From Acidimicrobiaceae bacterium (GTDB lineage: Bacteria > Actinomycetota > Acidimicrobiia > Acidimicrobiales > RAAP-2): a stretch of 64,000 bases of DNA. Positions 1 to 64,000 of the stretch are shown here, in pieces; position 1 is the first letter of the stretch; each line of letters begins with the position of its first letter. The stretch lies in the NCBI GenBank assembly GCA_003153575.1, contig PLZW01000001.1:15334-79333 (forward strand). Reading direction: 5' to 3'. Both the position numbers and the translations under genes were made by a program. The notes under the pieces are model-generated. The model was not told the origin of the DNA. It made no database searches and saw nothing but the letters and a program-made list of their open reading frames with translations.

Positions 1-624
1 GTGGCCGAAGGGGTGGCCATGTGGGCGACCGTCGGCCTCCACCCCCACGATGCGGTCGACGGGGTGGAGGGACTCGACGCACTCCTGGCCGCGGAGTTGG
101 GTGACGGAGGCGACCGGTTGGTCGTCGCCATCGGCGAGTGCGGACTCGACTACCACTACGACCACTCGCCCCGGCCGGTCCAGCGGGAGGCCTTCGCCCT
201 CCAGATCGAGTTGGCCCGCCGCCACGGCCTGGCCCTGGTCGTCCACACCCGTGAGGCGTGGGACGACACGCTCGACCTCCTGGCCGCCCACGGGGTGCCG
301 GACCGGACGATCATCCACTGCTTCACCGGGGGGCCGGACGAGGCCAGGCGGTGCCTCGACCTCGGCGCCTCGCTCTCCTTCAGCGGCGTGGTCACGTTCA
401 AGAACGCCGACGACGTCCGCGGGGCGGCCGCCCTGTGCCCGATGGACCGTCTCCTCGTCGAGACGGACTCGCCCTTCCTCACTCCCGTTCCCCACCGGGG
501 ATCGCCGAACGAGCCGTCCCGGGTCCCCCTGGTCGGCGTGGCAATTGCCCAGGTCAAGGGCGTGGACCGGGCCGAGGTGGCCGCGGTGACCACCGCGAAT
601 GCCCGACGGGCCTTCGGGTGCTGA
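1..624 (+). CDS. tatD: TatD-family metal-dependent hydrolase, 5'-truncated by window edge
   Basis: C-terminal 207 residues of a TatD-type TIM-barrel hydrolase, a divalent-metal deoxyribonuclease/exonuclease family. Visible family motifs in order: GLHPHDA (about residues 12-18), IGECGLDYHYD with the metal-binding Glu, VVHTREA, IIHCFTGG with the second conserved His, and VETDSPFLTPVPHRG with the last metal Asp, followed by the usual NEPSRVP. The family's opening HxH metal motif (SHCHLD type) is absent, so the GTG at base 1 lies inside the gene and is not its start. In many actinobacteria tatD sits directly upstream of a secreted cell-wall protein gene, rsmA and ispE. Here the same neighbours follow, but two toxin-antitoxin modules lie in between. 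Confidence 0.95.
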   Translation: MAEGVAMWATVGLHPHDAVDGVEGLDALLAAELGDGGDRLVVAIGECGLDYHYDHSPRPVQREAFALQIELARRHGLALVVHTREAWDDTLDLLAAHGVPDRTIIHCFTGGPDEARRCLDLGASLSFSGVVTFKNADDVRGAAALCPMDRLLVETDSPFLTPVPHRGSPNEPSRVPLVGVAIAQVKGVDRAEVAAVTTANARRAFGC

Positions 625-790
625 GCCCGTTCTGAGTGGTCCATCCGATGTTGTTCGGTCCTCCCTCGTCCCCCAGATTCGCCGCTGAACTGGTCCTAAG
701 CCATCGGACCCACGAGGCACGGTGAGTTGACCGGCGGTCGGACGATGCGAGGATTCCCGCACAAATGAATCAGGCGCGCAATGTGAGGCT

Positions 791-820
791 TTCATCACTT
801 ACGACATTATGACTATAATG
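791..820 (+). promoter_or_regulatory. hipB promoter with overlapping palindromic operator
   Basis: A consensus -10 TATAAT lies at 814-819, with a weak -35 (TTCATC, 791-796) at 17-bp spacing. A perfect 6-bp inverted repeat, CATTAT-gact-ATAATG (805-820), covers the -10. The start codon at 828 lies 8 nt after the -10, so the mRNA should be leaderless or nearly so. A palindrome over the -10 is what an autorepressing HipB-type antitoxin would bind; the operator role is inferred. Confidence 0.6.
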
Positions 821-827
821 AGAGGAA

Positions 828-1073
828 ATGAGCACATCCAAGCACGACGATCAGCCTTTCAGGGTCTACACCGCCGCCTCCATCGGCCCGGCAATGAGGC
901 ACTACCGGAAGGAAGCCGGACTCACTCAGGCTGAGTTAGCCGACAAAGTAGGCCTTACCCGGGAGTATCTGTCGCGCCTCGAACAGGGTCACGAGTCCGA
1001 GCAGCTCCGTCGCGTCGTAGCGATACTGCGCGAACTCGGCGTACGAGCCACGCTACAGAAGGCCGACTGGTAG
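828..1073 (+). CDS. hipB: HipB-like XRE-family antitoxin / autorepressor
   Basis: An 81-residue protein with a single lambda-repressor-type helix-turn-helix. The HTH core spans about residues 20-60 (IGPAMRHYRKEAGLTQAELA, then VGLTREYLSRLEQG). It ends in the short hydrophobic C-terminal strand typical of HipB (VVAILRELGVRATLQKADW). HipB proteins dimerise, bind palindromes in their own promoter and neutralise the HipA kinase encoded next to them. The stop TAG overlaps the GTG of the downstream hipA by one base (TAGTG), so translation is coupled. The ATG at 828 has no properly spaced Shine-Dalgarno, and the -10 ends 8 nt upstream, which fits leaderless translation. Base composition is visibly less GC-rich than in neighbouring housekeeping genes. 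Confidence 0.88.
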   Translation: MSTSKHDDQPFRVYTAASIGPAMRHYRKEAGLTQAELADKVGLTREYLSRLEQGHESEQLRRVVAILRELGVRATLQKADW

Positions 1074-2329
1074 TGCCCGATGAACTAGCCGTTTGGCTCA
1101 ACGGAGACCACGTAGCCACTGTGATGCAGGTGAGGGGGCGACCTCGACTGTCGTATACCGAAACCGCCCTTGCCAAGTACCCACTCGGCCTACCTCTGCT
1201 CTCCTTGGCGCTCCCACTTACTCCGCAACCCTTCACACCTGGCGTTGTACGTCCCTTCCTCGACGGCCTACTCCCAGAGGGAGACGCGCGCCGCGCAATT
1301 GCTGATGACTTCAACGTCAGAGCAAGCGACACCTACGGGCTTATTCGTGCGCTAGGACGAGACTGCGCCGGTGCATTGGTGATCCAGCCGGCAGATGAGC
1401 CCGCCCCGCCTCCTCCATCAACCATCACGGCCGAGAGGCTCACCGACGATGAGATCGCAGAGCTTGTCGCGAATCTTCGAAGCGCACCGCTTGGCGTGGG
1501 AGGACGCGTACGCATCTCCCTTGCCGGAGTGCAAGAGAAGTTGCTTTTGACGAAGATGCCCGACGGCAGTTGGGGCCGTCCTGTCGACGGAACTCCCTCA
1601 ACGCACATTCTCAAACCCTCGATCGCGCGATATCCACACACAGTACCCAACGAAGCTTTCGGAATGCGCGTCGCGAAGCATCTTGGTCTCTCAGTGGCCA
1701 ATGTCGAGACAACGCGTGTCAACGGTCGAGACCTCATCGTGGTCGAGCGCTTCGATCGTGTTATTCATCCCGACGGCACCGTGGAGCGTTTGCATCAGGA
1801 AGACTTTTGTCAAGCTACCGGGACGCCTCCTTCCAAGAAGTATCAGGAGGGCGGCGGTCCTTCGTTGAGGCGGATCGCACGAATCCTCCGAGATAACGGA
1901 ACCTCTGAGTCGCCCGAGGCGCTCTTGCGTGCCGTCGTCCTGAACGTCCTGATCGGAAACGGTGATGCCCACGCGAAAAACTTCTCGCTGCTTCACCACC
2001 CGGTGGGAACGCTTCGGCTGACACCGATCTATGACGTGATGTCGACCTTGCACTACGGGGATGATCGGCTTGCTATGTATATCGACGATGTGCGCCGGAC
2101 CAACCGGGTGACTGCGAACCGGATTGTCAACGAGGCAGTCAGTTGGGGTATTCCGAGATTCAGGGCTATCGCAATCGTCGCTGACATGCTCGAGCGAGCA
2201 TTGGTGGCAATCGAAGCGACAATGGCCGAAACGACCGACCTGCCGGCTGAGATCGTCAAGCTCGCTCGATCTCAGCTCCGTCAACTTCAAAGCGAATTTG
2301 ATATAACGCCAGGCTCAGAGGATGGGTAA
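1073..2329 (+). CDS. hipA: HipA-family serine/threonine kinase toxin
   Basis: A 418-residue HipA-type protein kinase. E. coli HipA phosphorylates glutamyl-tRNA synthetase to cause persistence; the target here is unknown. The N-terminal subdomain (AVWLNGDHVATV onward) is followed by SLAGVQEKLLL, the ATP-binding region HILKPS, ERFDR and the RLHQEDFCQATG segment. The kinase core has GNGDAHAKNFSLL (catalytic Asp and Asn) and PIYDVMSTLHYGDD (metal-binding Asp). Length is normal, and I see no frameshift or lost catalytic residue, so the kinase should be active. The GTG start overlaps the hipB stop. A short hairpin (2328-2341, AAGGC / GCCTT) lies at its stop codon but has no T-run, so it is a weak terminator. 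A second HipA kinase is encoded convergently 84 bp away. Confidence 0.9.
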   Translation: MPDELAVWLNGDHVATVMQVRGRPRLSYTETALAKYPLGLPLLSLALPLTPQPFTPGVVRPFLDGLLPEGDARRAIADDFNVRASDTYGLIRALGRDCAGALVIQPADEPAPPPPSTITAERLTDDEIAELVANLRSAPLGVGGRVRISLAGVQEKLLLTKMPDGSWGRPVDGTPSTHILKPSIARYPHTVPNEAFGMRVAKHLGLSVANVETTRVNGRDLIVVERFDRVIHPDGTVERLHQEDFCQATGTPPSKKYQEGGGPSLRRIARILRDNGTSESPEALLRAVVLNVLIGNGDAHAKNFSLLHHPVGTLRLTPIYDVMSTLHYGDDRLAMYIDDVRRTNRVTANRIVNEAVSWGIPRFRAIAIVADMLERALVAIEATMAETTDLPAEIVKLARSQLRQLQSEFDITPGSEDG

Positions 2330-2413
2330 GGCGCACGCCTTGATTGGGATGTCGGTACTGGGCAGACGTGGGGATTGTGTAGGGACGGACTCGTGTGCCG
2401 AAGGAATCTAAAT

Positions 2414-3685
2414 TTAGGTAGGGCGGAATCGAGCGATGTCCTCTCCGACCCTGGCGATCGTGTCTCCGTCGATACCGGCGGCAACGGCAAATTCGGGCCA
2501 GGCATCGACGGCTTCGGCCACTTCGCGCAGTGCGGACTCGATGCCAGGCACCTCATGCAGATCACCGAGGGCTCGGAGGTGATCCAGGGTGATGTCGACA
2601 AACCGACCGTTCACACTCATCTGGTGAGTTTGGGTCCACTCACCGCCCCAGTAGGAATGGGTTACGTCGTACGCCGGGGCCAACTTCCATGGGCCGTCCT
2701 CCGGAAGTATGAACGAGAAGTTCTTGGTGTGGTCATCGCGGTTGACGGCCATCACGTTGAAGGCCACCCGTCGGAACATCTGGACGCGGTCGGTGGGGCC
2801 GAAGCCGAGCCTTTCGGCCGTGAGGAAGTAGCTCGAGTACGCATGGCTGCGAGCCAGGTTGTAGTCGAGGTGGCCGACAGCGCACAGGGTCTGGGAGTGG
2901 ATGCGGGCATCGCCCGGTCCTCGGTCGAATCTCTTCGTCATGAAGTGGGAGCGCGGCCCCTCGGGCAGTAGTCGAGACTCGTTCATGGTGATGCCGGCCT
3001 GGGTGGCCATCAGGTAGTAAGCGTATTCCACCCGGCAGTACTGCTGACTCGTGACCAGGGGGTCCATCGGGTGATCGGCAGGGTCGCCAACGCCGTCCAG
3101 CTTGAGCAGCCATTGCTCGAAGCCTTCGGGGGCGGTGAGCTGGCCTGAGCGCATCTGGCCGGTGACCGGGTTGTAGGCGATGACTGCTTTGGCTCGAGCG
3201 CCACCGGCGGTCGAGCCTACGGTGATCAACTGCGTGAGGGCTTCATGTGTCTCCTGGTCGTCCGAGGGCCCGTCGAGCCCGGGGAGTGCTCCCGCAATCT
3301 CGGATCGGGCGGCGGTTACGAGGTCGGCTACCTGGACAAGGCTGACCATTGAGTCCTCCGGACCAGTGGGCGGAGCGAATGTCAGCGCTCCCATCGCCCG
3401 AGAACTTGCATAGGCCAGGCGGTCCAGCGCAGTGATCTGGCTTGGGTCGATACCTTGTTCGGCCATCCACGCGTTGACGAGCGCGTTGCCGAAGCGATCG
3501 GGCAGTGCGTCAGCCAGCATGGCCGGCAATCCGTAGTACGTAGCTCGGGCCAGATCTGGGAATTCGAAGACCCCTGGATGGCGAGGCATGTAGATCGGTG
3601 CCAAGTCGGCGCCGTTCCGTACCCAGTCCTCGTCGTACTCGAACGCGTAGTACCCAGTATTCGGGTCGAGAACGACGGCTCCCAC
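2414..3685 (-). CDS. second HipA-family kinase (HipA domain protein), start uncertain
   Basis: A HipA-type kinase only distantly similar to the one at 1073-2329. Visible: VGSTAGGARAKAVIAY, EQWLLKLDG, FMTKRFDRG, HLDYNLARSHAYSSYF, the catalytic NRDDHTKNFSF and PAYDVTHSY. All key acidic and Asn residues are present. From the GTG at 3685 it has 423 residues, but this start cuts the first beta-strand. In-frame codons upstream read EVSAWDRVVGAVVLDP, which is the usual N-terminus of this subfamily. The only plausible start reaching that region is a CTG at 3736-3734, overlapping the TGA of the upstream HTH gene; there is no in-frame ATG, GTG or TTG in between. The pair forms an independent HTH-kinase toxin-antitoxin operon. 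Confidence 0.85.
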   Translation of the reverse strand: MGAVVLDPNTGYYAFEYDEDWVRNGADLAPIYMPRHPGVFEFPDLARATYYGLPAMLADALPDRFGNALVNAWMAEQGIDPSQITALDRLAYASSRAMGALTFAPPTGPEDSMVSLVQVADLVTAARSEIAGALPGLDGPSDDQETHEALTQLITVGSTAGGARAKAVIAYNPVTGQMRSGQLTAPEGFEQWLLKLDGVGDPADHPMDPLVTSQQYCRVEYAYYLMATQAGITMNESRLLPEGPRSHFMTKRFDRGPGDARIHSQTLCAVGHLDYNLARSHAYSSYFLTAERLGFGPTDRVQMFRRVAFNVMAVNRDDHTKNFSFILPEDGPWKLAPAYDVTHSYWGGEWTQTHQMSVNGRFVDITLDHLRALGDLHEVPGIESALREVAEAVDAWPEFAVAAGIDGDTIARVGEDIARFRPT

Positions 3686-3732
3686 GACCCGATCCCAGGC
3701 CGATACCTCGATGGCTTCAGCAGGGTGATGAG

Positions 3733-4095
3733 TCAGGAGCTGCCACGCTTCGCACTGGGGTGGCGAACGCGTTGAGGAGCATTCGTCTCCGCACGACGCC
3801 GTTGGCGCAAGATCTCCATTGGGCTGATGACGGGCTCAGGCGGGAGGAGTGATTCCAGCCAGTCGGTGCGATCAAGGGCGCGGACCACCCGGACCACCGT
3901 TGTCAATGAGCTGCCCTTTCCGCCCTCGAGGTTCTTGATCGCCGATCCCGAGACGTTTGCCCGCTCAGCCAACTCGATCTGAGTGAGTCGGCTTCGAAGT
4001 CGCAGTCGTCGTACGTCTGCCCCAAGACGTCGTTCCCAGTCAGCCGTAGTGGCCTGGGGTCTCACCTGTTGGTAGCTGCTAGGTGTCTTTTCCAT
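3733..4095 (-). CDS. XRE-family HTH antitoxin paired with the second HipA
   Basis: A 120-residue DNA-binding protein. The HTH covers about residues 22-78 (LGADVRRLRLRSRLTQIELA, then NVSGSAIKNLEGGKG). It is followed by LLPPEPVISPMEILRQRRR, the basic tail seen in HTH partners of this HipA subfamily. It differs from the compact 81-residue HipB of the first module. The ATG at 4095 is preceded by a Shine-Dalgarno-like AAGAGG about 8 nt upstream, so unlike hipB this gene seems to have a leadered mRNA. It lies directly upstream of, and overlaps, the second HipA gene. It probably represses its own promoter at the AT-rich tract beyond 4100 and neutralises the partner kinase. Confidence 0.87.
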   Translation of the reverse strand: MEKTPSSYQQVRPQATTADWERRLGADVRRLRLRSRLTQIELAERANVSGSAIKNLEGGKGSSLTTVVRVVRALDRTDWLESLLPPEPVISPMEILRQRRRAETNAPQRVRHPSAKRGSS

Positions 4096-4113
4096 CTCTT
4101 ATACCTCTTACTT

Positions 4114-4129
4114 ACTATAACAGACTATA
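4114..4129 (-). promoter_or_regulatory. AT-rich promoter / candidate operator of the second HipBA module
   Basis: Two ACTATA hexamers (4114-4119 and 4124-4129) lie exactly 10 bp apart in an AT-rich patch. On the minus strand they read TATAGT, a good -10, about 18 nt before the ATG at 4095. Ten-bp spacing puts both on the same helix face, as expected for repressor half-sites. The rest of 4130-4344 shows no convincing gene or structure. Confidence 0.45.
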
Positions 4130-4344
4130 TTACATCTGTGCTAGGGGCATTACCTTGTTCGCTAGGCTCTCGCCGGATCACATTCCATCCTAAGCCAGAA
4201 ATCTGAGCATCCGCCGCACGTCCATGGGATGTCTGATCTTGACGCCAGCTAGCCACGAGCCGGGCTGTACGTGGCCGGCTCGGTCTTCGAGAAAGTGGAA
4301 GTTGGTGCTGGAGCCCGGGTCAGCGAGCCGCCGTGAGTGCCGCT

Positions 4345-4878
4345 CTAGGAGGCGGTGACCTTCGTGACCAGTTGCGGGAACGGCGACGGCGCCCCGGCCA
4401 CCGGCGGCAGACCCGACACGCTGAGTCGTGAGGCCCCGGCTTGCTGAGGGATGAAGGTCACCACGGACGCCCACGACCCGGCCGTCGCCGGCGAGAACGG
4501 GTGGGGCAGGTGGTACGTCCCCGGTGTACTCACCGTCATCCGCTGATCGGTGGCCGGCCGGCCGGCGTCGGCCGCGGCACGGTCGGACACCTGGAATTCG
4601 AGCGTCGCCGGCTTGACCGTGCCCTTGAGGACCGCGGTGATATGGATGACCGTGTGCCCCGCCGTGCCGGTGGCGGGCGACGAGGTCACCGACAAGGTGA
4701 ACCCGTCGACACTTCCCGTGGCGGGAAGACCGGACGGGGCCGTGCTCGTCGTGGCCGAGCTCCCGGCCTTCGTGGTGCTGGTGGCACTGGACGGGCCGGA
4801 GCTCGAGCACCCCGCCAGCACCGGTAGGGCCAGGGCGGCGAGGACGGCGGCGACAGACACCTTCGGGGAGCGGCGCAT
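4345..4878 (-). CDS. secreted lipoprotein of unknown function
   Basis: A 177-residue lipoprotein. A type II signal peptide (MRRSPKVSVAAVLAALALPV) leads to the lipobox LAGC at about residues 21-24. A Ser/Thr-rich linker follows (about 25-55), then a beta-rich domain of about 110 residues (VDGFTLSVTSSPATGTAGHT through VTFIPQQAGASRLSVSGL). The strand pattern looks like a small immunoglobulin-type periplasmic domain such as YtkA/FixH-like folds, but no motif is decisive and I do not assign a function. The start is supported by a leaderless-type hexamer TACCAT on the minus strand (4885-4890), 6 nt before the ATG. The gene is transcribed away from the RlpA-like gene and is not in an operon. Confidence 0.8.
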   Translation of the reverse strand: MRRSPKVSVAAVLAALALPVLAGCSSSGPSSATSTTKAGSSATTSTAPSGLPATGSVDGFTLSVTSSPATGTAGHTVIHITAVLKGTVKPATLEFQVSDRAAADAGRPATDQRMTVSTPGTYHLPHPFSPATAGSWASVVTFIPQQAGASRLSVSGLPPVAGAPSPFPQLVTKVTAS

Positions 4879-4884
4879 CGGGTC

Positions 4885-4890
4885 ATGGTA
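4885..4890 (-). promoter_or_regulatory. -10 hexamer of leaderless lipoprotein gene
   Basis: On the minus strand this reads TACCAT, 6 nt before the ATG at 4878. No Shine-Dalgarno site occurs in the gap. The same arrangement recurs before at least eight other genes in this window. No clear -35 is visible. Confidence 0.5.
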
Positions 4891-4959
4891 CTGGCGCCGG
4901 CACCGCCGCCCGTGTCTCCCCGATGGCCGAGGGCTGGGGGGACGCCGTCGGACCCTACG

Positions 4960-5095
4960 GTTTGATCCCCGGGGGAGATCCGCCTAAGTTGACCGTGCGG
5001 CCGCTCTTCGGAGCGGTCGTTCCGCAACCGGCACCGATCTCGGGGCCCTGCGGAGGACGGCTTGGAGGAGTCGTCCCTGTCCATCCTCTCCCCGG
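4960..5095 (+). promoter_or_regulatory. possible structured leader before the RlpA-like gene
   Basis: The region is rich in inverted repeats. The clearest is CCGCTC-TTCG-GAGCGG at 5001-5016, a 6-bp stem with a C(UUCG)G tetraloop, extended by GCGG/CCGC at 4997-5000 and 5022-5025. There is no T-run after it. It may be a structured 5' leader, since cell-wall hydrolase and RlpA genes of actinobacteria often have riboswitch leaders, but no known consensus could be matched. Confidence 0.25.
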
Positions 5096-5755
5096 GTGGA
5101 GCCGGTCCTCGCGGACGGGCGCCCCGGGACTGTCGGGGGAGGGCAGAAGTCCCATGAGGAGAGTGGAGTCCTGAGGACCGAACGCCAACGGGGCAGCCGG
5201 CGTGCCGTCGGGCTGCTCCTCTGTGGAGCCGTGCTCCTCGTTCCGCTACTGCTGGCCCAGAATGGTACCGACGCGTCGGTGCGCTTGGCCGCCGCCCACG
5301 CGCCACCCGCCCGGGTGTCGACCGATCGGGTGGTGATCAACCGAGCGGCGGCCCGACCCTCGACGACCACAACGGCGCCAGCCGCCCCGGTGGCCCTGGC
5401 CGAGGACCCCGTCCGCCAGGTGGTCCCGACGACGCTGGCGTCCCCGACCACCACCACGGTGCCGCCGACCACCACCACCACCACGACGTACCTGCACGGT
5501 CCGCTGGCCGGCGCCGACGTCGTGACCCGGGGCGACGTGACCTACTACGCCCACCCGGCGGGTCGCTGCGCCAGCCCGTGGCTGCGGTTCGGCACGGTGG
5601 TCTCGATCACGAACCCGGCCAACGGGGCCACCGTGAGCTGCGTGGTCGATGACCGGGAGGCCGACACCGACCGCTCGATCGACCTCGCCACCTCGACGTT
5701 CGCCGAGATCGCCCCGCTGTCGCAGGGTGTGGTCTACGCCGTCCTCCACTGGTGA
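5096..5755 (+). CDS. secreted RlpA-like double-psi beta-barrel protein
   Basis: A 219-residue exported protein. An Arg-rich n-region is followed by a hydrophobic segment (AVGLLLCGAVLLVPLLLA, about residues 37-54), then a long Thr/Pro/Ala linker with runs of Thr (about 80-130). It ends in an RlpA-type barrel with DVTYYAHPAGRCASPWLRFG, VVSITNPANGATVSCVVDDR and SIDLATSTFAEIAPLSQGV. The barrel Asp in VDDRE is conserved. Such proteins bind or cleave denuded peptidoglycan glycans. The position before rsmA-ispE is where many actinobacteria keep a resuscitation-promoting factor or related wall protein. The GTG at 5096 gives an unusually long n-region. A six-codon ATG ORF (5154-5174) ends one base inside an in-frame CTG at 5171, an alternative coupled start. 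Confidence 0.8.
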   Translation: MEPVLADGRPGTVGGGQKSHEESGVLRTERQRGSRRAVGLLLCGAVLLVPLLLAQNGTDASVRLAAAHAPPARVSTDRVVINRAAARPSTTTTAPAAPVALAEDPVRQVVPTTLASPTTTTVPPTTTTTTTYLHGPLAGADVVTRGDVTYYAHPAGRCASPWLRFGTVVSITNPANGATVSCVVDDREADTDRSIDLATSTFAEIAPLSQGVVYAVLHW

Positions 5756-5821
5756 TCCGGGGCCACCGACGGCCTACCCCCGATGGATCGACCGGACCCG
5801 GGATGGTGCCACACTGATCGG

Positions 5822-6682
5822 GTGACCCACGGGCGAGCGGAGATCCACGAGCTGCTCCTGGCCAACGACCTCCGCCCGAGTCGGGCACTCGGACAGAACT
5901 TCGTGGCCGACGGCAACACGGTACGGCGGATCGTCCGGCTGGCCGGCGTCGGCCCGGGCACCCGGGTGCTCGAGATCGGGGCCGGGCTCGGTTCGCTGAC
6001 CCTCGCCCTGGTCGAAGCCGGTGCCGAGGTGACCGCCGTCGAGATCGACCGGCACGTCCTGCCCGTGCTCCGGCGCCAGGTCGAACCGCTCGGGGTGACC
6101 GTGGTCGAGGCCGACGCCCGGACGCTCGACTTCGCCGGGCTCCTCGGGGTGGAGCCGGGTTGGTCGCTGGTGGCCAATCTTCCGTACAACGTCGCCGTGC
6201 CGCTCGTGATGCGGGTCCTGGAGGAGGCACCTCAGGTCGCCTCGATGCTGGTCATGGTCCAACGGGAGGTGGGGGAGCGGCTGGCGGCCCGGGCCCGTGA
6301 CGAGGCGTACGGGGCCGTCTCGGTGAAGGTGGCCTACTGGGCCGAGGCCTCGGTGGTGGGCAAGGTCTCTTCGAGTGTCTTCATCCCCCGGCCCCGGGTG
6401 GAGTCGGTCCTGGTGCGGATGGACCGTCGGGCGGACCAGCCGCTCCCGACGGGCGACGGCAGGGTGGGCCCGGGCGAGCCCGCGTACGAGCGCCTGTTCG
6501 CCGTGGTCAAGGCGGGGTTCGCCCACCGGCGCAAGATGCTGCGGCGCTCACTCGAGCACCTGGTCGTGCCGGCCGCCTTCGAGGCGGCGGGAGTCGCCCC
6601 GACGGCCCGGGCCGAGGAGCTCGGACTCGACGAGTGGGAGCGGCTGGCCTGGTGGCGACCGGACCCGGCGGGTGCCTCCTGA
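5822..6682 (+). CDS. rsmA: 16S rRNA (adenine1518-N6/adenine1519-N6)-dimethyltransferase
   Basis: KsgA/RsmA makes the m6,2A pair in helix 45 of 16S rRNA during small-subunit maturation. Visible: ALGQNFVADGNTVRRIV at the N-terminus, SAM motif I VLEIGAGLGSLTLAL, the acidic ribose-binding VTAVEID, motif IV NLPYNVAVPLV (NLPY catalytic signature), VQREVGERLAA and the C-terminal FIPRPRVES. The GTG at 5822 gives 286 residues and puts the GQNF segment at the usual distance. An in-frame ATG at 5783 would add 13 residues without family support. A weak -10-like CACACT (5810-5815) ends 6 nt before the GTG, so the transcript may be leaderless. The stop TGA shares its A with the ispE ATG. Confidence 0.93.
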   Translation: MTHGRAEIHELLLANDLRPSRALGQNFVADGNTVRRIVRLAGVGPGTRVLEIGAGLGSLTLALVEAGAEVTAVEIDRHVLPVLRRQVEPLGVTVVEADARTLDFAGLLGVEPGWSLVANLPYNVAVPLVMRVLEEAPQVASMLVMVQREVGERLAARARDEAYGAVSVKVAYWAEASVVGKVSSSVFIPRPRVESVLVRMDRRADQPLPTGDGRVGPGEPAYERLFAVVKAGFAHRRKMLRRSLEHLVVPAAFEAAGVAPTARAEELGLDEWERLAWWRPDPAGAS

Positions 6683-7518
6683 TGGCCGGCCGGAGCCCGG
6701 ACGTGGCCGACGGTGCGGTCGTCGAACTTTCGGCCCCGGCCAAGTTGACGGTGTCGCTGCGGGTGACCGGTGTCCGCCCCGACGGCTACCACCTGCTCGT
6801 CGCCGAGATGGTCACCCTGGACCTGGCCGACACGGTGTTCGTCGGTCCGGGTGCCGGAGGAGGGTTCGAGGTCGTGGTCGACTGGCCCGGCGGCACCCCG
6901 GCGTGGCGCGACCTCGACGTCGGGGCACCGGGCGACAACCTGGTGACCCGGGCGCTGGACGTCGCCGGCCGGGCCGCCGACGTGCGTCTGGTGAAGCGGA
7001 TTCCGCCCGGAGCCGGCCTGGGCGGCGGATCGGCCGATGCCGCTGCCGTCCTGCGGTGGGCGGGGTGCACCGACCCCGCGGTGGCGGTCCGGCTCGGAGC
7101 CGACGTCCCCTTCTGTCTGCGCGGAGGTCGGGCCCTGGTGTCGGGCGTCGGCGAGGTGGTGGAGCCACTGGACTACGAGCCCCGCTCCTATGTCCTGGTG
7201 CTGCCGCCCTTCGGCGTCGACACCGCCGCCGTCTACCGGGTGTGGGACGCGCTGGCATCCGCCGGGAAGCTGCCCCCGCCGGATGGATCGTCCAACGATC
7301 TCGAAGCGGCGGCGCTGGTGGCCGAGCCCCGGCTCGAGGGATGGCGTCAGGCTCTCGAAGACGCCAGCGGCCGTCGGGCGCATCTGGCCGGTAGCGGGTC
7401 GACTTGGTTCGTCGAAGGCACGGCGGACGAACTGGGCATCGACATCGGTGCCGGGCTGTCACACGGCGGGCAGCACGCACCACTGGTCGCGACGAGGACG
7501 TCGCCGGGCGTGGGGTGA
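6682..7518 (+). CDS. ispE: 4-diphosphocytidyl-2-C-methyl-D-erythritol kinase
   Basis: A GHMP-family kinase of the MEP (non-mevalonate) isoprenoid pathway; it phosphorylates CDP-ME at the 2-hydroxyl. Visible: SAPAKLTVSLRV (catalytic Lys near residue 21), RPDGYHLL, the glycine-rich ATP loop PPGAGLGGGSADAA (about 108-121), the LGADVPFCLRGG segment with the catalytic Asp, and the C-terminal AGSGSTWFVEG. At 278 residues it is a normal actinobacterial size. The ATG overlaps the rsmA stop (TGATG), so it is translationally coupled; the longer frame back to 6634 lies inside rsmA. Its presence shows that precursors for the polyprenyl carriers used by the distal glycan cluster are made by the MEP route. 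Confidence 0.93.
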   Translation: MAGRSPDVADGAVVELSAPAKLTVSLRVTGVRPDGYHLLVAEMVTLDLADTVFVGPGAGGGFEVVVDWPGGTPAWRDLDVGAPGDNLVTRALDVAGRAADVRLVKRIPPGAGLGGGSADAAAVLRWAGCTDPAVAVRLGADVPFCLRGGRALVSGVGEVVEPLDYEPRSYVLVLPPFGVDTAAVYRVWDALASAGKLPPPDGSSNDLEAAALVAEPRLEGWRQALEDASGRRAHLAGSGSTWFVEGTADELGIDIGAGLSHGGQHAPLVATRTSPGVG

Positions 7519-7572
7519 GGTGCTGCAGTGACGGTCGGGACCGGGTGACCGGGCCGCTCGTCAGAGGTGGGG

Positions 7573-7674
7573 CTACTTGCCCGCCGCCCGCCTCTGCCAA
7601 CGAGTGGCCTTCAACATCTTCTTGTGCTTCTTCTTGCGCATGCGCTTGCGGCGCTTCTTGATCAAGGATCCCAT
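7573..7674 (-). CDS. bS22-type 33-residue ribosomal protein (AURKAIP1/COX24 domain)
   Basis: A tiny 33-codon gene. The protein starts MGSLIKKRRKRMRKKKHKKM and continues LKATRWQRRAAGK; about half the residues are Lys or Arg. This matches the actinobacterial AURKAIP1/COX24-domain family. In mycobacteria its member is the small-subunit protein bS22, seen in ribosome structures near the decoding centre. The ATG is at 7674-7672 and the TAG at 7575-7573. It lies convergent to ispE and downstream of nothing on its own strand except, about 65 bp further on, the 3' end of the kinase gene. It is easily missed by gene finders. Confidence 0.88.
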   Translation of the reverse strand: MGSLIKKRRKRMRKKKHKKMLKATRWQRRAAGK

Positions 7675-7739
7675 GTCGGAGCGCACCCTAGCCGCCCCCG
7701 GCGCCGATCGCCATACGCGGCGCCCGGTCCGGTGCCTGC

Positions 7740-9149
7740 TCAGGCCTGGGTGTCCGACGGGTGGGGGGCAGTGATGGTGGGTAGCGCGAACCGGAACAGC
7801 GCACCGCCGCCCGGGGCGTGGTGGACGCTCACCTGTCCGCCTTCGTCGAAGGCCACCTGGGCCACGATGGCCAGTCCCAGACCGGATCCCGGCCGGCTGC
7901 GTGCCTCGGGTGCCCGGTAGAAGCGGTCGAAGATGTGGGCCATGTCGGCGTCGGCCACGCCCGGGCCGTGGTCGCGTACCATCAGGACGCCCCCGGCGCA
8001 GCTGACCTCGACCACCCCGTCGTCCGGACTGAACTTGAGGGCGTTGTCGAGCAGGTTGTCGACGGCCCGTTCGATCCGGGAGGGCGAGCCCGACACCCAC
8101 GACGGCAGGACCGATGCGGCAAAGGTCACGTTGCGGCTCCGGCCGTGCGTGGTGGCCGCCTCCACGGCGGTCAGGACCAGTTCGTCGAAGCGCACGGGAC
8201 CGGACATCTGGTGGGGCTGCTCACCCCGGGCCAGCTCGGCCATGTCGGCCACCAGCGAGGTGAGCTCGTCGAGCTGGGACAGCACGTCGCTGATCAGCAC
8301 GTCACGTTCGTCGGGGTCGAGCTCTTCCATGCGACGCGCCACCTCCATGTTGGTGCGCAGGCTGGTGAGGGGTGTGCGCAGCTCATGGGAGGCATCGAGC
8401 ACCAACTGGCGCTGGCTCTCGCGTGACGAGTCGAGGGCGGCCAGGAGCCGGTTGAAGGCGCGGCGCAGTCGACCCAACTCGTCGGGGCCGCCGGGATCGA
8501 GTCGGCGGGTGACGTCGGTGGTGCGGGCCAGCTCCTCGACGGTCCCCGTCAGATCGTCGAGCGGCGCCAGTACGGCCCGCCCGATTCCCAAGCCCAGCAG
8601 TACGGCGAGGCCCACGCCGATGAGGATGATGATCCACAGTGCGACGACCAGGTTGTGGAGTCCTTCATTGACGCCGGTCAGCGGCTCGGTGAGTTGCAGG
8701 GCCCCGCCGTACGGCATCGTCAGCTTTTTGATGGGGAGGGTGCCATTGCTGTATTGATACGGACCGGCCAGCGAGTAGACGATCTCGCGCACCGAGATGC
8801 CTCCCACCTTGGTGGTGTACAGCAGCTTGTTCCCAGCAACGTTGCTGCCGGCCAGCTGGGCCACTTGGGGCGGGATGGCTAGGAATTGGGGGTCACCGGG
8901 ATTGACCTTGCCGTCGGCCCACACCATCTGCGAGCAGTAGCCCGTTGCCCGCCCGCAGGTGTTCCCAATCTTGGGTAGTTGGCCGATGGCATTGCCGGCG
9001 AGGAGGCTCTGTGCGTTCTGTTCGAGGGTGACGTCGACCGATCCGACCAGCGACTCGTAGGCGACCACATAGGTGGCCACCGCCCCGATCAGGACCACCA
9101 CCAGGACCGCCCCGGTGGTCATCAGGACCAGGCGGGCGCGGAACGTCAT
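7740..9149 (-). CDS. membrane sensor histidine kinase (MprB-like)
   Basis: A 469-residue sensor kinase. The first transmembrane helix is at about residues 8-30 (LVLMTTGAVLVVVLIGAVAT). An extracytoplasmic sensor domain runs to about 165 and contains two Cys (CGRATGYCSQM). The second helix is at about 168-190, followed by a HAMP linker (APLDDLTGTVEELART). The HisKA H-box LVLDASHELRTPLTSL has its phospho-acceptor at His255. The HATPase N-box is NLLDNALKFSPDDG, and the G-boxes are DHGPGVADADMAHIFDRFYR and GSGLGLAIV. It is encoded 21 bp after the response regulator in the same operon. The architecture resembles mycobacterial MprB (envelope-stress sensing), but the stimulus cannot be read from sequence. 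Confidence 0.93.
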   Translation of the reverse strand: MTFRARLVLMTTGAVLVVVLIGAVATYVVAYESLVGSVDVTLEQNAQSLLAGNAIGQLPKIGNTCGRATGYCSQMVWADGKVNPGDPQFLAIPPQVAQLAGSNVAGNKLLYTTKVGGISVREIVYSLAGPYQYSNGTLPIKKLTMPYGGALQLTEPLTGVNEGLHNLVVALWIIILIGVGLAVLLGLGIGRAVLAPLDDLTGTVEELARTTDVTRRLDPGGPDELGRLRRAFNRLLAALDSSRESQRQLVLDASHELRTPLTSLRTNMEVARRMEELDPDERDVLISDVLSQLDELTSLVADMAELARGEQPHQMSGPVRFDELVLTAVEAATTHGRSRNVTFAASVLPSWVSGSPSRIERAVDNLLDNALKFSPDDGVVEVSCAGGVLMVRDHGPGVADADMAHIFDRFYRAPEARSRPGSGLGLAIVAQVAFDEGGQVSVHHAPGGGALFRFALPTITAPHPSDTQA

Positions 9150-9170
9150 GGGGAGGGGCGTCCTGGTCGT

Positions 9171-9842
9171 TCAGGGCTCACGGAGGACATAGCCGACCCC
9201 CCGCGCCGTATGGATGAGCCTCGGCTCCCCGTCCTCTTCCGTCTTGCGGCGCAGGTAGCCCACGTAGACGGCCAGCGAGTTGGTGCCCGAATCGAACGTG
9301 TACCCCCACACCCGGTCGAGGATCAGCTCGCGGGTGAGCACCTGGCGCGGGTGGCGGAGCAGGAGCTCGAGAAGGTCGAACTCGATCCGGGTCACGGTGA
9401 AGACCCGGTCGCCACGTCGGGCCTCCCGGGTCACGGGATCGAGGCTCAGGTCGGAGAAGGAGAGCGTCTCGCCCGGATCCTCGGGCCGGCGCCGCAGGAG
9501 GGCGCGCAGACGGGCCAGGAGTTCGGCGAGGGCGAACGGCTTGACCAGGTAGTCGTCGGCCCCGGCATCGAGGCCCTCGACGCGGCTCTCGATGGCGTCG
9601 CGCGCCGTCAGCATCAGCACCGGCGTATCGTCGCCCGCTGCCCGCATCCGCCGGCACACGTCGAGTCCGTCGATGGCCGGTAAGCCGATGTCGAGGACCA
9701 CTGCGTCGGGTGGGCGGATGGCGATCTCCTCGAGCGCCTTCGGGCCGTCGCCCGCCAAGAAGACCTCGTACCCTTCGAGCCGGAGGGCCCGTTGCAGTGC
9801 GCCGCTCACCGCGGGGTCGTCATCGACGACGAGGATCCTCAT
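9171..9842 (-). CDS. OmpR/PhoB-family response regulator (MprA-like)
   Basis: A 223-residue transcription regulator. The receiver domain (1-115) has the acidic pocket VVDDDP, the phospho-acceptor Asp51 in VVLDIGLP, the conserved Thr in MLTARD and the Lys in VKPF. The C-terminal winged helix (about 130-223) has [39 protein letters not shown] and [11 protein letters not shown]. It is the first gene of a two-gene operon with the sensor kinase at 7740-9149. A near-perfect inverted repeat lies just upstream of its -10-like hexamer, a natural site for autoregulation. Confidence 0.95.
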
Positions 9843-9851
9843 CGGGTCGGG

Positions 9852-9878
9852 AGCCTATCGGGGTCCCGGGCGGGACCC
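9852..9878 (-). promoter_or_regulatory. response-regulator promoter with palindromic operator candidate
   Basis: On the minus strand, TAGGCT (9852-9857) ends 9 nt before the ATG at 9842. Immediately upstream of it is a perfect 7-bp inverted repeat, GGGTCCC-gggc-GGGACCC (9861-9878). It is not a terminator for any gene, because nothing on the plus strand ends here. Autoregulatory binding is an inference. Confidence 0.4.
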
Positions 9879-9979
9879 GTGGCAGGCCGGGACCGAAGCG
9901 GTCCCCGGGGCCGGTACTAGCCTGTGGGCGACGTCGGCGGGGGAGTGCGGAGACCGCGCGCCGGCCCCCTCTGATTCAT

Positions 9980-10052
9980 TCCGAGGTAGTTCAACTGGCA
10001 GAACGCCGGCCTTTGGAGCCGGATGTTGGAGGTTCGAGCCCTCCCCTCGGAG
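9980..10052 (+). tRNA. tRNA-Gln (anticodon UUG)
   Basis: A full 73-nt cloverleaf. Acceptor TCCGAGG (9980-9986) pairs with CCTCGGA (10045-10051). The D stem is GTTC/GAAC. The anticodon stem is CCGGC/GCCGG around the loop CTTTGGA, with anticodon TTG at 10013-10015. The T arm is GGAGG-TTCGAGC-CCTCC. The discriminator is G at 10052, and the 3' CCA is not encoded. It stands alone between the two-component operon and typA. Confidence 0.96.
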
Positions 10053-10092
10053 CCCGTGGCCGACCGCGCCCGGCCGTCGCCTCGACGCCTGC

Positions 10093-11931
10093 TCAGCTGC
10101 CGGTCTTGCGGGCGCGGCTACGGAGCCGACCGCGCGTGGTCTGGTCCAGGATCACCTTGCGGAGCCGCACGGACTTCGGGGTCACCTCGACGCACTCGTC
10201 GTCGTTGATGAACTCGAGCGCCTGCTCCAAGGAGAGCAGCAGTGGCGGGGTGAGGCGGATGGCCTCGTCGGCCGAAGCGGACCGGATGTTGGTCTGCTTC
10301 TTCTCCTTGGTCGGGTTGACGTCCATCTCCTCGTCGCGGGCGTTCTCTCCCACGACCATGCCTTCGTAGACCTCGGTGCCCGGGCCCACGAGGAGCATGC
10401 CGCGCTCCTGGAGGCTCATGAGGGTGTAGCCGGTGGTGAATCCTCGGCGGTCGGCGACCATCGAGCCGTTGCGCTTGGTCTTCAGCTCACCGTGCCACGG
10501 CTCCCACCCGTCGAAGACGTGGTGGAGCATGCCGGTGCCCCGGGTCTCGGTCATGAACTCGGTGCGGAAGCCGACCAGGCCCCGGGCCGGGATCCGGTAG
10601 TCCATGCGCACCCAGCCGGTGCCGTGGTTGACCATCTCGATGAGCATGCCCTTGCGGAGGGCCATGAGCTGGGTGACCACGCCGAGGTAGTCGTCGGGGA
10701 CGTCGATGGCCACCCGCTCCATCGGCTCGTGCAACTTGCCGTCGATCTCTCTGGTCACGACCTGCGGTTTGCCCACGGTGAGCTCGAATCCCTCGCGCCG
10801 CATGGTCTCGACGAGCACGGCCAGCTGGAGCTCGCCGCGGCCCTGGACTTCCCAGGTGTCCGGGCGCTCGGTCGGGTTGACCCGCAGGGAGACGTTGCCG
10901 ACGAGCTCTGACTCCAAGCGTCCGAGGACCTGCCGGGCGGTCAGCTTCTTGCCGTCGTTGCCGGCCAGCGGCGCGGTGTTGATCCCGATCGTCATGGCCA
11001 GGCTCGGCTCGTCGACGGTGATGACCGGCAGGGCGTGCGGGTCGTCGGCATCGGCCAGGGTCTCGCCGATGGTGATCTCGGCCATGCCGGCCACCGCGGC
11101 GATCTCGCCCGGCCCGGCCGCGTCGCATTCGACCCGGTCGAGGGCGTCGGTGATGAAGAGGTCGGTGATCTTGGTCCGCTCGATGGTGCCGTCGAGCTTG
11201 CACCAGGCCACGGTGGCGCCCTTCGTCAGCGTGCCGTTGTGCACCCGGCACACGGCGAGGCGGCCGAGGTAGGGGGAGGCGTCGAGGTTGGACACGATGG
11301 CCTGGAGGGGGGCGCCCTCCTCATAGTGGGGGGCGGGGATGCTGTCGAGGATGGCCTGGAACAGCGGCTCGAGGTCGGTGCCCTCGACGCCCTGCTCGGT
11401 GGCCGCCCAGCCGGCCCGGGCGTTGGAGAAGAGAATGGGGAAGCCGATCTGCTCCTCGTCGGCGTCGAGGTCGAGGAAGAGCTCCTCGACCTCGTGGATG
11501 ACCTCGTCGATCCGGGCGTCGGGACGGTCGACCTTGTTGACCACCAGCACCACGGGGAGCCGGGCCTCCAGAGCTTTGCGCAGCACGAACCGGGTCTGGG
11601 GGAGCGGGCCCTCGGAGGCGTCGACCAGCAGCAGGACGCCGTCGACCATGGTGAGGCCCCGCTCCACCTCGCCGCCGAAGTCGGCGTGGCCCGGGGTGTC
11701 GATGATGTTGATCTTCACGCCGTTGTGGAGCACGGCGGTGTTCTTGGCGAGAATGGTGATGCCCTTCTCGCGCTCGAGGTCGCCGGAGTCCATCACCCGT
11801 TCATTGACCGACTGGTTGTCCCGGAACGCACCCGACTGCCAGAGCATGGCGTCCACCAGGGTCGTCTTCCCGTGGTCGACGTGGGCCACGATGGCCACGT
11901 TGCGGATGTCGTCTCGAGTTCGGATGGGCAT
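10093..11931 (-). CDS. typA: ribosome-associated GTPase TypA/BipA
   Basis: A translational GTPase of 612 residues, the family length, that acts in ribosome assembly and stress adaptation. The G domain shows G1 AHVDHGKTTLVDAM, switch-I KGITILAKNT, G3 DTPGHADFGGEVERGL and G4 NKVDRP. An EF-Tu-like domain II and EF-G-like domains follow; GRGELQLAVLVETMRREGFE is diagnostic for the TypA/EF-G C-terminal half. The C-terminus has the TypA-specific domain (LTPPLLLSLEQALEFINDDE, VEVTPKSVRLRK). The ATG at 11931 gives the standard MPIRTRDDIRNVAIVAHVD start. It has its own leaderless-type -10 and lies 80 bp downstream of the giant pilin gene on the same strand. Confidence 0.96.
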   Translation of the reverse strand: MPIRTRDDIRNVAIVAHVDHGKTTLVDAMLWQSGAFRDNQSVNERVMDSGDLEREKGITILAKNTAVLHNGVKINIIDTPGHADFGGEVERGLTMVDGVLLLVDASEGPLPQTRFVLRKALEARLPVVLVVNKVDRPDARIDEVIHEVEELFLDLDADEEQIGFPILFSNARAGWAATEQGVEGTDLEPLFQAILDSIPAPHYEEGAPLQAIVSNLDASPYLGRLAVCRVHNGTLTKGATVAWCKLDGTIERTKITDLFITDALDRVECDAAGPGEIAAVAGMAEITIGETLADADDPHALPVITVDEPSLAMTIGINTAPLAGNDGKKLTARQVLGRLESELVGNVSLRVNPTERPDTWEVQGRGELQLAVLVETMRREGFELTVGKPQVVTREIDGKLHEPMERVAIDVPDDYLGVVTQLMALRKGMLIEMVNHGTGWVRMDYRIPARGLVGFRTEFMTETRGTGMLHHVFDGWEPWHGELKTKRNGSMVADRRGFTTGYTLMSLQERGMLLVGPGTEVYEGMVVGENARDEEMDVNPTKEKKQTNIRSASADEAIRLTPPLLLSLEQALEFINDDECVEVTPKSVRLRKVILDQTTRGRLRSRARKTGS

Positions 11932-11940
11932 GATGGGGTA

Positions 11941-11946
11941 AGGCTA
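11941..11946 (-). promoter_or_regulatory. -10 hexamer of typA
   Basis: On the minus strand this reads TAGCCT, 9 nt before the typA ATG. There is no Shine-Dalgarno in between. It lies in the 80-bp gap after the giant FN3 gene, suggesting typA is transcribed independently of the pilin operon. Confidence 0.4.
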
Positions 11947-12011
11947 GCGGGCTGGGGTGGGGGCTCCGACTGGGCCCCGGCGACCCGGCGGCGGCGGTGA
12001 GGCCGCTCGGA

Positions 12012-15000
12012 TCACGGGGTGATGCTCGCCGAAGGTGCCGACGACGGTCCGGTGCCCACCGAGTTGGCGGCGGTCACGGTGAAGGTGTACCCCGTGCCGT
12101 TGGTGAGCCCGGTGACCGTGCACGAGGTGGTGGCCGTCGTGCAGGTGAAGGCGCCCGGCGCCGACGTCACCGTGTAGCCGGTCACGGCGCTACCCCCGTT
12201 GAGGGCGGGGGCGGTCCAGGACACCGTCGACTGTGTGCTGACGCCGTTGGTGCCGGACACTGCTGTCGGTGCGCCCGGCGTGCCGACGATGATCGCGTTC
12301 GATGCAGCCGACACGGCGCCGTTCCCGTTAGCGTTCTTGGCCGTCACCGTGAAGGTGTAGCTGGTGCCGGTGGTCAGCCCGGTGAAGACGCAGGTGACCG
12401 AGGACCCGGTGAGCGAGGTCGAGCAGGCGGCCGGCGGGGCGACGACGGGTGACGACGCCACGGTGAAGCCGGTCAGGGCCGAGCCGCCGGTGAAGGCGGG
12501 AACTGTCCAGTTGATGGTGGCCGACGTTGGCGACGCGGTGGCCACCGCCGCCACGCCCGTCGGTGGGCTCGGCCTTCCCATCGTGATGGACGGCGAGGCG
12601 GCCGACGCCGGGCCGTTCCCGTTGGCGTTCTTGGCCAGCACCGTGAAGGTGTAGGGGGTACCCGACGTGAGACCGGTGAAGACGCAGCTGGTCGAGGCCC
12701 CGGTCAGCGTGGGGGTCGTGCAGGCGGCCGGCGGGCCCACCGCGGGCGTCGATGCCACGGTGAAGCCGGTCAGCACCGAGCCACCGTTGGCCGTCGGAGC
12801 TGTCCAGGTGATGGTGGCTGACGTCGCCAATGCGGTGGCCGTTGCCGTCACGGCGGTGGGTGCGCCGGGCCTGCCCGTGGTGACCGCGGCGGTCGCCGTC
12901 GAGGCGGTGCCCGGACCTACGGCGTTCGAGGCCGTCACCGTGAAGGTGTAGGGGGTGTTGGCGGCCAGTCCGGTGAACACGCAGTTGGTGGAGGCCCCGG
13001 TGAGCGAGGTCGAGCAGGCGGCCGGCGGGGCGACGACGGGCGACGACGCCACCGTGAAGCCGGTCAGGGCGGAGCCGCCATTGCTGGCTGGGGCCGTCCA
13101 GGCGATAGCGATCGAAGTCGTCGTGGTACCGGCACCGGCCGTCACCCCGGTCGGGGCCCCGGGTGTGGTGGCCGGGATGGCCGCGGCCGATGGAGCCGAG
13201 GCGCTACCTGCTCCCACACCGTTGGTGGCCGTCACGGTGAAGGTGTAGCTGGTCCCGTTGGTCAGCCCGGCGACGGTACAGGAGGTGGTGGCCGTGGAGC
13301 AGGTGAAGCCCCCGGGCGACGAGGTCACCGTGTAGCCGGTGATGGCGTTCCCGCCGTTGGATGCCGGAGCGGTCCAGGACACGACGGACTGGGTATTGGC
13401 GTTCGACGTGGCCGTCACGGCGGTCGGGGCACCGGGCGTGGTGGCCGGGATGGCTGCCACCGAGGCGGCCGAGGCCGGTCCGGCGCCGAAGCTCGTGGAG
13501 GCGGTGACGGTAAAGGTGTAGCTGGTGCCATTGGTGAGGCCGCCCACCGTGCAGCTGGTGGTGGCCGAGCTGCAGGTGAAGCCGCCGGGCGACGAGGTGG
13601 CCGTGTAGGAGGTGATGGTGCCGTTGCCCGTGGCGGCCGGGGCCGTCCAGGAGACCACCGACTGGGCGTTGGCGTTCGACGTGGCTGTGACTGCGGTGGG
13701 GGCCCCCGGCGTTCCGGCGACCAGCGAGTTCGAGGCCGCCGAGGGCGCCCCGGTGCCGGCCGAGTTGATGGCCGCCACGGTGTAGGTATAGGCGGTCCCG
13801 GACGTGAGGCCGGCCACGGTACAGCTGGTGGCGGCGGTCGTACAGGTCAGGGCGCCCGGGCTGGACGTCACGGTGTAGTTGGTGATGGCGGCCCCACCGT
13901 TGGATGCCGGAGTCGTCCAGTTGACCGCCGCGGTGGTGGCTGTCGAAGTGGCCGACGCCGTCACGCCGGTCGGGGCGCTGGCCGTCGTGGCCGGAATGGC
14001 CGCCGCCGATGCCGACGAGGCCGCGCTGGTGCCTGCGGAGTTGGTGGCTGTCACCGTGAAGGTGTAGCTGGTCCCGTTGGTCAGACCGGTCACCGGGCAG
14101 CTGGTGGTGATCGTCGAGCAGGTGAAGCCGCCCGGCGACGACGTGGCGGTGTAGGCCGAGATTGCCGCGCCGCCGTTGGAGGCGGAAGCGGTCCACGACA
14201 CCGCCGACTGGGCATTGGCGTTGGATGTGGCGGTCACGGCCGTGGGGACACTCGGCGTCGTGGCCGGCGTGGCCGGAGCGGAGGCCGTGGAGGCGGCACT
14301 GGTACCGGCCGAGTTGGTTGCCGTGACGGTGAACGTGTAGGCGGTCCCGTTGGTGAGCCCGCCCACCGTGCAGCTTGTGGTCGCCGTCGAGCAGGTGAAG
14401 GCACCGGGCGTCGAGGTCACGGTGTAGGTCGAGATGACCGCCCCACCGTTGGAGAGCGGTGCCGTCCACGACACCACCGACTGGGTGTTGGCGTTGGAGG
14501 TGGCATTGACCGCGGTGGGGACACCGGGAGTGGTGGCCGGCGTTGCCGGTGAGGATGCAGCGGACGCACTGCCCATGCCGGCGGAGTTGGTGCCGGTCAC
14601 GGTGAAGGTGTAGGGCGTGCCGTTGGTGAGCCCGGACACCGTGCAGGTGGTGGTGGCCGACGAACAGGTGAAGCCGCCGGGTGACGAGGTCACCGTGTAG
14701 CTGGTGATGGTCGCACCACCGTTGCTGAGCGGTGCCGTCCAGGCCACGACCGACTGGGTGTTGGCGTTGGACGTAGCGGTGACGCCGGTGGGCGCGCCTG
14801 GGGTGGTGGCCGGCGTGGCCGGAGCGGACGCCGTCGAGGCGACGCTTGTCCCGGCCGAGTTGGTGGCTGTCACGGTGAAGGTGTAGCTGGTCCCGTTGGT
14901 CAGGCCGCCCACCGTGCAGCTGGTGGTGGCCGACGAGCAGGTGAAGCCGCCGGGCGTCGAGGTCACGGCGTAGGAGGATACGGCCGCGCCACCGTTCGAA

Positions 15001-18000
15001 ACCGGTGCATTCCAGGAGACCAAGGACTGGGAGTTGACATAGGACGAGGCGTTCACACTCGTGGGAGCCCCCGGGGCGGTGGCCGGCACGGCCGGTGCCG
15101 AGGCGCCCGACGTGGTCCCCGTCCCGGCAGGGTTGGTCGCCTTCACGGTGAAGGTGTAGCTGGTCCCGTTGGTCAGGCCGCCCACCGTGCAGCTGGTGGT
15201 GGCCGTCGAGCAGGTGAAGCCGCCCGGCGACGACGTGACCGCGTAGGAGGTGATGGCCGCGCCACCGTTGGAGAGCGGCGCTGTCCACGACACCACCGAC
15301 TGGGTGTTGGCGTTGGAGGTGGCGGTCACGCCCGTGGGGGTGCCAGGCGCGGTGGCCGGGGTGGCCGGAGGCGAGGCCGACGAGGCCGAGCTCGTCCCGG
15401 CCGAGTTCGTGGCGGTCACGGTGAAGGTGTAGCTGGTCCCGTTGGTCAGGCCGGTCACGATGCACGTGGTCGAAGCGGTGGAGCAGGTGAAGGCGCCCGG
15501 GAACGAGGTCACCGTGTAGGAACTGATGGCTGCGCCACCGTTGGAGACCGGCGCCGTCCAGGAAACCACCGACTGGGCATTGGCGTACGAGGTACCCGTG
15601 ACCCCGGTGGGAACGCCGGGTGCCGTGGCCGGGATGGCCGCCGACGAGGCGAGGGAAGCCGGGCCGGTGCCGGCTGAGTTCTGGGCCGTGACGGTGAAGG
15701 TGTAGCTGGTGCCGTTGGTCAGGCCGTTCACCGTGCAGCTGGTGGTGGGCGTGGAGCAGGTGAAGCCGCCGGGCGACGAGGTGACGGTGTACCCAGTGAT
15801 GGTGGCGCCGCCGTTGGACGACGGTGCCGTCCAGGACACCACCGACTGGTTGCTGGCATTCGATGATGCCGTCACGCCGGTGGGTGCGCTGGGCACCGCG
15901 GCCGGAATGGCTGGGGCCGACGCCGCCGAGGCCGGGCCGGTGCCGGCCGAGTTGGTGGCCGTCACGGTGAAGGTGTACGCCGAGCCGTTGGTCAGACCAC
16001 CCACCGTGCAGTTGGTGATGGCCGCCGAGCAGGTGAAGCCGCCGGGCGACGAGACCACCGTGTACCCGCTGATGGCGGCGCCGCCGTTGGACGACGGCGC
16101 CGTCCATGACACCACCGACTGGGTGTTGGCGTTCGACGTGGCCACAACCGCCGTGGGTGCCGTCGGCACGGTGGCCGGGGTGGCCGGGGCCGACGGGCTG
16201 GAGGCGGCACTGGTGCCGGCCGGGTTGGTGGCCGTGACCGTGAAGGTATAGGCGGTCCCGTTGGTGAGGCCGTTCACCGGGCAGGTGGTCGTCGTCCCGT
16301 TGGCGGTGGTGCAGGTCAGGCCGCCGGGCGATGCGGTGGCGGTGTAGCTGGTGAGAGCGGCGCCACCGTTGCCCACCGGGGCCGTCCACGACACGACCGA
16401 CAGGCTGTTGGCGTTCGACGTGGCCGTCACGGCCGTGGGTGCCGTCGGCACGGTGGCCGGGGTGGCCGGGGCCGACGGGCTGGAGGCGGCACTGGTGCCG
16501 GCCGGGTTGGTGGCCGTCACGGTGAAGGTGTAGCTATTGCCGTTGGTGAGTCCGGACACCGTGCAGCTGGTCGAGGCCGTCGTGCACGTGAAGGCGCCGG
16601 GCGACGAGGTGACCTTGTAGGAGGTGATGGCCGCCCCTCCGTTGGAGGCGGGAGGCGTCCAGGACACCACTGACTGGGTGCTGAGGTAGGAGCTGGCGGT
16701 GACGCCGGTGGGGGCGCCGGGCACCGTGGCCGGGGTGGCGGGGGCCGAGGGCGTGGACGGGGCGCTGGTACCCGCGGCGTTGCTGGCCGTGACCGTGAAG
16801 GTATAGGCGGTGCCGTTGGTGAGTCCGGAGACCGTGCAGGTGGTCGAGGCGGCGGAGCAGGTCTGCCCGCCGGGCGAGGCCGTCGCCGTGTACCCGGTGA
16901 TGGCGGCACCACCGTTGCCAGACGAGGCCGTCCAGGCCACCACCGCCTGGGTGTTGGCGTACGAGGTGGCGGTGACGGCGGTCGGCGCCGTCGGCACCGT
17001 GGCCGGGGTGGCCGGGGCCGAGGCCGACGAGGCCGGGCCCGTGCCGGCACCGTTGGTGGCCGTGACGGTGAACGTGTAGGGCGAGCCGTTGGTCAGGCCG
17101 TTGACTGTGCAGCTGGTGGTGGCCGACGTGCAGACGAAGCCGCCCGGCGAGGACGTCACGGTGTACTGGGTGATCGGCGCCCCGCCGTTGCTGGCCGGAG
17201 CCGTCCAGGACACGAGCGACTGGGCGTTGGTCCAGGACACAGCCGCCACGGCCGTCGGCGCGCCGGGAATGGTCGCCGGGGTGGCCGGTGCCGACGGGCT
17301 GGAGGCGACGCTGGTGCCCGCTGCGTTGGTGGCCGTGACGGTGAACGTATAGGCCGTGCCGTTCGTGAGTCCGACGACGGTGCAGCTGTTGGTGGTGGCG
17401 GTGCAGGTGGCGGCGCCGGGCGAGGCGGTCACCGTGTACCCGGTGATCGGCGCCCCGCCGTTGCTGGCCGGGGTCGTCCACGACACCACCGACTGGGTGT
17501 TGGCGTACGACGTGCCCACCACGGCGGTGGGCGCCGACGGTGCCGTCGCCGGCGTAGCCGGGGCCGAGGGCACGGAGGCGTTACCCGAGCCGACGGCGTT
17601 GGCCGCGGTGACGGTGAAGGTGTAGGCGGTGCCGTTGGTGAGCCCGGTCACCGTGCAGTTCGTGGTGGCGCCGTTCGGCGTGGTGCAGGACTGCCCGCCC
17701 GGCGAGGCGGTCGCCGTGTAGCTGGTGATCGGCGAGCCGCCGGTGGTCGGTGATGCGACCCAGGTGACGGGCACCTGGGTGTTCTGGTACGAGACCACCG
17801 AGACCGAGGAGGGGACACCCGGAGTGCCCACCGTCAGCGGATTCGACGACGGCGACGCCGGACCGGAGCCGGCCCCGTTGGCCGCGGTCACCGTGAAGGT
17901 GTAGGTGGTGCCGTTGGTGAGTCCGCTGAATACGCAGGTGGTGGTCGATCCGTTGGCGGTGGTGCACGTGTAGCCACCGGGGCTCGACGTCACGGTGTAG

Positions 18001-21000
18001 CTGGTGACAGGGACCCCGCCATTGGTCGACGGCGGCGTCCAGTTGACCGACGCGGTCCCCGAGAAGTTGGTGGCCAAGGCGACGGCACCGGTCGGGGCGC
18101 CCGGGAAGGTCGCCGGGGTGGCCGGGAGCGAGGCGGCCGAGGCGGGTCCGCTGCCCACCGCGTTGGTGGCCACCACGGTGAAGGTGTAGCTCGACCCGTT
18201 GGTGAGCCCGTTGACGGTGCAGTTGAATCCGACGGTCGAGCACGTGAACCCGCCGGGCGACGAGATCACCTTGTAGTTGGTGATCGGTGCGCCGCCGTTG
18301 GAGGCCGGTGGGGTCCAGGACACCACGGACTGGGTATTGGCGTACGAGGAGCCGGCCACGTTGGTGGGGGCGCCGGGAATCGTGGCCGGGGTGGCCGGGG
18401 CGGAAGGGGCGGACGCCGGGCCCACACCCGAGCCGTTGGTGGCGGTCACGGTGAAGGTGTACGCGTCGCCGTTGGTGAGCCCGGGCACGGTGGTCGGACT
18501 GGCCGAGCTGGTGGCCGTCTGCCCGCCGTTGGCCGGGGTGGTGGTGTCGGTCGCCGTCACCGTGTACCCGGTGATGGCGGCGCCACCGTTGGAGGCCGGG
18601 ACCGTCCACGACACCACGGACTGGGTGTTGGCGAACGACGTCGCCGTCACACCGGTCGGGGCGGTCGGCACCGTCGAGGGAGTGGCCAACACCTGTGCCG
18701 ACGTCGGGCCGTCACCGATGGCATTGGTGGCATTGACGATGAAGGCGTAGGTCGTGCCGTTGGTGAGGCCGAGGATGGTGCACGACGTGGTCGAGCCGTT
18801 ACCGGTGACGCAGGTCTGGCCGGTGTTGACGGTCACCGTGTAGCTGATGATTGGCGAGCCACCGGTGGAGACGGGCGCCGTCCAGGACACCACCGACTGG
18901 CTGTCGGCGAAGGACGTCGCCGTCACGCCGGTGGGGACGCCGGGGGTGGCCGCCGGGACGATGGGCGCCGATGGGGCGGACGCCGGCCCGGTACCGAGGG
19001 CGTTGGTGGCCGTCACCGTGAAGGTGTAGGTGGTCCCGTTGGTGAGCCCGCTCACCGTGCAGCTGGTGGTGGCCGTAGTGCACGTGAACCCGCCGGGCGC
19101 CGAAGTCACCTTGTAGCTGGTGATCGGCGAACCGCCGTCGGACGGTGCCGTCCAGCTGACCACCGAGATGGAGTCGAAGTGGTTGGAGGCGATGACACCG
19201 GTCGGGGCACCGGGCAGCGAGGCGGGAGTGGCCGGGGCGCTGGCTGCTGACGAGGGACCGGTGCCGGCGGAGTTGGTGGCCGCCACGGTGAACGTGTAGG
19301 CGGTGCCGTTGGTCAGTCCCGTGACCGTGCAGGTCAAGGTGGTGCCGTTGGGCGTCGTGCAGACCTGTCCGCCGCTCGAGGTCACGGTGTAGCTGCTGAT
19401 GGCCGCGCCGCCGTTGGAGGCGGGCGCGCTCCAGGTCACCACCGACTGGGTGTTGGCGTTCGAGGTGGCCGCCACTCCGGTTGGTGCCCCGGGCACGGTG
19501 GCGGGAATGACGGGCGACGACGCCGACGACGCCGGCCCGGTCCCCGAGCCGTTGGTGGCGGTCACCGTGAAGGTGTAGCTGGTGCCGTTGGTGAGCCCGA
19601 GCACCGTGCACGAGATGCCGCTGGTCGTGCACGTCTTGTTGCCGGGGCTGGAGGTGACCGTGTAGTTGGTGATGGCGGCGCCGCCGTTGGAGAGCGGCGC
19701 CGTCCACCACACCGCCGACTGGGCGTTGCCGTTGGCCGTCGCCACCACGCCGGTCGGCGCGCCGGGCACGGTCGACGGCGTGGCCGCCGAGGACGGGGCC
19801 GAGGCCGGCCCGGTGCCGATCCCGTTGGTCGCCGTCACCGTGAAGGTGTAGGAGGTGCCGTTGGTGAGGCCGACGACCGTGCAGTTGGTGGTCGTACCGT
19901 TGGGCGTGGTGCAGGTCTGTCCGCCGCTGGAGGTGACCGTGTAGTGGGTGATGGCCGACCCGTTCGATGCGGCGGCCGTCCAGGACACCACCGACTGGGT
20001 GTTGGCGAACGACGTCGCCGTCACGTTGGTCGGGGCCCCGGGCGGGGTGTTGGCCGGCACCACGGCGTTGGAAGCGGCGGACGCGGCCCCCGTGCCCGCC
20101 GCGTTGGTGGCCGTGACGTTGAAGGTGTAGCTGGTGCCGTTGGTGAGGCCGACCACCGTGCACGAGGTGCCGCTGGTGGAGCACGTGATGTTGCCGGGGG
20201 TCGAGGTGACCGTGTAGCCGGTGATGGGCAGGCCGCCGTTCGAGGCGGGGACCGACCAGGTGACGGTGGCCGACCGGTAGGCGCCGGTGGCGACGCCGAT
20301 GGTCGGGGCGCTGGGCACGGTGCCGGGGGTGGCCGTGGCCGCTGCCGACGGGCTCCCGGTGCCGAGGGCGTTGGTGGCTGTCACCGTGAAGGTGTAGGTA
20401 GAGCCGTTGGTGAGGCCGACGACCGTGCAGGTGAGGGTCGTCCCGTTGGGAGTGGTGCACGTCTGCCCGCCGCTGGAGGTGACGGTGTAGCTGGTGATTC
20501 CTGATCCGCCGCTGGATGGCGCCGTCCAGGTGACCACGGACTGGGTGTCGGCGTAGGAGGTGGCCGCCACGTTGTTGGGCACGCCGGGAGGACCGGTGGC
20601 GGTGATCGAATTGGAGGAGCCCGACTGCGGGCCGGTGCCCGAGCCGTTGGTCGCCGACACCTTGAATCTGTACGTGGTGCCCGTGGTGAGGCCGCTCACC
20701 GTGCAGGGGGACGACGCGCAGGTGCCCGTCAGGCCGCCCGGACTCGAGGTGGCGGTGTAGCTGGTGATCGGGGCGCCGCCGTTGGAACCCGGTGGGGTGA
20801 AGGCCACGATGCCCGCGCCGACACCGTTGGTGGCCGTGCCGATGGTCGGTGCCCCGGGGAGGGTCGACGGCGTGGCCGGCGGCGACGCCGCCGAGGCGGG
20901 GCCCGTGCCGATGGCGTTGGTGGCGGTGACGGTGAAGGTGTATGCGGTCCCGTTGGTGAGGCCGTTGACGGTGCAGGACGGCGTCCCGGTGGTCGTGCAC

Positions 21001-24000
21001 GTCCTGCCGTTTGACGACGTCACCGTGTAGCCGGTGATGGTCAGTCCGCCGCTCGACGCCGGCGGGCTCCACGAAACCACCGACTGGCCGCTTGCGTAGG
21101 AAGTGCCACTCACTCCGATCGGCGCGCCTGGCTGGGTGGGCACGATCACGGGGTTGGACGGCACTGACGGCGGACCCGTGCCCAGGGCGTTGGTGGCCGT
21201 GACGGTGAAGGTGTAGCTGCCGCCGATGGTGAGGCCACCGATGGTGGTGGCCGTCGCCGTGGCGCTCAGGATGGTGAGGCCCGTGCAGGATCCGCAAGCT
21301 GGCGACGGAATGACCGTGTACTTGGAGATGGGCGACCCGACCGACGACGGATCGGTCCAATTGACGGTCACCGTGTCGTTGATATTGCCCACGGCGGTCA
21401 CCAGGGTCGGCGCGTAGGGCACGCTGGGGGCGGTCACCGACGGGGTGGGGTTGGACGTGTCGCTGGTGCCGTAAGCATTGGTGGCGGTCACCATGAACAC
21501 GTAGGCGGTACCCGGGGTCAGGCCGGTGATCGTGGCCGATGTCGCCGTGGCACCCATCACGGTCGTGCCGGCGCAGGCTGTGCAGGCCGGGTTGGCGATG
21601 ATGTCGTACTGGGTGATGGGCGAACCGTTGTCCGAGGGGTCGGTCCAGGTGACGGTGGCCGTGCCGCCGATCGAGGCGGTGGCCGAGGCGTTGGTGGGCG
21701 GCGACGGCACGGTGATGGCCGGATAGGTGGGCAGTCCGCCGGGGGAGCCAGTGCAGTACTGGGTGATCGGCGTGCCCGGCCCGGTGCCGTTGTAGATCCC
21801 GGTCAGCGCCGGGCAGACCGTCGTCTGGTGCTCACCCCCGTTGGCGTTGATCGACGACAGGACCCACGGTGCGGTCGAGGGCACCAGGTAGCTGGGCGGC
21901 GAGGCGAAGTCGAGCAGCGGGTCCCAGGTGTAGTGCTTGACGTATCCGGACACGGTCGAGTTGCCGTTGAAGGTCCCGACGGGTCCGCGGGCGAACTGCT
22001 GGATGGATCCGTACAGGTTGAGCTGGCCCTCATCGCTGCCGTTCCCGTAGTTGTTGACGACGAACGACTGGGTCAGGGCCAGGACGGCGGCGTCGATGGT
22101 GAGTCCGCCGGCCGAGTTGGAGGGGTCGCACAGCGCGCCGTAGGCGGCGCCGCAGGACGGAAGGACCGATCCCCCGGCGTTGGTGACCGGATGGTTCACC
22201 TCGACGTAATTGTTGGCGATCAGGCCCAGCGCGTCGTTGATGCCGCCCGTGCTGTAGGGGCAGTAGCTGTTCGGCTCGCCACTCTGGCCGGTGAGCCACT
22301 TGCCCGAGCAGTCGGCGTAGGTGAGGTTGCCGTCGATGATGACATTGTTGGCCGTGCCTACGGTCAGTTGGCCGGACAGGCTTCCGTTGACGAAGGCATC
22401 GCCCTCGGCGTCGGGCGCCGACGACTCGCCGTAGTAGCAGCTGGAGCACCCGCCGGCGTTGGTCTGCGAGTTGGCGCCGAAGGAGAGGGAGGGGGTGAGC
22501 GTGTTGGTCTGACCCAGATTGGCCTGGGACGACCCGGTGTAGGTGCCGCCGCTGTAGGCGGCCGAGAAGGCGCCGGTGCCGTTGGAGGCCTCGGTGGTCG
22601 AGCAGGTGGCGGTGGACGTCCAGTTGCTGCCGGCCGCAATCGGGGCGGACCAGTTCGTCACCGCCGAGCAGGCCGGGATCACCGAGGTGGAGTTGAATCC
22701 ACCGCTGCGGGTGGTCTGACTGAAGGCGACGGAGGCGGCGCTGGAGATCTGGTTGCTGGCCGAGGTCACGGTGGCCGTGAGGGTGACCGGGTTGTTGGTC
22801 GTCGGTGTGCTGGGGTTGGCGGTCAGGTTGGTAACGGTGTTGTTGATGTAGTTGTCGAAGGGATTGGCGCCCGTGACCGGGGCGGACTTGGCGTTCTGGA
22901 CGAAGAGGACGCCGTCGGCCGGGATCGGTGCGGTGCCGTTGTTCGGGCAGTTGTTGTAGTTGGTGGGGATGTTGTTGTTGTCCCAGGTGACCGGCTGGCC
23001 GTTGACCGTCACCGTCGACTCGGTCGTATCCGGGCTGACCACCGTCATCTGACCGACGCCGTTGACGTCGGTGCTGAGGGTGACCTGGGTGGGGCCGGAG
23101 TAGAGGCAGCCGTTCTGGCTGGCGATGATCCCTAGTTGGGCGTCGCTCTGCGGGGGCGCCTGGACCGGGTTCCCGAAGCTGCTGTTGGCCTGGTCGTAGA
23201 GGGCGACATCACTCTGGGCCGTGCAGGGGGTGGACAGGCCCGACATGCCGTTGTTGCCGTCGACGAACAGGCATTTGGGGTCGGCGGTGCCGACGAGCGA
23301 GGGAACGGCGGCGGGGGTGGCCGCGGAGTTGCCGAACGAGGGTCCTCCGCCCACGGTGCCGTCACCCGCGACGAAGACCGAGTCGTTGGTGTAGACCGGC
23401 CCGAAGAGGTAGTCATGCGGCCCGAAGTAGACCGGCCCGCAGTTGCCCCCTGCGCCGTTGATGTTCCAGTTGATCTTCCAGTTGTAGTTGCAGCTGGAGT
23501 AGTTCCCGGTCCCGGTGTACGACTCGTAGTTGGACCACCAGACGTTGGTGAGGAACCCGTTCTTGGCGGCCAGGTTGATGTTCTCGCTCTGGAACACGTA
23601 GTTGGTGGTCGTATGGGGTGCATGCGCGGCACCGACGACCTGCACCGACAGGCTGCTGAGGGCGTGGGTCTTGGGATCGAAGGTCGGCTGAGGATTGCCG
23701 AAGGCGTAGTACTCGGCCGCGCCGTCGGTCGTGTTCGAACCGCTGACCAGGTTCCACTCCCCGTAGTCCAGGCCCGAACAGGGCCCGGTCTTGTTCGTGC
23801 TCGTGTTGCACTGGGCCAGCGTGGGGTTGGCGTTGACCGCGGTGACGTACGCGTTCTCACCGGCCTGCAGGGCACGGTGGGCATAGACGGTGACGGCGGC
23901 CGCCTGCTGGAGCGGGAACGACTGGACGACGGTCGCCACCAGCGTGGCCCCGACGAGCGCGACGATGACTGAGACGGCCACCACGGCCACGAGCGCCGTC

Positions 24001-24092
24001 TGGCCGAGGTCGGAGATGTCCGACAGACGCCCGTCCCGGAGACGGAGGGCTCGGCTGCGGAGTGGCGTGGTCTCGTCAGGTGTCATGTTCAT
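12012..24092 (-). CDS. giant PilX-like minor pilin fused to 35 fibronectin type III domains
   Basis: A 4026-residue exported protein. The ATG at 24092 is chosen because it overlaps the upstream pilin stop as ATGA. Residues 1-30 are a charged leader ending in Gly30. A pilin-type helix follows (QTALVAVVAVSVIVALVGAT), then RALQAGENAY, the pattern of PilX-type minor pilins; Glu5 is missing, as often in PilX. The head, to about residue 790, has a GPVYTNDSVFVAGDG segment, an inserted Ig-like domain (about 420-520), and a distal block (IIDGNLTYADC, LGLIANNYVEV, ARGPVGTFNG, YVKHYTWDPLLDFASPPSYL) that I recall from actinobacterial PilX-type proteins. From about 790 to the stop come 35 FN3 domains of 88-97 residues. 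No LPXTG or C-terminal anchor is present. A pilus-displayed adhesin or stalk is the likely role. Confidence 0.85.
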   Translation of the reverse strand: MNMTPDETTPLRSRALRLRDGRLSDISDLGQTALVAVVAVSVIVALVGATLVATVVQSFPLQQAAAVTVYAHRALQAGENAYVTAVNANPTLAQCNTSTNKTGPCSGLDYGEWNLVSGSNTTDGAAEYYAFGNPQPTFDPKTHALSSLSVQVVGAAHAPHTTTNYVFQSENINLAAKNGFLTNVWWSNYESYTGTGNYSSCNYNWKINWNINGAGGNCGPVYFGPHDYLFGPVYTNDSVFVAGDGTVGGGPSFGNSAATPAAVPSLVGTADPKCLFVDGNNGMSGLSTPCTAQSDVALYDQANSSFGNPVQAPPQSDAQLGIIASQNGCLYSGPTQVTLSTDVNGVGQMTVVSPDTTESTVTVNGQPVTWDNNNIPTNYNNCPNNGTAPIPADGVLFVQNAKSAPVTGANPFDNYINNTVTNLTANPSTPTTNNPVTLTATVTSASNQISSAASVAFSQTTRSGGFNSTSVIPACSAVTNWSAPIAAGSNWTSTATCSTTEASNGTGAFSAAYSGGTYTGSSQANLGQTNTLTPSLSFGANSQTNAGGCSSCYYGESSAPDAEGDAFVNGSLSGQLTVGTANNVIIDGNLTYADCSGKWLTGQSGEPNSYCPYSTGGINDALGLIANNYVEVNHPVTNAGGSVLPSCGAAYGALCDPSNSAGGLTIDAAVLALTQSFVVNNYGNGSDEGQLNLYGSIQQFARGPVGTFNGNSTVSGYVKHYTWDPLLDFASPPSYLVPSTAPWVLSSINANGGEHQTTVCPALTGIYNGTGPGTPITQYCTGSPGGLPTYPAITVPSPPTNASATASIGGTATVTWTDPSDNGSPITQYDIIANPACTACAGTTVMGATATSATITGLTPGTAYVFMVTATNAYGTSDTSNPTPSVTAPSVPYAPTLVTAVGNINDTVTVNWTDPSSVGSPISKYTVIPSPACGSCTGLTILSATATATTIGGLTIGGSYTFTVTATNALGTGPPSVPSNPVIVPTQPGAPIGVSGTSYASGQSVVSWSPPASSGGLTITGYTVTSSNGRTCTTTGTPSCTVNGLTNGTAYTFTVTATNAIGTGPASAASPPATPSTLPGAPTIGTATNGVGAGIVAFTPPGSNGGAPITSYTATSSPGGLTGTCASSPCTVSGLTTGTTYRFKVSATNGSGTGPQSGSSNSITATGPPGVPNNVAATSYADTQSVVTWTAPSSGGSGITSYTVTSSGGQTCTTPNGTTLTCTVVGLTNGSTYTFTVTATNALGTGSPSAAATATPGTVPSAPTIGVATGAYRSATVTWSVPASNGGLPITGYTVTSTPGNITCSTSGTSCTVVGLTNGTSYTFNVTATNAAGTGAASAASNAVVPANTPPGAPTNVTATSFANTQSVVSWTAAASNGSAITHYTVTSSGGQTCTTPNGTTTNCTVVGLTNGTSYTFTVTATNGIGTGPASAPSSAATPSTVPGAPTGVVATANGNAQSAVWWTAPLSNGGAAITNYTVTSSPGNKTCTTSGISCTVLGLTNGTSYTFTVTATNGSGTGPASSASSPVIPATVPGAPTGVAATSNANTQSVVTWSAPASNGGAAISSYTVTSSGGQVCTTPNGTTLTCTVTGLTNGTAYTFTVAATNSAGTGPSSAASAPATPASLPGAPTGVIASNHFDSISVVSWTAPSDGGSPITSYKVTSAPGGFTCTTATTSCTVSGLTNGTTYTFTVTATNALGTGPASAPSAPIVPAATPGVPTGVTATSFADSQSVVSWTAPVSTGGSPIISYTVTVNTGQTCVTGNGSTTSCTILGLTNGTTYAFIVNATNAIGDGPTSAQVLATPSTVPTAPTGVTATSFANTQSVVSWTVPASNGGAAITGYTVTATDTTTPANGGQTATSSASPTTVPGLTNGDAYTFTVTATNGSGVGPASAPSAPATPATIPGAPTNVAGSSYANTQSVVSWTPPASNGGAPITNYKVISSPGGFTCSTVGFNCTVNGLTNGSSYTFTVVATNAVGSGPASAASLPATPATFPGAPTGAVALATNFSGTASVNWTPPSTNGGVPVTSYTVTSSPGGYTCTTANGSTTTCVFSGLTNGTTYTFTVTAANGAGSGPASPSSNPLTVGTPGVPSSVSVVSYQNTQVPVTWVASPTTGGSPITSYTATASPGGQSCTTPNGATTNCTVTGLTNGTAYTFTVTAANAVGSGNASVPSAPATPATAPSAPTAVVGTSYANTQSVVSWTTPASNGGAPITGYTVTASPGAATCTATTNSCTVVGLTNGTAYTFTVTATNAAGTSVASSPSAPATPATIPGAPTAVAAVSWTNAQSLVSWTAPASNGGAPITQYTVTSSPGGFVCTSATTSCTVNGLTNGSPYTFTVTATNGAGTGPASSASAPATPATVPTAPTAVTATSYANTQAVVAWTASSGNGGAAITGYTATASPGGQTCSAASTTCTVSGLTNGTAYTFTVTASNAAGTSAPSTPSAPATPATVPGAPTGVTASSYLSTQSVVSWTPPASNGGAAITSYKVTSSPGAFTCTTASTSCTVSGLTNGNSYTFTVTATNPAGTSAASSPSAPATPATVPTAPTAVTATSNANSLSVVSWTAPVGNGGAALTSYTATASPGGLTCTTANGTTTTCPVNGLTNGTAYTFTVTATNPAGTSAASSPSAPATPATVPTAPTAVVATSNANTQSVVSWTAPSSNGGAAISGYTVVSSPGGFTCSAAITNCTVGGLTNGSAYTFTVTATNSAGTGPASAASAPAIPAAVPSAPTGVTASSNASNQSVVSWTAPSSNGGATITGYTVTSSPGGFTCSTPTTSCTVNGLTNGTSYTFTVTAQNSAGTGPASLASSAAIPATAPGVPTGVTGTSYANAQSVVSWTAPVSNGGAAISSYTVTSFPGAFTCSTASTTCIVTGLTNGTSYTFTVTATNSAGTSSASSASPPATPATAPGTPTGVTATSNANTQSVVSWTAPLSNGGAAITSYAVTSSPGGFTCSTATTSCTVGGLTNGTSYTFTVKATNPAGTGTTSGASAPAVPATAPGAPTSVNASSYVNSQSLVSWNAPVSNGGAAVSSYAVTSTPGGFTCSSATTSCTVGGLTNGTSYTFTVTATNSAGTSVASTASAPATPATTPGAPTGVTATSNANTQSVVAWTAPLSNGGATITSYTVTSSPGGFTCSSATTTCTVSGLTNGTPYTFTVTGTNSAGMGSASAASSPATPATTPGVPTAVNATSNANTQSVVSWTAPLSNGGAVISTYTVTSTPGAFTCSTATTSCTVGGLTNGTAYTFTVTATNSAGTSAASTASAPATPATTPSVPTAVTATSNANAQSAVSWTASASNGGAAISAYTATSSPGGFTCSTITTSCPVTGLTNGTSYTFTVTATNSAGTSAASSASAAAIPATTASAPTGVTASATSTATTAAVNWTTPASNGGAAITNYTVTSSPGALTCTTAATSCTVAGLTSGTAYTYTVAAINSAGTGAPSAASNSLVAGTPGAPTAVTATSNANAQSVVSWTAPAATGNGTITSYTATSSPGGFTCSSATTSCTVGGLTNGTSYTFTVTASTSFGAGPASAASVAAIPATTPGAPTAVTATSNANTQSVVSWTAPASNGGNAITGYTVTSSPGGFTCSTATTSCTVAGLTNGTSYTFTVTATNGVGAGSASAPSAAAIPATTPGAPTGVTAGAGTTTTSIAIAWTAPASNGGSALTGFTVASSPVVAPPAACSTSLTGASTNCVFTGLAANTPYTFTVTASNAVGPGTASTATAAVTTGRPGAPTAVTATATALATSATITWTAPTANGGSVLTGFTVASTPAVGPPAACTTPTLTGASTSCVFTGLTSGTPYTFTVLAKNANGNGPASAASPSITMGRPSPPTGVAAVATASPTSATINWTVPAFTGGSALTGFTVASSPVVAPPAACSTSLTGSSVTCVFTGLTTGTSYTFTVTAKNANGNGAVSAASNAIIVGTPGAPTAVSGTNGVSTQSTVSWTAPALNGGSAVTGYTVTSAPGAFTCTTATTSCTVTGLTNGTGYTFTVTAANSVGTGPSSAPSASITP
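12015..21720 (-). repeat. tandem array of 35 FN3-encoding repeats (about 273-295 bp each)
   Basis: About 9.7 kb of head-to-tail repeats within the giant pilin gene. Each unit encodes roughly PGAPTGVTATSNANTQSVVS, WTAPASNGGAAITSYTVTSS, PGGFTCSTATTSCTVGGL, TNGTSYTFTVTATNSAGT and a Pro-Ala-Thr linker. The segment encoding TNGTSYTFTVTA is the most conserved at DNA level. Units 16-31 are the most uniform. Units 1-2 (promoter-proximal) and 32-34 (near the C-terminus) have a different cysteine loop. An identical 86-nt stretch occurs at 16150-16235 and 16432-16517, showing recent duplication or gene conversion. Confidence 0.93.
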
Positions 24093-25114
24093 CCCACGGT
24101 CGCTGAGTACTGATAGGGGGCGGTCGTTGAGCCGGGGCTCTGGGCGTAGCGGTAGACCACCAGGTTGTTCTCCTGGGCGCCGGTGGACCCGGTGCCGGGC
24201 TTGGCCACCTGCAGGTCGATGCTCACGCTCTGGATGGCGTCCGCCGGGCAGGCGATGGCCGACGTCGGATAGTTGGCGCTGGGCGCCCCGCATGTCGTGA
24301 GCAACTGGTTGTCGGTCGGATAGCCCAAGGCCAGCAGTCCGGTGATCCCCGGGGGGTTGTTCTCGACCTGGCCCGGGGTGAGGGTGATGGCCTGGGGCGG
24401 GTACGTGGTGCCGCTGTAGGTACCGCCGCTATCGAGGACGGTGTAGCCGAAGATCGGGTCGTTCTGGGCCCCGGTCCCGTCCACGCTGGAGGGGTCGTTG
24501 ACGACGCTCTGCACGTTGGCCAGCAACCGGTAGGTCGACGAGTACTGGCAGACGGGACCCGTCCCGACACCGGGGCACGAGGAGACGCCCGGCGCGCTGA
24601 GACCGATCAGCGGGAGGTACATCCTCACCTGGAACGAGCAGGGGAACGACGCGCTGCACGCCGTTGGCGGAGCGGCGCCACTGGCGTCGACCTCGGTGGC
24701 GACGATCTTGGCCGGTCCGGCGGTGGTGCCCCCGGTGGCGCACGTCTGCCCGCTGGGGCAGGACACGGTGTTGTCGTAGGCCGTGCCGATGTTGGCGTAG
24801 AAGGTCAACGAGAAGTTCCCGACCGATGAGAACCCGGGCGTCGGGACGCCGGCCGGGTTCGGGGCGGGCGGGACGGACGAGGCGGGCTCCACCTCGGCGG
24901 CGAGGAGGGCGTGGAACGGGGCCATGGCCGGCAGGGCTTGCTGGAACTCCTGGTACTGGGAGGACACGCTGCTGCTCAGGCCCTCCACCATGGTGATGGA
25001 GATGAAGACCATGCCCAGGAGGACGATGAGTATGGTCGACGTCACCATGAGCTCGACCAGGGACATGCCGGCGTCGTCCCGACGGCGGTCGAGCGCGCTG
25101 CGCAGCCGGTTCAT
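24089..25114 (-). CDS. PilW-like prepilin-type minor pilin
   Basis: A 341-residue type IV pilin-like protein. The leader is short and basic (MNRLRSALDRRRDDAG). Cleavage is predicted after Gly16, then the type III signal MSLVELMVTSTILIVLLG with Glu21 at mature position +5. The extracellular part is beta-rich with several Cys pairs (for example CPSGQTC and ACSASFPC). It ends with PilW-like blocks (IQSVSIDLQVAKPG, then NNLVVYRYAQSPG), typical of a PilW minor pilin's last strands. The ATG at 25114 is chosen over the earlier in-frame start because it overlaps the PilV-like stop as ATGA. Its own stop overlaps the giant pilin start in the same way, so all three are translationally coupled. The mature protein probably joins the tip or priming complex of a type IV pilus or pseudopilus. 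Confidence 0.85.
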   Translation of the reverse strand: MNRLRSALDRRRDDAGMSLVELMVTSTILIVLLGMVFISITMVEGLSSSVSSQYQEFQQALPAMAPFHALLAAEVEPASSVPPAPNPAGVPTPGFSSVGNFSLTFYANIGTAYDNTVSCPSGQTCATGGTTAGPAKIVATEVDASGAAPPTACSASFPCSFQVRMYLPLIGLSAPGVSSCPGVGTGPVCQYSSTYRLLANVQSVVNDPSSVDGTGAQNDPIFGYTVLDSGGTYSGTTYPPQAITLTPGQVENNPPGITGLLALGYPTDNQLLTTCGAPSANYPTSAIACPADAIQSVSIDLQVAKPGTGSTGAQENNLVVYRYAQSPGSTTAPYQYSATVG

Positions 25115-27846
25115 GCCGACACCGGGACGGCGTTGGGGAGGTAGGACGTCACCCACGGTCCGTTGGCGACGTACTGGATTAGGACCGAGTTGGCACCGAC
25201 GTTCATGGTCACCGCCGTGTGGGCCACGGCCGTTCCACCCTTGGTGACCGTGTAGGAGTATGACCCGTAGGGGACGGAGGCCGCGGTCAATCCGGTGGCG
25301 TCGGAGACCGGCATGTTGTACGAGTCCGCTCCCGGACAGGATGTCGACGTGAGGGTGATGGTGGCGCCGCTGACCGGGACGCCGGCGGGAGTGAACAGCT
25401 GGAGGGGAAGGAGGCCCAGCGGCACGGTCGCGGTGGCCGTTCCACCGGGGAGAGCGAGGAGGTTGGAACTGGCCGCGGTCGTCGCCTCGGCCGGGCAGTC
25501 GCCCGCGACGATGGAGTAGCCGTTGGCAAAGGGGTAGAGGACGTTCGGGAGGGTGATGGCGTTGGGGGTCTGCCCGGACGGGATCTGGGTGGTCCAGCTG
25601 GACGTGCCGGACGGCGCGGTCTCGAGCGGGATGCCGATCACCACCGCACCGGGCAGCGTCGTCGGGGTGACGTCGTTCCAGGTTGCGGCGGTGCCGGCCG
25701 ACGACGAGAGGATGACCGGGGCGCCCGCGGTGGCGCCGACGGCGGCGCAGGTGGCGTTGCCCGCCGTCGGAGGGTTCTCACACGAGACGCCCATGAAGTA
25801 CTGGACCGAGTCGCCGGCGGGAAGGGTGGCGAAGTTCCAGGCCCAGCTCCCGTTGGTGAGCGACCCCCGGAGCAGTTGCCCGGTGGCCGAGGCCGCCGAG
25901 GTGACCGCGGTGACGGCACAGTCGGCGGCGTCCCCCGGTGCCGGGTTGCCACAGGCCACCGACGTGACGGCCGCCACCGTGGTCGGGATGCCGTTGGCCT
26001 GGACCCAGCTATGGGTGGCGTTGGTGAGGTCACCGGTCCACACGGCGGGAGCATTGGTCGCCGTGCCGATGGCCACGCAGGTGGTGGTCGTGCACGACAG
26101 GGCGGTGACCGACGAAGCACCGGTCGGGAACGTCGACTCGCTGGTCCACGAGCTCGGGCCGCTACCGGCCACGGCGACGGTGATGACCGTGGCGTCGGTG
26201 CCGCTGGACTGATCGCCCATTGCGGTGGCCAGACAGGTCGTGGTCGACGGGCAGGTGATGGTCCCGACCGAGGTCACCACGGAGGGCAGCACGTCGGAGG
26301 TGAGGGTCGGTGTCCACAACGGGTTGGACGCCAGCGAGGCAGGGTCACCGTCGAGGCGCAGCACATACGGGGCACCGCCGAGGTCCGCGTAGCTGAGCTC
26401 ACAGGTCGTCGACGTCGGACAGGCGAGTGAGTTGATCGTCTTGAACGGCATGCCCGGATGGGCGACGGTCACCCATTGGTCGGTGCCCGGACCGACTTCA
26501 CCGGCCAGCAGGACCGGGCCGGAGTTCGACGTGCCCACCGCGTAGCAACCCTGGGCCGACATGCACTGCACCTGGGTCAGATCGGTCACGCCGGCCGGGA
26601 CGGTGTCGCTGTTCAACGAGTTGATCGTCGACGGCGTGGTCACGATGATGGCGCCGCTCGGGCCGTAGCCGACACCCACGCAGTAGGAGGTGGACGCCGT
26701 GGTGCAGTCGACCTGGTTGAGCGAGGTGGCGGCGGCCACTGCCTTCGAGCTCCACGTGGAACCGCTTCCGCCCCAGGCGGCCGACGCGCCGGAGGGGGCA
26801 TCCCCGAGGGCGATGCACGTGATGGAAGCGGCGTTCGGGCACGACACCCCGCCGTCCACCGCCGACGGCCCGCCGTAGTTCACGACGGTGTTGATGCCCT
26901 CGTCGAAGGCGTCCAGCTGCACGATCTGCTCGGCGGTGACGGTGACGTTCTGGTTGTTCTGGACGTCCGTCGTCGAGCCCGACGTGTTGACGAACGGAGG
27001 CGCTCCCGAGTAGCCGTTGAAACTCGGCGGCGTGCCCTCGGTGGGCTGGCCGACGGCGATGTTGTAGGTCCCGACGGGTACCTGGGCGAAGATGCAGCCG
27101 TTGGCGTCCGAGTACAACGTGTACGGGTTCGGCGTGAGGACCGGGGTCCCCGACAGCTGCGTGATGGTGACGGGTAGCGCCTGGAGGCGGTCGGTGGCTT
27201 CGTTCCCGTTTACGTCAGTCTGACCATCGTTGGTCAGGTTGATGGCCAGGAATCCCTGTGTCTGCAGGCCGGGCTTGGGGTAGTTGATCTCTGTGGTGTC
27301 CGACAACGTCTGCAGGCCGCTGTTCCAAGTCACAGTGACTCGAAGCTGGATGACACCGGGATGGGAGGGGCTCGGGGGTTGGCCCGCCGTGCACAGATCC
27401 GACTGGCCGACGTCGTTCACCAAGTTCTCGGTGTAGGCGGCGGTGACGGTAAAGGTCGTGCCGCCGAGCACCGAAGCGGGGGTCTGGGTGCCGGCGGGGG
27501 CCACCGGGGTCTGGGGTGTGTTTGTCAGCACCGAGCCGTTTGTCCCGGTGGGCGGCTGCGAGTTCGCCAGGATCTCCACCCACGAGTCGGCCAGCTGGAG
27601 GGCCGCCTGGCGCTGACGGGCGCTGGCCGCGTCAGAGGACACCTGGGTCAGCAGGATGCCCATCGGGAGCATGGTCAACAGCAGGATGACCGAGGCGATC
27701 AGGACCTCGATGAGCGTCACCCCTTCGTCGTGGCGGCGACCGGTGATGCGACCATGACACCGGACGCGCACCCACCACCTGGTCCTGTCCGGGCGGTCGA
27801 TCCGGCCTGCCCCCGGAGTGCGGTGTGGATCAGTTGATGGCGTCAT
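25111..27846 (-). CDS. PilV-like prepilin fused to a cysteine-rich propeller-like repeat region
   Basis: A 911-residue protein. From the ATG at 27846 a basic leader ends at Gly42, followed by VTLIEVLIASVILLLTMLPM (Glu47 is mature +5), the class III signal of PilV minor pilins. Residues about 90-340 form the pilin body and include a Cna-B/PEGA-like stretch (CIFAQVPVGTYNIAVG). Residues about 340-740 hold eight Cys-X(4-11)-Cys repeats of the type CPSTTTCLATAMGD, CTTTTCVAIGT and CMSAQGCYAVGTSNSGP, spaced about 45-55 residues apart, as in beta-propeller blades. A C-terminal carboxypeptidase-regulatory-like beta domain (GVPVSGATITLTSTSC, VPYGSYSYTVTKGG) ends the protein. It is first in the three-pilin operon. 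PilV-type minor pilins are often the adhesive subunit, which fits this display of binding-type folds. Confidence 0.82.
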   Translation of the reverse strand: MTPSTDPHRTPGAGRIDRPDRTRWWVRVRCHGRITGRRHDEGVTLIEVLIASVILLLTMLPMGILLTQVSSDAASARQRQAALQLADSWVEILANSQPPTGTNGSVLTNTPQTPVAPAGTQTPASVLGGTTFTVTAAYTENLVNDVGQSDLCTAGQPPSPSHPGVIQLRVTVTWNSGLQTLSDTTEINYPKPGLQTQGFLAINLTNDGQTDVNGNEATDRLQALPVTITQLSGTPVLTPNPYTLYSDANGCIFAQVPVGTYNIAVGQPTEGTPPSFNGYSGAPPFVNTSGSTTDVQNNQNVTVTAEQIVQLDAFDEGINTVVNYGGPSAVDGGVSCPNAASITCIALGDAPSGASAAWGGSGSTWSSKAVAAATSLNQVDCTTASTSYCVGVGYGPSGAIIVTTPSTINSLNSDTVPAGVTDLTQVQCMSAQGCYAVGTSNSGPVLLAGEVGPGTDQWVTVAHPGMPFKTINSLACPTSTTCELSYADLGGAPYVLRLDGDPASLASNPLWTPTLTSDVLPSVVTSVGTITCPSTTTCLATAMGDQSSGTDATVITVAVAGSGPSSWTSESTFPTGASSVTALSCTTTTCVAIGTATNAPAVWTGDLTNATHSWVQANGIPTTVAAVTSVACGNPAPGDAADCAVTAVTSAASATGQLLRGSLTNGSWAWNFATLPAGDSVQYFMGVSCENPPTAGNATCAAVGATAGAPVILSSSAGTAATWNDVTPTTLPGAVVIGIPLETAPSGTSSWTTQIPSGQTPNAITLPNVLYPFANGYSIVAGDCPAEATTAASSNLLALPGGTATATVPLGLLPLQLFTPAGVPVSGATITLTSTSCPGADSYNMPVSDATGLTAASVPYGSYSYTVTKGGTAVAHTAVTMNVGANSVLIQYVANGPWVTSYLPNAVPVSA

Positions 27847-28149
27847 GGTGCTCTTTTGGCAGAGTACGGCCCGAGAAACAGTGCTTCCTAGGCGTAATTC
27901 CACGTACGAGACCCATCGACCGTCCCGACTGGGTACTTGAGGAGAGGCCCAGGCACAGGTCGCGGCCGGCAACGCGCGCAGGGGCTCGGCAACCGCAACC
28001 GAACAGCAACTGACCGGGCGAGTCGAGCGACCGGTCTGGCGCGTGCTGGCGGGCGCGACCTATGGCGCGTGACGTCGCGCCGGCGGGTTCGAAGAGGAGG
28101 CGGTCGGTTGCGGGACCCGTCGAGCGGTGGACCTACGGGTGGCCCCGGA
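27847..28149. other. 303-bp intergenic region upstream of the pilin operon
   Basis: Lies between the pilV-like start and the acyl-CoA dehydrogenase stop, both on the minus strand. It has no credible gene. The half next to the pilins is AT-richer and holds a possible minus-strand -10 TACTCT (27861-27866), 14 nt before the pilV-like ATG, without a recognisable -35. Near the dehydrogenase stop there is an imperfect hairpin (ACCCGT 28115-28120 with ACGGGT 28135-28140) without a T-run. Confidence 0.4.
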
Positions 28150-29313
28150 TCAGTAGGAGCGGGGCAGCCCGAGCGAGTGCTGAGCGACGTAGTTGAGGAT
28201 CATCTCGCGGCTGACCGGGGCGATGCGGAGCAGTCGGGCCATGCCCCACAGATCGGCGATGCCGTACTCGGTGGACATGCCGTTGCCGCCATGGGTCTGG
28301 ATCGACTGGTCGAGGGCGGCGAGAGTGGCTTCGGCGGCGGCGTACTTGGCCATGTTGGCCGTCTCGCCGGCCAGCGGTGAGTCGCCGTCGTGGTCGCAGT
28401 ACCAGGCGGCCTTGTCGGTCATCAGCCGGGCCAGCTCCACTTCGATCTTGCACTTGGCCAGCGGGTGGGCGATGCCCTGGTGGCGGGCGATGGGAGTGCC
28501 CCATACCTCCCGGGTCGACGCGTACTCCGCCGCCCGGTCGAGGGCGTAGCGGCCCATGCCGTTGGCGGTGGCGGCCGACAGGATGCGCTCGGGATTGAGT
28601 CCGAAGAACACTTGGCGCAGGCCCTCGCCTTCCTCGCCGATCAGGCGGTCGGCATCCACCTCGACGTTGTCGAAGAAGAGGGTGTACTGCTTCTCGGGGG
28701 CGGTGATCTCGACGGGCAGGACCTGCTTGTCGAGCCCGGGGGTGTCGACGTCGACCACGAACAGCGACAGGCGGCCGCGGCCGGTGTCGGGATCCACACC
28801 CGACTTCGTCACGACGAGGATGGCCTCGCACTCGTCGACCCCGGAGATGTAGTACTTCTGCCCGTTGAGCCGGTAGAGGTCGCCGTCCTTGGTGGCCGTC
28901 AGCCCGAGGTTGTGCGAGTTCGAGCCGGCGTCGGGCTCGGTGATGGCGAAGGCCATCTTCAGCTCGCCGGTGGCGAAGCGGGGCAGCCAACGCTGCTTCT
29001 GGGCCTCGGTCCCGAACTTGGCGATGATCGTGGCGCAGATGGCCGGCGACACGACGATGACCAGCAGCGGGCAGCCCTGGGCGGCGAGCTCTTCGGCCAC
29101 GGCGGCCAGCTCGGTGATGCCGCCGCCGCCCCCGCCGTACTCCTCGGGCACGTTGACCCCGAGGAACCCCTGCTCGGCCACGGCGTTCCAGAGTTCGTCG
29201 GTCCGCTCGTCGGCGTGGGCCTTCTCGACGTAGTACCCGTGGCCGAACTTGGCGGCGATCGAGCTGACGGCGTCGCGCAGCATCCGGAGCTCGTCGGATT
29301 CGGTGAAGTCCAT
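28150..29313 (-). CDS. acyl-CoA dehydrogenase
   Basis: A 387-residue FAD-dependent acyl-CoA dehydrogenase introducing the alpha,beta double bond. Three-domain architecture is visible: an N-terminal helical domain (MDFTESDELRMLRDAVSSIA), the central FAD/substrate domain (MAFAITEPDAGSNSHN, LNGQKYYISGVDEC) and the C-terminal helical domain (QTHGGNGMSTEYGIADLWGM). The ATG at 29313 is preceded by a strong AGGAGG at good spacing. In place of the usual YEGTSEIQR segment that carries the catalytic Glu of short- and medium-chain enzymes it has LRIAPVSREMILN, seen in a subset of actinobacterial FadE-like proteins. The base may therefore come from another helix. It is the last gene of the AtuA/carboxylase operon, 81 bp after the AtuA-like gene, and probably feeds that pathway. 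Confidence 0.9.
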   Translation of the reverse strand: MDFTESDELRMLRDAVSSIAAKFGHGYYVEKAHADERTDELWNAVAEQGFLGVNVPEEYGGGGGGITELAAVAEELAAQGCPLLVIVVSPAICATIIAKFGTEAQKQRWLPRFATGELKMAFAITEPDAGSNSHNLGLTATKDGDLYRLNGQKYYISGVDECEAILVVTKSGVDPDTGRGRLSLFVVDVDTPGLDKQVLPVEITAPEKQYTLFFDNVEVDADRLIGEEGEGLRQVFFGLNPERILSAATANGMGRYALDRAAEYASTREVWGTPIARHQGIAHPLAKCKIEVELARLMTDKAAWYCDHDGDSPLAGETANMAKYAAAEATLAALDQSIQTHGGNGMSTEYGIADLWGMARLLRIAPVSREMILNYVAQHSLGLPRSY

Positions 29314-29394
29314 GGGTGCCTCCTGGCACTGCCCCGGCGGGTGGCCGGTCCCGGTGGTTCCGGATCGGAGGGACGGGCCCTCCCGGCGCACAGG

Positions 29395-31221
29395 TTACGA
29401 CGAGCGGGGCACCAGGTGGACCGGGACGTCGACCAGTCGGCTGCGCAGGTACTCGCCGAGTCCCTTGGCCTGTGGGTCCGGCCGGGTGGAGGACGCCACT
29501 CCTTCACCGAGCAGGCCGACCACCACGAAGTTGAGGGCACGCAGACGCGGGAAGGCGTGACGCTGGACGGCCAGACCCGCAGCCTCCGGCAGCAGTGTGC
29601 GGAACCGCTCGAGGGTGAGCTCGGCGTCGAGCCATGTCCACGCCTCGTCCGAGCGGGCCCACAGGCCCACGTTGGCATTGCCGCCCTTGTCGCCCGAGCG
29701 GGCGCCGATGAGCGTGCCGAGGGGCAGTCGGACCGTGGCCCCGGTCGACGGGACCGTCCCGCTCCGAGCGGACGGCACGGCGTCCGGAGTGACGGTCACG
29801 CCCGGGGCGAGGGAGGCATCGGCACCGTCCACCACCGGGGTCCCCTCGAGGGCTCGGTGACGGTGGTGGGGGACGTCCACCCGGGTGCCGTCGGCGCCCA
29901 CCACGGTCGGCACCACCAGGCGGGCCGGGAGGAGTGCCGGCCAGAAGACGCCGTAGGCGGTGGCCGCCCCCGGGGGGGCGGTCAAGTGGAGGCCGGGATA
30001 GCCGGCCAGGGCCAGCTCGGTGGCCGCCCCCGAGAACCGCCGACCGACGCGGTCGGCGTCCTCGTCCTTGACGGTCACCCGGAGCTGGGCGGTGGCCTCG
30101 ACGTTGGTGACGGCGTCGGGCTTGTCCGAGCGGATCAGCCGGGCGTCGAACTCGGCGAACTGACCGGCCCCGCCCAGGGCGGCGCCCAGCGAGCGCACGG
30201 TGAGGTCGGCCTTGGCCTCGATGTCGAGGCCGGTGAGCACGAAGGTCATCGAATTGCGCCAGCCGCCGAGCAGGTTCAGGCAGACTTTGACGTCCCCGGG
30301 GGCAGGCAGGCCGCGCGTGCCCGAGAGCCGGACGCGGTCCGGTCCGTCCTCGGCCACGCAGATGGTGTCGAAGCGGGCCACCACGTCGGTGTTGGCATAG
30401 TGGTGGCCGCCGATCTCGTAGAGGAGCTGCGCGGTCACGGTGCCGACGGTGACGGCGCCGCCGGTGCCCGGGTGCTTGGTGATGACCGAGGACCCGTCGG
30501 CCTCCACTTCGGCGATGGGGAAGCCCGGATGCTCCATGCCCGGGATCTCGGTGAAGAAGGCGTAGTTCCCCCCGGTGGCCTGGGGGCCGCACTCGATCAC
30601 GTGGCCGGCCACCACCGCGCCGGCCAGGGCGTCCCAGTCGGTCTCGGTCCAACCGTGGTGCCAGGCGGCGGGACCCACCACCAGCGAAGCATCGGTCACC
30701 CGCGGGCACACGACCACGTCGGCGCCGCCGGCCAGCGCTTCGACGATGGGCCAGGCGCCGAGGTAGGCGTTGGCCGACACCACGGTGCCCTCGGCCCGTT
30801 CCAACGGGACCCCGGTGTCGAGGTGGGCGAGGGGGTGGCCGTCGGCCCGCAGCTCCCCGACCCGGGGCAGCAGGTCGTCGCCCTCGATGTGGGCCACCGA
30901 CACAGCCAGGCCCAACCGGTCGGCCAGCCGGCCCACCTGGTCGGCCAGTCCCGCCGGGTTGAGTCCGCCGGCGTTGGTGACCACCTTGATCCCCCGGTCC
31001 ACGCAGGTGCCGAGGACCTCTTCCATCTGCGTGAGGAAGGTGTGGGCCCAACCGCGTGAGGCGTCGCGCTGCATCCCCTTCCACAGGATGAGCATGGTCA
31101 GCTCGGCGAGCCAGTCGCCGGTCAGCACGTCGATGGGTCCGCCCTCGACCATCTCCTTGGCGGCGGACAGGCGGTCGCCGTAGAAGCCGGAGCAGTTGGC
31201 GATCCGCAGCGGCGCGCTCAC
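29395..31221 (-). CDS. AtuA-like protein (acyclic terpene utilisation family, DUF1446)
   Basis: A 608-residue protein. The GTG at 31221 overlaps the carboxylase alpha-subunit stop as GTGA and gives the family N-terminus (PLRIANCSGFYGDRLSAA). The DUF1446/AtuA core includes VLTGDWLAELTMLIL, KVVTNAGGLNPAGLA, VVVCPRVTDASLVVGPAAW, ECGPQATGGNYAFF and ITKHPGTGGAVTVGTVTAQL. A separate C-terminal AtuA-like domain (about 500-608) begins at LGTLIGARSGDKGGNANVGL. AtuA is required for growth on citronellol/geraniol in Pseudomonas, but its reaction is not settled. With a methylcrotonyl/geranyl-type carboxylase and an acyl-CoA dehydrogenase beside it, a role in branched-chain or terpenoid acyl-CoA degradation is likely. 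The longer frame to 32592 is antisense-quality and lies inside the carboxylase gene. Confidence 0.85.
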   Translation of the reverse strand: MSAPLRIANCSGFYGDRLSAAKEMVEGGPIDVLTGDWLAELTMLILWKGMQRDASRGWAHTFLTQMEEVLGTCVDRGIKVVTNAGGLNPAGLADQVGRLADRLGLAVSVAHIEGDDLLPRVGELRADGHPLAHLDTGVPLERAEGTVVSANAYLGAWPIVEALAGGADVVVCPRVTDASLVVGPAAWHHGWTETDWDALAGAVVAGHVIECGPQATGGNYAFFTEIPGMEHPGFPIAEVEADGSSVITKHPGTGGAVTVGTVTAQLLYEIGGHHYANTDVVARFDTICVAEDGPDRVRLSGTRGLPAPGDVKVCLNLLGGWRNSMTFVLTGLDIEAKADLTVRSLGAALGGAGQFAEFDARLIRSDKPDAVTNVEATAQLRVTVKDEDADRVGRRFSGAATELALAGYPGLHLTAPPGAATAYGVFWPALLPARLVVPTVVGADGTRVDVPHHRHRALEGTPVVDGADASLAPGVTVTPDAVPSARSGTVPSTGATVRLPLGTLIGARSGDKGGNANVGLWARSDEAWTWLDAELTLERFRTLLPEAAGLAVQRHAFPRLRALNFVVVGLLGEGVASSTRPDPQAKGLGEYLRSRLVDVPVHLVPRSS

Positions 31222-33299
31222 GCCGGACCCCCGTCGGCGCCGTCGCCCCCGGATGCGGGCGCGGCGTCGGCCTCGACCACCACCAGGATCCGTCCGGTCT
31301 CCACTTGCTCTCCCTCGGTCACGTCCACCTCCAACACCATTCCGGAAGCACCGGCGTGCACCGAGTGCTCCATCTTCATCGCCTCGAGCACCACCAGGAG
31401 CTGCCCGGTCTCGACCCGGTCGCCCGGTCGCACCGCCACCCGGACCACGCCGCCGGGCATGGGCGCCAGCGCCGAACCGGCGGCGATCTGCTCGGCGGCC
31501 ACCGGCAGCCGCTCCACCTCGACCAGTCGGCTCGATCCGTCGGGACCGTCGACATAGGTGACGTCCCGGACCCGCTGGACGGCATAGCGGCGGGTCACCC
31601 CGTCCACGGCGAGGGTCACCCCGTCGGGTGCGACGTGGCCGACCGAACCGTCGAGCGGTTCGCCGTCGATCGTCACCTCGACCACCGTGCGGCCCCGACG
31701 ACCCATCCGGTAGGCCACGCGGAATGTGGCCGACCCCGACTCGAAGGCGATCTCCTGACGGTCGACGATGTTGTTGCGCCACCCCGACGGCAGGGTGGCC
31801 AACACCCCGGCCCCGCGCCGGCGGGCGGCCTGTCCTGCCACCGCGGCGGCCACGGCATGGCGGCCGGCGGCGGCCACGTCGGCCAGCGGGGCAGCCAGGC
31901 GGGCGAGCCCGTGGCGTTCGAGGAAGCCGGTGTCGGTGGCACCGGCCCCGAACGCCTCGTGGCGCAATGTCCGCACGAGGAGGTCCCGATTGGTGGTCAC
32001 CCCGTGGATGCGGGCATCGGCCAGGACGGCGGCCAGTGCGGCGGTGGCCTCGCTCCGGGTCGGTGCGTGGACCACGACCTTGGCCAGCATCGGGTCGTAG
32101 TGGGGGCTGACCACGCCGCCGGACTCGACACCCGAGTCGACGCGTACGCCGGGGCGGTCGTCGGGCACGGTGAACTCGTGGAGGTCGCCGGTCGACGGCA
32201 ACCACCCGGCGGCGGGGTCCTCGGCGTAGAGGCGGGCCTCGATGGCGTGGCCGACGGGGCCCCGGGCCACCGCCTCGTGGACCTCGGCCGGCAGCCCGGC
32301 CCCTCCGGCGATGAGCAGCTGGAGGCGCACCAGGTCGAGCCCGGTCACCTCCTCGGTCACCGGGTGTTCCACCTGGAGCCGGGTGTTCATCTCCAAGAAG
32401 TAGGGGGCACCCTCGCCCGACCCGTCGGTGCCCTCGGTGTCGAGCACGAACTCCACCGTCCCGGCGTTGACGTAGTCGACGGCCCGGGCGGCGGCCACTG
32501 CGGCCTCGGACAGTCGGGCGCGCAGTGCCGGCCCGACCACCGGCGAAGGCGCCTCCTCGATGATCTTCTGGTGGCGGCGCTGGATGCTGCATTCGCGCTC
32601 GAATAGGGCGACGGTGTCACCGTGGGCATCGGCCAGCACCTGGACCTCGATGTGGCGGGGGGCCGTGACATAGCGCTCGAGGAACAAGGTCCCGTCCCCG
32701 AAGGCCGAGCGCGCCTCGCGCCCGGCGCCGGCGAGCGCGTCGGCCAGGTCGTCCGGTCCCGCCACGATGCGCATCCCGCGTCCGCCTCCGCCGGCCGAGG
32801 CCTTGACCAACAGCGGCCAGCCGAGTTGCTCCACCGCGGACGGGTCCGGCGACCGGTCGCCCTCCACGGTGATCGACGGCAGGGTGGGCACCCCGGCTGC
32901 CCGCATCAGCTCCTTGGACCCGATCTTCGACCCCATGGCGTCGATGGCCTCGGGGGAGGGGCCCACCCAGATGAGGCCGGCGTCGAGGACGGCCCGGGCG
33001 AAGGCACCCGACTCGGACAGGAAGCCGTAGCCGGGATGGACGGCGTCGGCGCCGGTCCGGCGGGCGGCCTCGAGCACCAGGTCGTGGCGGAGGTAGGTGT
33101 CGGCCGGGGCGGTTCCCGGTAGCCGGACGGCGAGGTCGGCCTCGGTCACGTGGGGGCTGGCGGCGTCGGCGTCCGAGTGGACGGCGACCGTGGTGATGCC
33201 CATGGCGCGGGCGGTCCGCATGATGCGGCGCGCGATCTCCCCGCGGTTGGCTACGAGGAGCGAGGTGATGGGTCGGAGTCCGGGTCCGGTGGTCGTCAC
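31218..33299 (-). CDS. acyl-CoA carboxylase alpha subunit (biotin carboxylase + BCCP)
   Basis: A 693-residue fused subunit. The biotin carboxylase domain (about 10-455) shows LLVANRGEIARRIMRTARAM, VHPGYGFLSESGAFA, the ATP-grasp loop KASAGGGGRGMR, ERECSIQRRHQKIIEEAPSP and FLEMNTRLQVEHPVTEEVTG. A BT-type linker follows, and the C-terminal biotinyl domain carries the biotin Lys in LEAMKMEH (about residue 645). It carboxylates biotin with bicarbonate and ATP and passes the carboxyl to the beta subunit encoded just upstream. The GTG at 33299 lies 5 bp after the beta-subunit stop. Architecture equals MccA/AtuF/LiuD and the actinobacterial AccA family; the substrate is set by the beta subunit. Confidence 0.93.
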   Translation of the reverse strand: MTTTGPGLRPITSLLVANRGEIARRIMRTARAMGITTVAVHSDADAASPHVTEADLAVRLPGTAPADTYLRHDLVLEAARRTGADAVHPGYGFLSESGAFARAVLDAGLIWVGPSPEAIDAMGSKIGSKELMRAAGVPTLPSITVEGDRSPDPSAVEQLGWPLLVKASAGGGGRGMRIVAGPDDLADALAGAGREARSAFGDGTLFLERYVTAPRHIEVQVLADAHGDTVALFERECSIQRRHQKIIEEAPSPVVGPALRARLSEAAVAAARAVDYVNAGTVEFVLDTEGTDGSGEGAPYFLEMNTRLQVEHPVTEEVTGLDLVRLQLLIAGGAGLPAEVHEAVARGPVGHAIEARLYAEDPAAGWLPSTGDLHEFTVPDDRPGVRVDSGVESGGVVSPHYDPMLAKVVVHAPTRSEATAALAAVLADARIHGVTTNRDLLVRTLRHEAFGAGATDTGFLERHGLARLAAPLADVAAAGRHAVAAAVAGQAARRRGAGVLATLPSGWRNNIVDRQEIAFESGSATFRVAYRMGRRGRTVVEVTIDGEPLDGSVGHVAPDGVTLAVDGVTRRYAVQRVRDVTYVDGPDGSSRLVEVERLPVAAEQIAAGSALAPMPGGVVRVAVRPGDRVETGQLLVVLEAMKMEHSVHAGASGMVLEVDVTEGEQVETGRILVVVEADAAPASGGDGADGGPA

Positions 33300-33304
33300 T
33301 CACA

Positions 33305-34903
33305 TCACATCCGGAACACGCCGTAGCCGCGGGTCCCGGTGGTCGCCTGGCTGTCGATGACCGACAGGCACAGGCCCAGCACGGTGCGGGTGTCGCGTGG
33401 GTCGATGATGCCGTCGTCGTAGAGACGGGACGACAGGTAGAGGGGGAGTGACTCGGACTCGATCTGGGCCTCCACGAGCGCCCGCATGGCCTCGTCGGCT
33501 GCTTCGTCGAAGGGGACTCCTTTGGATGCCGCCGACTGGCGCCCGACGATGGACAGCACGCCGGCCAGCTGGGCCGGGCCCATCACCGCCGAGCGGGCGT
33601 TCGGCCAGGCGAACAGGAAGCGGGGGTCGTAGGCCCGTCCGCACATGCCGTAGTTGCCGGCGCCGTAGGAGGCCCCGATGTTGACGGTCAGATGGGGGAC
33701 CGACGAGTTGGCGACGGCGTTGATCATCATCGCCCCGTGCTTGATGATGCCGCCCTGCTCGTACTCCTTGCCCACCATGTAGCCGGTGGTGTTCTGGAGG
33801 AAGAGGAGCGGCACGTCGATCTGGTTCGCCAGCTGGATGAACTGGGTCGCCTTGTGGGCCTCCTCGGAGAACAGGACGCCGCGGTGGTTGGCCAGGACGC
33901 CGATCGGGTAGCCGTGGATGGAGGCCCAGCCGGTTACCAGACTGGCGCCGTAGAGCGGCTTGAACTCGTCGAACCGCGAGCCGTCCACCACCCGGCCCAG
34001 GACCTCACGGGGGTCGAACGGCATCTTGGGGTCGGCCGACGCGATACCCAGCAGCTCGTCGGGATCGTGGACCGGGTCGTCGGCCGGCTCGGTCGGCCCC
34101 GGGCCATGCTTGCGCCAGTGCAGGCGGCGGACGATCTGGCGACCCAGGCGGATGGCGTCGAGTTCGTCCACGGCCAGGTAGTCGGCCAGCCCCGACACCC
34201 GGGCATGCATCGAGGCACCCCCGAGCTCCTCGTCGGTCGACTCCTCGCCGGTGGCCATCTTGACCAGGGGCGGCCCACCCAGGAACACCTTCGAGCGCTG
34301 CTCGATCATCACCACGTAGTCGCTCATGCCCGGGACGTACGCCCCGCCGGCGGTGGCGTTGCCGAAGACCAGGGACACCGTCGGGATGGCCGCCGCCGAG
34401 TGCCGGGTGATGTCCCGGAAGGCCCGCCCACCGGGGATGAACAGCTCGGCCTGGGACGGCAGGTCCGCTCCGCCCGATTCGGTGAGGTTGACCGAGGGCA
34501 GCCGGTTGGCCTGCGCGATGTCCGACCCGCGGGCGCCCTTGCGGAACGACCACGGGTTCATGGCCCCGCCCCGCACGGTGGGGTCGGTGGCGCTGATCAG
34601 TACCTCGACGCCTTCGACCACGCCGATCCCGAGGATGGAGGACGCGCCCACCTTGTACTCGGTACCCCAGGCCGCGAACGGGCACAGCTCGAGGAAAGGT
34701 GCGTCGCGGTCGAGGAGGAGTTCGATGCGCTCCCTCGCCGTGAGCTTCCCGCGCTCTTTGTGGCGGGCGACGTAGCGCTCGCCACCGCCGGCCCGGGCCG
34801 TGGCCAACTCGGCGTTGACCAGTTCGAGACCCTCCAACAGGGCGCGCTCGTTGACCCGGAACGTATCCGAGTTCGGGTCGATGGTGGTCGGGAGTACGGG
34901 CAT
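33305..34903 (-). CDS. acyl-CoA carboxylase beta subunit (methylcrotonyl/geranyl-CoA type)
   Basis: A 532-residue carboxyltransferase. The ATG at 34903 gives the family N-terminus (MPVLPTTIDPNSDTFRVNER). Visible: ARHKERGKLTARERIELLLD, NLTESGGADLPSQAELFIPG, FGNATAGGAYVPGMSDYVVM, FLGGPPLVKMATGEE, FLQNTTGYMVGKEYEQGG, NIGASYGAGNYGMCGRAYDP and WPNARSAVMGPAQLAGVL. The GASYGAGNYGMCGRAY block is the signature of the MCC/GCC (AtuC, LiuB) group, not of propionyl-CoA carboxylase. It is first gene of the operon with the alpha subunit, the AtuA-like protein and the acyl-CoA dehydrogenase, divergent from glmU across a 144-bp gap. The in-frame extension to 37270 runs antisense through glmU and prs and is not coding. 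Confidence 0.93.
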   Translation of the reverse strand: MPVLPTTIDPNSDTFRVNERALLEGLELVNAELATARAGGGERYVARHKERGKLTARERIELLLDRDAPFLELCPFAAWGTEYKVGASSILGIGVVEGVEVLISATDPTVRGGAMNPWSFRKGARGSDIAQANRLPSVNLTESGGADLPSQAELFIPGGRAFRDITRHSAAAIPTVSLVFGNATAGGAYVPGMSDYVVMIEQRSKVFLGGPPLVKMATGEESTDEELGGASMHARVSGLADYLAVDELDAIRLGRQIVRRLHWRKHGPGPTEPADDPVHDPDELLGIASADPKMPFDPREVLGRVVDGSRFDEFKPLYGASLVTGWASIHGYPIGVLANHRGVLFSEEAHKATQFIQLANQIDVPLLFLQNTTGYMVGKEYEQGGIIKHGAMMINAVANSSVPHLTVNIGASYGAGNYGMCGRAYDPRFLFAWPNARSAVMGPAQLAGVLSIVGRQSAASKGVPFDEAADEAMRALVEAQIESESLPLYLSSRLYDDGIIDPRDTRTVLGLCLSVIDSQATTGTRGYGVFRM

Positions 34904-35047
34904 GGGGTCGATGTCCCCTGGTCGGGGACGTGCGCCGGGGTTGGGGTCGCATCGACCCGGCCGACGTGGGAAGAATAGGCCCATGACCTCCCCACCGCGT
35001 GACGACGTCTTCAGTCCCGCACCGGTCGGCCCGACGGAGGTGCGGGC

Positions 35048-36229
35048 ATGGTGATCCGCACCTACCCCCAGGGGTCGCCCGACGATTGGGAGTCCGCGTC
35101 GGTGGGCACGACCCGGCCGGGGCCGGCCGGCCGGCCCCTGTCGGCCGTGGTCCTGGCCGCCGGCCACGGCACCCGGATGCGGTCCGCCCGCCCGAAGCCG
35201 CTCCACCGTCTGTGCGGCCGCCCGATGATCCTTCACGTCCTCGACGCGCTGGCCGAGCTGCCGGTGACCCGCGTGGTGGTCGTGGTGGGGCACCGGGCCG
35301 AGTGGGTCACCAAGACGCTGATCGAGCACGCTCCGACGGGCATGGCCATCGAGTTCGTGGAGCAGGCGGAGCAGCGGGGGACCGGCGACGCCATGTCGGT
35401 GGCTCTCACCGGCCTGCCCGACGAGGACGACGGCGAGGACGGGGACGTGGTCGTCCTGCCCGGTGACACCCCGCTGCTGCGGCCCGGCACACTGGCGCGC
35501 CTGGTGCGGGTCCACCGGGCCCAGGACGACGCGGCCACCTTGCTGACCGCGGTGCTCGACGACCCGACCGGGTACGGCCGGGTCGTGCGGGGCCGCGACG
35601 ATGCCGTCGCCCGGGTGGTGGAGGACGTTGACGCCACCGACGACGAGCTCGAGGTCTGTGAGATCAACACCTCGATGTACTGCTTCAAGCGGAGCGTGCT
35701 GGCACCGTCGCTGCGACGGCTCAGCCCGGCCAACGCCCAGGGCGAGTACTACCTGACCGACGTGGTGGAGGTCCTCTACGAGGCCGGCCACCGGGTGGGC
35801 TCGGTGGTGGTGGAGGACACCATGGAGGTGGCCGGGGTGAACGACCGGGCCCAGCTGGCGGTGGCCGAGGCCGAGCTGCGGGACCGGATCAACGAACGCT
35901 GGATGCGCAGGGGCGTGACGATGTGGGACCCCCAGACCACCTATATCGACGTCGAGGTGGCCCTGGCCACCGATGTGGTGCTGTTGCCCGGGGTCATCCT
36001 GCAGGGGGCCTGCGTCGTGGGTGAGCACGCCGAGATCGGTCCCGACACCCGGCTGGTGGACACCACGGTCGGAGAGGGCGCGGTGATCGCCTCCAGTGTC
36101 TGCCGGCGGTCGGTCGTCGGGGCCGACGCCCGCATCGGGCCGTTCGCCGTTCTGTCCGAGGGCGCCGAGGTCCCGGCCGGGGGCGCGGTCGGCCCGGCGG
36201 CATCTGACCCCGACGCCACGTCGCGGTAG
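35048..36229 (+). CDS. glmU: GlmU-type UDP-GlcNAc pyrophosphorylase lacking the acetyltransferase half
   Basis: A 393-residue protein. The uridyltransferase domain is complete: SAVVLAAGHGTRMRSARPKP, HRLCGRPM, VEQAEQRGTGDAMSVAL, VVLPGDTPLL, GYGRVVRG, EINTSMYCFKRSVL, ANAQGEYYLTDVVEVL and VAGVNDRAQLAVAEAELRDR. The left-handed beta-helix begins normally (GVTMWDPQTTYID, then ARIGPFAVLSEGAEVPAGG) but stops there, about where E. coli GlmU reaches residue 340. The segment with the catalytic His363 and the CoA-binding residues is absent. Bifunctional GlmU is about 450-490 residues. No remnant lies downstream, since prs starts 10 bp later. The ATG at 35048 has a GGAGG 8 nt upstream. GlcN-1-phosphate acetylation must come from elsewhere if needed. 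Confidence 0.88.
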   Translation: MVIRTYPQGSPDDWESASVGTTRPGPAGRPLSAVVLAAGHGTRMRSARPKPLHRLCGRPMILHVLDALAELPVTRVVVVVGHRAEWVTKTLIEHAPTGMAIEFVEQAEQRGTGDAMSVALTGLPDEDDGEDGDVVVLPGDTPLLRPGTLARLVRVHRAQDDAATLLTAVLDDPTGYGRVVRGRDDAVARVVEDVDATDDELEVCEINTSMYCFKRSVLAPSLRRLSPANAQGEYYLTDVVEVLYEAGHRVGSVVVEDTMEVAGVNDRAQLAVAEAELRDRINERWMRRGVTMWDPQTTYIDVEVALATDVVLLPGVILQGACVVGEHAEIGPDTRLVDTTVGEGAVIASSVCRRSVVGADARIGPFAVLSEGAEVPAGGAVGPAASDPDATSR

Positions 36230-36232
36230 CGT
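36204..36232 (+). promoter_or_regulatory. leaderless prs promoter inside the glmU 3' end
   Basis: CTGACC (36204-36209, resembling TTGACA) and TAGCGT (36227-36232) are spaced 17 bp apart. The -10 begins at the glmU TAG stop and ends 6 nt before the prs ATG. No Shine-Dalgarno is present, so prs mRNA from this site would be leaderless. Confidence 0.5.
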
Positions 36233-36238
36233 CGCCCC

Positions 36239-37210
<972 letters not shown>

Positions 37211-37219
37211 TCCCCGCTC

Positions 37220-37257
37220 GGGCCGGCCGCAGGGGGCGTGTGGCCCCTGGTCGGCCC
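37220..37257 (+). terminator. hairpin terminator after prs
   Basis: GGGCCG (37220-37225) pairs with CGGCCC (37252-37257), and CAGGGG (37230-37235) pairs with CCCCTG (37244-37249), leaving an 8-nt loop and small internal bulges. It starts 9 bp after the prs stop. There is no T-run, as is usual for actinobacterial terminators. A possible -10 TATCAT for rplY follows at 37265-37270. Confidence 0.55.
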
Positions 37258-37368
37258 GTGCGTCTATCATGGTGAGCCGTCAGCAGCGGTCGCACCCGTT
37301 CCGTGCCCAGCGCACGACCGGGGGGCGTGACCCTGCGCTCGTCTGAGTGCCTCCCGAGGAGTTCCCGC

Positions 37369-38010
37369 ATGCCCGAAACCACACTCATCGCCCACACCGG
37401 CCGCGAGATCGGATCCAGTTCGACCCGTCGTCTGCGCTCCGAGGGCAAGATCCCCGGAGTGGTCTACGGCCATGGGTCCGAGCCGGTCTCGGTGGCCGTC
37501 GTCGCCCGCGAGTTCCAGATCGCCATGTCGGGCGAGGCCGGGCTCAACACCCTCCTCCAGCTCGACGTGGACGGCAAGAACCTGCTGACGATGGCCCGCG
37601 ACATCCAGCACCACCCGGTGCGCAACGTGGTGACCCACGTCGACTTCCTGATCGTCAACCGCGACGAGCTGATCAGCACCGAGGTCACCATCAACCTGGT
37701 GGGCGAAGCCGTCGAGGTGGCCCATGGCGACGGCATCGTCGACCAGCAGCTGTTCACGCTGCACGTCAAGGCCAAGCCGACCGAGATCCCGCCCTCGGTG
37801 GACATCGACATCTCGTCCCTCATCATCGGTGGGGCGCTGCACGTGTCGGACATCGTCATCCCGGCCGGCGTCGAACTGGAGACCGACCCCGACGCCACCG
37901 TGGTGGCCGGCAACCCGCCCCGCGTGCAGGTGGCCACCGCCGCCGAGGAGGCAGCCGACGAGGAGGCCGCCGCCGCTGCCGCCGCCGAAGCCCCGGTCGA
38001 AGAGGCCTAG
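37369..38010 (+). CDS. rplY: 50S ribosomal protein bL25, CTC form
   Basis: A 213-residue long-form L25 (general stress protein CTC type). The N-terminal 5S-rRNA-binding domain covers MPETTLIAHTGREIGSSSTR, IPGVVYGHGSEPVSV and VRNVVTHVDFLIV. The TL5/CTC beta-domain covers STEVTINLVGEAVEV, LHVKAKPTEIPPSVDIDISS and LHVSDIVIPAGVEL. It ends in a low-complexity Ala/Glu tail. The ATG at 37369 has GAGGAG 8 nt upstream and matches the family start; the frame upstream to 37303 is leader. A possible promoter at 37265-37270 would give a leader of about 90 nt. pth follows in the usual order. Confidence 0.94.
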   Translation: MPETTLIAHTGREIGSSSTRRLRSEGKIPGVVYGHGSEPVSVAVVAREFQIAMSGEAGLNTLLQLDVDGKNLLTMARDIQHHPVRNVVTHVDFLIVNRDELISTEVTINLVGEAVEVAHGDGIVDQQLFTLHVKAKPTEIPPSVDIDISSLIIGGALHVSDIVIPAGVELETDPDATVVAGNPPRVQVATAAEEAADEEAAAAAAAEAPVEEA

Positions 38011-38073
38011 GCCCTGCTCCGCCGCCGCGACGGGGCGGGCGGGCCCCGCAAGGGCACGCCCGTCGACCTGCTG

Positions 38074-38661
38074 GTGGTGGGACTCGGCAATCCGGGTGCC
38101 GAGTTCGCCGGCACCCGCCACAACATCGGCGCCGACGCCGTGGCCCGGTTGGTGGCGCGCCATCACGGGAGCCTGTCCGCCGAGAAGGGCCTCCGGTCCC
38201 TGGCCGGCCAGATCCGGATCGGCGAGCACCGCGTGCTGTGCGCCATCCCCTCGACGTACATGAACGAGTCGGGACTCGCCGTGGCCCCGCTGGTCCGCCG
38301 GGCCGGGATCGAGGTCGAGGACGGGGCCCTCGGGGGCATCGCCACCCGGCTGGTGGTCGTCCACGATGAGCTCGACCTGCCGTCGGGTCGGGTGAAGGTC
38401 AAACTGGGGGGCGGCACGGCGGGCAACAACGGGCTGAAGTCCATCCATGCCCACCTCCACACCGGCGACTACCTGCGGGTGCGCATCGGCATCGGCAAGC
38501 CTCCCGGGCGTCAGCCGGGGGCCGACTACGTGCTGAAGCGGCCGGCGTCGGCCGAACGGGAGGGGCTGGAGATAGCTGCCGAGGTGGCCGCCGACGCCGT
38601 CGAATTGATCGCCACCCTGGGCGTCGAGGCGGCCATGAACCGGATCAACACCGCCGAGTAG
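38074..38661 (+). CDS. pth: peptidyl-tRNA hydrolase
   Basis: Cleaves peptidyl-tRNA released by stalled ribosomes. Visible: VGLGNPGAEFAGTRHNIGAD with the substrate Asn and catalytic His, STYMNESG, VVHDELDLPSGRVKVKLGGG with the catalytic Asp, and TAGNNGLKSIHAHL. The GTG at 38074 gives 195 residues but leaves only one residue before VGLGNPG, cutting the usual first strand. In-frame upstream codons (VDLLV) would complete that strand. They follow directly from the rplY TAG in the same frame, with only CTG codons (38014, 38068, 38071) as potential earlier starts. A few residues may therefore be missing from my start. Confidence 0.92.
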   Translation: MVGLGNPGAEFAGTRHNIGADAVARLVARHHGSLSAEKGLRSLAGQIRIGEHRVLCAIPSTYMNESGLAVAPLVRRAGIEVEDGALGGIATRLVVVHDELDLPSGRVKVKLGGGTAGNNGLKSIHAHLHTGDYLRVRIGIGKPPGRQPGADYVLKRPASAEREGLEIAAEVAADAVELIATLGVEAAMNRINTAE

Positions 38662-38776
38662 GCGCGGCCGATAGACACACGGAACGACGGAGCCATGGTT
38701 GTCATCGGGCTCGCCACCGCGATCGAGGACTTGAGCACCACGAGTTGCGCCGCCCGTGTCCCTCGATGGACGCCGG

Positions 38777-38782
38777 TACCCT
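38777..38782 (+). promoter_or_regulatory. -10 hexamer of leaderless mfd
   Basis: TACCCT ends 6 nt before the GTG at 38789, with no Shine-Dalgarno in the gap. This spacing decides the GTG as mfd start over the upstream frame. Confidence 0.5.
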
Positions 38783-38788
38783 GACCGG

Positions 38789-41700
38789 GTGAGTCTCCGG
38801 TCACTCCCCGCTCTGCTCCGCAACGACCCCGCCATGACCCGGGTGGTGGGCGCCCGCGGCGCCACCCTGGCCGTCGCCACCCCGGCCCAGGCCTTCGTCC
38901 TCGCCGGTCTGCTGCGCCTGGGGTCCAGGCGGCCCGTCCTGGTGGTGACCCCGACCGGTGCCGCCGCGTCACAGCTGGCCCACGACCTCGGGGTGTTCAC
39001 CGCCGAGCGCGGCGACGGGTCGGCGACCGTCGAGGTGTTCCCGGCCTGGGAGACACTGCCCTTCGAGCGGGTCAGCCCCGAGGTCCACACCATGGGACGT
39101 CGGCTCCACCTGCTGTGGCGGCTCGGGGGGCCCGACGCCGGGGACGGGACCGGGCCGGACATTCTCGTCGCCCCCGTCAAGGCCGTTCTGCAGCGGCTCG
39201 GCCCGTGGCGCACCGCCGCCCGACCGGTCGTGGTCGAACGGGGTGACCGGGTGGTTGTCGACGCACTCGTGGCCGACCTGGTGGCCCTCGGCTACCGGCG
39301 CGAGTCCCTCGTCGAGCACCGGGGCGAGCTGGCCGTCCGGGGCGGCATCGTCGACGTCTTCCCTTCCACGGCCGACGAACCGGTGCGCATCGACCTGTGG
39401 GGCGACGAGATCGACCGGCTGACCCGCTTCGACGTGGCCGACCAACGCTCGACCGACGACCTCGACCGGGTGGAGCTCTACGGATGCCGTGAGCTGGTGG
39501 CCGACGAGGCCATGCGTTCCCGGGCCGCCGGCCTGGTCGCTTCCGCGCCGTGGGGCCGCCACCAGTGGGAGCAGATCGCCGAGGGCCAGCAGTTCGACGG
39601 CATGGAGTCGTGGCTGCCGTGGCTCGTCGAGGGCGAGGAGTTGCTGTGCGACCTGCTCGGTGACGACGCCCTCGTCGTCCTGGTGGAGCCGCGTCGGGTC
39701 CGCGACCGGGCGGGCGAGCTCCTCGACGAGGAGTCGGCCCTGGCTGATGCCCTGGCCGGCACGTGGGGGCTCGAGGCCGGCGGTGACGCTCCCCGGCTGC
39801 ACGCTCCCTTCGACCGGCTGTTGACCGGCACGACGGCCGGAGTGGTGTCGCTCGTCCCCTCGGCCGAGGGCCCGGACGTCCCCCTGGTCGAGAGCAGGGG
39901 ATGGGAGCCGATCCTGGGTGACGGGTCCCGCATGGCCACCCAGATCCGGGGCCTCGCCGAGTCCGGCTATTCGGTGGTGCTCTGCTCCACCACGGCCGGC
40001 GGTGCGGAGCGGCTCTCGGGCCTGCTGGCCGAGGAGGGCCTCATCGTGCCGGTGGCCGGCCCGACCGACGACCTCGGGACACCGGGGCCGCGGATCGTCG
40101 TGGCGTCGGTCGATCGGGGCTTCGTGCTGCCCGGATGCAAGGTCGCGGTGCTGGCCGAGTCGGATGTCACCGGACGGGCGCGCCCACACCGCCAGGCCCG
40201 GACCCGGGCCCGGCCGGTCGACGGCTTCTTCGACGACCTGGCCCCCGGCAACTACGTCGTCCACCGCCAGCACGGGGTGGCCCGCTACGGCGGCATGGTC
40301 ACCCGGACCATGGGCGGTGCCACCCGTGACTACCTCCTCCTCGAGTACCGGGGCGGCGACCGCCTCTACCTGCCGACCGACCAGATCGAACTGCTCACCC
40401 CCTATGCGGGCGGGGAGTCGCCCACCGTCAACCGGCTGGGCGGGTCGGAGTGGCAGAAGGCCCGGTCCAAGGCCCGGGCCGCGGTGCACGAGGTCGCCGA
40501 GGAGCTGGTGGCGCTCTACCGGAGGCGGCTCGAGGTCACCGGCCACGCCTTCGGGCCCGACACTCCGTGGCAGGCCGAGCTGGAGACGTCGTTCCCGTTC
40601 GTCGAGACCTCCGACCAACTGCGGGCCATCGAGGAGGTGACGGCGGACATGGAGCGGCCCCAGCCCATGGACCGCCTGGTCTGCGGCGACGTGGGCTTCG
40701 GGAAGACGGAGGTGGCGTTGCGGGCTGTGTTCAAGGCCGTCCAGGACGGGTTCCAGGCTGCGGTGCTGGTGCCGACGACACTGCTGGCGAGCCAGCACGC
40801 CCAGACGTTCGCCGACCGCTACGCGCCGTTCCCGGTGAAGGTGGCGCTGCTCAGCCGGTTCCTCACCAACGCCCAGGCGGCCGATGTGCTGGCCGGACTG
40901 GCCGACGGCTCCGTCGACGTGGTGGTCGGGACCCACCGCCTGCTCGGCCAGGACGTCAAGTTCCACAAGCTCGGGCTGCTGGTGGTGGACGAGGAGCAGC
41001 GGTTCGGGGTCAGCCACAAGGAGTCGATCAAGGCGATGTCCGAGGGGGTCGATGTGCTGACGCTGACGGCCAGCCCCATCCCGCGCACGCTGGAGATGGC
41101 GCTGACCGGCATCCGCGACCTGTCCATGGTCAACACCCCGCCGGCGGCCCGTCGGCCGATCCTGACCCACGTCGGCGAGTTCGATGAGGCGGCGGCCAGC
41201 GAGGCCATCCGGCGCGAGCTGCTGCGCGAGGGCCAGGTCTTCTACGTGCACAACCGGGTCCAGGACATCGAGGCCACCGCCGAGCAGGTCCGACGCATGG
41301 CGCCCGAGGCCCGGGTGGCCGTTGCCCACGGCCAGATGGACGAGGGCACCCTCGAACAGGTCGTCCTCGACTTCTGGCAAGGCGAATACGACGTGCTGGT
41401 GTGCACCACCATCGTGGAGTCGGGCATCGACATGCCCACCGTCAACACCCTGGTCGTGGACCGGGCCGACCTGCTGGGGCTGGGCCAGCTCCACCAGTTG
41501 CGGGGCCGGGTGGGACGGGCCGGCATTCGGGCCTACGCCTACCTCTTCCATCCGGTCGACCGGGTGCTGTCGGAGACGGCCTACGAGCGCCTGCGGACCA
41601 TCGGCGATCACACCGAGCTCGGATCCGGCTTCAAGATCGCCCTGCGGGACCTCCAGATCCGGGGGGCGGGCAACCTGCTCGGGCGCGACCAGTCGGGCCA

Positions 41701-42274
41701 TATCGCCGCCATCGGCTACGACCTCTACGTCCAGATGGTGTCCGAGGCAGTGTCGGAACTGAAGGGCGAGCCGCGCCCCCGACCGCTCGAGCTGTCCGTC
41801 GACCTGCCCGACGCCGCCCACCTCCCTCCCGACTACGTCGAGGCCGAGGACGTGCGGCTGGAGGCGTACCGCCGTCTCTCGGCGGTACGCACGGTGGCCG
41901 AGGTGGAGGACGTTCGGACCGAGTGGCAGGACCGGTTCGGGCCCCTTCCGGCACCGGCCACCGCCCTGCTCGAGGTGGCCCTTCTGCGGGTCGAGTGCCT
42001 GCGCCTCGGCGTGGAGGACCTGGCCGTCTCCGTGCCCCGGTTCTCCAGCGAGGGTGCCGGGCCGCGCGGTGGTCCCGGCGGTCGGGCGGTGGCCAAGCTG
42101 ACCCCGGTCATCCTCCCGGCCTCGGCCGAGGTGCGGCTCCGCCGCCTGGCCCCCGGCGCCACACTGGTGGCCGAGGCCAAGCGACTCACGATCCCCATCG
42201 CGCCAGACCCCGCCTCCGGAGGGTACGCCCCCGCCCTGGTGGCGCTGCTCCGGGAGTTGGTCCCACCCGATTGA
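38789..42274 (+). CDS. mfd: transcription-repair coupling factor
   Basis: A 1161-residue Mfd that displaces stalled RNA polymerase and recruits UvrA to the damaged strand. The N-terminal UvrB-like module has VEVFPAWETLPFERVSPEVH and LAVRGGIVDVFPSTADEPV. The RNA-polymerase-interacting CarD-like domain is at about residues 485-550 (PGNYVVHRQHGVARYGGM). The translocase has Walker A GDVGFGKTEVAL (about 633-644), DEEQRFG, the TASPIPRTLEMAL motif, and motifs V-VI TTIVESGIDMPTVNTLVVDR and QLHQLRGRVGRAG. The C-terminal TRCF domain is present. The GTG at 38789 follows a -10 by 6 nt. mfd heads the mfd-(SurA-like)-mazG-eno-divIC-DUF501-ppx run known from Mycobacterium. Confidence 0.95.
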   Translation: MSLRSLPALLRNDPAMTRVVGARGATLAVATPAQAFVLAGLLRLGSRRPVLVVTPTGAAASQLAHDLGVFTAERGDGSATVEVFPAWETLPFERVSPEVHTMGRRLHLLWRLGGPDAGDGTGPDILVAPVKAVLQRLGPWRTAARPVVVERGDRVVVDALVADLVALGYRRESLVEHRGELAVRGGIVDVFPSTADEPVRIDLWGDEIDRLTRFDVADQRSTDDLDRVELYGCRELVADEAMRSRAAGLVASAPWGRHQWEQIAEGQQFDGMESWLPWLVEGEELLCDLLGDDALVVLVEPRRVRDRAGELLDEESALADALAGTWGLEAGGDAPRLHAPFDRLLTGTTAGVVSLVPSAEGPDVPLVESRGWEPILGDGSRMATQIRGLAESGYSVVLCSTTAGGAERLSGLLAEEGLIVPVAGPTDDLGTPGPRIVVASVDRGFVLPGCKVAVLAESDVTGRARPHRQARTRARPVDGFFDDLAPGNYVVHRQHGVARYGGMVTRTMGGATRDYLLLEYRGGDRLYLPTDQIELLTPYAGGESPTVNRLGGSEWQKARSKARAAVHEVAEELVALYRRRLEVTGHAFGPDTPWQAELETSFPFVETSDQLRAIEEVTADMERPQPMDRLVCGDVGFGKTEVALRAVFKAVQDGFQAAVLVPTTLLASQHAQTFADRYAPFPVKVALLSRFLTNAQAADVLAGLADGSVDVVVGTHRLLGQDVKFHKLGLLVVDEEQRFGVSHKESIKAMSEGVDVLTLTASPIPRTLEMALTGIRDLSMVNTPPAARRPILTHVGEFDEAAASEAIRRELLREGQVFYVHNRVQDIEATAEQVRRMAPEARVAVAHGQMDEGTLEQVVLDFWQGEYDVLVCTTIVESGIDMPTVNTLVVDRADLLGLGQLHQLRGRVGRAGIRAYAYLFHPVDRVLSETAYERLRTIGDHTELGSGFKIALRDLQIRGAGNLLGRDQSGHIAAIGYDLYVQMVSEAVSELKGEPRPRPLELSVDLPDAAHLPPDYVEAEDVRLEAYRRLSAVRTVAEVEDVRTEWQDRFGPLPAPATALLEVALLRVECLRLGVEDLAVSVPRFSSEGAGPRGGPGGRAVAKLTPVILPASAEVRLRRLAPGATLVAEAKRLTIPIAPDPASGGYAPALVALLRELVPPD

Positions 42275-42316
42275 GGCCATGAGGCGACCCGGCCCAGAGC
42301 CTTCGGTTGCGCCCGG

Positions 42317-42322
42317 TAACAT
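42317..42322 (+). promoter_or_regulatory. -10 hexamer of the SurA-like lipoprotein gene
   Basis: TAACAT ends 7 nt before the GTG at 42330, and no ribosome-binding site lies between. It supports that start over the in-frame ATG at 42279. Confidence 0.5.
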
Positions 42323-42329
42323 CGCCGCC

Positions 42330-43508
42330 GTGAAGCGCATCCCCGCAGGCATCGTCGCGGCCCTGGCCGTACTCGCCACCGGCGTGGCCACCACCGCGTG
42401 CAACGTCACACCCACTGCGGCGACAGTCAATGGCGACGCCATCACGGTGGCGTCCCTCAACGCCGAACTGGCCGGCTTCGGCTCGACGGCGGCCGGGCAG
42501 TGCCTGTTGTCGCTCAACTTCCCGCGGGCCATCGACCTGACCGGACAGGGCACGGGCGGCGCCGGCACCTACAACACCACGTTTGCGGTGACCGTGTTGG
42601 GCGACTCCGTCGACGGCCTCCTGGCCGCCCAGTACGCGGTGTCGAAGGGGATCCACGTCGATGCGTCGGCCCTGGCCTATGCCAAGACGACCTGGTCCGC
42701 CCAGCTCAACGGGGCCATCAGCGCCCAGGTCCAGCAGGCCACCTCACTGGGCGGCACGGGCGGCTGCCAGAAGCCCGACGGCTCCGCGTTCACCGGGGTG
42801 GAGCTGGTGGCCGCACTGCCGCCAGCGGTCCGTGAGGTCGAGTTGGCCAACCAGGCCATCGACCTGGTCCTCTCCAGCCACGGGACCGACATCTCCGACG
42901 CCGCCGTCATCCAGTACTACGCAGCCAATCCGACCCAGTTCACCAAGGACTGCGTGTCGGTGATCCAGACCGCCGACCAGGCCACGGCCACCACCGCCTA
43001 CAACAGCCTGAAGGCCGGCACCCCGTTCGCCCAGGTGGTGGCGTCGGCGACGGCCGACCCGGCGGCGGCGGCCAAGAGCGGCCAGGCCGGGTGCTTCTCC
43101 GAGGCGGCGGTACTGTCGCAGCTGCAGCTGCCCTCGGTGGCCGTCGGCCAGGCGATCACACCCTTCCAGTCGAACGGGAACTGGCTGGTCTATGAGGTGT
43201 CCAGCCGGACCCCCGTGCCCATCGCCGATGTGACCGGCGACATCCGACTGGCGCTCCTGCAGATGCCTGCCAACCAGAAACGGGTGGCCAACGAGGTGCG
43301 GAAGTTCGCCCGGGGGTCATCGGTGGACATCAACCCGCAGTACGGGACATGGACCGGCATCACCATCGTCCCGCCGGTCCCGCCCGCACCGAAGTACCAG
43401 CTGCCGAGCTACGGATCGACGATCACCGCGCCGACCACGACCGTCCCCTCGCATCCGACCACCACGGCCCCGACCACCACGGCCCCGACCACCACCGCCA
43501 CGGGCTGA
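42330..43508 (+). CDS. SurA/PrsA-like peptidyl-prolyl isomerase lipoprotein
   Basis: A 392-residue exported protein. The signal peptide (MKRIPAGIVAALAVLATGV) leads to a lipobox-like TTAC with the Cys at about residue 24. An N-terminal SurA-type helical domain begins ATVNGDAITVASLNAELAGF. A parvulin-like domain follows (about 210-320: PTQFTKDCVSVIQTADQATA, FAQVVASATADPAAAAKSGQ, GCFSEAAVLSQL, SNGNWLVYEVSSR). The C-terminus is Thr/Pro-rich with a short tandem repeat. It probably folds exported proteins at the outer face of the membrane. In mycobacteria an unrelated lipoprotein (LpqU) sits near this place; here a foldase does. The isomerase activity is inferred from the domain pattern. Confidence 0.8.
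   Translation: MKRIPAGIVAALAVLATGVATTACNVTPTAATVNGDAITVASLNAELAGFGSTAAGQCLLSLNFPRAIDLTGQGTGGAGTYNTTFAVTVLGDSVDGLLAAQYAVSKGIHVDASALAYAKTTWSAQLNGAISAQVQQATSLGGTGGCQKPDGSAFTGVELVAALPPAVREVELANQAIDLVLSSHGTDISDAAVIQYYAANPTQFTKDCVSVIQTADQATATTAYNSLKAGTPFAQVVASATADPAAAAKSGQAGCFSEAAVLSQLQLPSVAVGQAITPFQSNGNWLVYEVSSRTPVPIADVTGDIRLALLQMPANQKRVANEVRKFARGSSVDINPQYGTWTGITIVPPVPPAPKYQLPSYGSTITAPTTTVPSHPTTTAPTTTAPTTTATG
43458..43502 (+). repeat. 15-bp tandem repeat coding a Thr/Pro tail
   Basis: ACCACCACGGCCCCG occurs at 43458-43472 and 43473-43487, followed by a diverged third copy. It encodes the TTTAP repeats at the C-terminus of the SurA-like lipoprotein. Copy number could vary by slippage. Confidence 0.8.
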
Positions 43509-43515
43509 GCCCCCG

Positions 43516-44958
43516 GTGCCGGACGCCCCGCGCATCGACGTCGTCGGGCTCGGTCCGGCCGGCCCCGAGCTGATCACCGCCGGCACCCAGGAGCTCCTGG
43601 CCTCGGCACACCAGGTATTCCTGCGCACCGGCCGCCACCCGGCCGCCGAGGCCGCTCCCGGGGCCCGCACCTTCGACCACCACTACGAACGGGCCGACAC
43701 CTTCGACGACGTCTACCGCACCATCGTCGACGACCTCGTGACCGCCGCCGCCGCGGGTGGGCCGGTGGCCTACGCCGTGCCCGGGTCGCCCACGGTGGCC
43801 GAACGGACGGTCGTCCTTCTGACCGCCCATCCCCGGGTCACCTCGGGCGAGGTCACCGTGGTGGTGCACCCGTCGGTCTCCTTCCTCGACATCGCCTTCG
43901 CCCGTCTGGGTGTGGACCCGGTGGCGGCCGGGGTCCGGATCATCGACGCCGAGCGTTTCGCCCTCGACGCGGCCGGCGAGCGGGGTCCGCTGCTGGTGGC
44001 CCAGTGCTGGAGCCGCCAGGTGCTCTCCGAGGTCAAGCTGTCGGTGGAGTCGGCCCCCGAGGTGGCGGTGACCGTCCTCCACCACCTCGGCCTGCCCGAC
44101 GAGCGGGTGGTCGAGGTGCCGTGGGAGGACATCGACCGGTCGTTCGAGCCCGACCACCTGACATCGCTGTGGATCCCCCATCTGGCAGCTCCCGTGGCGG
44201 CCGAGCTGATGGCCCTCGACGAACTGGTCCGCACCCTGCGGGAGCGGTGCCCGTGGGACCGGCGTCAGACCCACGCTTCCCTGAGCCGCCATCTCCTGGA
44301 GGAGTCCTACGAGGTGCTCGAGGCCATCGACGTGCTGGCTGGGTTCGACGCCGGACCCGGGCGGGGTGCCACCGGCCCGGCGGAGGACGGCGAGGCGATG
44401 GCCGTGGCCCACCTGGAAGAGGAGCTGGGTGACCTGCTGTTCCAGGTCTACTTCCATGCCATCCTTGCCGCCGAGGAGGGACGGTTCACCTTGGCCGACG
44501 TGGCCCGTGGCGTGCACGACAAGCTGGTGGCGCGCCACCCGCACGTCTTCGGCGACGTGACCGCCGAGACGGCGGACGACGTGGCCACCAACTGGGAGGC
44601 CATCAAGAAGGCGGAGAAGGGCAGGACCAGCGTGACCGAGGGCATCCCGGCCGCGCTGCCCGCCCTGGCTCTGGCGGCCAAGCTCCAGCGGAAGGCGACC
44701 GCCATCGGCATGGTGCTCCCCACACTCGCCGACGAGGCGACGCGGGTGGCCGGTGCCGTGGCCCGGCTGTCCGACCCAGACCGCCCCTACGGCGCCCCGG
44801 TGGCCGACGGCGAAGGCGGGGCACGTGAGTTCGCCGACGAGGTCGGGGACCTGCTGTTCGCCGCGGTGGGCGTCGCCCGGGCGCTCGGTGTCGACCCCGA
44901 GACCGCGCTCCTGTCCCGTTCGGCTGCGTTCCGGGGCGAGGTGGAGGTTCAGGGGTGA
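43516..44958 (+). CDS. mazG: MazG NTP pyrophosphohydrolase fused to a tetrapyrrole-methylase-like domain (YabN type)
   Basis: A 480-residue fusion. Residues 1-225 form a SAM-dependent tetrapyrrole-methylase-like domain (IDVVGLGPAGPELITAGTQE, AYAVPGSPTVAERTV, LVVAQCWSRQVLSEVKL). Residues 230-480 are MazG: LRERCPWDRRQTHASLSRHL, EESYEVLEAID, HLEEELGDLLFQVYFHAILA, RHPHVFGD and a second EEx-type helix FADEVGDLLFAAVGVARAL. MazG removes aberrant nucleoside triphosphates; B. subtilis YabN has the same fusion, and the methylase domain's substrate is unknown. Mycobacterial MazG in this locus lacks a recognisable complete methylase. The GTG at 43516 lies 7 bp after the lipoprotein stop, so the two are probably cotranscribed. 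Confidence 0.9.
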   Translation: MPDAPRIDVVGLGPAGPELITAGTQELLASAHQVFLRTGRHPAAEAAPGARTFDHHYERADTFDDVYRTIVDDLVTAAAAGGPVAYAVPGSPTVAERTVVLLTAHPRVTSGEVTVVVHPSVSFLDIAFARLGVDPVAAGVRIIDAERFALDAAGERGPLLVAQCWSRQVLSEVKLSVESAPEVAVTVLHHLGLPDERVVEVPWEDIDRSFEPDHLTSLWIPHLAAPVAAELMALDELVRTLRERCPWDRRQTHASLSRHLLEESYEVLEAIDVLAGFDAGPGRGATGPAEDGEAMAVAHLEEELGDLLFQVYFHAILAAEEGRFTLADVARGVHDKLVARHPHVFGDVTAETADDVATNWEAIKKAEKGRTSVTEGIPAALPALALAAKLQRKATAIGMVLPTLADEATRVAGAVARLSDPDRPYGAPVADGEGGAREFADEVGDLLFAAVGVARALGVDPETALLSRSAAFRGEVEVQG

Positions 44959-45030
44959 GGGGCGCGCGGCCCACGGCAGGGCTGCCGATTCCGCGGTGAA
45001 TTCCCTGGTCCGCCGGGTGGTGGATGGTAG

Positions 45031-47071
<2,041 letters not shown>

Positions 47072-47075
<4 letters not shown>

Positions 47076-47578
47076 CCCCCGACGGACGGACCGGCGAGGT
47101 CGCCGGTCCAGGCCCGGGTGTCGATAGCGCCATCGACGCCGACGTAGCCCGTGTGACCGAGCTGTTGGGGCGCACGCCGGCCGGCGTGTTCGAGGTCGTG
47201 GTCCGGGCCGAGGACGGCACACCGGCCGTCATCGCCAACGCCCCCTTCCTGGCCGATGGCACTCCCATGCCGACCCGCTACTGGTTGTGCGACCCCCACC
47301 TGCGAGAGGTGGTCAGCCGTCTCGAGTCCACCGGCGGGGTCCGCGCTGCCGAGGCCGCGGTGCCGGCGGCACGGATCGCCGCCGCCCATGCCGCCTATGC
47401 CGACGAGCGCGACACCCTGATCGACCCTGGACATGGCGGCCCCCGCCCGTCGGGCGGGGTGGGGGGCACCCGCCAGGGGGTCAAGTGCCTCCACGCCCAC
47501 CTGGCGTGGTGGCTGACGGGGGCCGACGACCCGGTGGGGGAGTGGACGGCGCGCCAGATCGGTCTCCACCCGGCCTGA
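47072..47578 (+). CDS. DUF501 family protein
   Basis: A 168-residue protein of unknown biochemical function. Family features are visible: LLGRTPAGVFEVVVRAEDGT, PAVIANAPFLADGTPMPTRY, WLCDPHLREVVSRLESTGGV and a His/Cys region near the C-terminus (GTRQGVKCLHAHLAWWLTGA). The conserved Cys and His residues suggest metal binding, but this is not shown. The GTG at 47072 overlaps the divIC-like stop as GTGA. DUF501 between divIC and the Ppx/GppA gene is a fixed feature of actinobacterial genomes. Confidence 0.92.
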
Positions 47579-47629
47579 CGGTCTGCGCCTTCCGGCTCGG
47601 GCGGGCGCGGGTCGTGCTAGCAAGGATCC

Positions 47630-48556
47630 ATGAGTCCCGGAGCGTCCATTGCCGCCATTGACTGCGGCACCAACTCGACCCGCCTGCTGGTGGCCGACGG
47701 CACGGGCCACCCCCTGGTGCGATTGATGCGCATCACCCGGCTGGGTCAGGGGGTTGATGCCACCGGGCGACTCGCCCCCGAGGCAGTCGAGCGGTGCATC
47801 ACCGTCCTCCGGGAGTTCCGGGGCGTGATGGATGACTCCGGGGTCGTCCACGGCCGTCTGGTGGCCACCTCGGCGGCGCGGGACGCCGCCAACGGCGCAG
47901 ACTTCCTGGCTGCCGCGGGCGAAGCGACAGGTCTGGTAGCCGAGTTGCTCACCGGCCTCGAGGAGGGTCGACTGTCGATGGCCGGCTCCGTGGTCGACCT
48001 CGATCCTGCGGCGGGGCCGTACCTCGTACTGGACATCGGCGGTGGCTCGACCGAGCTGATCGCCGCCTCCGGCCCCGACGACCCGGACCTAGTGGCCGTG
48101 TCGCTCCAGCTCGGTTGTGTGCGGCTGTCCGAGCGGATCCTGGACCACGATCCTCCGACCCCCGGGCAGTTGGACCGGGCCGGGGCCGAAGTGACCGCAC
48201 AGCTCGACGCAGCCGTGGTCGCCCATCCGAGCTTCCTGGACGCACACCGACTCATCGGGCTGGCCGGGACGGTCACGACGCTCGCTTCACTGCAGCTGGG
48301 CATGGTCGAGTACGACCGGGACAGGATCCACCACGCCGTGCTGCGGTCGGCCGATGTGGCGGGTTGGGTCCGGCGACTGGCGGCAGAGCCGGCGTCGGCC
48401 CGGCTGGTGCGTCCGGGCATGGTGGCGGGCCGCGAGGACGTGATCGTCGGAGGCGCCATGATTCTGCACGCGGTCATGGACCGCTTCGGGTTCGACGAGT
48501 GTCTGGTGTCGGAGGCCGACATCCTCGACGGCCTGATCGCGAGCCAGATCGGCTGA
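47630..48556 (+). CDS. ppx: Ppx/GppA-family exopolyphosphatase, short form
   Basis: A 308-residue ASKHA-fold phosphatase. Visible: AAIDCGTNSTRLLVADGTG (phosphate-1 loop), RLGQGVDATGRLAPEAVERC, ATSAARDAANGADFL, LVLDIGGGSTELIAAS (phosphate-2 loop), QLGCVRLSERIL and AGTVTTLASLQLGM. It has only the catalytic domain pair and lacks the C-terminal HD-like domains of E. coli Ppx/GppA, like the short actinobacterial enzymes. It probably hydrolyses polyphosphate and perhaps pppGpp. It closes the eno-divIC-DUF501-ppx run, with 51 bp to DUF501. A TAGCAA 6 nt before the ATG may be a weak promoter. Confidence 0.92.
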   Translation: MSPGASIAAIDCGTNSTRLLVADGTGHPLVRLMRITRLGQGVDATGRLAPEAVERCITVLREFRGVMDDSGVVHGRLVATSAARDAANGADFLAAAGEATGLVAELLTGLEEGRLSMAGSVVDLDPAAGPYLVLDIGGGSTELIAASGPDDPDLVAVSLQLGCVRLSERILDHDPPTPGQLDRAGAEVTAQLDAAVVAHPSFLDAHRLIGLAGTVTTLASLQLGMVEYDRDRIHHAVLRSADVAGWVRRLAAEPASARLVRPGMVAGREDVIVGGAMILHAVMDRFGFDECLVSEADILDGLIASQIG

Positions 48557-48582
48557 CCCGGGGACTCGGCAACCACTAAGTT
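48553..48582 (+). promoter_or_regulatory. leaderless promoter of the first surface-cluster methyltransferase
   Basis: CTGACC (48553-48558) and TAAGTT (48577-48582) are spaced 18 bp apart. The -10 ends 7 nt before the ATG at 48590. The -35 overlaps the ppx stop. The -35 resembles that before prs. Confidence 0.5.
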
Positions 48583-48589
48583 ACGGGCC

Positions 48590-49921
48590 ATGCCCGCCGA
48601 ACCGACGCCGCCCGGCGGGACCACAGTCGGTTCCGGCGTCGGTCGCCTCATCAGCACCGTGAAGCACGGGGCGCGCCACCTCACCGACCGGATGATCGAG
48701 CCGTATGTCGACCGCACAGTGGAGCGGGTGGCCAGCCGGATGTCGTCGGCGAGCCCGGTTACCGAGGCACCGCCGGCCGCCCCGCTGCCCCCACCTTTCG
48801 CCACCTGCCACGGCTCCTTGCACGAGGGGCGCACGATGGCCCTGGCCGACATGCCCGGGGGCTGCGACACGGTGCTGAGCATGGGAGCGAACGGCCAGTG
48901 GTATTTCGACTGGTTCGACGACCACTACGGGCACATCCCCAGGCACATCGGCGTGGAGGCCTACATGCCCCGCCCCGACGTCCTTCCCGACAATGTCGAG
49001 TGGGTGGAAGCGGACCTGGCCTCGCCCGAGGGCGTGGCCATGCTCGGGCCGGGGACCGTCGACATGGTGTTCTCCGGGCAGAATATCGAGCACCTTTGGC
49101 CCGACCAGGTGCAGGCCTTCCTCGTCGAGTCGAGTCGCGTGCTGCGGGGTGGGGGGTGGCTGGTCCTGGACAGCCCGAACCGGGAGCTGACCGCCGACTA
49201 CCAGTGGAGCATGGGCGAGCACACCATCGAGTTCACCCCGGACGAGGCGATCGACCTCCTGGCTCTGGCCGGCTTCGATGTGGTGACGATGAAGGGCATC
49301 TGGCTCTGCCGACAAGATGGTGAGCTCCTGCCGCTGGAGCCCCCCGGCACGGTGGAGGGATCGGCCGACGTCCTCCGCCGGATGATCCTGGCCACCCGAC
49401 GTCCCGAAGACTCGTTCATCTGGTGGGCGGAGGCCCGCAAGGCCGGAGAACCCGACGTCGAGGGACTCGGCAGCGCCGTCCGTGCGATCTTCGACGCCAA
49501 CTGGCGCGAACGGGTGGGCCGGATGCGTGCCGGTGAGGCGGCGACGGTCACCGACGACGGCGAACAGCGCACTGCGGTCGTCGCCAAGGGGGTCGAGGAC
49601 TACGTCGTTCTGGGCCCGTGGATGGCGCTGCGTGCTGGCCCGTACCGATTTTCCGTCGACATCGATTGGTCGGGATTCGTCGAGGCCGGGACGACGCCGG
49701 CCGCGGTGCTCGAGGTGGTCGCCGGCGACGAGTTGATCGAATCGAGTGTGTTCATGCCGACCACCCCCGAGGGAACGGCTACGTTGTCGTGCCCATTCGA
49801 GTTGGACGAGCTCCGCTTCGCCGTCCACGCCCGCCTACGGGGCACCGGTGCGGCTGGTCTGCGGGCCCCGTTGACACTTGCCGTGCACCCGGACCCGTAC
49901 GGGGTCGACCGGGCCGGATGA
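48590..49921 (+). CDS. SAM-dependent methyltransferase with C-terminal beta-sandwich
   Basis: A 443-residue protein. The N-terminal amphipathic helix region (RLISTVKHGARHLTDRMIEP, YVDRTVERVASRM) resembles the N-terminus of the methyltransferase at 58491. A class I methyltransferase domain follows (about 90-235): GCDTVLSMGANGQWYFDWFD (divergent motif I), VEWVEADLASPEG, MVFSGQNIEHLWPDQVQAFL (DxxxxxNxxEHL type), SRVLRGGGWLVLDSPNREL. The C-terminal 130 residues form a carbohydrate-binding-like beta-sandwich (VVLGPWMALRAGPYRFSVDI, AAVLEVVAGDELIESSVFMP). It opens the surface-glycan region and could methylate a sugar or glycan end; the substrate is unknown. Confidence 0.8.
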   Translation: MPAEPTPPGGTTVGSGVGRLISTVKHGARHLTDRMIEPYVDRTVERVASRMSSASPVTEAPPAAPLPPPFATCHGSLHEGRTMALADMPGGCDTVLSMGANGQWYFDWFDDHYGHIPRHIGVEAYMPRPDVLPDNVEWVEADLASPEGVAMLGPGTVDMVFSGQNIEHLWPDQVQAFLVESSRVLRGGGWLVLDSPNRELTADYQWSMGEHTIEFTPDEAIDLLALAGFDVVTMKGIWLCRQDGELLPLEPPGTVEGSADVLRRMILATRRPEDSFIWWAEARKAGEPDVEGLGSAVRAIFDANWRERVGRMRAGEAATVTDDGEQRTAVVAKGVEDYVVLGPWMALRAGPYRFSVDIDWSGFVEAGTTPAAVLEVVAGDELIESSVFMPTTPEGTATLSCPFELDELRFAVHARLRGTGAAGLRAPLTLAVHPDPYGVDRAG

Positions 49922-49999
49922 CGATGCGGTCCCGGTGGCAGCCGGTGTCGTGCGTCGGATCCGGAGTGCCCACCGCACTGGTTTCTGAGGACGAACGTC

Positions 50000-51562
50000 G
50001 TGGCGACTGAGACTCTCGCTGCGGACGCCTTGGCGCCGGTCGAACCGGCCGCCGGCACGGGCGTCGCCGATGCGAATTGGACCCCGATGCCCGCCCGCTG
50101 GAGCGACCGACGGACGGCCGGTCTGCTCTTCGGCGGCACGCTGCTCGTCTATCTGGCCGTGCTCCACGGTCAGATAGACGTCTACGACACCAAGGCCATG
50201 TACGCGGTGACCGAGAACCTCGTCAACCACTTCGCGCTGCACACCGGCGGGGCTGGATTCCACGACTCGTTCCACCAGGCCACGCCGTACTCGCCCTACG
50301 GCATCGCCATGAGCATCCTGGCCGTCCCGTTCTACGCCGCCTCGAAGGGCATCGGACACAGTGCGGTACTGGTCTCGCTGGTGAATCCCCTGCTCACGTC
50401 GGCGAGCGTGGTCGTGATCTACCGGATCGGGCGCGCCTTTCGCTGGGGTGCGGTCCACAGCCTGATGGCCGCTGTCGCCTACGGACTGTTCACCATGGCC
50501 GTCTGGTACTCGACGGAGGGGTTCAGTGAGCCCGGTGTCGCACTGTGCGTGGTGGTCATCGTGCTCGGCATCATCCGGTGGGGGCAGGGGTCGTACTGGG
50601 CGCCACTGTGGGTGGGCCTGGCCGCCGCCGCTGCTCCGCAGTTCCGCTCAGACTCCCTGTTCACGGTGTGGGTTGGACTCCTAGCGGTGCCGCTGTTCGT
50701 GCCGTGGCGCCGGATCCTGAGGGTGCGGCCACTGGCCATGATCCTCGGCCCCATGGGCCTGAGTGCAGTACTCCTCGTCGTCTACAACGAGCTCCGTTTC
50801 CATCGACCGTTCGTCAGCAGCTACGGCTCCGGACAGGGGCTGGACAATCCTCTGGGTCACGGCCTCCACGGCCTCCTGTTCAGCTCCGGCAAGAGCCTCT
50901 TCCTTTACAACCCCTTGGCGGTCCTGGGTGTCGTCGGACTCGTGCTGCTCCTGGTCCGGGCCCGCCCGGTCGGGCTGCTCATGCTCTTCCTGATCGTGCC
51001 GCGGATCCTCTTCTTCTCCAAGTGGTCCGTCTGGGACGGGGGGTGGTGCTGGGGCCCCCGCTTCCTGCTTCCCACGCTGCCCCTCTTCATGCTGGCCGCC
51101 GTCGAGGTGCTGCGGGCCTCCGATCCCCGGCGATGGCCCGGTGTGGCAGCCAGGGTCTCGGCCGGCGTGCTGGCCGCGGCCAGCGTGGTGGCCAACTTCC
51201 TGTCGGTGCGGGTGCCGATCAGCCAGTGGTTGGGAGTCCTCGCAACGCCGGCTCAGCATGCGCTGTACGGTCTTCCGGCGCTCGTCGGTGGCGGTGCGCG
51301 ACAGCAAGCCGCCGACTTCGTATGGTCGACCGGGTCGCTGTGGGGTAACGCGGTGCTGGTGCGACACGGGACCGGGGTGATGGCTCCCGATCTGTGGCTG
51401 CACGGTCATGGGTGGCTGGGTGTGACCCTGCTCGTGACGGGCCTGGGCGTCGTTGCCGCGGCCGTCTACGGCGCCCGGCCGTCGACGCCCCACCAACATG
51501 CCCGAACACACTCGTCCGCACGTACCGGACGTCTCGCCGTGGAGGACGAGCCGACGATGTGA
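50000..51562 (+). CDS. polytopic membrane protein, GT-C glycosyltransferase-like
   Basis: A 520-residue protein with about 11-12 transmembrane helices, starting at about residue 42 (TAGLLFGGTLLVYLAVL). The first periplasmic loop holds an Asp pattern (GQIDVYDTKAMYAVTENLVN) and HQATPYSPYGIAMSILAVPF, as in lipid-linked-sugar-dependent GT-C enzymes of the dolichol-phosphate-mannose mannosyltransferase type. A periplasmic GGWCWGPRFLLPTLPLFM near residue 350 is a recurring motif in such actinobacterial proteins. The GTG at 50000 has GAGG about 10 nt upstream. Its role would be adding a sugar from a polyprenyl-phosphate donor outside the membrane. The family call rests on topology and loop pattern only. 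Confidence 0.7.
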   Translation: MATETLAADALAPVEPAAGTGVADANWTPMPARWSDRRTAGLLFGGTLLVYLAVLHGQIDVYDTKAMYAVTENLVNHFALHTGGAGFHDSFHQATPYSPYGIAMSILAVPFYAASKGIGHSAVLVSLVNPLLTSASVVVIYRIGRAFRWGAVHSLMAAVAYGLFTMAVWYSTEGFSEPGVALCVVVIVLGIIRWGQGSYWAPLWVGLAAAAAPQFRSDSLFTVWVGLLAVPLFVPWRRILRVRPLAMILGPMGLSAVLLVVYNELRFHRPFVSSYGSGQGLDNPLGHGLHGLLFSSGKSLFLYNPLAVLGVVGLVLLLVRARPVGLLMLFLIVPRILFFSKWSVWDGGWCWGPRFLLPTLPLFMLAAVEVLRASDPRRWPGVAARVSAGVLAAASVVANFLSVRVPISQWLGVLATPAQHALYGLPALVGGGARQQAADFVWSTGSLWGNAVLVRHGTGVMAPDLWLHGHGWLGVTLLVTGLGVVAAAVYGARPSTPHQHARTHSSARTGRLAVEDEPTM

Positions 51563-51659
51563 GCGAGGAGAGCGATCCGGTGCAGCCACGTCGATCAGGA
51601 ATGTCCCGGGGTCGTGAGCGAGAGGCTGAGTGGCAGGTTCCCGTTGGGTCCGATGACGA

Positions 51660-53213
51660 TCAGGCTCTCACCGAGTGTCGGTGGCGTTTCGGCGCGGGGG
51701 CAACGGAAGTCCCGTCGCCGCTGTCCAGCGTGGCGACGACTCCGGTTCGCCAGTCGGGACCCGTTCGACGGGATGGGCGTCGGGGAACCAGGACGGGCAC
51801 CATGACGACACCGCCGACGACGAGTGGGTAAGCGAATCGGTAGAGGAGGTCCGGCGAGAAGAAGAAGAGGGTCCCGACCTCGACGAACAGGGCTCCACAG
51901 AGTGCCGCGGCCACCCAGTCGGGTCGGGTCCTCCTACGGACGAGGACGGGGACCGCGGCGGCAAGAATGAGGACGTAGACCCACACGGTGTACAGCGGCC
52001 CTCCATAGGCGTTGTTGCCGTCGACGGCAAAGGCCTGGAAATACTCCTCACCGGCGTGCTCGAGGGTGGGCGAGACCGGCGGCAGCTTGTTGGCCCACGA
52101 GGGCTCGAAAACCCATGCGGACGGTCGTGTGATCGACAGCTCGGCCCCGAGCAGCGCAGATCGTTCCCGGACGTAACCTCCGGGGTCGTGCAGGACGGCG
52201 TGTTCCCACGCCCGTCGCAACCGGTCGACGTTCGACGCGTCGAGAAATGGCTTGATCACGGCCCGACGGCCCCACACGAGGGTGTCGTAGGTGCCCGTCT
52301 GCACCTGGCGAATGGCCGCCATCGTGTTCCGGTGGGGGATCCGTACCGACGCCGGGAAGAGGTCGACCCCCTCCTGTTGTGAGAGTTGGGCCAGGTCGTA
52401 TTCGTAGAGTGCCTGTTCGGGATGGGTTGCCAGCGTCCCGAGTTCACGCTGGATCAGCATCTGGATGCCGAGGACCAGCACGGACGCGAGCACGGCCGTC
52501 CCAGCAATGGCAGGCCTCCGATGGGACAACGTCGCCGGCATCAGGAGTGCGGCCCAAGTTGCGAAAACAATGCAGACGACGAGTATCCCGTTCTGTCGGG
52601 ATGCACTGCAGACCAGCGCCAGCACCAGCGACAGCGGAAGGTTCACCCTCCAGCTGGGTCTCCCCATGCGGGCCGCCCGGGCCGCGAAGCCCATCGCGCC
52701 GACCAGGCCGGCAATGAACCAGGCATCTCGCCCCACATGGATCGTCCAGGAGAGCACCGGGGGATAGGCGAGGCAGATGATAGCGAGCACCGTCGAGAGG
52801 GCCCGGCCGAACCGGATGCGCACGATCAGGTACAAGCCGACCAGGAGGGAGAAGACCGCGACGGCAAGGACCCAGCCGGGACTGTGGAAGCCCAGCAGAT
52901 ACGGGATTCGCCAGAGCGCCGAGACCAGGGGAGAGTGCCAGTCCGCATACTTCCCGGTCGCCGCCTCGCGGAGCTCGTCGACCGTGTCCGGGTCGATCTG
53001 ACCGGGCCAGTACACGACGGAGGCGGCGGTGGTGGCCAGGAGGAGTGCCGAGACCACGGCGACCTGACCCCACTGGCTCGGGGCGCCCGAGCCGGACTCG
53101 TCGAGGGCCGGGTACGGTGCATCATCTCCGTGTTGTGCCGCAGATGGCCCGTCGGTTCCGAGGACGTCGCGGTCGACCTGATCCGCAGGCGCGTCATCGA
53201 GGATGTCGGACAT
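51660..53213 (-). CDS. polytopic membrane protein (GT-C / DUF6020-like)
   Basis: A 517-residue protein. The ATG at 53213 (MSDILDDAPADQVDRDVLGT) is preferred over the longer frame, whose first 60 codons are low-quality. A cytoplasmic tail (about 1-55) precedes about 12 membrane helices. The first periplasmic loop reads YWPGQIDPDTVDELREAATG, KYADWHSPLVSALWRIPYLL, a D-rich loop plus a DWHSP motif that I associate with DUF6020-type and other GT-C-like proteins. A large periplasmic domain lies at about 290-420 (ALYEYDLAQLSQQEGVDLFP). The C-terminal tail is basic. It converges on the membrane protein at 50000-51562 with 97 bp between stops. Function unproven; a glycan polymerase or mannosyltransferase role is possible. 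Confidence 0.7.
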   Translation of the reverse strand: MSDILDDAPADQVDRDVLGTDGPSAAQHGDDAPYPALDESGSGAPSQWGQVAVVSALLLATTAASVVYWPGQIDPDTVDELREAATGKYADWHSPLVSALWRIPYLLGFHSPGWVLAVAVFSLLVGLYLIVRIRFGRALSTVLAIICLAYPPVLSWTIHVGRDAWFIAGLVGAMGFAARAARMGRPSWRVNLPLSLVLALVCSASRQNGILVVCIVFATWAALLMPATLSHRRPAIAGTAVLASVLVLGIQMLIQRELGTLATHPEQALYEYDLAQLSQQEGVDLFPASVRIPHRNTMAAIRQVQTGTYDTLVWGRRAVIKPFLDASNVDRLRRAWEHAVLHDPGGYVRERSALLGAELSITRPSAWVFEPSWANKLPPVSPTLEHAGEEYFQAFAVDGNNAYGGPLYTVWVYVLILAAAVPVLVRRRTRPDWVAAALCGALFVEVGTLFFFSPDLLYRFAYPLVVGGVVMVPVLVPRRPSRRTGPDWRTGVVATLDSGDGTSVAPAPKRHRHSVRA

Positions 53214-53594
53214 CGAGGTGCCGCCCCAGGGGTCGCGGTCGGAGGAGGTGCTACCGAAACGGTACCCCAGGGTGCCCGGGGTGGACGCCGACCCTCGTCC
53301 CTTCCGGCCCAATTCGACGACGCTGGGGCGAAGGTCGGACGGCCCAGGCGAGGCCGGCCAACGGCACGACGTCAAGCGTCCCTTGGCTCCCACCGACGAG
53401 GTGTGACACGGACTGGAACTGTGTCAGGGACCAGTCGACGCGGCCGTCGACCCAGTCGGTCTGGGCCTTGATGAACAACCGCCGAGATGGGCCGACCATG
53501 GCCCGAGGATGAACCCGGTCCCGGGACATGAGCCGGTGGCCTGCCGCCCGCTCGGCCGCCCCTGGGGTGTCCACCGGGCAGGTACTGTGACGGC
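53214..53594. other. 381-bp divergent intergenic region
   Basis: Lies between the membrane-protein gene (minus) and a methyltransferase gene (plus). It holds a perfect palindrome TACCG-aaa-CGGTA (53252-53264), about 40 bp before the minus-strand ATG, and the plus-strand leaderless -10 TACTGT (53583-53588). A 125-codon minus-strand frame (53251-53628) crosses it, but it resembles no family and overlaps the plus-strand gene start, so I do not call it. Confidence 0.4.
53583..53588 (+). promoter_or_regulatory. -10 hexamer of leaderless methyltransferase gene
   Basis: TACTGT ends 6 nt before the GTG at 53595, with no Shine-Dalgarno between. No good -35 is visible. Confidence 0.5.
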
Positions 53595-54884
53595 GTGAAC
53601 GAGTTGCATCGCGGTGCCGGATCGGCACCGGACCTCAGCAGGCCCGGTGCGGGTCACCGCGGTCCGAGGACCTGGTCTCAGGCCCTCGCCTGTCCCCATT
53701 GCCAGGGGCCGCTACGCGAGATCCGCCTGAGCGTGGACCCGTCGGGACGACTCAAGGAAGGTCAACTGACCTGCGACACCTGCAACCGGGTCGTGGCCGT
53801 CGTCTCGCAGTTCAAGTACGACTTCCATGTCGAGGGAATCGACCTGCTCGTGCCGTTGGCCGACGAGCCGCGCACCGTGGAAGCGGTGGCCGAGCGTCGG
53901 ATCCCCGGAGACGCCGACGAGCTCGTCTGCTCCTCGCGCTGGCACGTGAGTCCGCCCCATTTCCGGTGCACCGAAGGGGGTATCGGCGACACCTGCACCT
54001 TCACCGGCGAGTTCACCGACGCGCTGGTGCGGTTGCTCCACCAGCCCCGGGGGGGAATCGTCGACGTCTTCATCGACGACACCCTGACGGCCAGCGTGGA
54101 CCTCTACACACCAGAGGGCAGTTTCGTGGAGCCGGTCGCCGCGGCAACGGACCTCCCCGCCGGGCGGCACACGATCGTCCTGGCGGCGCGGGGTGCCTCC
54201 CACGAGGCGTCGGGTGGTCATGAGGTGATCGTCCAGGAGTTGGTCCTCTACGGACCGCCCCGACTCGAGGGTTTCGACACGCCGGAGCCCCTCAACTTCG
54301 GGAATCCCTACAGTGCATTCATCGAGGGCTATGTCGACAAGGCAGGGCCCGATGACCTCGTGCTGGAGATGGGGGGCGGGGACCGTCGGCGCTGTCTCCC
54401 CAATCATCTCAATTTCGAGTACCTGAAGTTCGAACTCGCCGACGTCTACGGGGACATCCACGCCCTGCCGTTCGAGGACGACGCCTTCGCCGTGGTGCAC
54501 AGTCAGGCGGTCTTCGAGCACCTGGCGAACCCGCAGGCCGCGGCCAAAGAATTGATCCGGGTGACGGAGCCCGGAGGTCTGATCATCACCGAGGTGGCGT
54601 TCCTCCAGCCCCTCCACGCCGTGCCGTTCCACTTCTACAACATGACGTTGTGGGGTGTGCAGGAGCTGTTCACCTCGTGCGAGCTGCTGGCCTCGGACTG
54701 GTTCGGACCACTGTCGGAGACCATCACGTGGTTGCTGACCGTCGCCAATCTCAATGACCGGGTCCCCGCGGAACAGCTCGAACGGGTGAAAGCCGATTTC
54801 CGTTCCTTCGACGAGCTGATGTCCCACGACGATCTGAAAGCCGTGGCCTCGGGCGTGCACATCGCCGTCCGCAAGCCGGCCTGA
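53595..54884 (+). CDS. zinc-ribbon / beta-sandwich / SAM-methyltransferase protein
   Basis: A 429-residue, three-part protein. Residues about 35-75 form a zinc ribbon with two Cys pairs (ACPHCQGPLREIRLS, then TCDTCNRVVAVVS). The middle (about 110-225) is a beta-sandwich resembling a carbohydrate-binding module (FRCTEGGIGDTCTFTGEFTD, IVDVFIDDTLTASVDLYTPE). The C-terminus (about 240-429) is a class I methyltransferase: LVLEMGGGDRRRCLPNHLNF, IHALPFEDDAFAVVHSQAVF, EHLANPQAAAKELIRVTEPG and AFLQPLHAVPFHFYNMT. Trm112-like zinc ribbons fused to methyltransferases are common in glycan clusters. The target is probably a sugar of the surface polymer, but this is not shown. Confidence 0.78.
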   Translation: MNELHRGAGSAPDLSRPGAGHRGPRTWSQALACPHCQGPLREIRLSVDPSGRLKEGQLTCDTCNRVVAVVSQFKYDFHVEGIDLLVPLADEPRTVEAVAERRIPGDADELVCSSRWHVSPPHFRCTEGGIGDTCTFTGEFTDALVRLLHQPRGGIVDVFIDDTLTASVDLYTPEGSFVEPVAAATDLPAGRHTIVLAARGASHEASGGHEVIVQELVLYGPPRLEGFDTPEPLNFGNPYSAFIEGYVDKAGPDDLVLEMGGGDRRRCLPNHLNFEYLKFELADVYGDIHALPFEDDAFAVVHSQAVFEHLANPQAAAKELIRVTEPGGLIITEVAFLQPLHAVPFHFYNMTLWGVQELFTSCELLASDWFGPLSETITWLLTVANLNDRVPAEQLERVKADFRSFDELMSHDDLKAVASGVHIAVRKPA

Positions 54885-54928
54885 TCCGACCTTAGCAACC
54901 CGACCGGAGGCTGGCGTTCCTCCGACCG

Positions 54929-57178
54929 TCAGGTCGGCACCCGGACCGTGAGGAGCGTCCGGTAGAAGGTCACGACACCGTCCACCATGGCACCGACGGA
55001 GTAGCTCTCCTCGTATCGCTTCCGGCCGGCGGTGCCGAATTCGGTCCGCAATTCGGGTGACAGGGCGAGTCGGTGGAGCGCATCGGTGAGGGCGTCGACG
55101 TCGTCGGGCGGCACCCGGTACCCGGTGGTCCCGTCCTCCACGATGTCGCGCATCCCACCCACATCGGTGCAGACCACCGGCTTGGCGAACATCATCGCCT
55201 CCAGGAGCATGAGGCCGAACGACTCGAACCGCGACGGTGCCACGAACACGTCGGTTGCCGCGTACTGCGCCCTGAGCTCGTCGTCGTCGACCCGACCGAG
55301 GAAGCGGACCCTGTCGGCGAGGTCCGGGTGGTCGCGCTCGAAGACCTGCCGGTAGGTCAGCCCGTCGGTACCCGGTCCTGGGAGCGAGTCGTCGCCCACC
55401 ACCGTCAGGACGACGTCGTCCCCCGATGCCACCAGTTGGACCACGGCGGCCAGCAGCGTGTCGATGCCCTTGCGGCCTTCGAGGCGTCCGACGAACAGAA
55501 GGCGCACGCTCTGGTCAAGCGACCCGTTCATCGCGGCGCCGTCGTCGGTGCCGCCGTCTCTTCCGGGGCCGACAACGGTCAGGTCCGGGAGGCCGTGGGG
55601 AACCAGGCCGACCCGGGATCGGTCGAACTCCACGCCGTAGCCGGATTCGATCTCGTCCACGATCGCCGGGCCGCAGGCCAGGAATCCGGCTGCCTCCTGG
55701 TAAGTGAACCGCTCGACGTCGATGAGGGCCGGAAGGAGCGGGTCGCCATCGGCGACGAGGCGCTCCATCGTCGGATCGGACCCGACCACGGTCCGCAGCG
55801 GCGTGTACAGGCCGACAACGACGGGGTAGCGACCGTCGACGATGGCGGCGATCCCCTCGGAGTCCCAGTTCGGTGCCTGGATCACGTCGACTGGGCGGAT
55901 CTCCGCCATTCGGTCGATCTCGGCCAGCATCGAAGCGGAGCGGTCCCAGATGTGCTGGGGAACCTCGCTCCCCGGGGGCCGCGGGTGTCCCGCTGCGGGT
56001 ACCCGGTGCACCCAGACGCCGTTCTCGAGATCCACACGGGGGTACTCGGCACCTTCGGTGAGGACCCGCACCACGTGGCCCTCCTCGGCCAATCCCTCGG
56101 CCAGCGCGTGGATGACCCGCGCGATGCCGTTGACTGGGGCCGGCGGGTACTCCTGGGTGAGCAGGCAGATGTGCAGCTTCCCGCCTTCGGGCTGCTTGGT
56201 CGCAAACGGCAGGAACGGCTCGTCGTTGTCGAACCAGGCCGGCGGGCGCTCCTTCGTACCGCAATGCCCGAGGTAGCCGAGTGACAGGTTCGACGCGGCG
56301 GCGACATCGTCCTCGAACTTGGTCAGGACGGCGGGCTCGTGCACCCCGGCCTCCGAATTGAGTACGACGTTGGCACGGATCTCCTCGACGAAGTGGGCCT
56401 CTTGGATACACAGCTCAGCGAAGGACGACGAAGGCAGACCGTGCTTCATGCCGAAGTAGAAGCGGCTCTTCATGACCTGGTACCAGTCACGGATCACGTC
56501 CCGCCGGTCCCGGATGTCGCTCGGGAGGAACTTGTGGAAGACGAATCCGGTGTCGAGTGCGGCGATCACCCACCCGGCATCGGTGATCCGGCAGCACACA
56601 TCGGTCTCGTCGAGGTAGTACTCGAACTCCTCGTCGAATCCCCCGAGCTCGACGAGGAGTTTGCGGCGGAACGAGCTGTTGGTCCCGATGGTGTAGATGA
56701 ACTCCTTGCTGTGGGGGAACGAGAGCAACTGGGTGGGATTGGTGCACGGTTGCATGTCGGTCCAGAAGTTGCCGAACCGGTCGGCCCGTGAGTGCCAGGC
56801 CTGATACCAGAATCCTGTGTGTCCGAAGGTCGGCCCCCCTGCGGCTCCCACCTCTCCCCATGCGAAGGCCTCCACGAGCGCGTCGAGCCAACCCGGGTCG
56901 GGGTAGGCATCGTCGTCGATGAAGGCGACGATGTCTCCCGACGCCCTTCTGATGCCGATGTTCCGGGACTCGGAGAGATTCCGGTTGGCGCACGAGTCGA
57001 TCTTCATCCGCCCGGCGTACCCGGCGAGTAGCGCTTCGGTCCCGTCGGTCGACGGTCCATTGACCACGACCACTTCGACGTGCGGGTAGTCGAGCTGCTC
57101 GAGTGCCCCGAGCGTCACTGCCAGGCTCTCTGCGCGGTTGTAGGTGTTGATGACGACCGAGACGGTGAGGTCGGTCAT
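54929..57178 (-). CDS. two-domain glycosyltransferase: GT2 fused to GT4
   Basis: A 749-residue fusion. Residues 1-300 are a GT-A GT2 enzyme: VSVVINTYNRAESLAVTLGA, VVVVNGPSTDGT, FIDDDAYPDPGWLDALVEAF (DDD metal motif), GTNSSFRRKLLVELGGFDEE and YLDETDVCCRITDAGW (ED-type base region). Residues about 335-749 are a GT-B GT4 enzyme: HICLLTQEYPPAPVNGIARV, then LLFVGRLEGRKGIDTLLAAV, VAPSRFESFGLMLLEAMMFA (EX7E-type) and KPVVCTDVGGMRDIVEDG. The ATG overlaps the upstream GT4 stop (ATGA). Two transferases in one chain suggest two consecutive sugar additions during cytoplasmic assembly of a surface glycan. Confidence 0.9.
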   Translation of the reverse strand: MTDLTVSVVINTYNRAESLAVTLGALEQLDYPHVEVVVVNGPSTDGTEALLAGYAGRMKIDSCANRNLSESRNIGIRRASGDIVAFIDDDAYPDPGWLDALVEAFAWGEVGAAGGPTFGHTGFWYQAWHSRADRFGNFWTDMQPCTNPTQLLSFPHSKEFIYTIGTNSSFRRKLLVELGGFDEEFEYYLDETDVCCRITDAGWVIAALDTGFVFHKFLPSDIRDRRDVIRDWYQVMKSRFYFGMKHGLPSSSFAELCIQEAHFVEEIRANVVLNSEAGVHEPAVLTKFEDDVAAASNLSLGYLGHCGTKERPPAWFDNDEPFLPFATKQPEGGKLHICLLTQEYPPAPVNGIARVIHALAEGLAEEGHVVRVLTEGAEYPRVDLENGVWVHRVPAAGHPRPPGSEVPQHIWDRSASMLAEIDRMAEIRPVDVIQAPNWDSEGIAAIVDGRYPVVVGLYTPLRTVVGSDPTMERLVADGDPLLPALIDVERFTYQEAAGFLACGPAIVDEIESGYGVEFDRSRVGLVPHGLPDLTVVGPGRDGGTDDGAAMNGSLDQSVRLLFVGRLEGRKGIDTLLAAVVQLVASGDDVVLTVVGDDSLPGPGTDGLTYRQVFERDHPDLADRVRFLGRVDDDELRAQYAATDVFVAPSRFESFGLMLLEAMMFAKPVVCTDVGGMRDIVEDGTTGYRVPPDDVDALTDALHRLALSPELRTEFGTAGRKRYEESYSVGAMVDGVVTFYRTLLTVRVPT

Positions 57179-58542
57179 CGCGAGGGCACGGAGATGACGC
57201 TCCGGTCGGGGGTGTCGTCCTCTGTACGGCTTGACGGCGTTCTTGCCCTCCGTTCGGCGTCAACGAGCCACGATGGTGCGCCCGGCGTCGTGCCCCGATC
57301 CAGGACGACCGCGAGTAGATGGAGGAAGCCGGCCTCGTACTGTTCGGCGCCGTACTCCTCAAGATGCCGGAGGACCCGCACGTGCCACTCGGCGAGGCCG
57401 AATGCGCCCGCCGTGGTCGTGAGCACGGGCTCGCGCAGATCCCGCTCGGCTGAGGTGATCTCGTTCGTGTACCCGGCGATGGCCAAGGCGAGCGCATCGG
57501 TGTCCCCGCAGGGGAACTGCGTGCCGAGGCCCCCCATGACGAAGGGGATGTTGCCGGCGTCCGATCCGATGACGTAGCAGCCTGACGTCATCGCCTCGAT
57601 CACCGGGACGCAGAAGCCCTCGTGGTGGGACGGCATCACGAGGACGTCAGACGCGGCGTACAGCGCGGCGATCTCGGCGTCGGAGGCGTCGACATGCATG
57701 GTCACGAGCCCGTCTTCCCGGTGGGCGGCGCAAGCCTCTTCGATGGCGGCGAGCACCGCCGTGTCCGGGAACCGGACGCTCCCGGCCATGGTGAGCGTGA
57801 CATCCGTGGTCCCGTCGGCCCACAGCGCCTCCACGGCGTCGAGGAGGTCGAGCACACCCTTGGCCCGGACGAAGCGGCCGATGTAGAGCAACCGCACCGG
57901 ATCCCCCGGACGGCGGCTCACATGGGTGGACGACCCGACGGGGGTGGCCGTGGCCGCGGGGAGGTGGAGGGCCGACACGCTGTCGGCCGCAAATCCCATC
58001 GCCAGGAGCTCGTCGCGGGTGAACTCGCCGTCGGTGGCAACGTAGGTGGCCCGCGTGAGGTTGTGCCGCTCGTGCCTTGACTTTGCGCACGCCAGGCGGA
58101 CCTCCGGCTCGTTGATCAGCTCGACGGGCGTCGTGTTGTGGTCGATCACCAGGGACGGTCGGTCGATCAGGAACAGCGCATTCAGCAGTTCGAACCACAT
58201 TCCATATTCGAAGACATGGACGTCGGCGGCGGCAAACTCGGGGCTCCGCATCAGATCGGACAGGCCACTGACCAGCCGGATGTCGGGGTCGACGTAGTCG
58301 GTCGCGTGGGTGAAGCCGATGACCTCCACCGGGAACCCTGCGTCGCGCAACCTTGTCAGGATCCGGAGCTTGTGCAGGAAGCTCGTGGACACGGCGTCGT
58401 GCCCGAAGACGACGCCGCTGTACAGCGCCACGCGTAGGTCATCCGGGCCCGGGTGATCGTGACGGTTTCCGGACGGCATGGGCACGTCGCTCAATCCGGG
58501 GAATGGAGCCGACGTGTCGCTTCGATCTCCATCTCGAAGCAC
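57175..58542 (-). CDS. GT4-family glycosyltransferase
   Basis: A 455-residue GT-B enzyme. The N-terminal Rossmann domain starts around residue 36 (DLRVALYSGVVFGHDAVSTS). The donor domain shows RLLYIGRFVRAKGVLDLLDA (K in the phosphate-binding strand), VTLTMAGSVRFPD, ASDVLVMPSHHEGFCVPVIE (E-X7-E motif) and AMTSGCYVIGSDAGNIPFVM. The C-terminal 60 residues are Arg/Ser-rich. The first 35 residues may be over-called: in-frame methionine at residue 22 (MPSGNRHDH) is an alternative start. It is coupled by ATGA to the GT2-GT4 fusion and follows the methyltransferase gene, overlapping it slightly, so the three form one operon. Confidence 0.88.
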   Translation of the reverse strand: MLRDGDRSDTSAPFPGLSDVPMPSGNRHDHPGPDDLRVALYSGVVFGHDAVSTSFLHKLRILTRLRDAGFPVEVIGFTHATDYVDPDIRLVSGLSDLMRSPEFAAADVHVFEYGMWFELLNALFLIDRPSLVIDHNTTPVELINEPEVRLACAKSRHERHNLTRATYVATDGEFTRDELLAMGFAADSVSALHLPAATATPVGSSTHVSRRPGDPVRLLYIGRFVRAKGVLDLLDAVEALWADGTTDVTLTMAGSVRFPDTAVLAAIEEACAAHREDGLVTMHVDASDAEIAALYAASDVLVMPSHHEGFCVPVIEAMTSGCYVIGSDAGNIPFVMGGLGTQFPCGDTDALALAIAGYTNEITSAERDLREPVLTTTAGAFGLAEWHVRVLRHLEEYGAEQYEAGFLHLLAVVLDRGTTPGAPSWLVDAERRARTPSSRTEDDTPDRSVISVPSR

Positions 58543-59450
58543 GCGCCGTTCCGACGCCCCGCCTCGCGGATGACGACCTCCGAGAGCCCAGCGCCCTCGA
58601 GGAGCTCCGTCAGCGACTCCTGGGTGTACCCGGCGAAGTGGAAGTCACCCTCGTACTCCTGGTCGCCGTAGATCACCCGGAGGAAGTCACCCATGGGCAT
58701 GGTGCCGGCCGCCGTCTCGTTGACCATGGTCGTGACATCGGGTACGACGGCGACGAAGGTGCCCCCGTCGCGCAACAGCGAGACCCAGGTGGGGAGGATC
58801 TTGCGGCGCAACTCCTCCACCGGGAAGTGCTCGAGCACGTGGGCCGAGTAGATCTCGTCGAGCTCCTCGGGCTCGAACGGCAGTCCCCGCACGTCGGCGA
58901 CGATGTCGATACCCGGCAGCTCCCGGGTGTCGACATTCAGGTAGTCCTCCTTGGCGACGTGTCCGGCACCGACATTCAGTCGGATCCGGTCGCCCATGGC
59001 ATCGAGTTTGGCCTGATTGACCACGCTGGGCTCCACGGATTCGGCCGCAGGTCGGGTCTCCCGCTCGTAGCGCTGTTCGAACATCATCTCCCGGCGGATG
59101 AACTCCAACCGCGCGGTCAGGTCGCTGTCCATCCGGCCGGTTGCCTCCTGGATCCGGTCGATCCGCTCGGTCAGGGCGGCCATCCGGCGCTCGTGCTCGC
59201 GTCCGGTGGCGTTCTGTGACGCGATGGTGTTGATGACGGTCGGGAGGTACCGGCTGAACGCCTCGATGTCGGTGCGGAGCGCCAGCAGCTCTGCCTCCGC
59301 CGTGTCCAGGCGGACGTCGGTCGCACCCTGTCGCGCCTCGATGCCGGCGGACAGGGGAACGACCCGGGCCTCGATCGCATTGTCGGTCCTGGCGTAGAAG
59401 CGGCCCATCAGGGGCCGCGCCATCTTCTTGACACTGCTCTTGATAGACAA
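58491..59450 (-). CDS. SAM-dependent methyltransferase with N-terminal coiled coil
   Basis: A 319-residue protein. The N-terminus (IKSSVKKMARPLMGRFYART, DNAIEARVVPLS) resembles that of the methyltransferase at 48590. A coiled-coil segment follows (about 45-130: TAEAELLALRTDIEAFSRYL, RRMAALTERIDRIQEATGRM). The class I methyltransferase domain (about 155-319) has DRIRLNVGAGHVAKEDYLNV, GIDIVADVRGLPFEPEELDE, IYSAHVLEHFPVEELRRKIL and WVSLLRDGGTFVAVVPDVTT. I place the start at TTG 59450 because the shared N-terminal helix lies before the first good ATG (59423). The longer frame to 59654 has no support. Coiled coil plus methyltransferase is typical of chain-length or capping enzymes of O-antigen-like glycans (WbdD-like logic), which is inference. 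Confidence 0.78.
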   Translation of the reverse strand: MSIKSSVKKMARPLMGRFYARTDNAIEARVVPLSAGIEARQGATDVRLDTAEAELLALRTDIEAFSRYLPTVINTIASQNATGREHERRMAALTERIDRIQEATGRMDSDLTARLEFIRREMMFEQRYERETRPAAESVEPSVVNQAKLDAMGDRIRLNVGAGHVAKEDYLNVDTRELPGIDIVADVRGLPFEPEELDEIYSAHVLEHFPVEELRRKILPTWVSLLRDGGTFVAVVPDVTTMVNETAAGTMPMGDFLRVIYGDQEYEGDFHFAGYTQESLTELLEGAGLSEVVIREAGRRNGACFEMEIEATRRLHSPD

Positions 59451-59660
59451 CTCCAGGCTTTCTGTCGAGCTCGGAACAAGATGACAATCACGCCGTGGGC
59501 GCACGTGATCTGCAGCTTTCGCTGGCAGAATGATAGCCGACCGCGCCTCCGCCCCGACCCACACGGCCGGCCGCGGATCGCCTGCCCGGAGCCCTGGCCG
59601 GCAATGCCGTCGCCACAATTGAATCTCGCCAGGATTCGCCTGGTGACCTACCATGCATCG
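59451..59660. other. divergent promoter region of the methyltransferase and GNAT genes
   Basis: Together with the small frame at 59661-59780 this fills a 326-bp gap. The minus strand has TATCAT (59530-59535), a possible -10 giving the methyltransferase a leader of about 70 nt. The plus strand has TACCAT (59649-59654), ending 6 nt before a GTG at 59661. The stretch between is AT-richer than its surroundings and shows no gene. Confidence 0.4.
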
Positions 59661-59780
59661 GTGCGAGTTCGCGTCGGCAGTCGGGTGGGAGCGAGGGCTG
59701 ATCAGCTGGCCCCGGCGTGCTGTGGCGCTGCTGGGCAGGGTCCCCGGGGGTCGGGCCGTCGTCCGGTGGCCCTCGGGTGA
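59661..59780 (+). CDS. possible leaderless 39-codon leader peptide coupled to GNAT
   Basis: A GTG-initiated frame begins 6 nt after the -10 TACCAT. It encodes a basic 39-residue peptide (VRVRVGSRVGARADQLAPAC and onward) and its TGA overlaps the GTG of the GNAT gene as GTGA. The peptide resembles nothing known to me. Translation would carry ribosomes to the GNAT start. Evidence is positional only. Confidence 0.35.
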   Translation: MRVRVGSRVGARADQLAPACCGAAGQGPRGSGRRPVALG

Positions 59781-60400
59781 GCCTGCGCCACCAACCGGCT
59801 GTCCGGTCCCTCGAACTGACGGGCCGACGGGTTCGTCTGGCCACGCTGGTCGAGGCCGACTATCCGGCCTGGCTGGAGGTCCGCAACCGTTGCCGTGACT
59901 GGCTGGTGCCCTGGGAGCCCCGATCGAAGGGGGCGCCGCTGCCGGCGGAGGATCACGCCAGTTTCACCGCCCGCTGTGCCATGCGCGAGCGTGAGCGTCA
60001 GCTGGGTTCGGGATTCGGTTTCGGCATTTTCCTCGAGGGTCGGTTCGTGGGCGAGGTCACGCTGTCCTCCATCCTGCGGGGCCCGTTCCAGAACGGTTCG
60101 ATCGGCTATTGGATCGACAAGGACGTGGCCGGCGAAGGGTTGACCCCCGAGGCGGTCGTGGTGGTCCTCCAGTTCGCCTTCCAGACGCTCCGGCTCCATC
60201 GCGTCGAAGTGGCCATCATTCCCCGCAACACAGCCAGTCACCGGGTTGTCGAGAAGATCGGACTCCGTAACGAGGGCGTGGCGCTCGGATTCCTCGAGAT
60301 CAACGGCGAGTGGGAGGACCACGTCCGGTATGCCATGACCTCCGAGGAATGGGCGGTGCGTGCCCACGAACTCCGCACCCTCTGGCTCGATCCCAGCTGA
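59777..60400 (+). CDS. RimJ/RimL-type GNAT N-acetyltransferase
   Basis: A 208-residue acetyl-CoA-dependent acetyltransferase. Visible: LTGRRVRLATLVEADYPAWL, NRCRDWLVPWEPRS, FGFGIFLEGRFVGEVTLSSI, the acetyl-CoA loop region GYWIDKDVAGEGLTPEAVVV, LHRVEVAIIPRNTASHRVVE and KIGLRNEGVALGFLEINGEW. The YWI-D/GxG-T-A pattern and the RNTASHRVVEKIG block are typical of RimJ-like enzymes that acetylate protein N-termini or small amines. The GTG at 59777 overlaps a short upstream frame as GTGA. The further in-frame GTG at 59717 is possible but leads through low-complexity sequence. In this neighbourhood the target could be an amino sugar. Confidence 0.85.
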   Translation: MSLRHQPAVRSLELTGRRVRLATLVEADYPAWLEVRNRCRDWLVPWEPRSKGAPLPAEDHASFTARCAMRERERQLGSGFGFGIFLEGRFVGEVTLSSILRGPFQNGSIGYWIDKDVAGEGLTPEAVVVVLQFAFQTLRLHRVEVAIIPRNTASHRVVEKIGLRNEGVALGFLEINGEWEDHVRYAMTSEEWAVRAHELRTLWLDPS

Positions 60401-60454
60401 CCGGCTGCGGGGGAGTCGGATTCCGGCCAGGTCCGACGACCGATCTCAGTGGCG

Positions 60455-61504
60455 TCAGGTGTCGATACCGCGGACCACGGCGGGGGAATGGCGGAAGAAC
60501 TGTTCGACGTCCTGCTCATAGCGGTACTCCGGGGTGTTCGAGCCACCGGTGGCCCGACGCAAATTGTTCGCCCGGGCGAAACTGAGCACCGCTCCGGCAC
60601 TGGAGTAGCGGTAGTCGAATCCCGCACTCCGTAGTTTCGAGGTGTCGACCCCTCGGCCGTAGCGGACCAGGCCCTCCATCTCCGGGGGGAAGCGGATGGT
60701 TCCGAGCCGCTGGAGCGGGGCCGCGAACACACCGGGACGGATGGGCGGCAGAGGCAGGAGATGGGCCCCGGCCAACGATGCGACCTCGCTCCACGGGAGC
60801 TTGCCTTCGCCCGCCACGTTGAACACACCGGGCACGCGGTTGGCGGTGACGAACTCGAGGGCACGGACGACGTCGTCCTCCTCCACGAACTGCACCAGCG
60901 GGTCGAACCCGGCGATGCAGGGCAGGACCCGCCTGCGGAGGTTGTAGCTGATGGGGGTGATGATGTCGGTGCCGAGCACGTTGGCGAAGCGCAGGACGGT
61001 GACCGCCAGATGGGGGTTGTCCTCGGCGAAGTCCCGCACCAGCGACTCCACCTCGAGGAGCGACCGCTCCAGCCGGGTGCGCACCGGTGCCGTCCGGCTG
61101 TCCTCCTCGCGGAACCAGGTCGGGTCCTGTTCGGCCGCTCCGTAGACATGGGTGGAGGACTTGACGATCACCTTGTGCACGGACGACCCGCTGGCCCCGG
61201 CCGCGGCCAGCAGGTTCAGCGTCCCGATGACGTTGATCTCGTGGAGCACCCGGCTGGGAACGGCCGACGAGTTGGTCTCCAAGAAGGTGTGGACGATGGT
61301 GTCCACCTGTGTTGCCCGGACGATCCGGCTGAGGATCGAGTACTTCTGGTCGGAGCGGACGAACTCGGTCCGCTCGAGGGGAACCTTCGGCTCCTTGGTG
61401 CCGAGGCCCAGGATCATCTCGACGTCGGGCTTGGCCTCCAGGGCCTGGGCCATCCGACCTCCCCAGAAGGTGTCCAGCCCGGTGATCAGAACGCGTCTGC
61501 CCAC
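60455..61504 (-). CDS. NAD(P)-dependent epimerase/dehydratase-like SDR protein, active-site motif altered
   Basis: A 349-residue extended-SDR-fold protein. The Rossmann N-terminus is VLITGLDTFWGGRMAQALEA, with TGLDTFWGG in place of the usual TGxxGxxG. HEINVIGTLNLLAAA and VIVKSSTHVYGAAEQDPTWF follow. The catalytic YxxxK is not present: the corresponding helix reads TRLERSLLEVESLVRDFAED. It may therefore bind a nucleotide or sugar without classical epimerase chemistry. The GTG at 61504 is 3 bp after the acyltransferase stop, so the two form an operon. Mycobacterium has a similar pair (Rv0501, annotated GalE2, next to the Rv0502 acyltransferase), from memory. Confidence 0.82.
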   Translation of the reverse strand: MGRRVLITGLDTFWGGRMAQALEAKPDVEMILGLGTKEPKVPLERTEFVRSDQKYSILSRIVRATQVDTIVHTFLETNSSAVPSRVLHEINVIGTLNLLAAAGASGSSVHKVIVKSSTHVYGAAEQDPTWFREEDSRTAPVRTRLERSLLEVESLVRDFAEDNPHLAVTVLRFANVLGTDIITPISYNLRRRVLPCIAGFDPLVQFVEEDDVVRALEFVTANRVPGVFNVAGEGKLPWSEVASLAGAHLLPLPPIRPGVFAAPLQRLGTIRFPPEMEGLVRYGRGVDTSKLRSAGFDYRYSSAGAVLSFARANNLRRATGGSNTPEYRYEQDVEQFFRHSPAVVRGIDT

Positions 61505-61507
61505 GGC

Positions 61508-62524
61508 TCAGCCGAACCAGACGCTGCGGCGCTCGCGCAGCATGTCGTGGAGGGCGTCCTGCATGGAGGCCCGGATCCGTTCGGCCTCGTCCATGACCCG
61601 GCTGCGGGAGTAGCGGTCCAGTCCGGGCTCGACGTCGAACGTGACCGGGTCGAGGACCCGGAGCTTGAACTTGGACGGGAAGTACGTGACATAGCCGAGC
61701 GGACCGAGCAGCAGCGAGTTGGCCGTGACCGGGAAGTAGGGAAGGTTGAGGGCCTTGGCCAGCGTCGGGATCCGGAACAGGATCGGCATTGACTCCTCGG
61801 CACCGACCACGGCGATGGGGATGACCGGCACGCCGGCACGCATGGCGATCTCCACGAAGCCGCCCCGTCCGAAGCGGCGCAGGCGGTAGCGGTCGGCGTA
61901 GGTCTTGGACGTGGCCTTGGTCCCCTCGGGAAAGACGAGGGCCAATTGTTGCTGGTCGTGGAGGATCCGGAAGGCGTTGTCCGGATGGGCCGGCACGCCG
62001 CCGCCACGCGACCACAGGGTCCCGAGCACGGGGAGTGTGCGGAAGAAGTAGTCGGCCAGTCCGTAGACCGGGCGACCGAGCTCGGTCTCGATGCCGTGCA
62101 TGATGGCCGGCGCGTCGGAAGGGATGGCGCCGGCATGGTTGGCGATAAGCAGGGCACCGCCCTCGGTCGGGATCTTCTCGAGTCCCTCCCACTCGACCCG
62201 GAACCAGTACCGGTACATGGGGTCGTAGAGCCTGCGGACGATCGAGCGCATGTGCTCCGACCGTCCCCATTCGTCGACATCGGACCGACGGAGGTCCTCG
62301 ATGGGTTCGGTCGCGGTCGCGGTCGGCCGCGTTGCCACCGGCAGGTAGGAGACGGTGGCGCCGGACGACCCGAATGGCTGATCGGCGTCGTCGGGACCGG
62401 GTGCGCTGGCTGTGGCCGGGGGGGCGTGCTGCACGATGACCTCGATGAAGTCGGCATCGTCCGGGTGGGTGCCGGCCGGCACCGTATCGGTAGTCTCGCC
62501 CTGGTCCGCGTCCACCCGCAGCAT
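61508..62524 (-). CDS. PlsC-like lysophospholipid acyltransferase
   Basis: A 338-residue membrane-associated acyltransferase. The first ~95 residues are acidic and low-complexity. The LPLAT domain follows: EWEGLEKIPTEGGALLIANH, the catalytic NHAGAIPSDAP (His-X6-Asp, not the common His-X4-Asp), RGGGVPAHPDNAFRIL, LVFPEGTKATSKTYADRYRL (FPEGT substrate motif), FVEIAMRAGVPVIPIAVVGA. It transfers an acyl chain to a lysolipid or lipid-linked sugar. It lies upstream of the SDR gene in the same operon. The ATG at 62524 and a GTG at 62515 are both possible starts; the GTG lies 7 nt after a -10 hexamer. Confidence 0.88.
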   Translation of the reverse strand: MLRVDADQGETTDTVPAGTHPDDADFIEVIVQHAPPATASAPGPDDADQPFGSSGATVSYLPVATRPTATATEPIEDLRRSDVDEWGRSEHMRSIVRRLYDPMYRYWFRVEWEGLEKIPTEGGALLIANHAGAIPSDAPAIMHGIETELGRPVYGLADYFFRTLPVLGTLWSRGGGVPAHPDNAFRILHDQQQLALVFPEGTKATSKTYADRYRLRRFGRGGFVEIAMRAGVPVIPIAVVGAEESMPILFRIPTLAKALNLPYFPVTANSLLLGPLGYVTYFPSKFKLRVLDPVTFDVEPGLDRYSRSRVMDEAERIRASMQDALHDMLRERRSVWFG

Positions 62525-62528
62525 CGTA
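62523..62528 (-). promoter_or_regulatory. -10 hexamer of the acyltransferase operon
   Basis: On the minus strand this reads TACGAT and overlaps the ATG at 62524. It ends 7 nt before the in-frame GTG at 62515, which would then be the leaderless start, shortening the protein by three residues. Confidence 0.4.
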
Positions 62529-62553
62529 CCCGGTGGTGCCCGGGCGACTCAGA

Positions 62554-63597
62554 TCAGGTCTCGGGGTCGGTCCGCCCGGGAGCGTCGAGGCGACCGGCCA
62601 GTGGCCCGAAGGTGGTCAGGCCGTCGAGACCGAGCGCCCGCCGGGTGACCTCGGCTGGGGCGAGCACATCACGGAGGGCGGCGTGGGCCCGTGCCACGTC
62701 GGCGGGTTCCACGAGGGGGAGCAGCGCCACGACATCGTCGCCGTCGGCCACCACCGACACCGGGGTGCCACCGAGCAGGCCGGCGAGCACGCCGGCCACC
62801 CGACCGCGCAGGTCGGGGTCGCCGCCGCCGTGCTGCGGCCGCACGGCGATGGTCGGTACCGGCGGTCCGGCCAGCAGGCCCCGGCGGGACCGGTACACGT
62901 CGGTCACCATGGTCACCGAGTCGTGGAGTGGGTGGACCGTGCTCCCCTCCACGTGCTTCCAGTGGACCGGGACCTCGGCGATGTGGAGCCCGAGCCGCCG
63001 GGCCCGGGCCAGGACCTCGACGTCGAAGGCGAATCGGTCGATCCGGACCAGATGGAAGAGCAGTCGGGCGACCGGGGTCCGGAAGGCCTTGAAGCCGCAC
63101 TGGGTGTCCTTCAGCCCGAGGCCGGTGCCCATCGTGACGAACTCGTTGAAGAGGCGGCTGATGAGGGTACGCACCACATAGGTGGTCTCGACCATCGAGT
63201 CCGGCAGCGCCCGGCAGCCCACGACGACGTCGTTTCGCTCGAGTCCATCGAGCAGGAGAGGAACGGCCAGCGGGTCGATCGCCATGTCCGCATCCATGAA
63301 CGCCACATAGGGCGATCGTGCGGTGGCGATGCCGATCCGGACCGCGGCCCCTTTGCCCCGGTTGACCGGGAGGCGGACCACCCGGTAGTGGGGGAGGGCG
63401 GCCAGCAGCTTCTCGGCCACGGCTGCCGTTCGGTCGGTGCTCCCGTCGTCCACCACGACCAATTCGGTGCGTTCGAGGTCGATCGCACCGGTCGACACGG
63501 CAGCGTCGAAGCGCCTCATGCCCGCCGCGAGGCGGTGGTCCTCGTTGAAGGCGGGGACGACGATGGTGAGGGCCAGGCTCATCGGGGACTCGGCCAT
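62554..63597 (-). CDS. polyprenyl-phosphate-type GT2 glycosyltransferase (DPM1-like) with C-terminal extension
   Basis: A 347-residue enzyme. The GT-A domain (about 8-245) shows LTIVVPAFNEDHRLAAGMRR, ELVVVDDGSTDRTAAVAEKL, VNRGKGAAVRIGIATARSPY, VAFMDADMAIDPLAVPLLLD (DAD metal motif), TQCGFKAFRT and IDRFAFDVEVLARARRLGLH. The last pattern is typical of dolichol/polyprenyl-phosphate mannosyl- or glucosyltransferases. These load a sugar from a nucleotide onto polyprenyl phosphate, the donor for GT-C membrane enzymes such as those nearby. The last ~100 residues (RPQHGGGDPDLRGRVAGVLA and onward) are not part of the GT fold and I do not recognise them. An in-frame ATG at 63582 (MSLALTIVVP) is an alternative start. 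Confidence 0.88.
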   Translation of the reverse strand: MAESPMSLALTIVVPAFNEDHRLAAGMRRFDAAVSTGAIDLERTELVVVDDGSTDRTAAVAEKLLAALPHYRVVRLPVNRGKGAAVRIGIATARSPYVAFMDADMAIDPLAVPLLLDGLERNDVVVGCRALPDSMVETTYVVRTLISRLFNEFVTMGTGLGLKDTQCGFKAFRTPVARLLFHLVRIDRFAFDVEVLARARRLGLHIAEVPVHWKHVEGSTVHPLHDSVTMVTDVYRSRRGLLAGPPVPTIAVRPQHGGGDPDLRGRVAGVLAGLLGGTPVSVVADGDDVVALLPLVEPADVARAHAALRDVLAPAEVTRRALGLDGLTTFGPLAGRLDAPGRTDPET

Positions 63598-63756
63598 GGT
63601 GCCGTCGAGGACTGCTCAGGGACGGGCCGCACCGACCAGCCCCTGGGTGCGCGTCGTCCACCGTGGGTCCTCATCGCGGGCACCCGGGCACGCTACCGCC
63701 GCCAGCGGGCGCGGACAATGGCGGGGAGACAGAACAGGAACTCCCGGTCGCCCTCG

Positions 63757-64000
63757 CTAGCCGGCGAAGGATCCGGTGACGAACCTCTGGATCAAGAAGT
63801 AGCCACACGGGATGAACAGGACGAGCAGCATCCGCTCGAGCCACCGTCGATTGGCCGTCCAGGTGCCGAGGGCGAGGAACAGCGGTGCGAAGACAAGGAC
63901 CTCCCTCGTGACGCTGCTGAGGAGTGCCTGGAACGTGAACACGCAGAATCCCAGACCGAGCAGCACACCCAACGTCCGATTGATGCGGAGGTAGGCGAAG
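63757..64000 (-). CDS. polytopic membrane protein, C-terminal part (mannosyltransferase-like)
   Basis: Only the last ~81 residues are in the window; the frame is open through base 64000. Two or three hydrophobic helices are visible: LGVLLGLGFCVFTFQALLSS, VLVFAPLFLALGTWTANRRW and MLLVLFIPCGYFLIQRFVTG. The pattern SSVTREVLVFAPLFLALG followed by a basic loop and a final helix with RF-TGSFAG resembles the C-termini of PIG-V/GT-C-type mannosyltransferases. The DPM1-like gene 160 bp downstream would supply their donor. Family assignment is tentative because the catalytic N-terminus lies outside the window. Confidence 0.6.
   Translation of the reverse strand, partial: FAYLRINRTLGVLLGLGFCVFTFQALLSSVTREVLVFAPLFLALGTWTANRRWLERMLLVLFIPCGYFLIQRFVTGSFAG

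Follow-up and report, generated by a model that had tools for sequence, protein, structure and literature searches.

Why do two different hipBA toxin–antitoxin (TA) modules stand tail to tail in the tatD–rsmA–ispE core neighbourhood of an uncultured genus of actinobacteria, and do they form a single unit? The locus lies in the 64,000-nucleotide stretch of DNA analysed here (the window, G000:C15:15334-79333), part of a 2.98-Mb draft metagenome assembly of an Acidimicrobiaceae bacterium that is 76% complete and comprises 43 contigs. The answer that we consider likely is that insertion placed two type II HipBA modules, independent of each other and from different subfamilies, side by side, and that their layout is fortuitous. 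Module 1 (hipB1-hipA1, plus strand) converges on module 2 (hipB2-hipA2, minus strand), with the following features.

1 to ~624–627: end of tatD, left neighbour of the hip block
~628–4344: segment without counterpart at the empty sites of relatives; borders inexact, intergenic DNA diverged
757–827, plus strand: presumed hipB1 promoter/operator region, holding a candidate inverted repeat
828–1073, plus strand: hipB1, 81 amino acids, putative HTH antitoxin and autorepressor
1073–2329, plus strand: hipA1, 418 amino acids, GTG start, putative HipA Ser/Thr kinase toxin
2330–2413: gap of 84 bp between the hipA1 and hipA2 stop codons
2414–3736, minus strand: hipA2, 440 amino acids from a presumed CTG start, HipA-family kinase of a distant subfamily
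3733–4095, minus strand (ORF 4095–3733): hipB2, 120 amino acids, putative HTH antitoxin and autorepressor
4096–4165, minus strand: presumed hipB2 promoter region
4345–4878, minus strand: lipoprotein-like gene, named by eye, without a Pfam match

Open reading frames, strands and stop codons agree with the initial annotation, which had described two converging HipBA pairs 84 bp apart. It had also placed the two kinases in different subfamilies and judged their catalytic residues intact; both statements hold, as HipA1 and HipA2 share ~25% identity over ~150 residues by tblastn, and the core motif residues are present in both and invariant in alignments. The hipA1 start overlaps the hipB1 stop by one base, at 1073. 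Upstream of tatD stand rsmI and metG (read by eye). A promoter/terminator scan returned no promoter-like sites and a single terminator-like site, within hipA1. RNA folding of four stretches gave z-scores of −0.2 to −1.2, nothing remarkable, and an Rfam search over the window returned tRNA only.

Module 1 has a two-domain kinase with kinase motifs and a same-strand upstream HTH gene, as expected of a type II HipBA system. HipA1 matches the Pfam families Couple_hipA (E 2.4e-19) and HipA_C (E 5.1e-53) above cut-off and carries the motifs RISLAGVQEK, NGDAHAKN and IYDV. Its profile aligns with HipA 2wiu over nearly the full length (E 1.8e-65), with the loop Ser, the catalytic Asp and the Mg Asp in register; the residues aligned are those that we take to be catalytic in HipA. 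The AlphaFold2 model has a mean pLDDT of 86.1. By its sequence, the predicted toxin is close to classical HipA. HipB1 matches HTH_3 (E 3.5e-12) in Pfam and couple_hipB (E 1.7e-14, under the curated cut-off) in NCBIfam. The candidate inverted repeat ahead of hipB1, CATTATGACTATAATG at 805–820, is not significant, its arm length being equalled in 107 of 1000 shuffles. The E. coli K-12 hipBA locus, to which we presume the HipA structures 2wiu, 3dnu and 3fbr belong, resembles module 1 in the near-full-length profile match, the aligned kinase residues and the small upstream HTH gene with a short overlap, but differs from the present locus, where two modules abut. HipB1 ends in -ADW, with a C-terminal Trp. 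A usable hipB1 match was obtained at 26 of 29 loci, and a C-terminal Trp is present in 17 of these 26 homologues, including 13 of the 14 that are at least 52% identical. According to PMC3376134, Lon degrades HipB via a disordered C-terminus that ends in a conserved Trp, and the C-terminal Trp of HipB1 matches HipB W88 as given there.

Module 2 likewise combines a kinase, made up of an N-subdomain and HipA_C, with a same-strand upstream HTH gene, the arrangement of a type II HipBA module. HipA2 matches HipA_C (E 1.9e-43) and Couple_hipA (E 1.7e-12) above cut-off. Its motifs are GSTAGGARAKA, NRDDHTKN and AYDV; an alignment of 25 rows shows no variation in GGARAKA, at the N, DDH and KN of NRDDHTKN, or at the YDV Asp. 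The AlphaFold2 model of the 440-residue form has a mean pLDDT of 80.5, and Foldseek ranks HipA structures first (4pu5, E 3.8e-16; 3dnu, E 9.2e-16), with TM-scores of ~0.64–0.65 at 16% identity. Although the top structural match belongs to the Shewanella oneidensis hipBA system (4pu3–4pu5; TM ~0.64), the HipA2 sequence profile aligns with it in parts only; the match to HipA 2wiu is also partial (E 7.9e-08). The top sequence match of the profile is HipT of Legionella (8ezr; E 9.3e-13), the toxin of a HipBST system, which HipA2 resembles in the kinase part only; unlike in HipBST, the N-subdomain is in the same ORF and a separate hipS gene is missing. Assignment to HipBST was rejected because both window kinases carry Couple_hipA in the same ORF, and assignment to HipH/YjjJ because the HTH domains are on separate genes and the YjjJ model scores 26 and 31 bits, the cut-off being 401. 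HipB2 matches HTH_31 (E 2e-8) and HTH_3 (E 1.1e-6) in Pfam, with couple_hipB listed under cut-off in NCBIfam, and lacks a C-terminal Trp. A hipB2 match precedes hipA2 at 78 of the 80 genome loci examined, the best 80 of at least 565. The inverted repeat ahead of hipB2 is equalled in 848 of 1000 shuffles. An element beside the hipB2 start, GAGGTATAA-AGATGG, is common to the window and to the nearest copy of module 2, in the genus genome G007.

The site was compared with the rsmA region of 18 relatives. Fifteen were informative, having both tatD and rsmA matches, and of these 10 belong to the same genus and 5 to the same family; L040 and L045, whose contigs end soon past the secreted-protein gene, and L049 (no match to tatD within 4.9 kb upstream) were not. 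None of the 15 informative relatives has a hip match between tatD and rsmA, and none was found in any of the 18 stretches. The tatD and rsmA matches range from overlapping (L051) to 2379 bp apart in these relatives versus 5159 bp here, which bears out the earlier view that the hip genes split a tight neighbourhood. The lipoprotein-like gene comes immediately after tatD in G010 and G012, which places the extra DNA within ~628–4344. DNA similarity to G010 stops just past the tatD stop (627) and restarts at ~4364, within the lipoprotein-like gene, and comparison with G010 gave no exact insertion junction. The pair is thus acquired or relocated DNA in a strain-specific insertion. It seems most improbable that the hip block was wrongly joined into the contig: the assembly is a draft metagenome in 43 contigs and 76% complete, but the flanks keep the order of the relatives (tatD, lipoprotein-like gene where present, secreted protein, rsmA, ispE) on one 384-kb contig.

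A 10-bp exact repeat, TCCTAAGCCA, occurs at 694 and 4188, but makes an unconvincing target duplication: when one mismatch is allowed, 3 matches occur in the window, and 9 of 100 shuffles reach that number, in a test of match number alone. No integrase or transposase was recognised among the Pfam-scanned ORFs or the upstream ORFs read by eye. The small acquired island proposed earlier is supported as a strain-specific insertion, given the 15 empty sites, but not, from these scans, as a mobile element. Searched against its own genome, the right flank has no further match longer than 19 bp, while 31 bp of the left flank match, at 87%, the 3′ end of what by eye appears to be a hydrolase gene, possibly a relic.

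Composition sets the segment apart from its surroundings. In 500-base windows, GC is 0.57–0.65 over the hip block versus 0.70–0.75 on either side up to 7.5 kb. GC3 is 0.62 for hipA1, 0.75 for hipA2, 0.73 for hipB1 and 0.65 for hipB2, whereas 30 other long ORFs of the window, which were chosen by a simple mechanical rule and of which a few are perhaps in the wrong frame, average 0.87 (sd 0.05). No ORF in this set reaches the low values of hipA1 or hipB2, and one each is as low as hipA2 and hipB1. In codon-usage distance, hipA1, hipB1 and hipB2 lie beyond all 30 ORFs, whereas hipA2 is equalled by 5. GC is thus below that of the neighbours, as the initial annotation had stated; GC3 is lower as well, and codon bias is atypical for module 1 and less clearly so for hipA2. 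Composition therefore makes a good argument for module 1 and a weaker one for hipA2. The opposite picture, both modules at this site in all relatives and with normal composition, is not what was found.

In a second reading, module 2 would be an old component of the genus that has since moved or, in other genomes, been lost, leaving module 1 as the sole recent import. HipA_C matches occur in 7 of the 14 genus genomes, own included (6 of the 13 others), and beside the window only G007 has a hipA2-like match (79% by tblastn, at a different locus). In this copy (L234), the toxin is 80% identical at the amino-acid level and gene order and overlap are as in the window; no hipBA1 lies in the 14.5-kb stretch examined. 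Between the window and G007, amino-acid identity and dS are 80% and 0.97 for hipA2, close to the values for tatD (83%, 0.86) and rsmA (77%, 0.72), with 61% and 0.85 for ispE. Such near-housekeeping divergence counts against module 2 having been exchanged with G007 very recently; an old genus copy of module 2 that moved may be compatible with it. In the tree, the window copy clusters with those of G007 and of an Acidimicrobiaceae genome (support 97/91); the nearest named hipA2 relative is the Acidimicrobiaceae genome L102, at 71%. Against long residence in the genus stand the different locus in G007, the presence of a hipA2-like match in that genome alone among the 13 others, 6 of which have HipA_C, and the GC3 of hipA2, 0.755 here versus 0.93 in G007, a gap that speaks for separate histories of the two copies. 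An old module 2 is possible, but we think it the less likely course of events.

Whether the modules belong together was judged from how often they meet elsewhere. Relatives of hipA1 occur in 83 of 298 order genomes and relatives of hipA2 in 20 of 298 (own counted), the former with an E-value limit of 1e-20, which admits distant HipA. At 48 order-level loci (29 hipA1, 19 hipA2; own excluded), the partner module was found at none in flanks of up to 1.5 kb. HipA_C gave 131 matches in 65 of 198 order genomes, among which no pair other than that of the window converges within 1 kb; a looser one, in G151:C36, is ~5 kb apart, and other same-contig pairs (G210) are separated by tens of kb or more. A set of 247 class genomes, in part identical with those of the order, had 44 with matches (E up to 1e-20) and showed no other convergent pair. 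Many of the genomes surveyed are fragmented, and pairs at contig ends escape these counts. Among the 80 hipA2 genome loci, with flanks of up to 6 kb and many cut by contig ends, three have a second hipA and none is convergent: L115 and L168 are divergent, and L164 is tandem and fragmented. L115 (Actinomycetes MAG, ZJ5.bin57) has relatives of both modules within ~4 kb, but in a head-to-head layout and with hipA1 in frameshifted pieces. The modules thus occasionally lie near one another, as is usual for TA modules, but in our samples the abutting tail-to-tail arrangement is not conserved as a unit. Literature titles and abstract openings gave no account of a convergent hipBA pair, which is no proof of absence.

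These counts weigh on a third reading, that both modules are one composite unit, transferred together and jointly regulated, for example by overlapping convergent (mutually antisense) transcription. It would fit the mere 84 bp between the stops, with no intrinsic-terminator-like site listed inside, as well as the AT-rich composition of both modules and their place within one segment missing from empty sites. However, the abutting layout does not recur in the loci and genomes surveyed, L115 shows that orientation is not conserved, GC3 is unequal between hipA1 (0.62) and hipA2 (0.75), and there is no sign of a shared operator, the longest 7-mer common to both promoters being equalled in 252 of 1000 shuffles. 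We regard a composite unit as very unlikely. Since each module occurs without the other at surveyed loci, we favour two mutually independent modules, which by analogy would be of the selfish or persistence type, in a tail-to-tail arrangement that is most likely fortuitous. The 3-Mb genome holds three hipA genes, two of them 84 bp apart. Such spacing would be unlikely under uniform random insertion, which makes a shared cause likely (a hot spot, a TA island or joint transfer).

As independent modules, the two would have been brought together by insertion between tatD and the lipoprotein-like gene and would each act on its own. HipB dimers would bind their own operator, repress the operon and keep HipA inactive; once HipB is degraded, HipA would phosphorylate a translation factor, an aminoacyl-tRNA synthetase in the cases studied, and growth would stop. 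Autorepression, toxicity, neutralisation and target are expected here from knowledge of the family. The locus holds known modules in a layout unusual among our samples, with no indication of a new system; apart from its site and the hipA2 start codon, it is ordinary.

The start codon deserves closer attention. The ORF list opens hipA2 at GTG 3685 (423 amino acids), which is probably not the true start, as homology places it 17 codons further upstream. The family start position falls on CTG at 3736–3734, in a 4-base overlap with the hipB2 stop TGA, and no ATG, GTG or TTG precedes 3685, which is residue 18 of the 440-residue form. The Couple_hipA match in the ORF-list protein opens at profile position 11, and strand 1 of the model comprises residues 9–13, ahead of the GTG. 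A survey of 92 distinct upstream regions (from 96 candidates, duplicates and short ones removed; the G007 copy outside) found ATG, GTG or TTG up to 28 codons ahead of the aligned position in 91, with L149 the sole exception. Among the 92, 43 have this start codon inside an NTGA overlap pattern; CTGA occurs in 10 other homologues, all of which also have a normal start within 28 codons. The G007 copy has GTG where the window has CTG.

HipA2 also appears to have changed faster here than in G007. Private amino-acid changes number 23 in the window and 7 in G007 (two-sided binomial p 0.005), in a count for one pair with only L102 and L103 as outgroups, and the branch lengths in the tree are 0.18 versus 0.094. 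Between the two copies dN is 0.125 and dS 0.97, and dN is far under dS against relatives; together with the open frame, this suggests that hipA2 was constrained for most of its past. Given CTG in place of ATG, GTG or TTG and the faster change than in the nearest copy, module 2 is probably attenuated or beginning to decay. The view that both modules are intact thus holds for the kinase motifs but needs qualifying for hipA2. CTG can initiate translation at low efficiency, and low-level initiation, with module 2 functional as it stands, may also fit, as may a single wrong base in a draft metagenome assembly. A coupled two-kinase switch, with mutual antisense read-through and the CTG keeping one toxin deliberately low, strikes us as highly improbable. 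The locus offers an example from nature of neighbouring TA toxin genes of which one has apparently lost the start codon usual in its family.

Attenuation of hipA2 also counts against the idea, raised earlier, of a defence island, in which one or both modules would act against phage by abortive infection. TA modules are discussed as phage defence in PMC8262856, which also describes how HipA, once free, phosphorylates an aminoacyl-tRNA synthetase. Relatives of hipA occur in viral-classed contigs (4 loci of the hipA2 family and 31 of the hipA1 family). The candidate model PDC-M03A of PADLOC-DB is partially matched by hipA1 (E 2.9e-8), and hipB1 and hipB2 have generic HTH matches there; yet PADLOC-DB gave no complete defence system and no match for hipA2, and we consider a defence role unlikely. 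Selfish self-maintenance of TA modules is sufficient to explain their presence. A genomic island in Shewanella is stabilised by a HipAB system, as reported in PMC8978831. Both families are also found on many plasmids (624 and 2043 records), with identities of at most 50% and ~40% among the 15 matches listed per family.

Both ends of the insertion, the extra DNA at about 628-4344 that carries the two hip modules, hold short stretches that may be relics. At the left flank lies a 31-bp segment (window 638-668), perhaps a gene relic; it is 87% identical to the 3′ terminus of what looks like a hydrolase gene elsewhere in this genome, on contig C39. The right flank contains a 50-codon open stretch on the minus strand (window 4193-4342, stop at 4190), which may likewise be a relic; tblastn found no convincing homologue of it among the fetched loci (best E 0.11).

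Further HipA genes were observed beyond the insertion. The same genome encodes a third HTH-HipA pair (G000:C12:16425-17836, corresponding to 830-2241 of the fetched locus L002), whose HTH gene was identified by eye and whose hipA reading frame contains undetermined bases. In the same-genus genome G007 (loci L228 and L235), another HipBA, at G007:C104:47825-48517, lies on the contig that carries tatD-rsmA, ~12 kb from tatD and outside the tatD-rsmA gap; it scores 38% against hipA1. Two HipA_C genes face each other ~5 kb apart in G151, a genome of the same order (G151:C36:18314-19018, plus strand, and 24003-24725, minus strand). Another small cluster, in the Actinomycetes MAG ZJ5.bin57 (L115 3112-7906), has hipBA1-like and hipBA2-like modules arranged head-to-head, the former in frameshifted pieces; downstream follow a PIN-like ORF and a candidate antitoxin gene, both identified by eye.

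Elsewhere in the window, a 4093-aa ORF on the minus strand (12012-24293) encodes a giant protein with 35 fibronectin type III stretches. It is adjoined by a 953-aa ORF on the same strand (25111-27972), which has an N-methylation motif scoring slightly below the cut-off.
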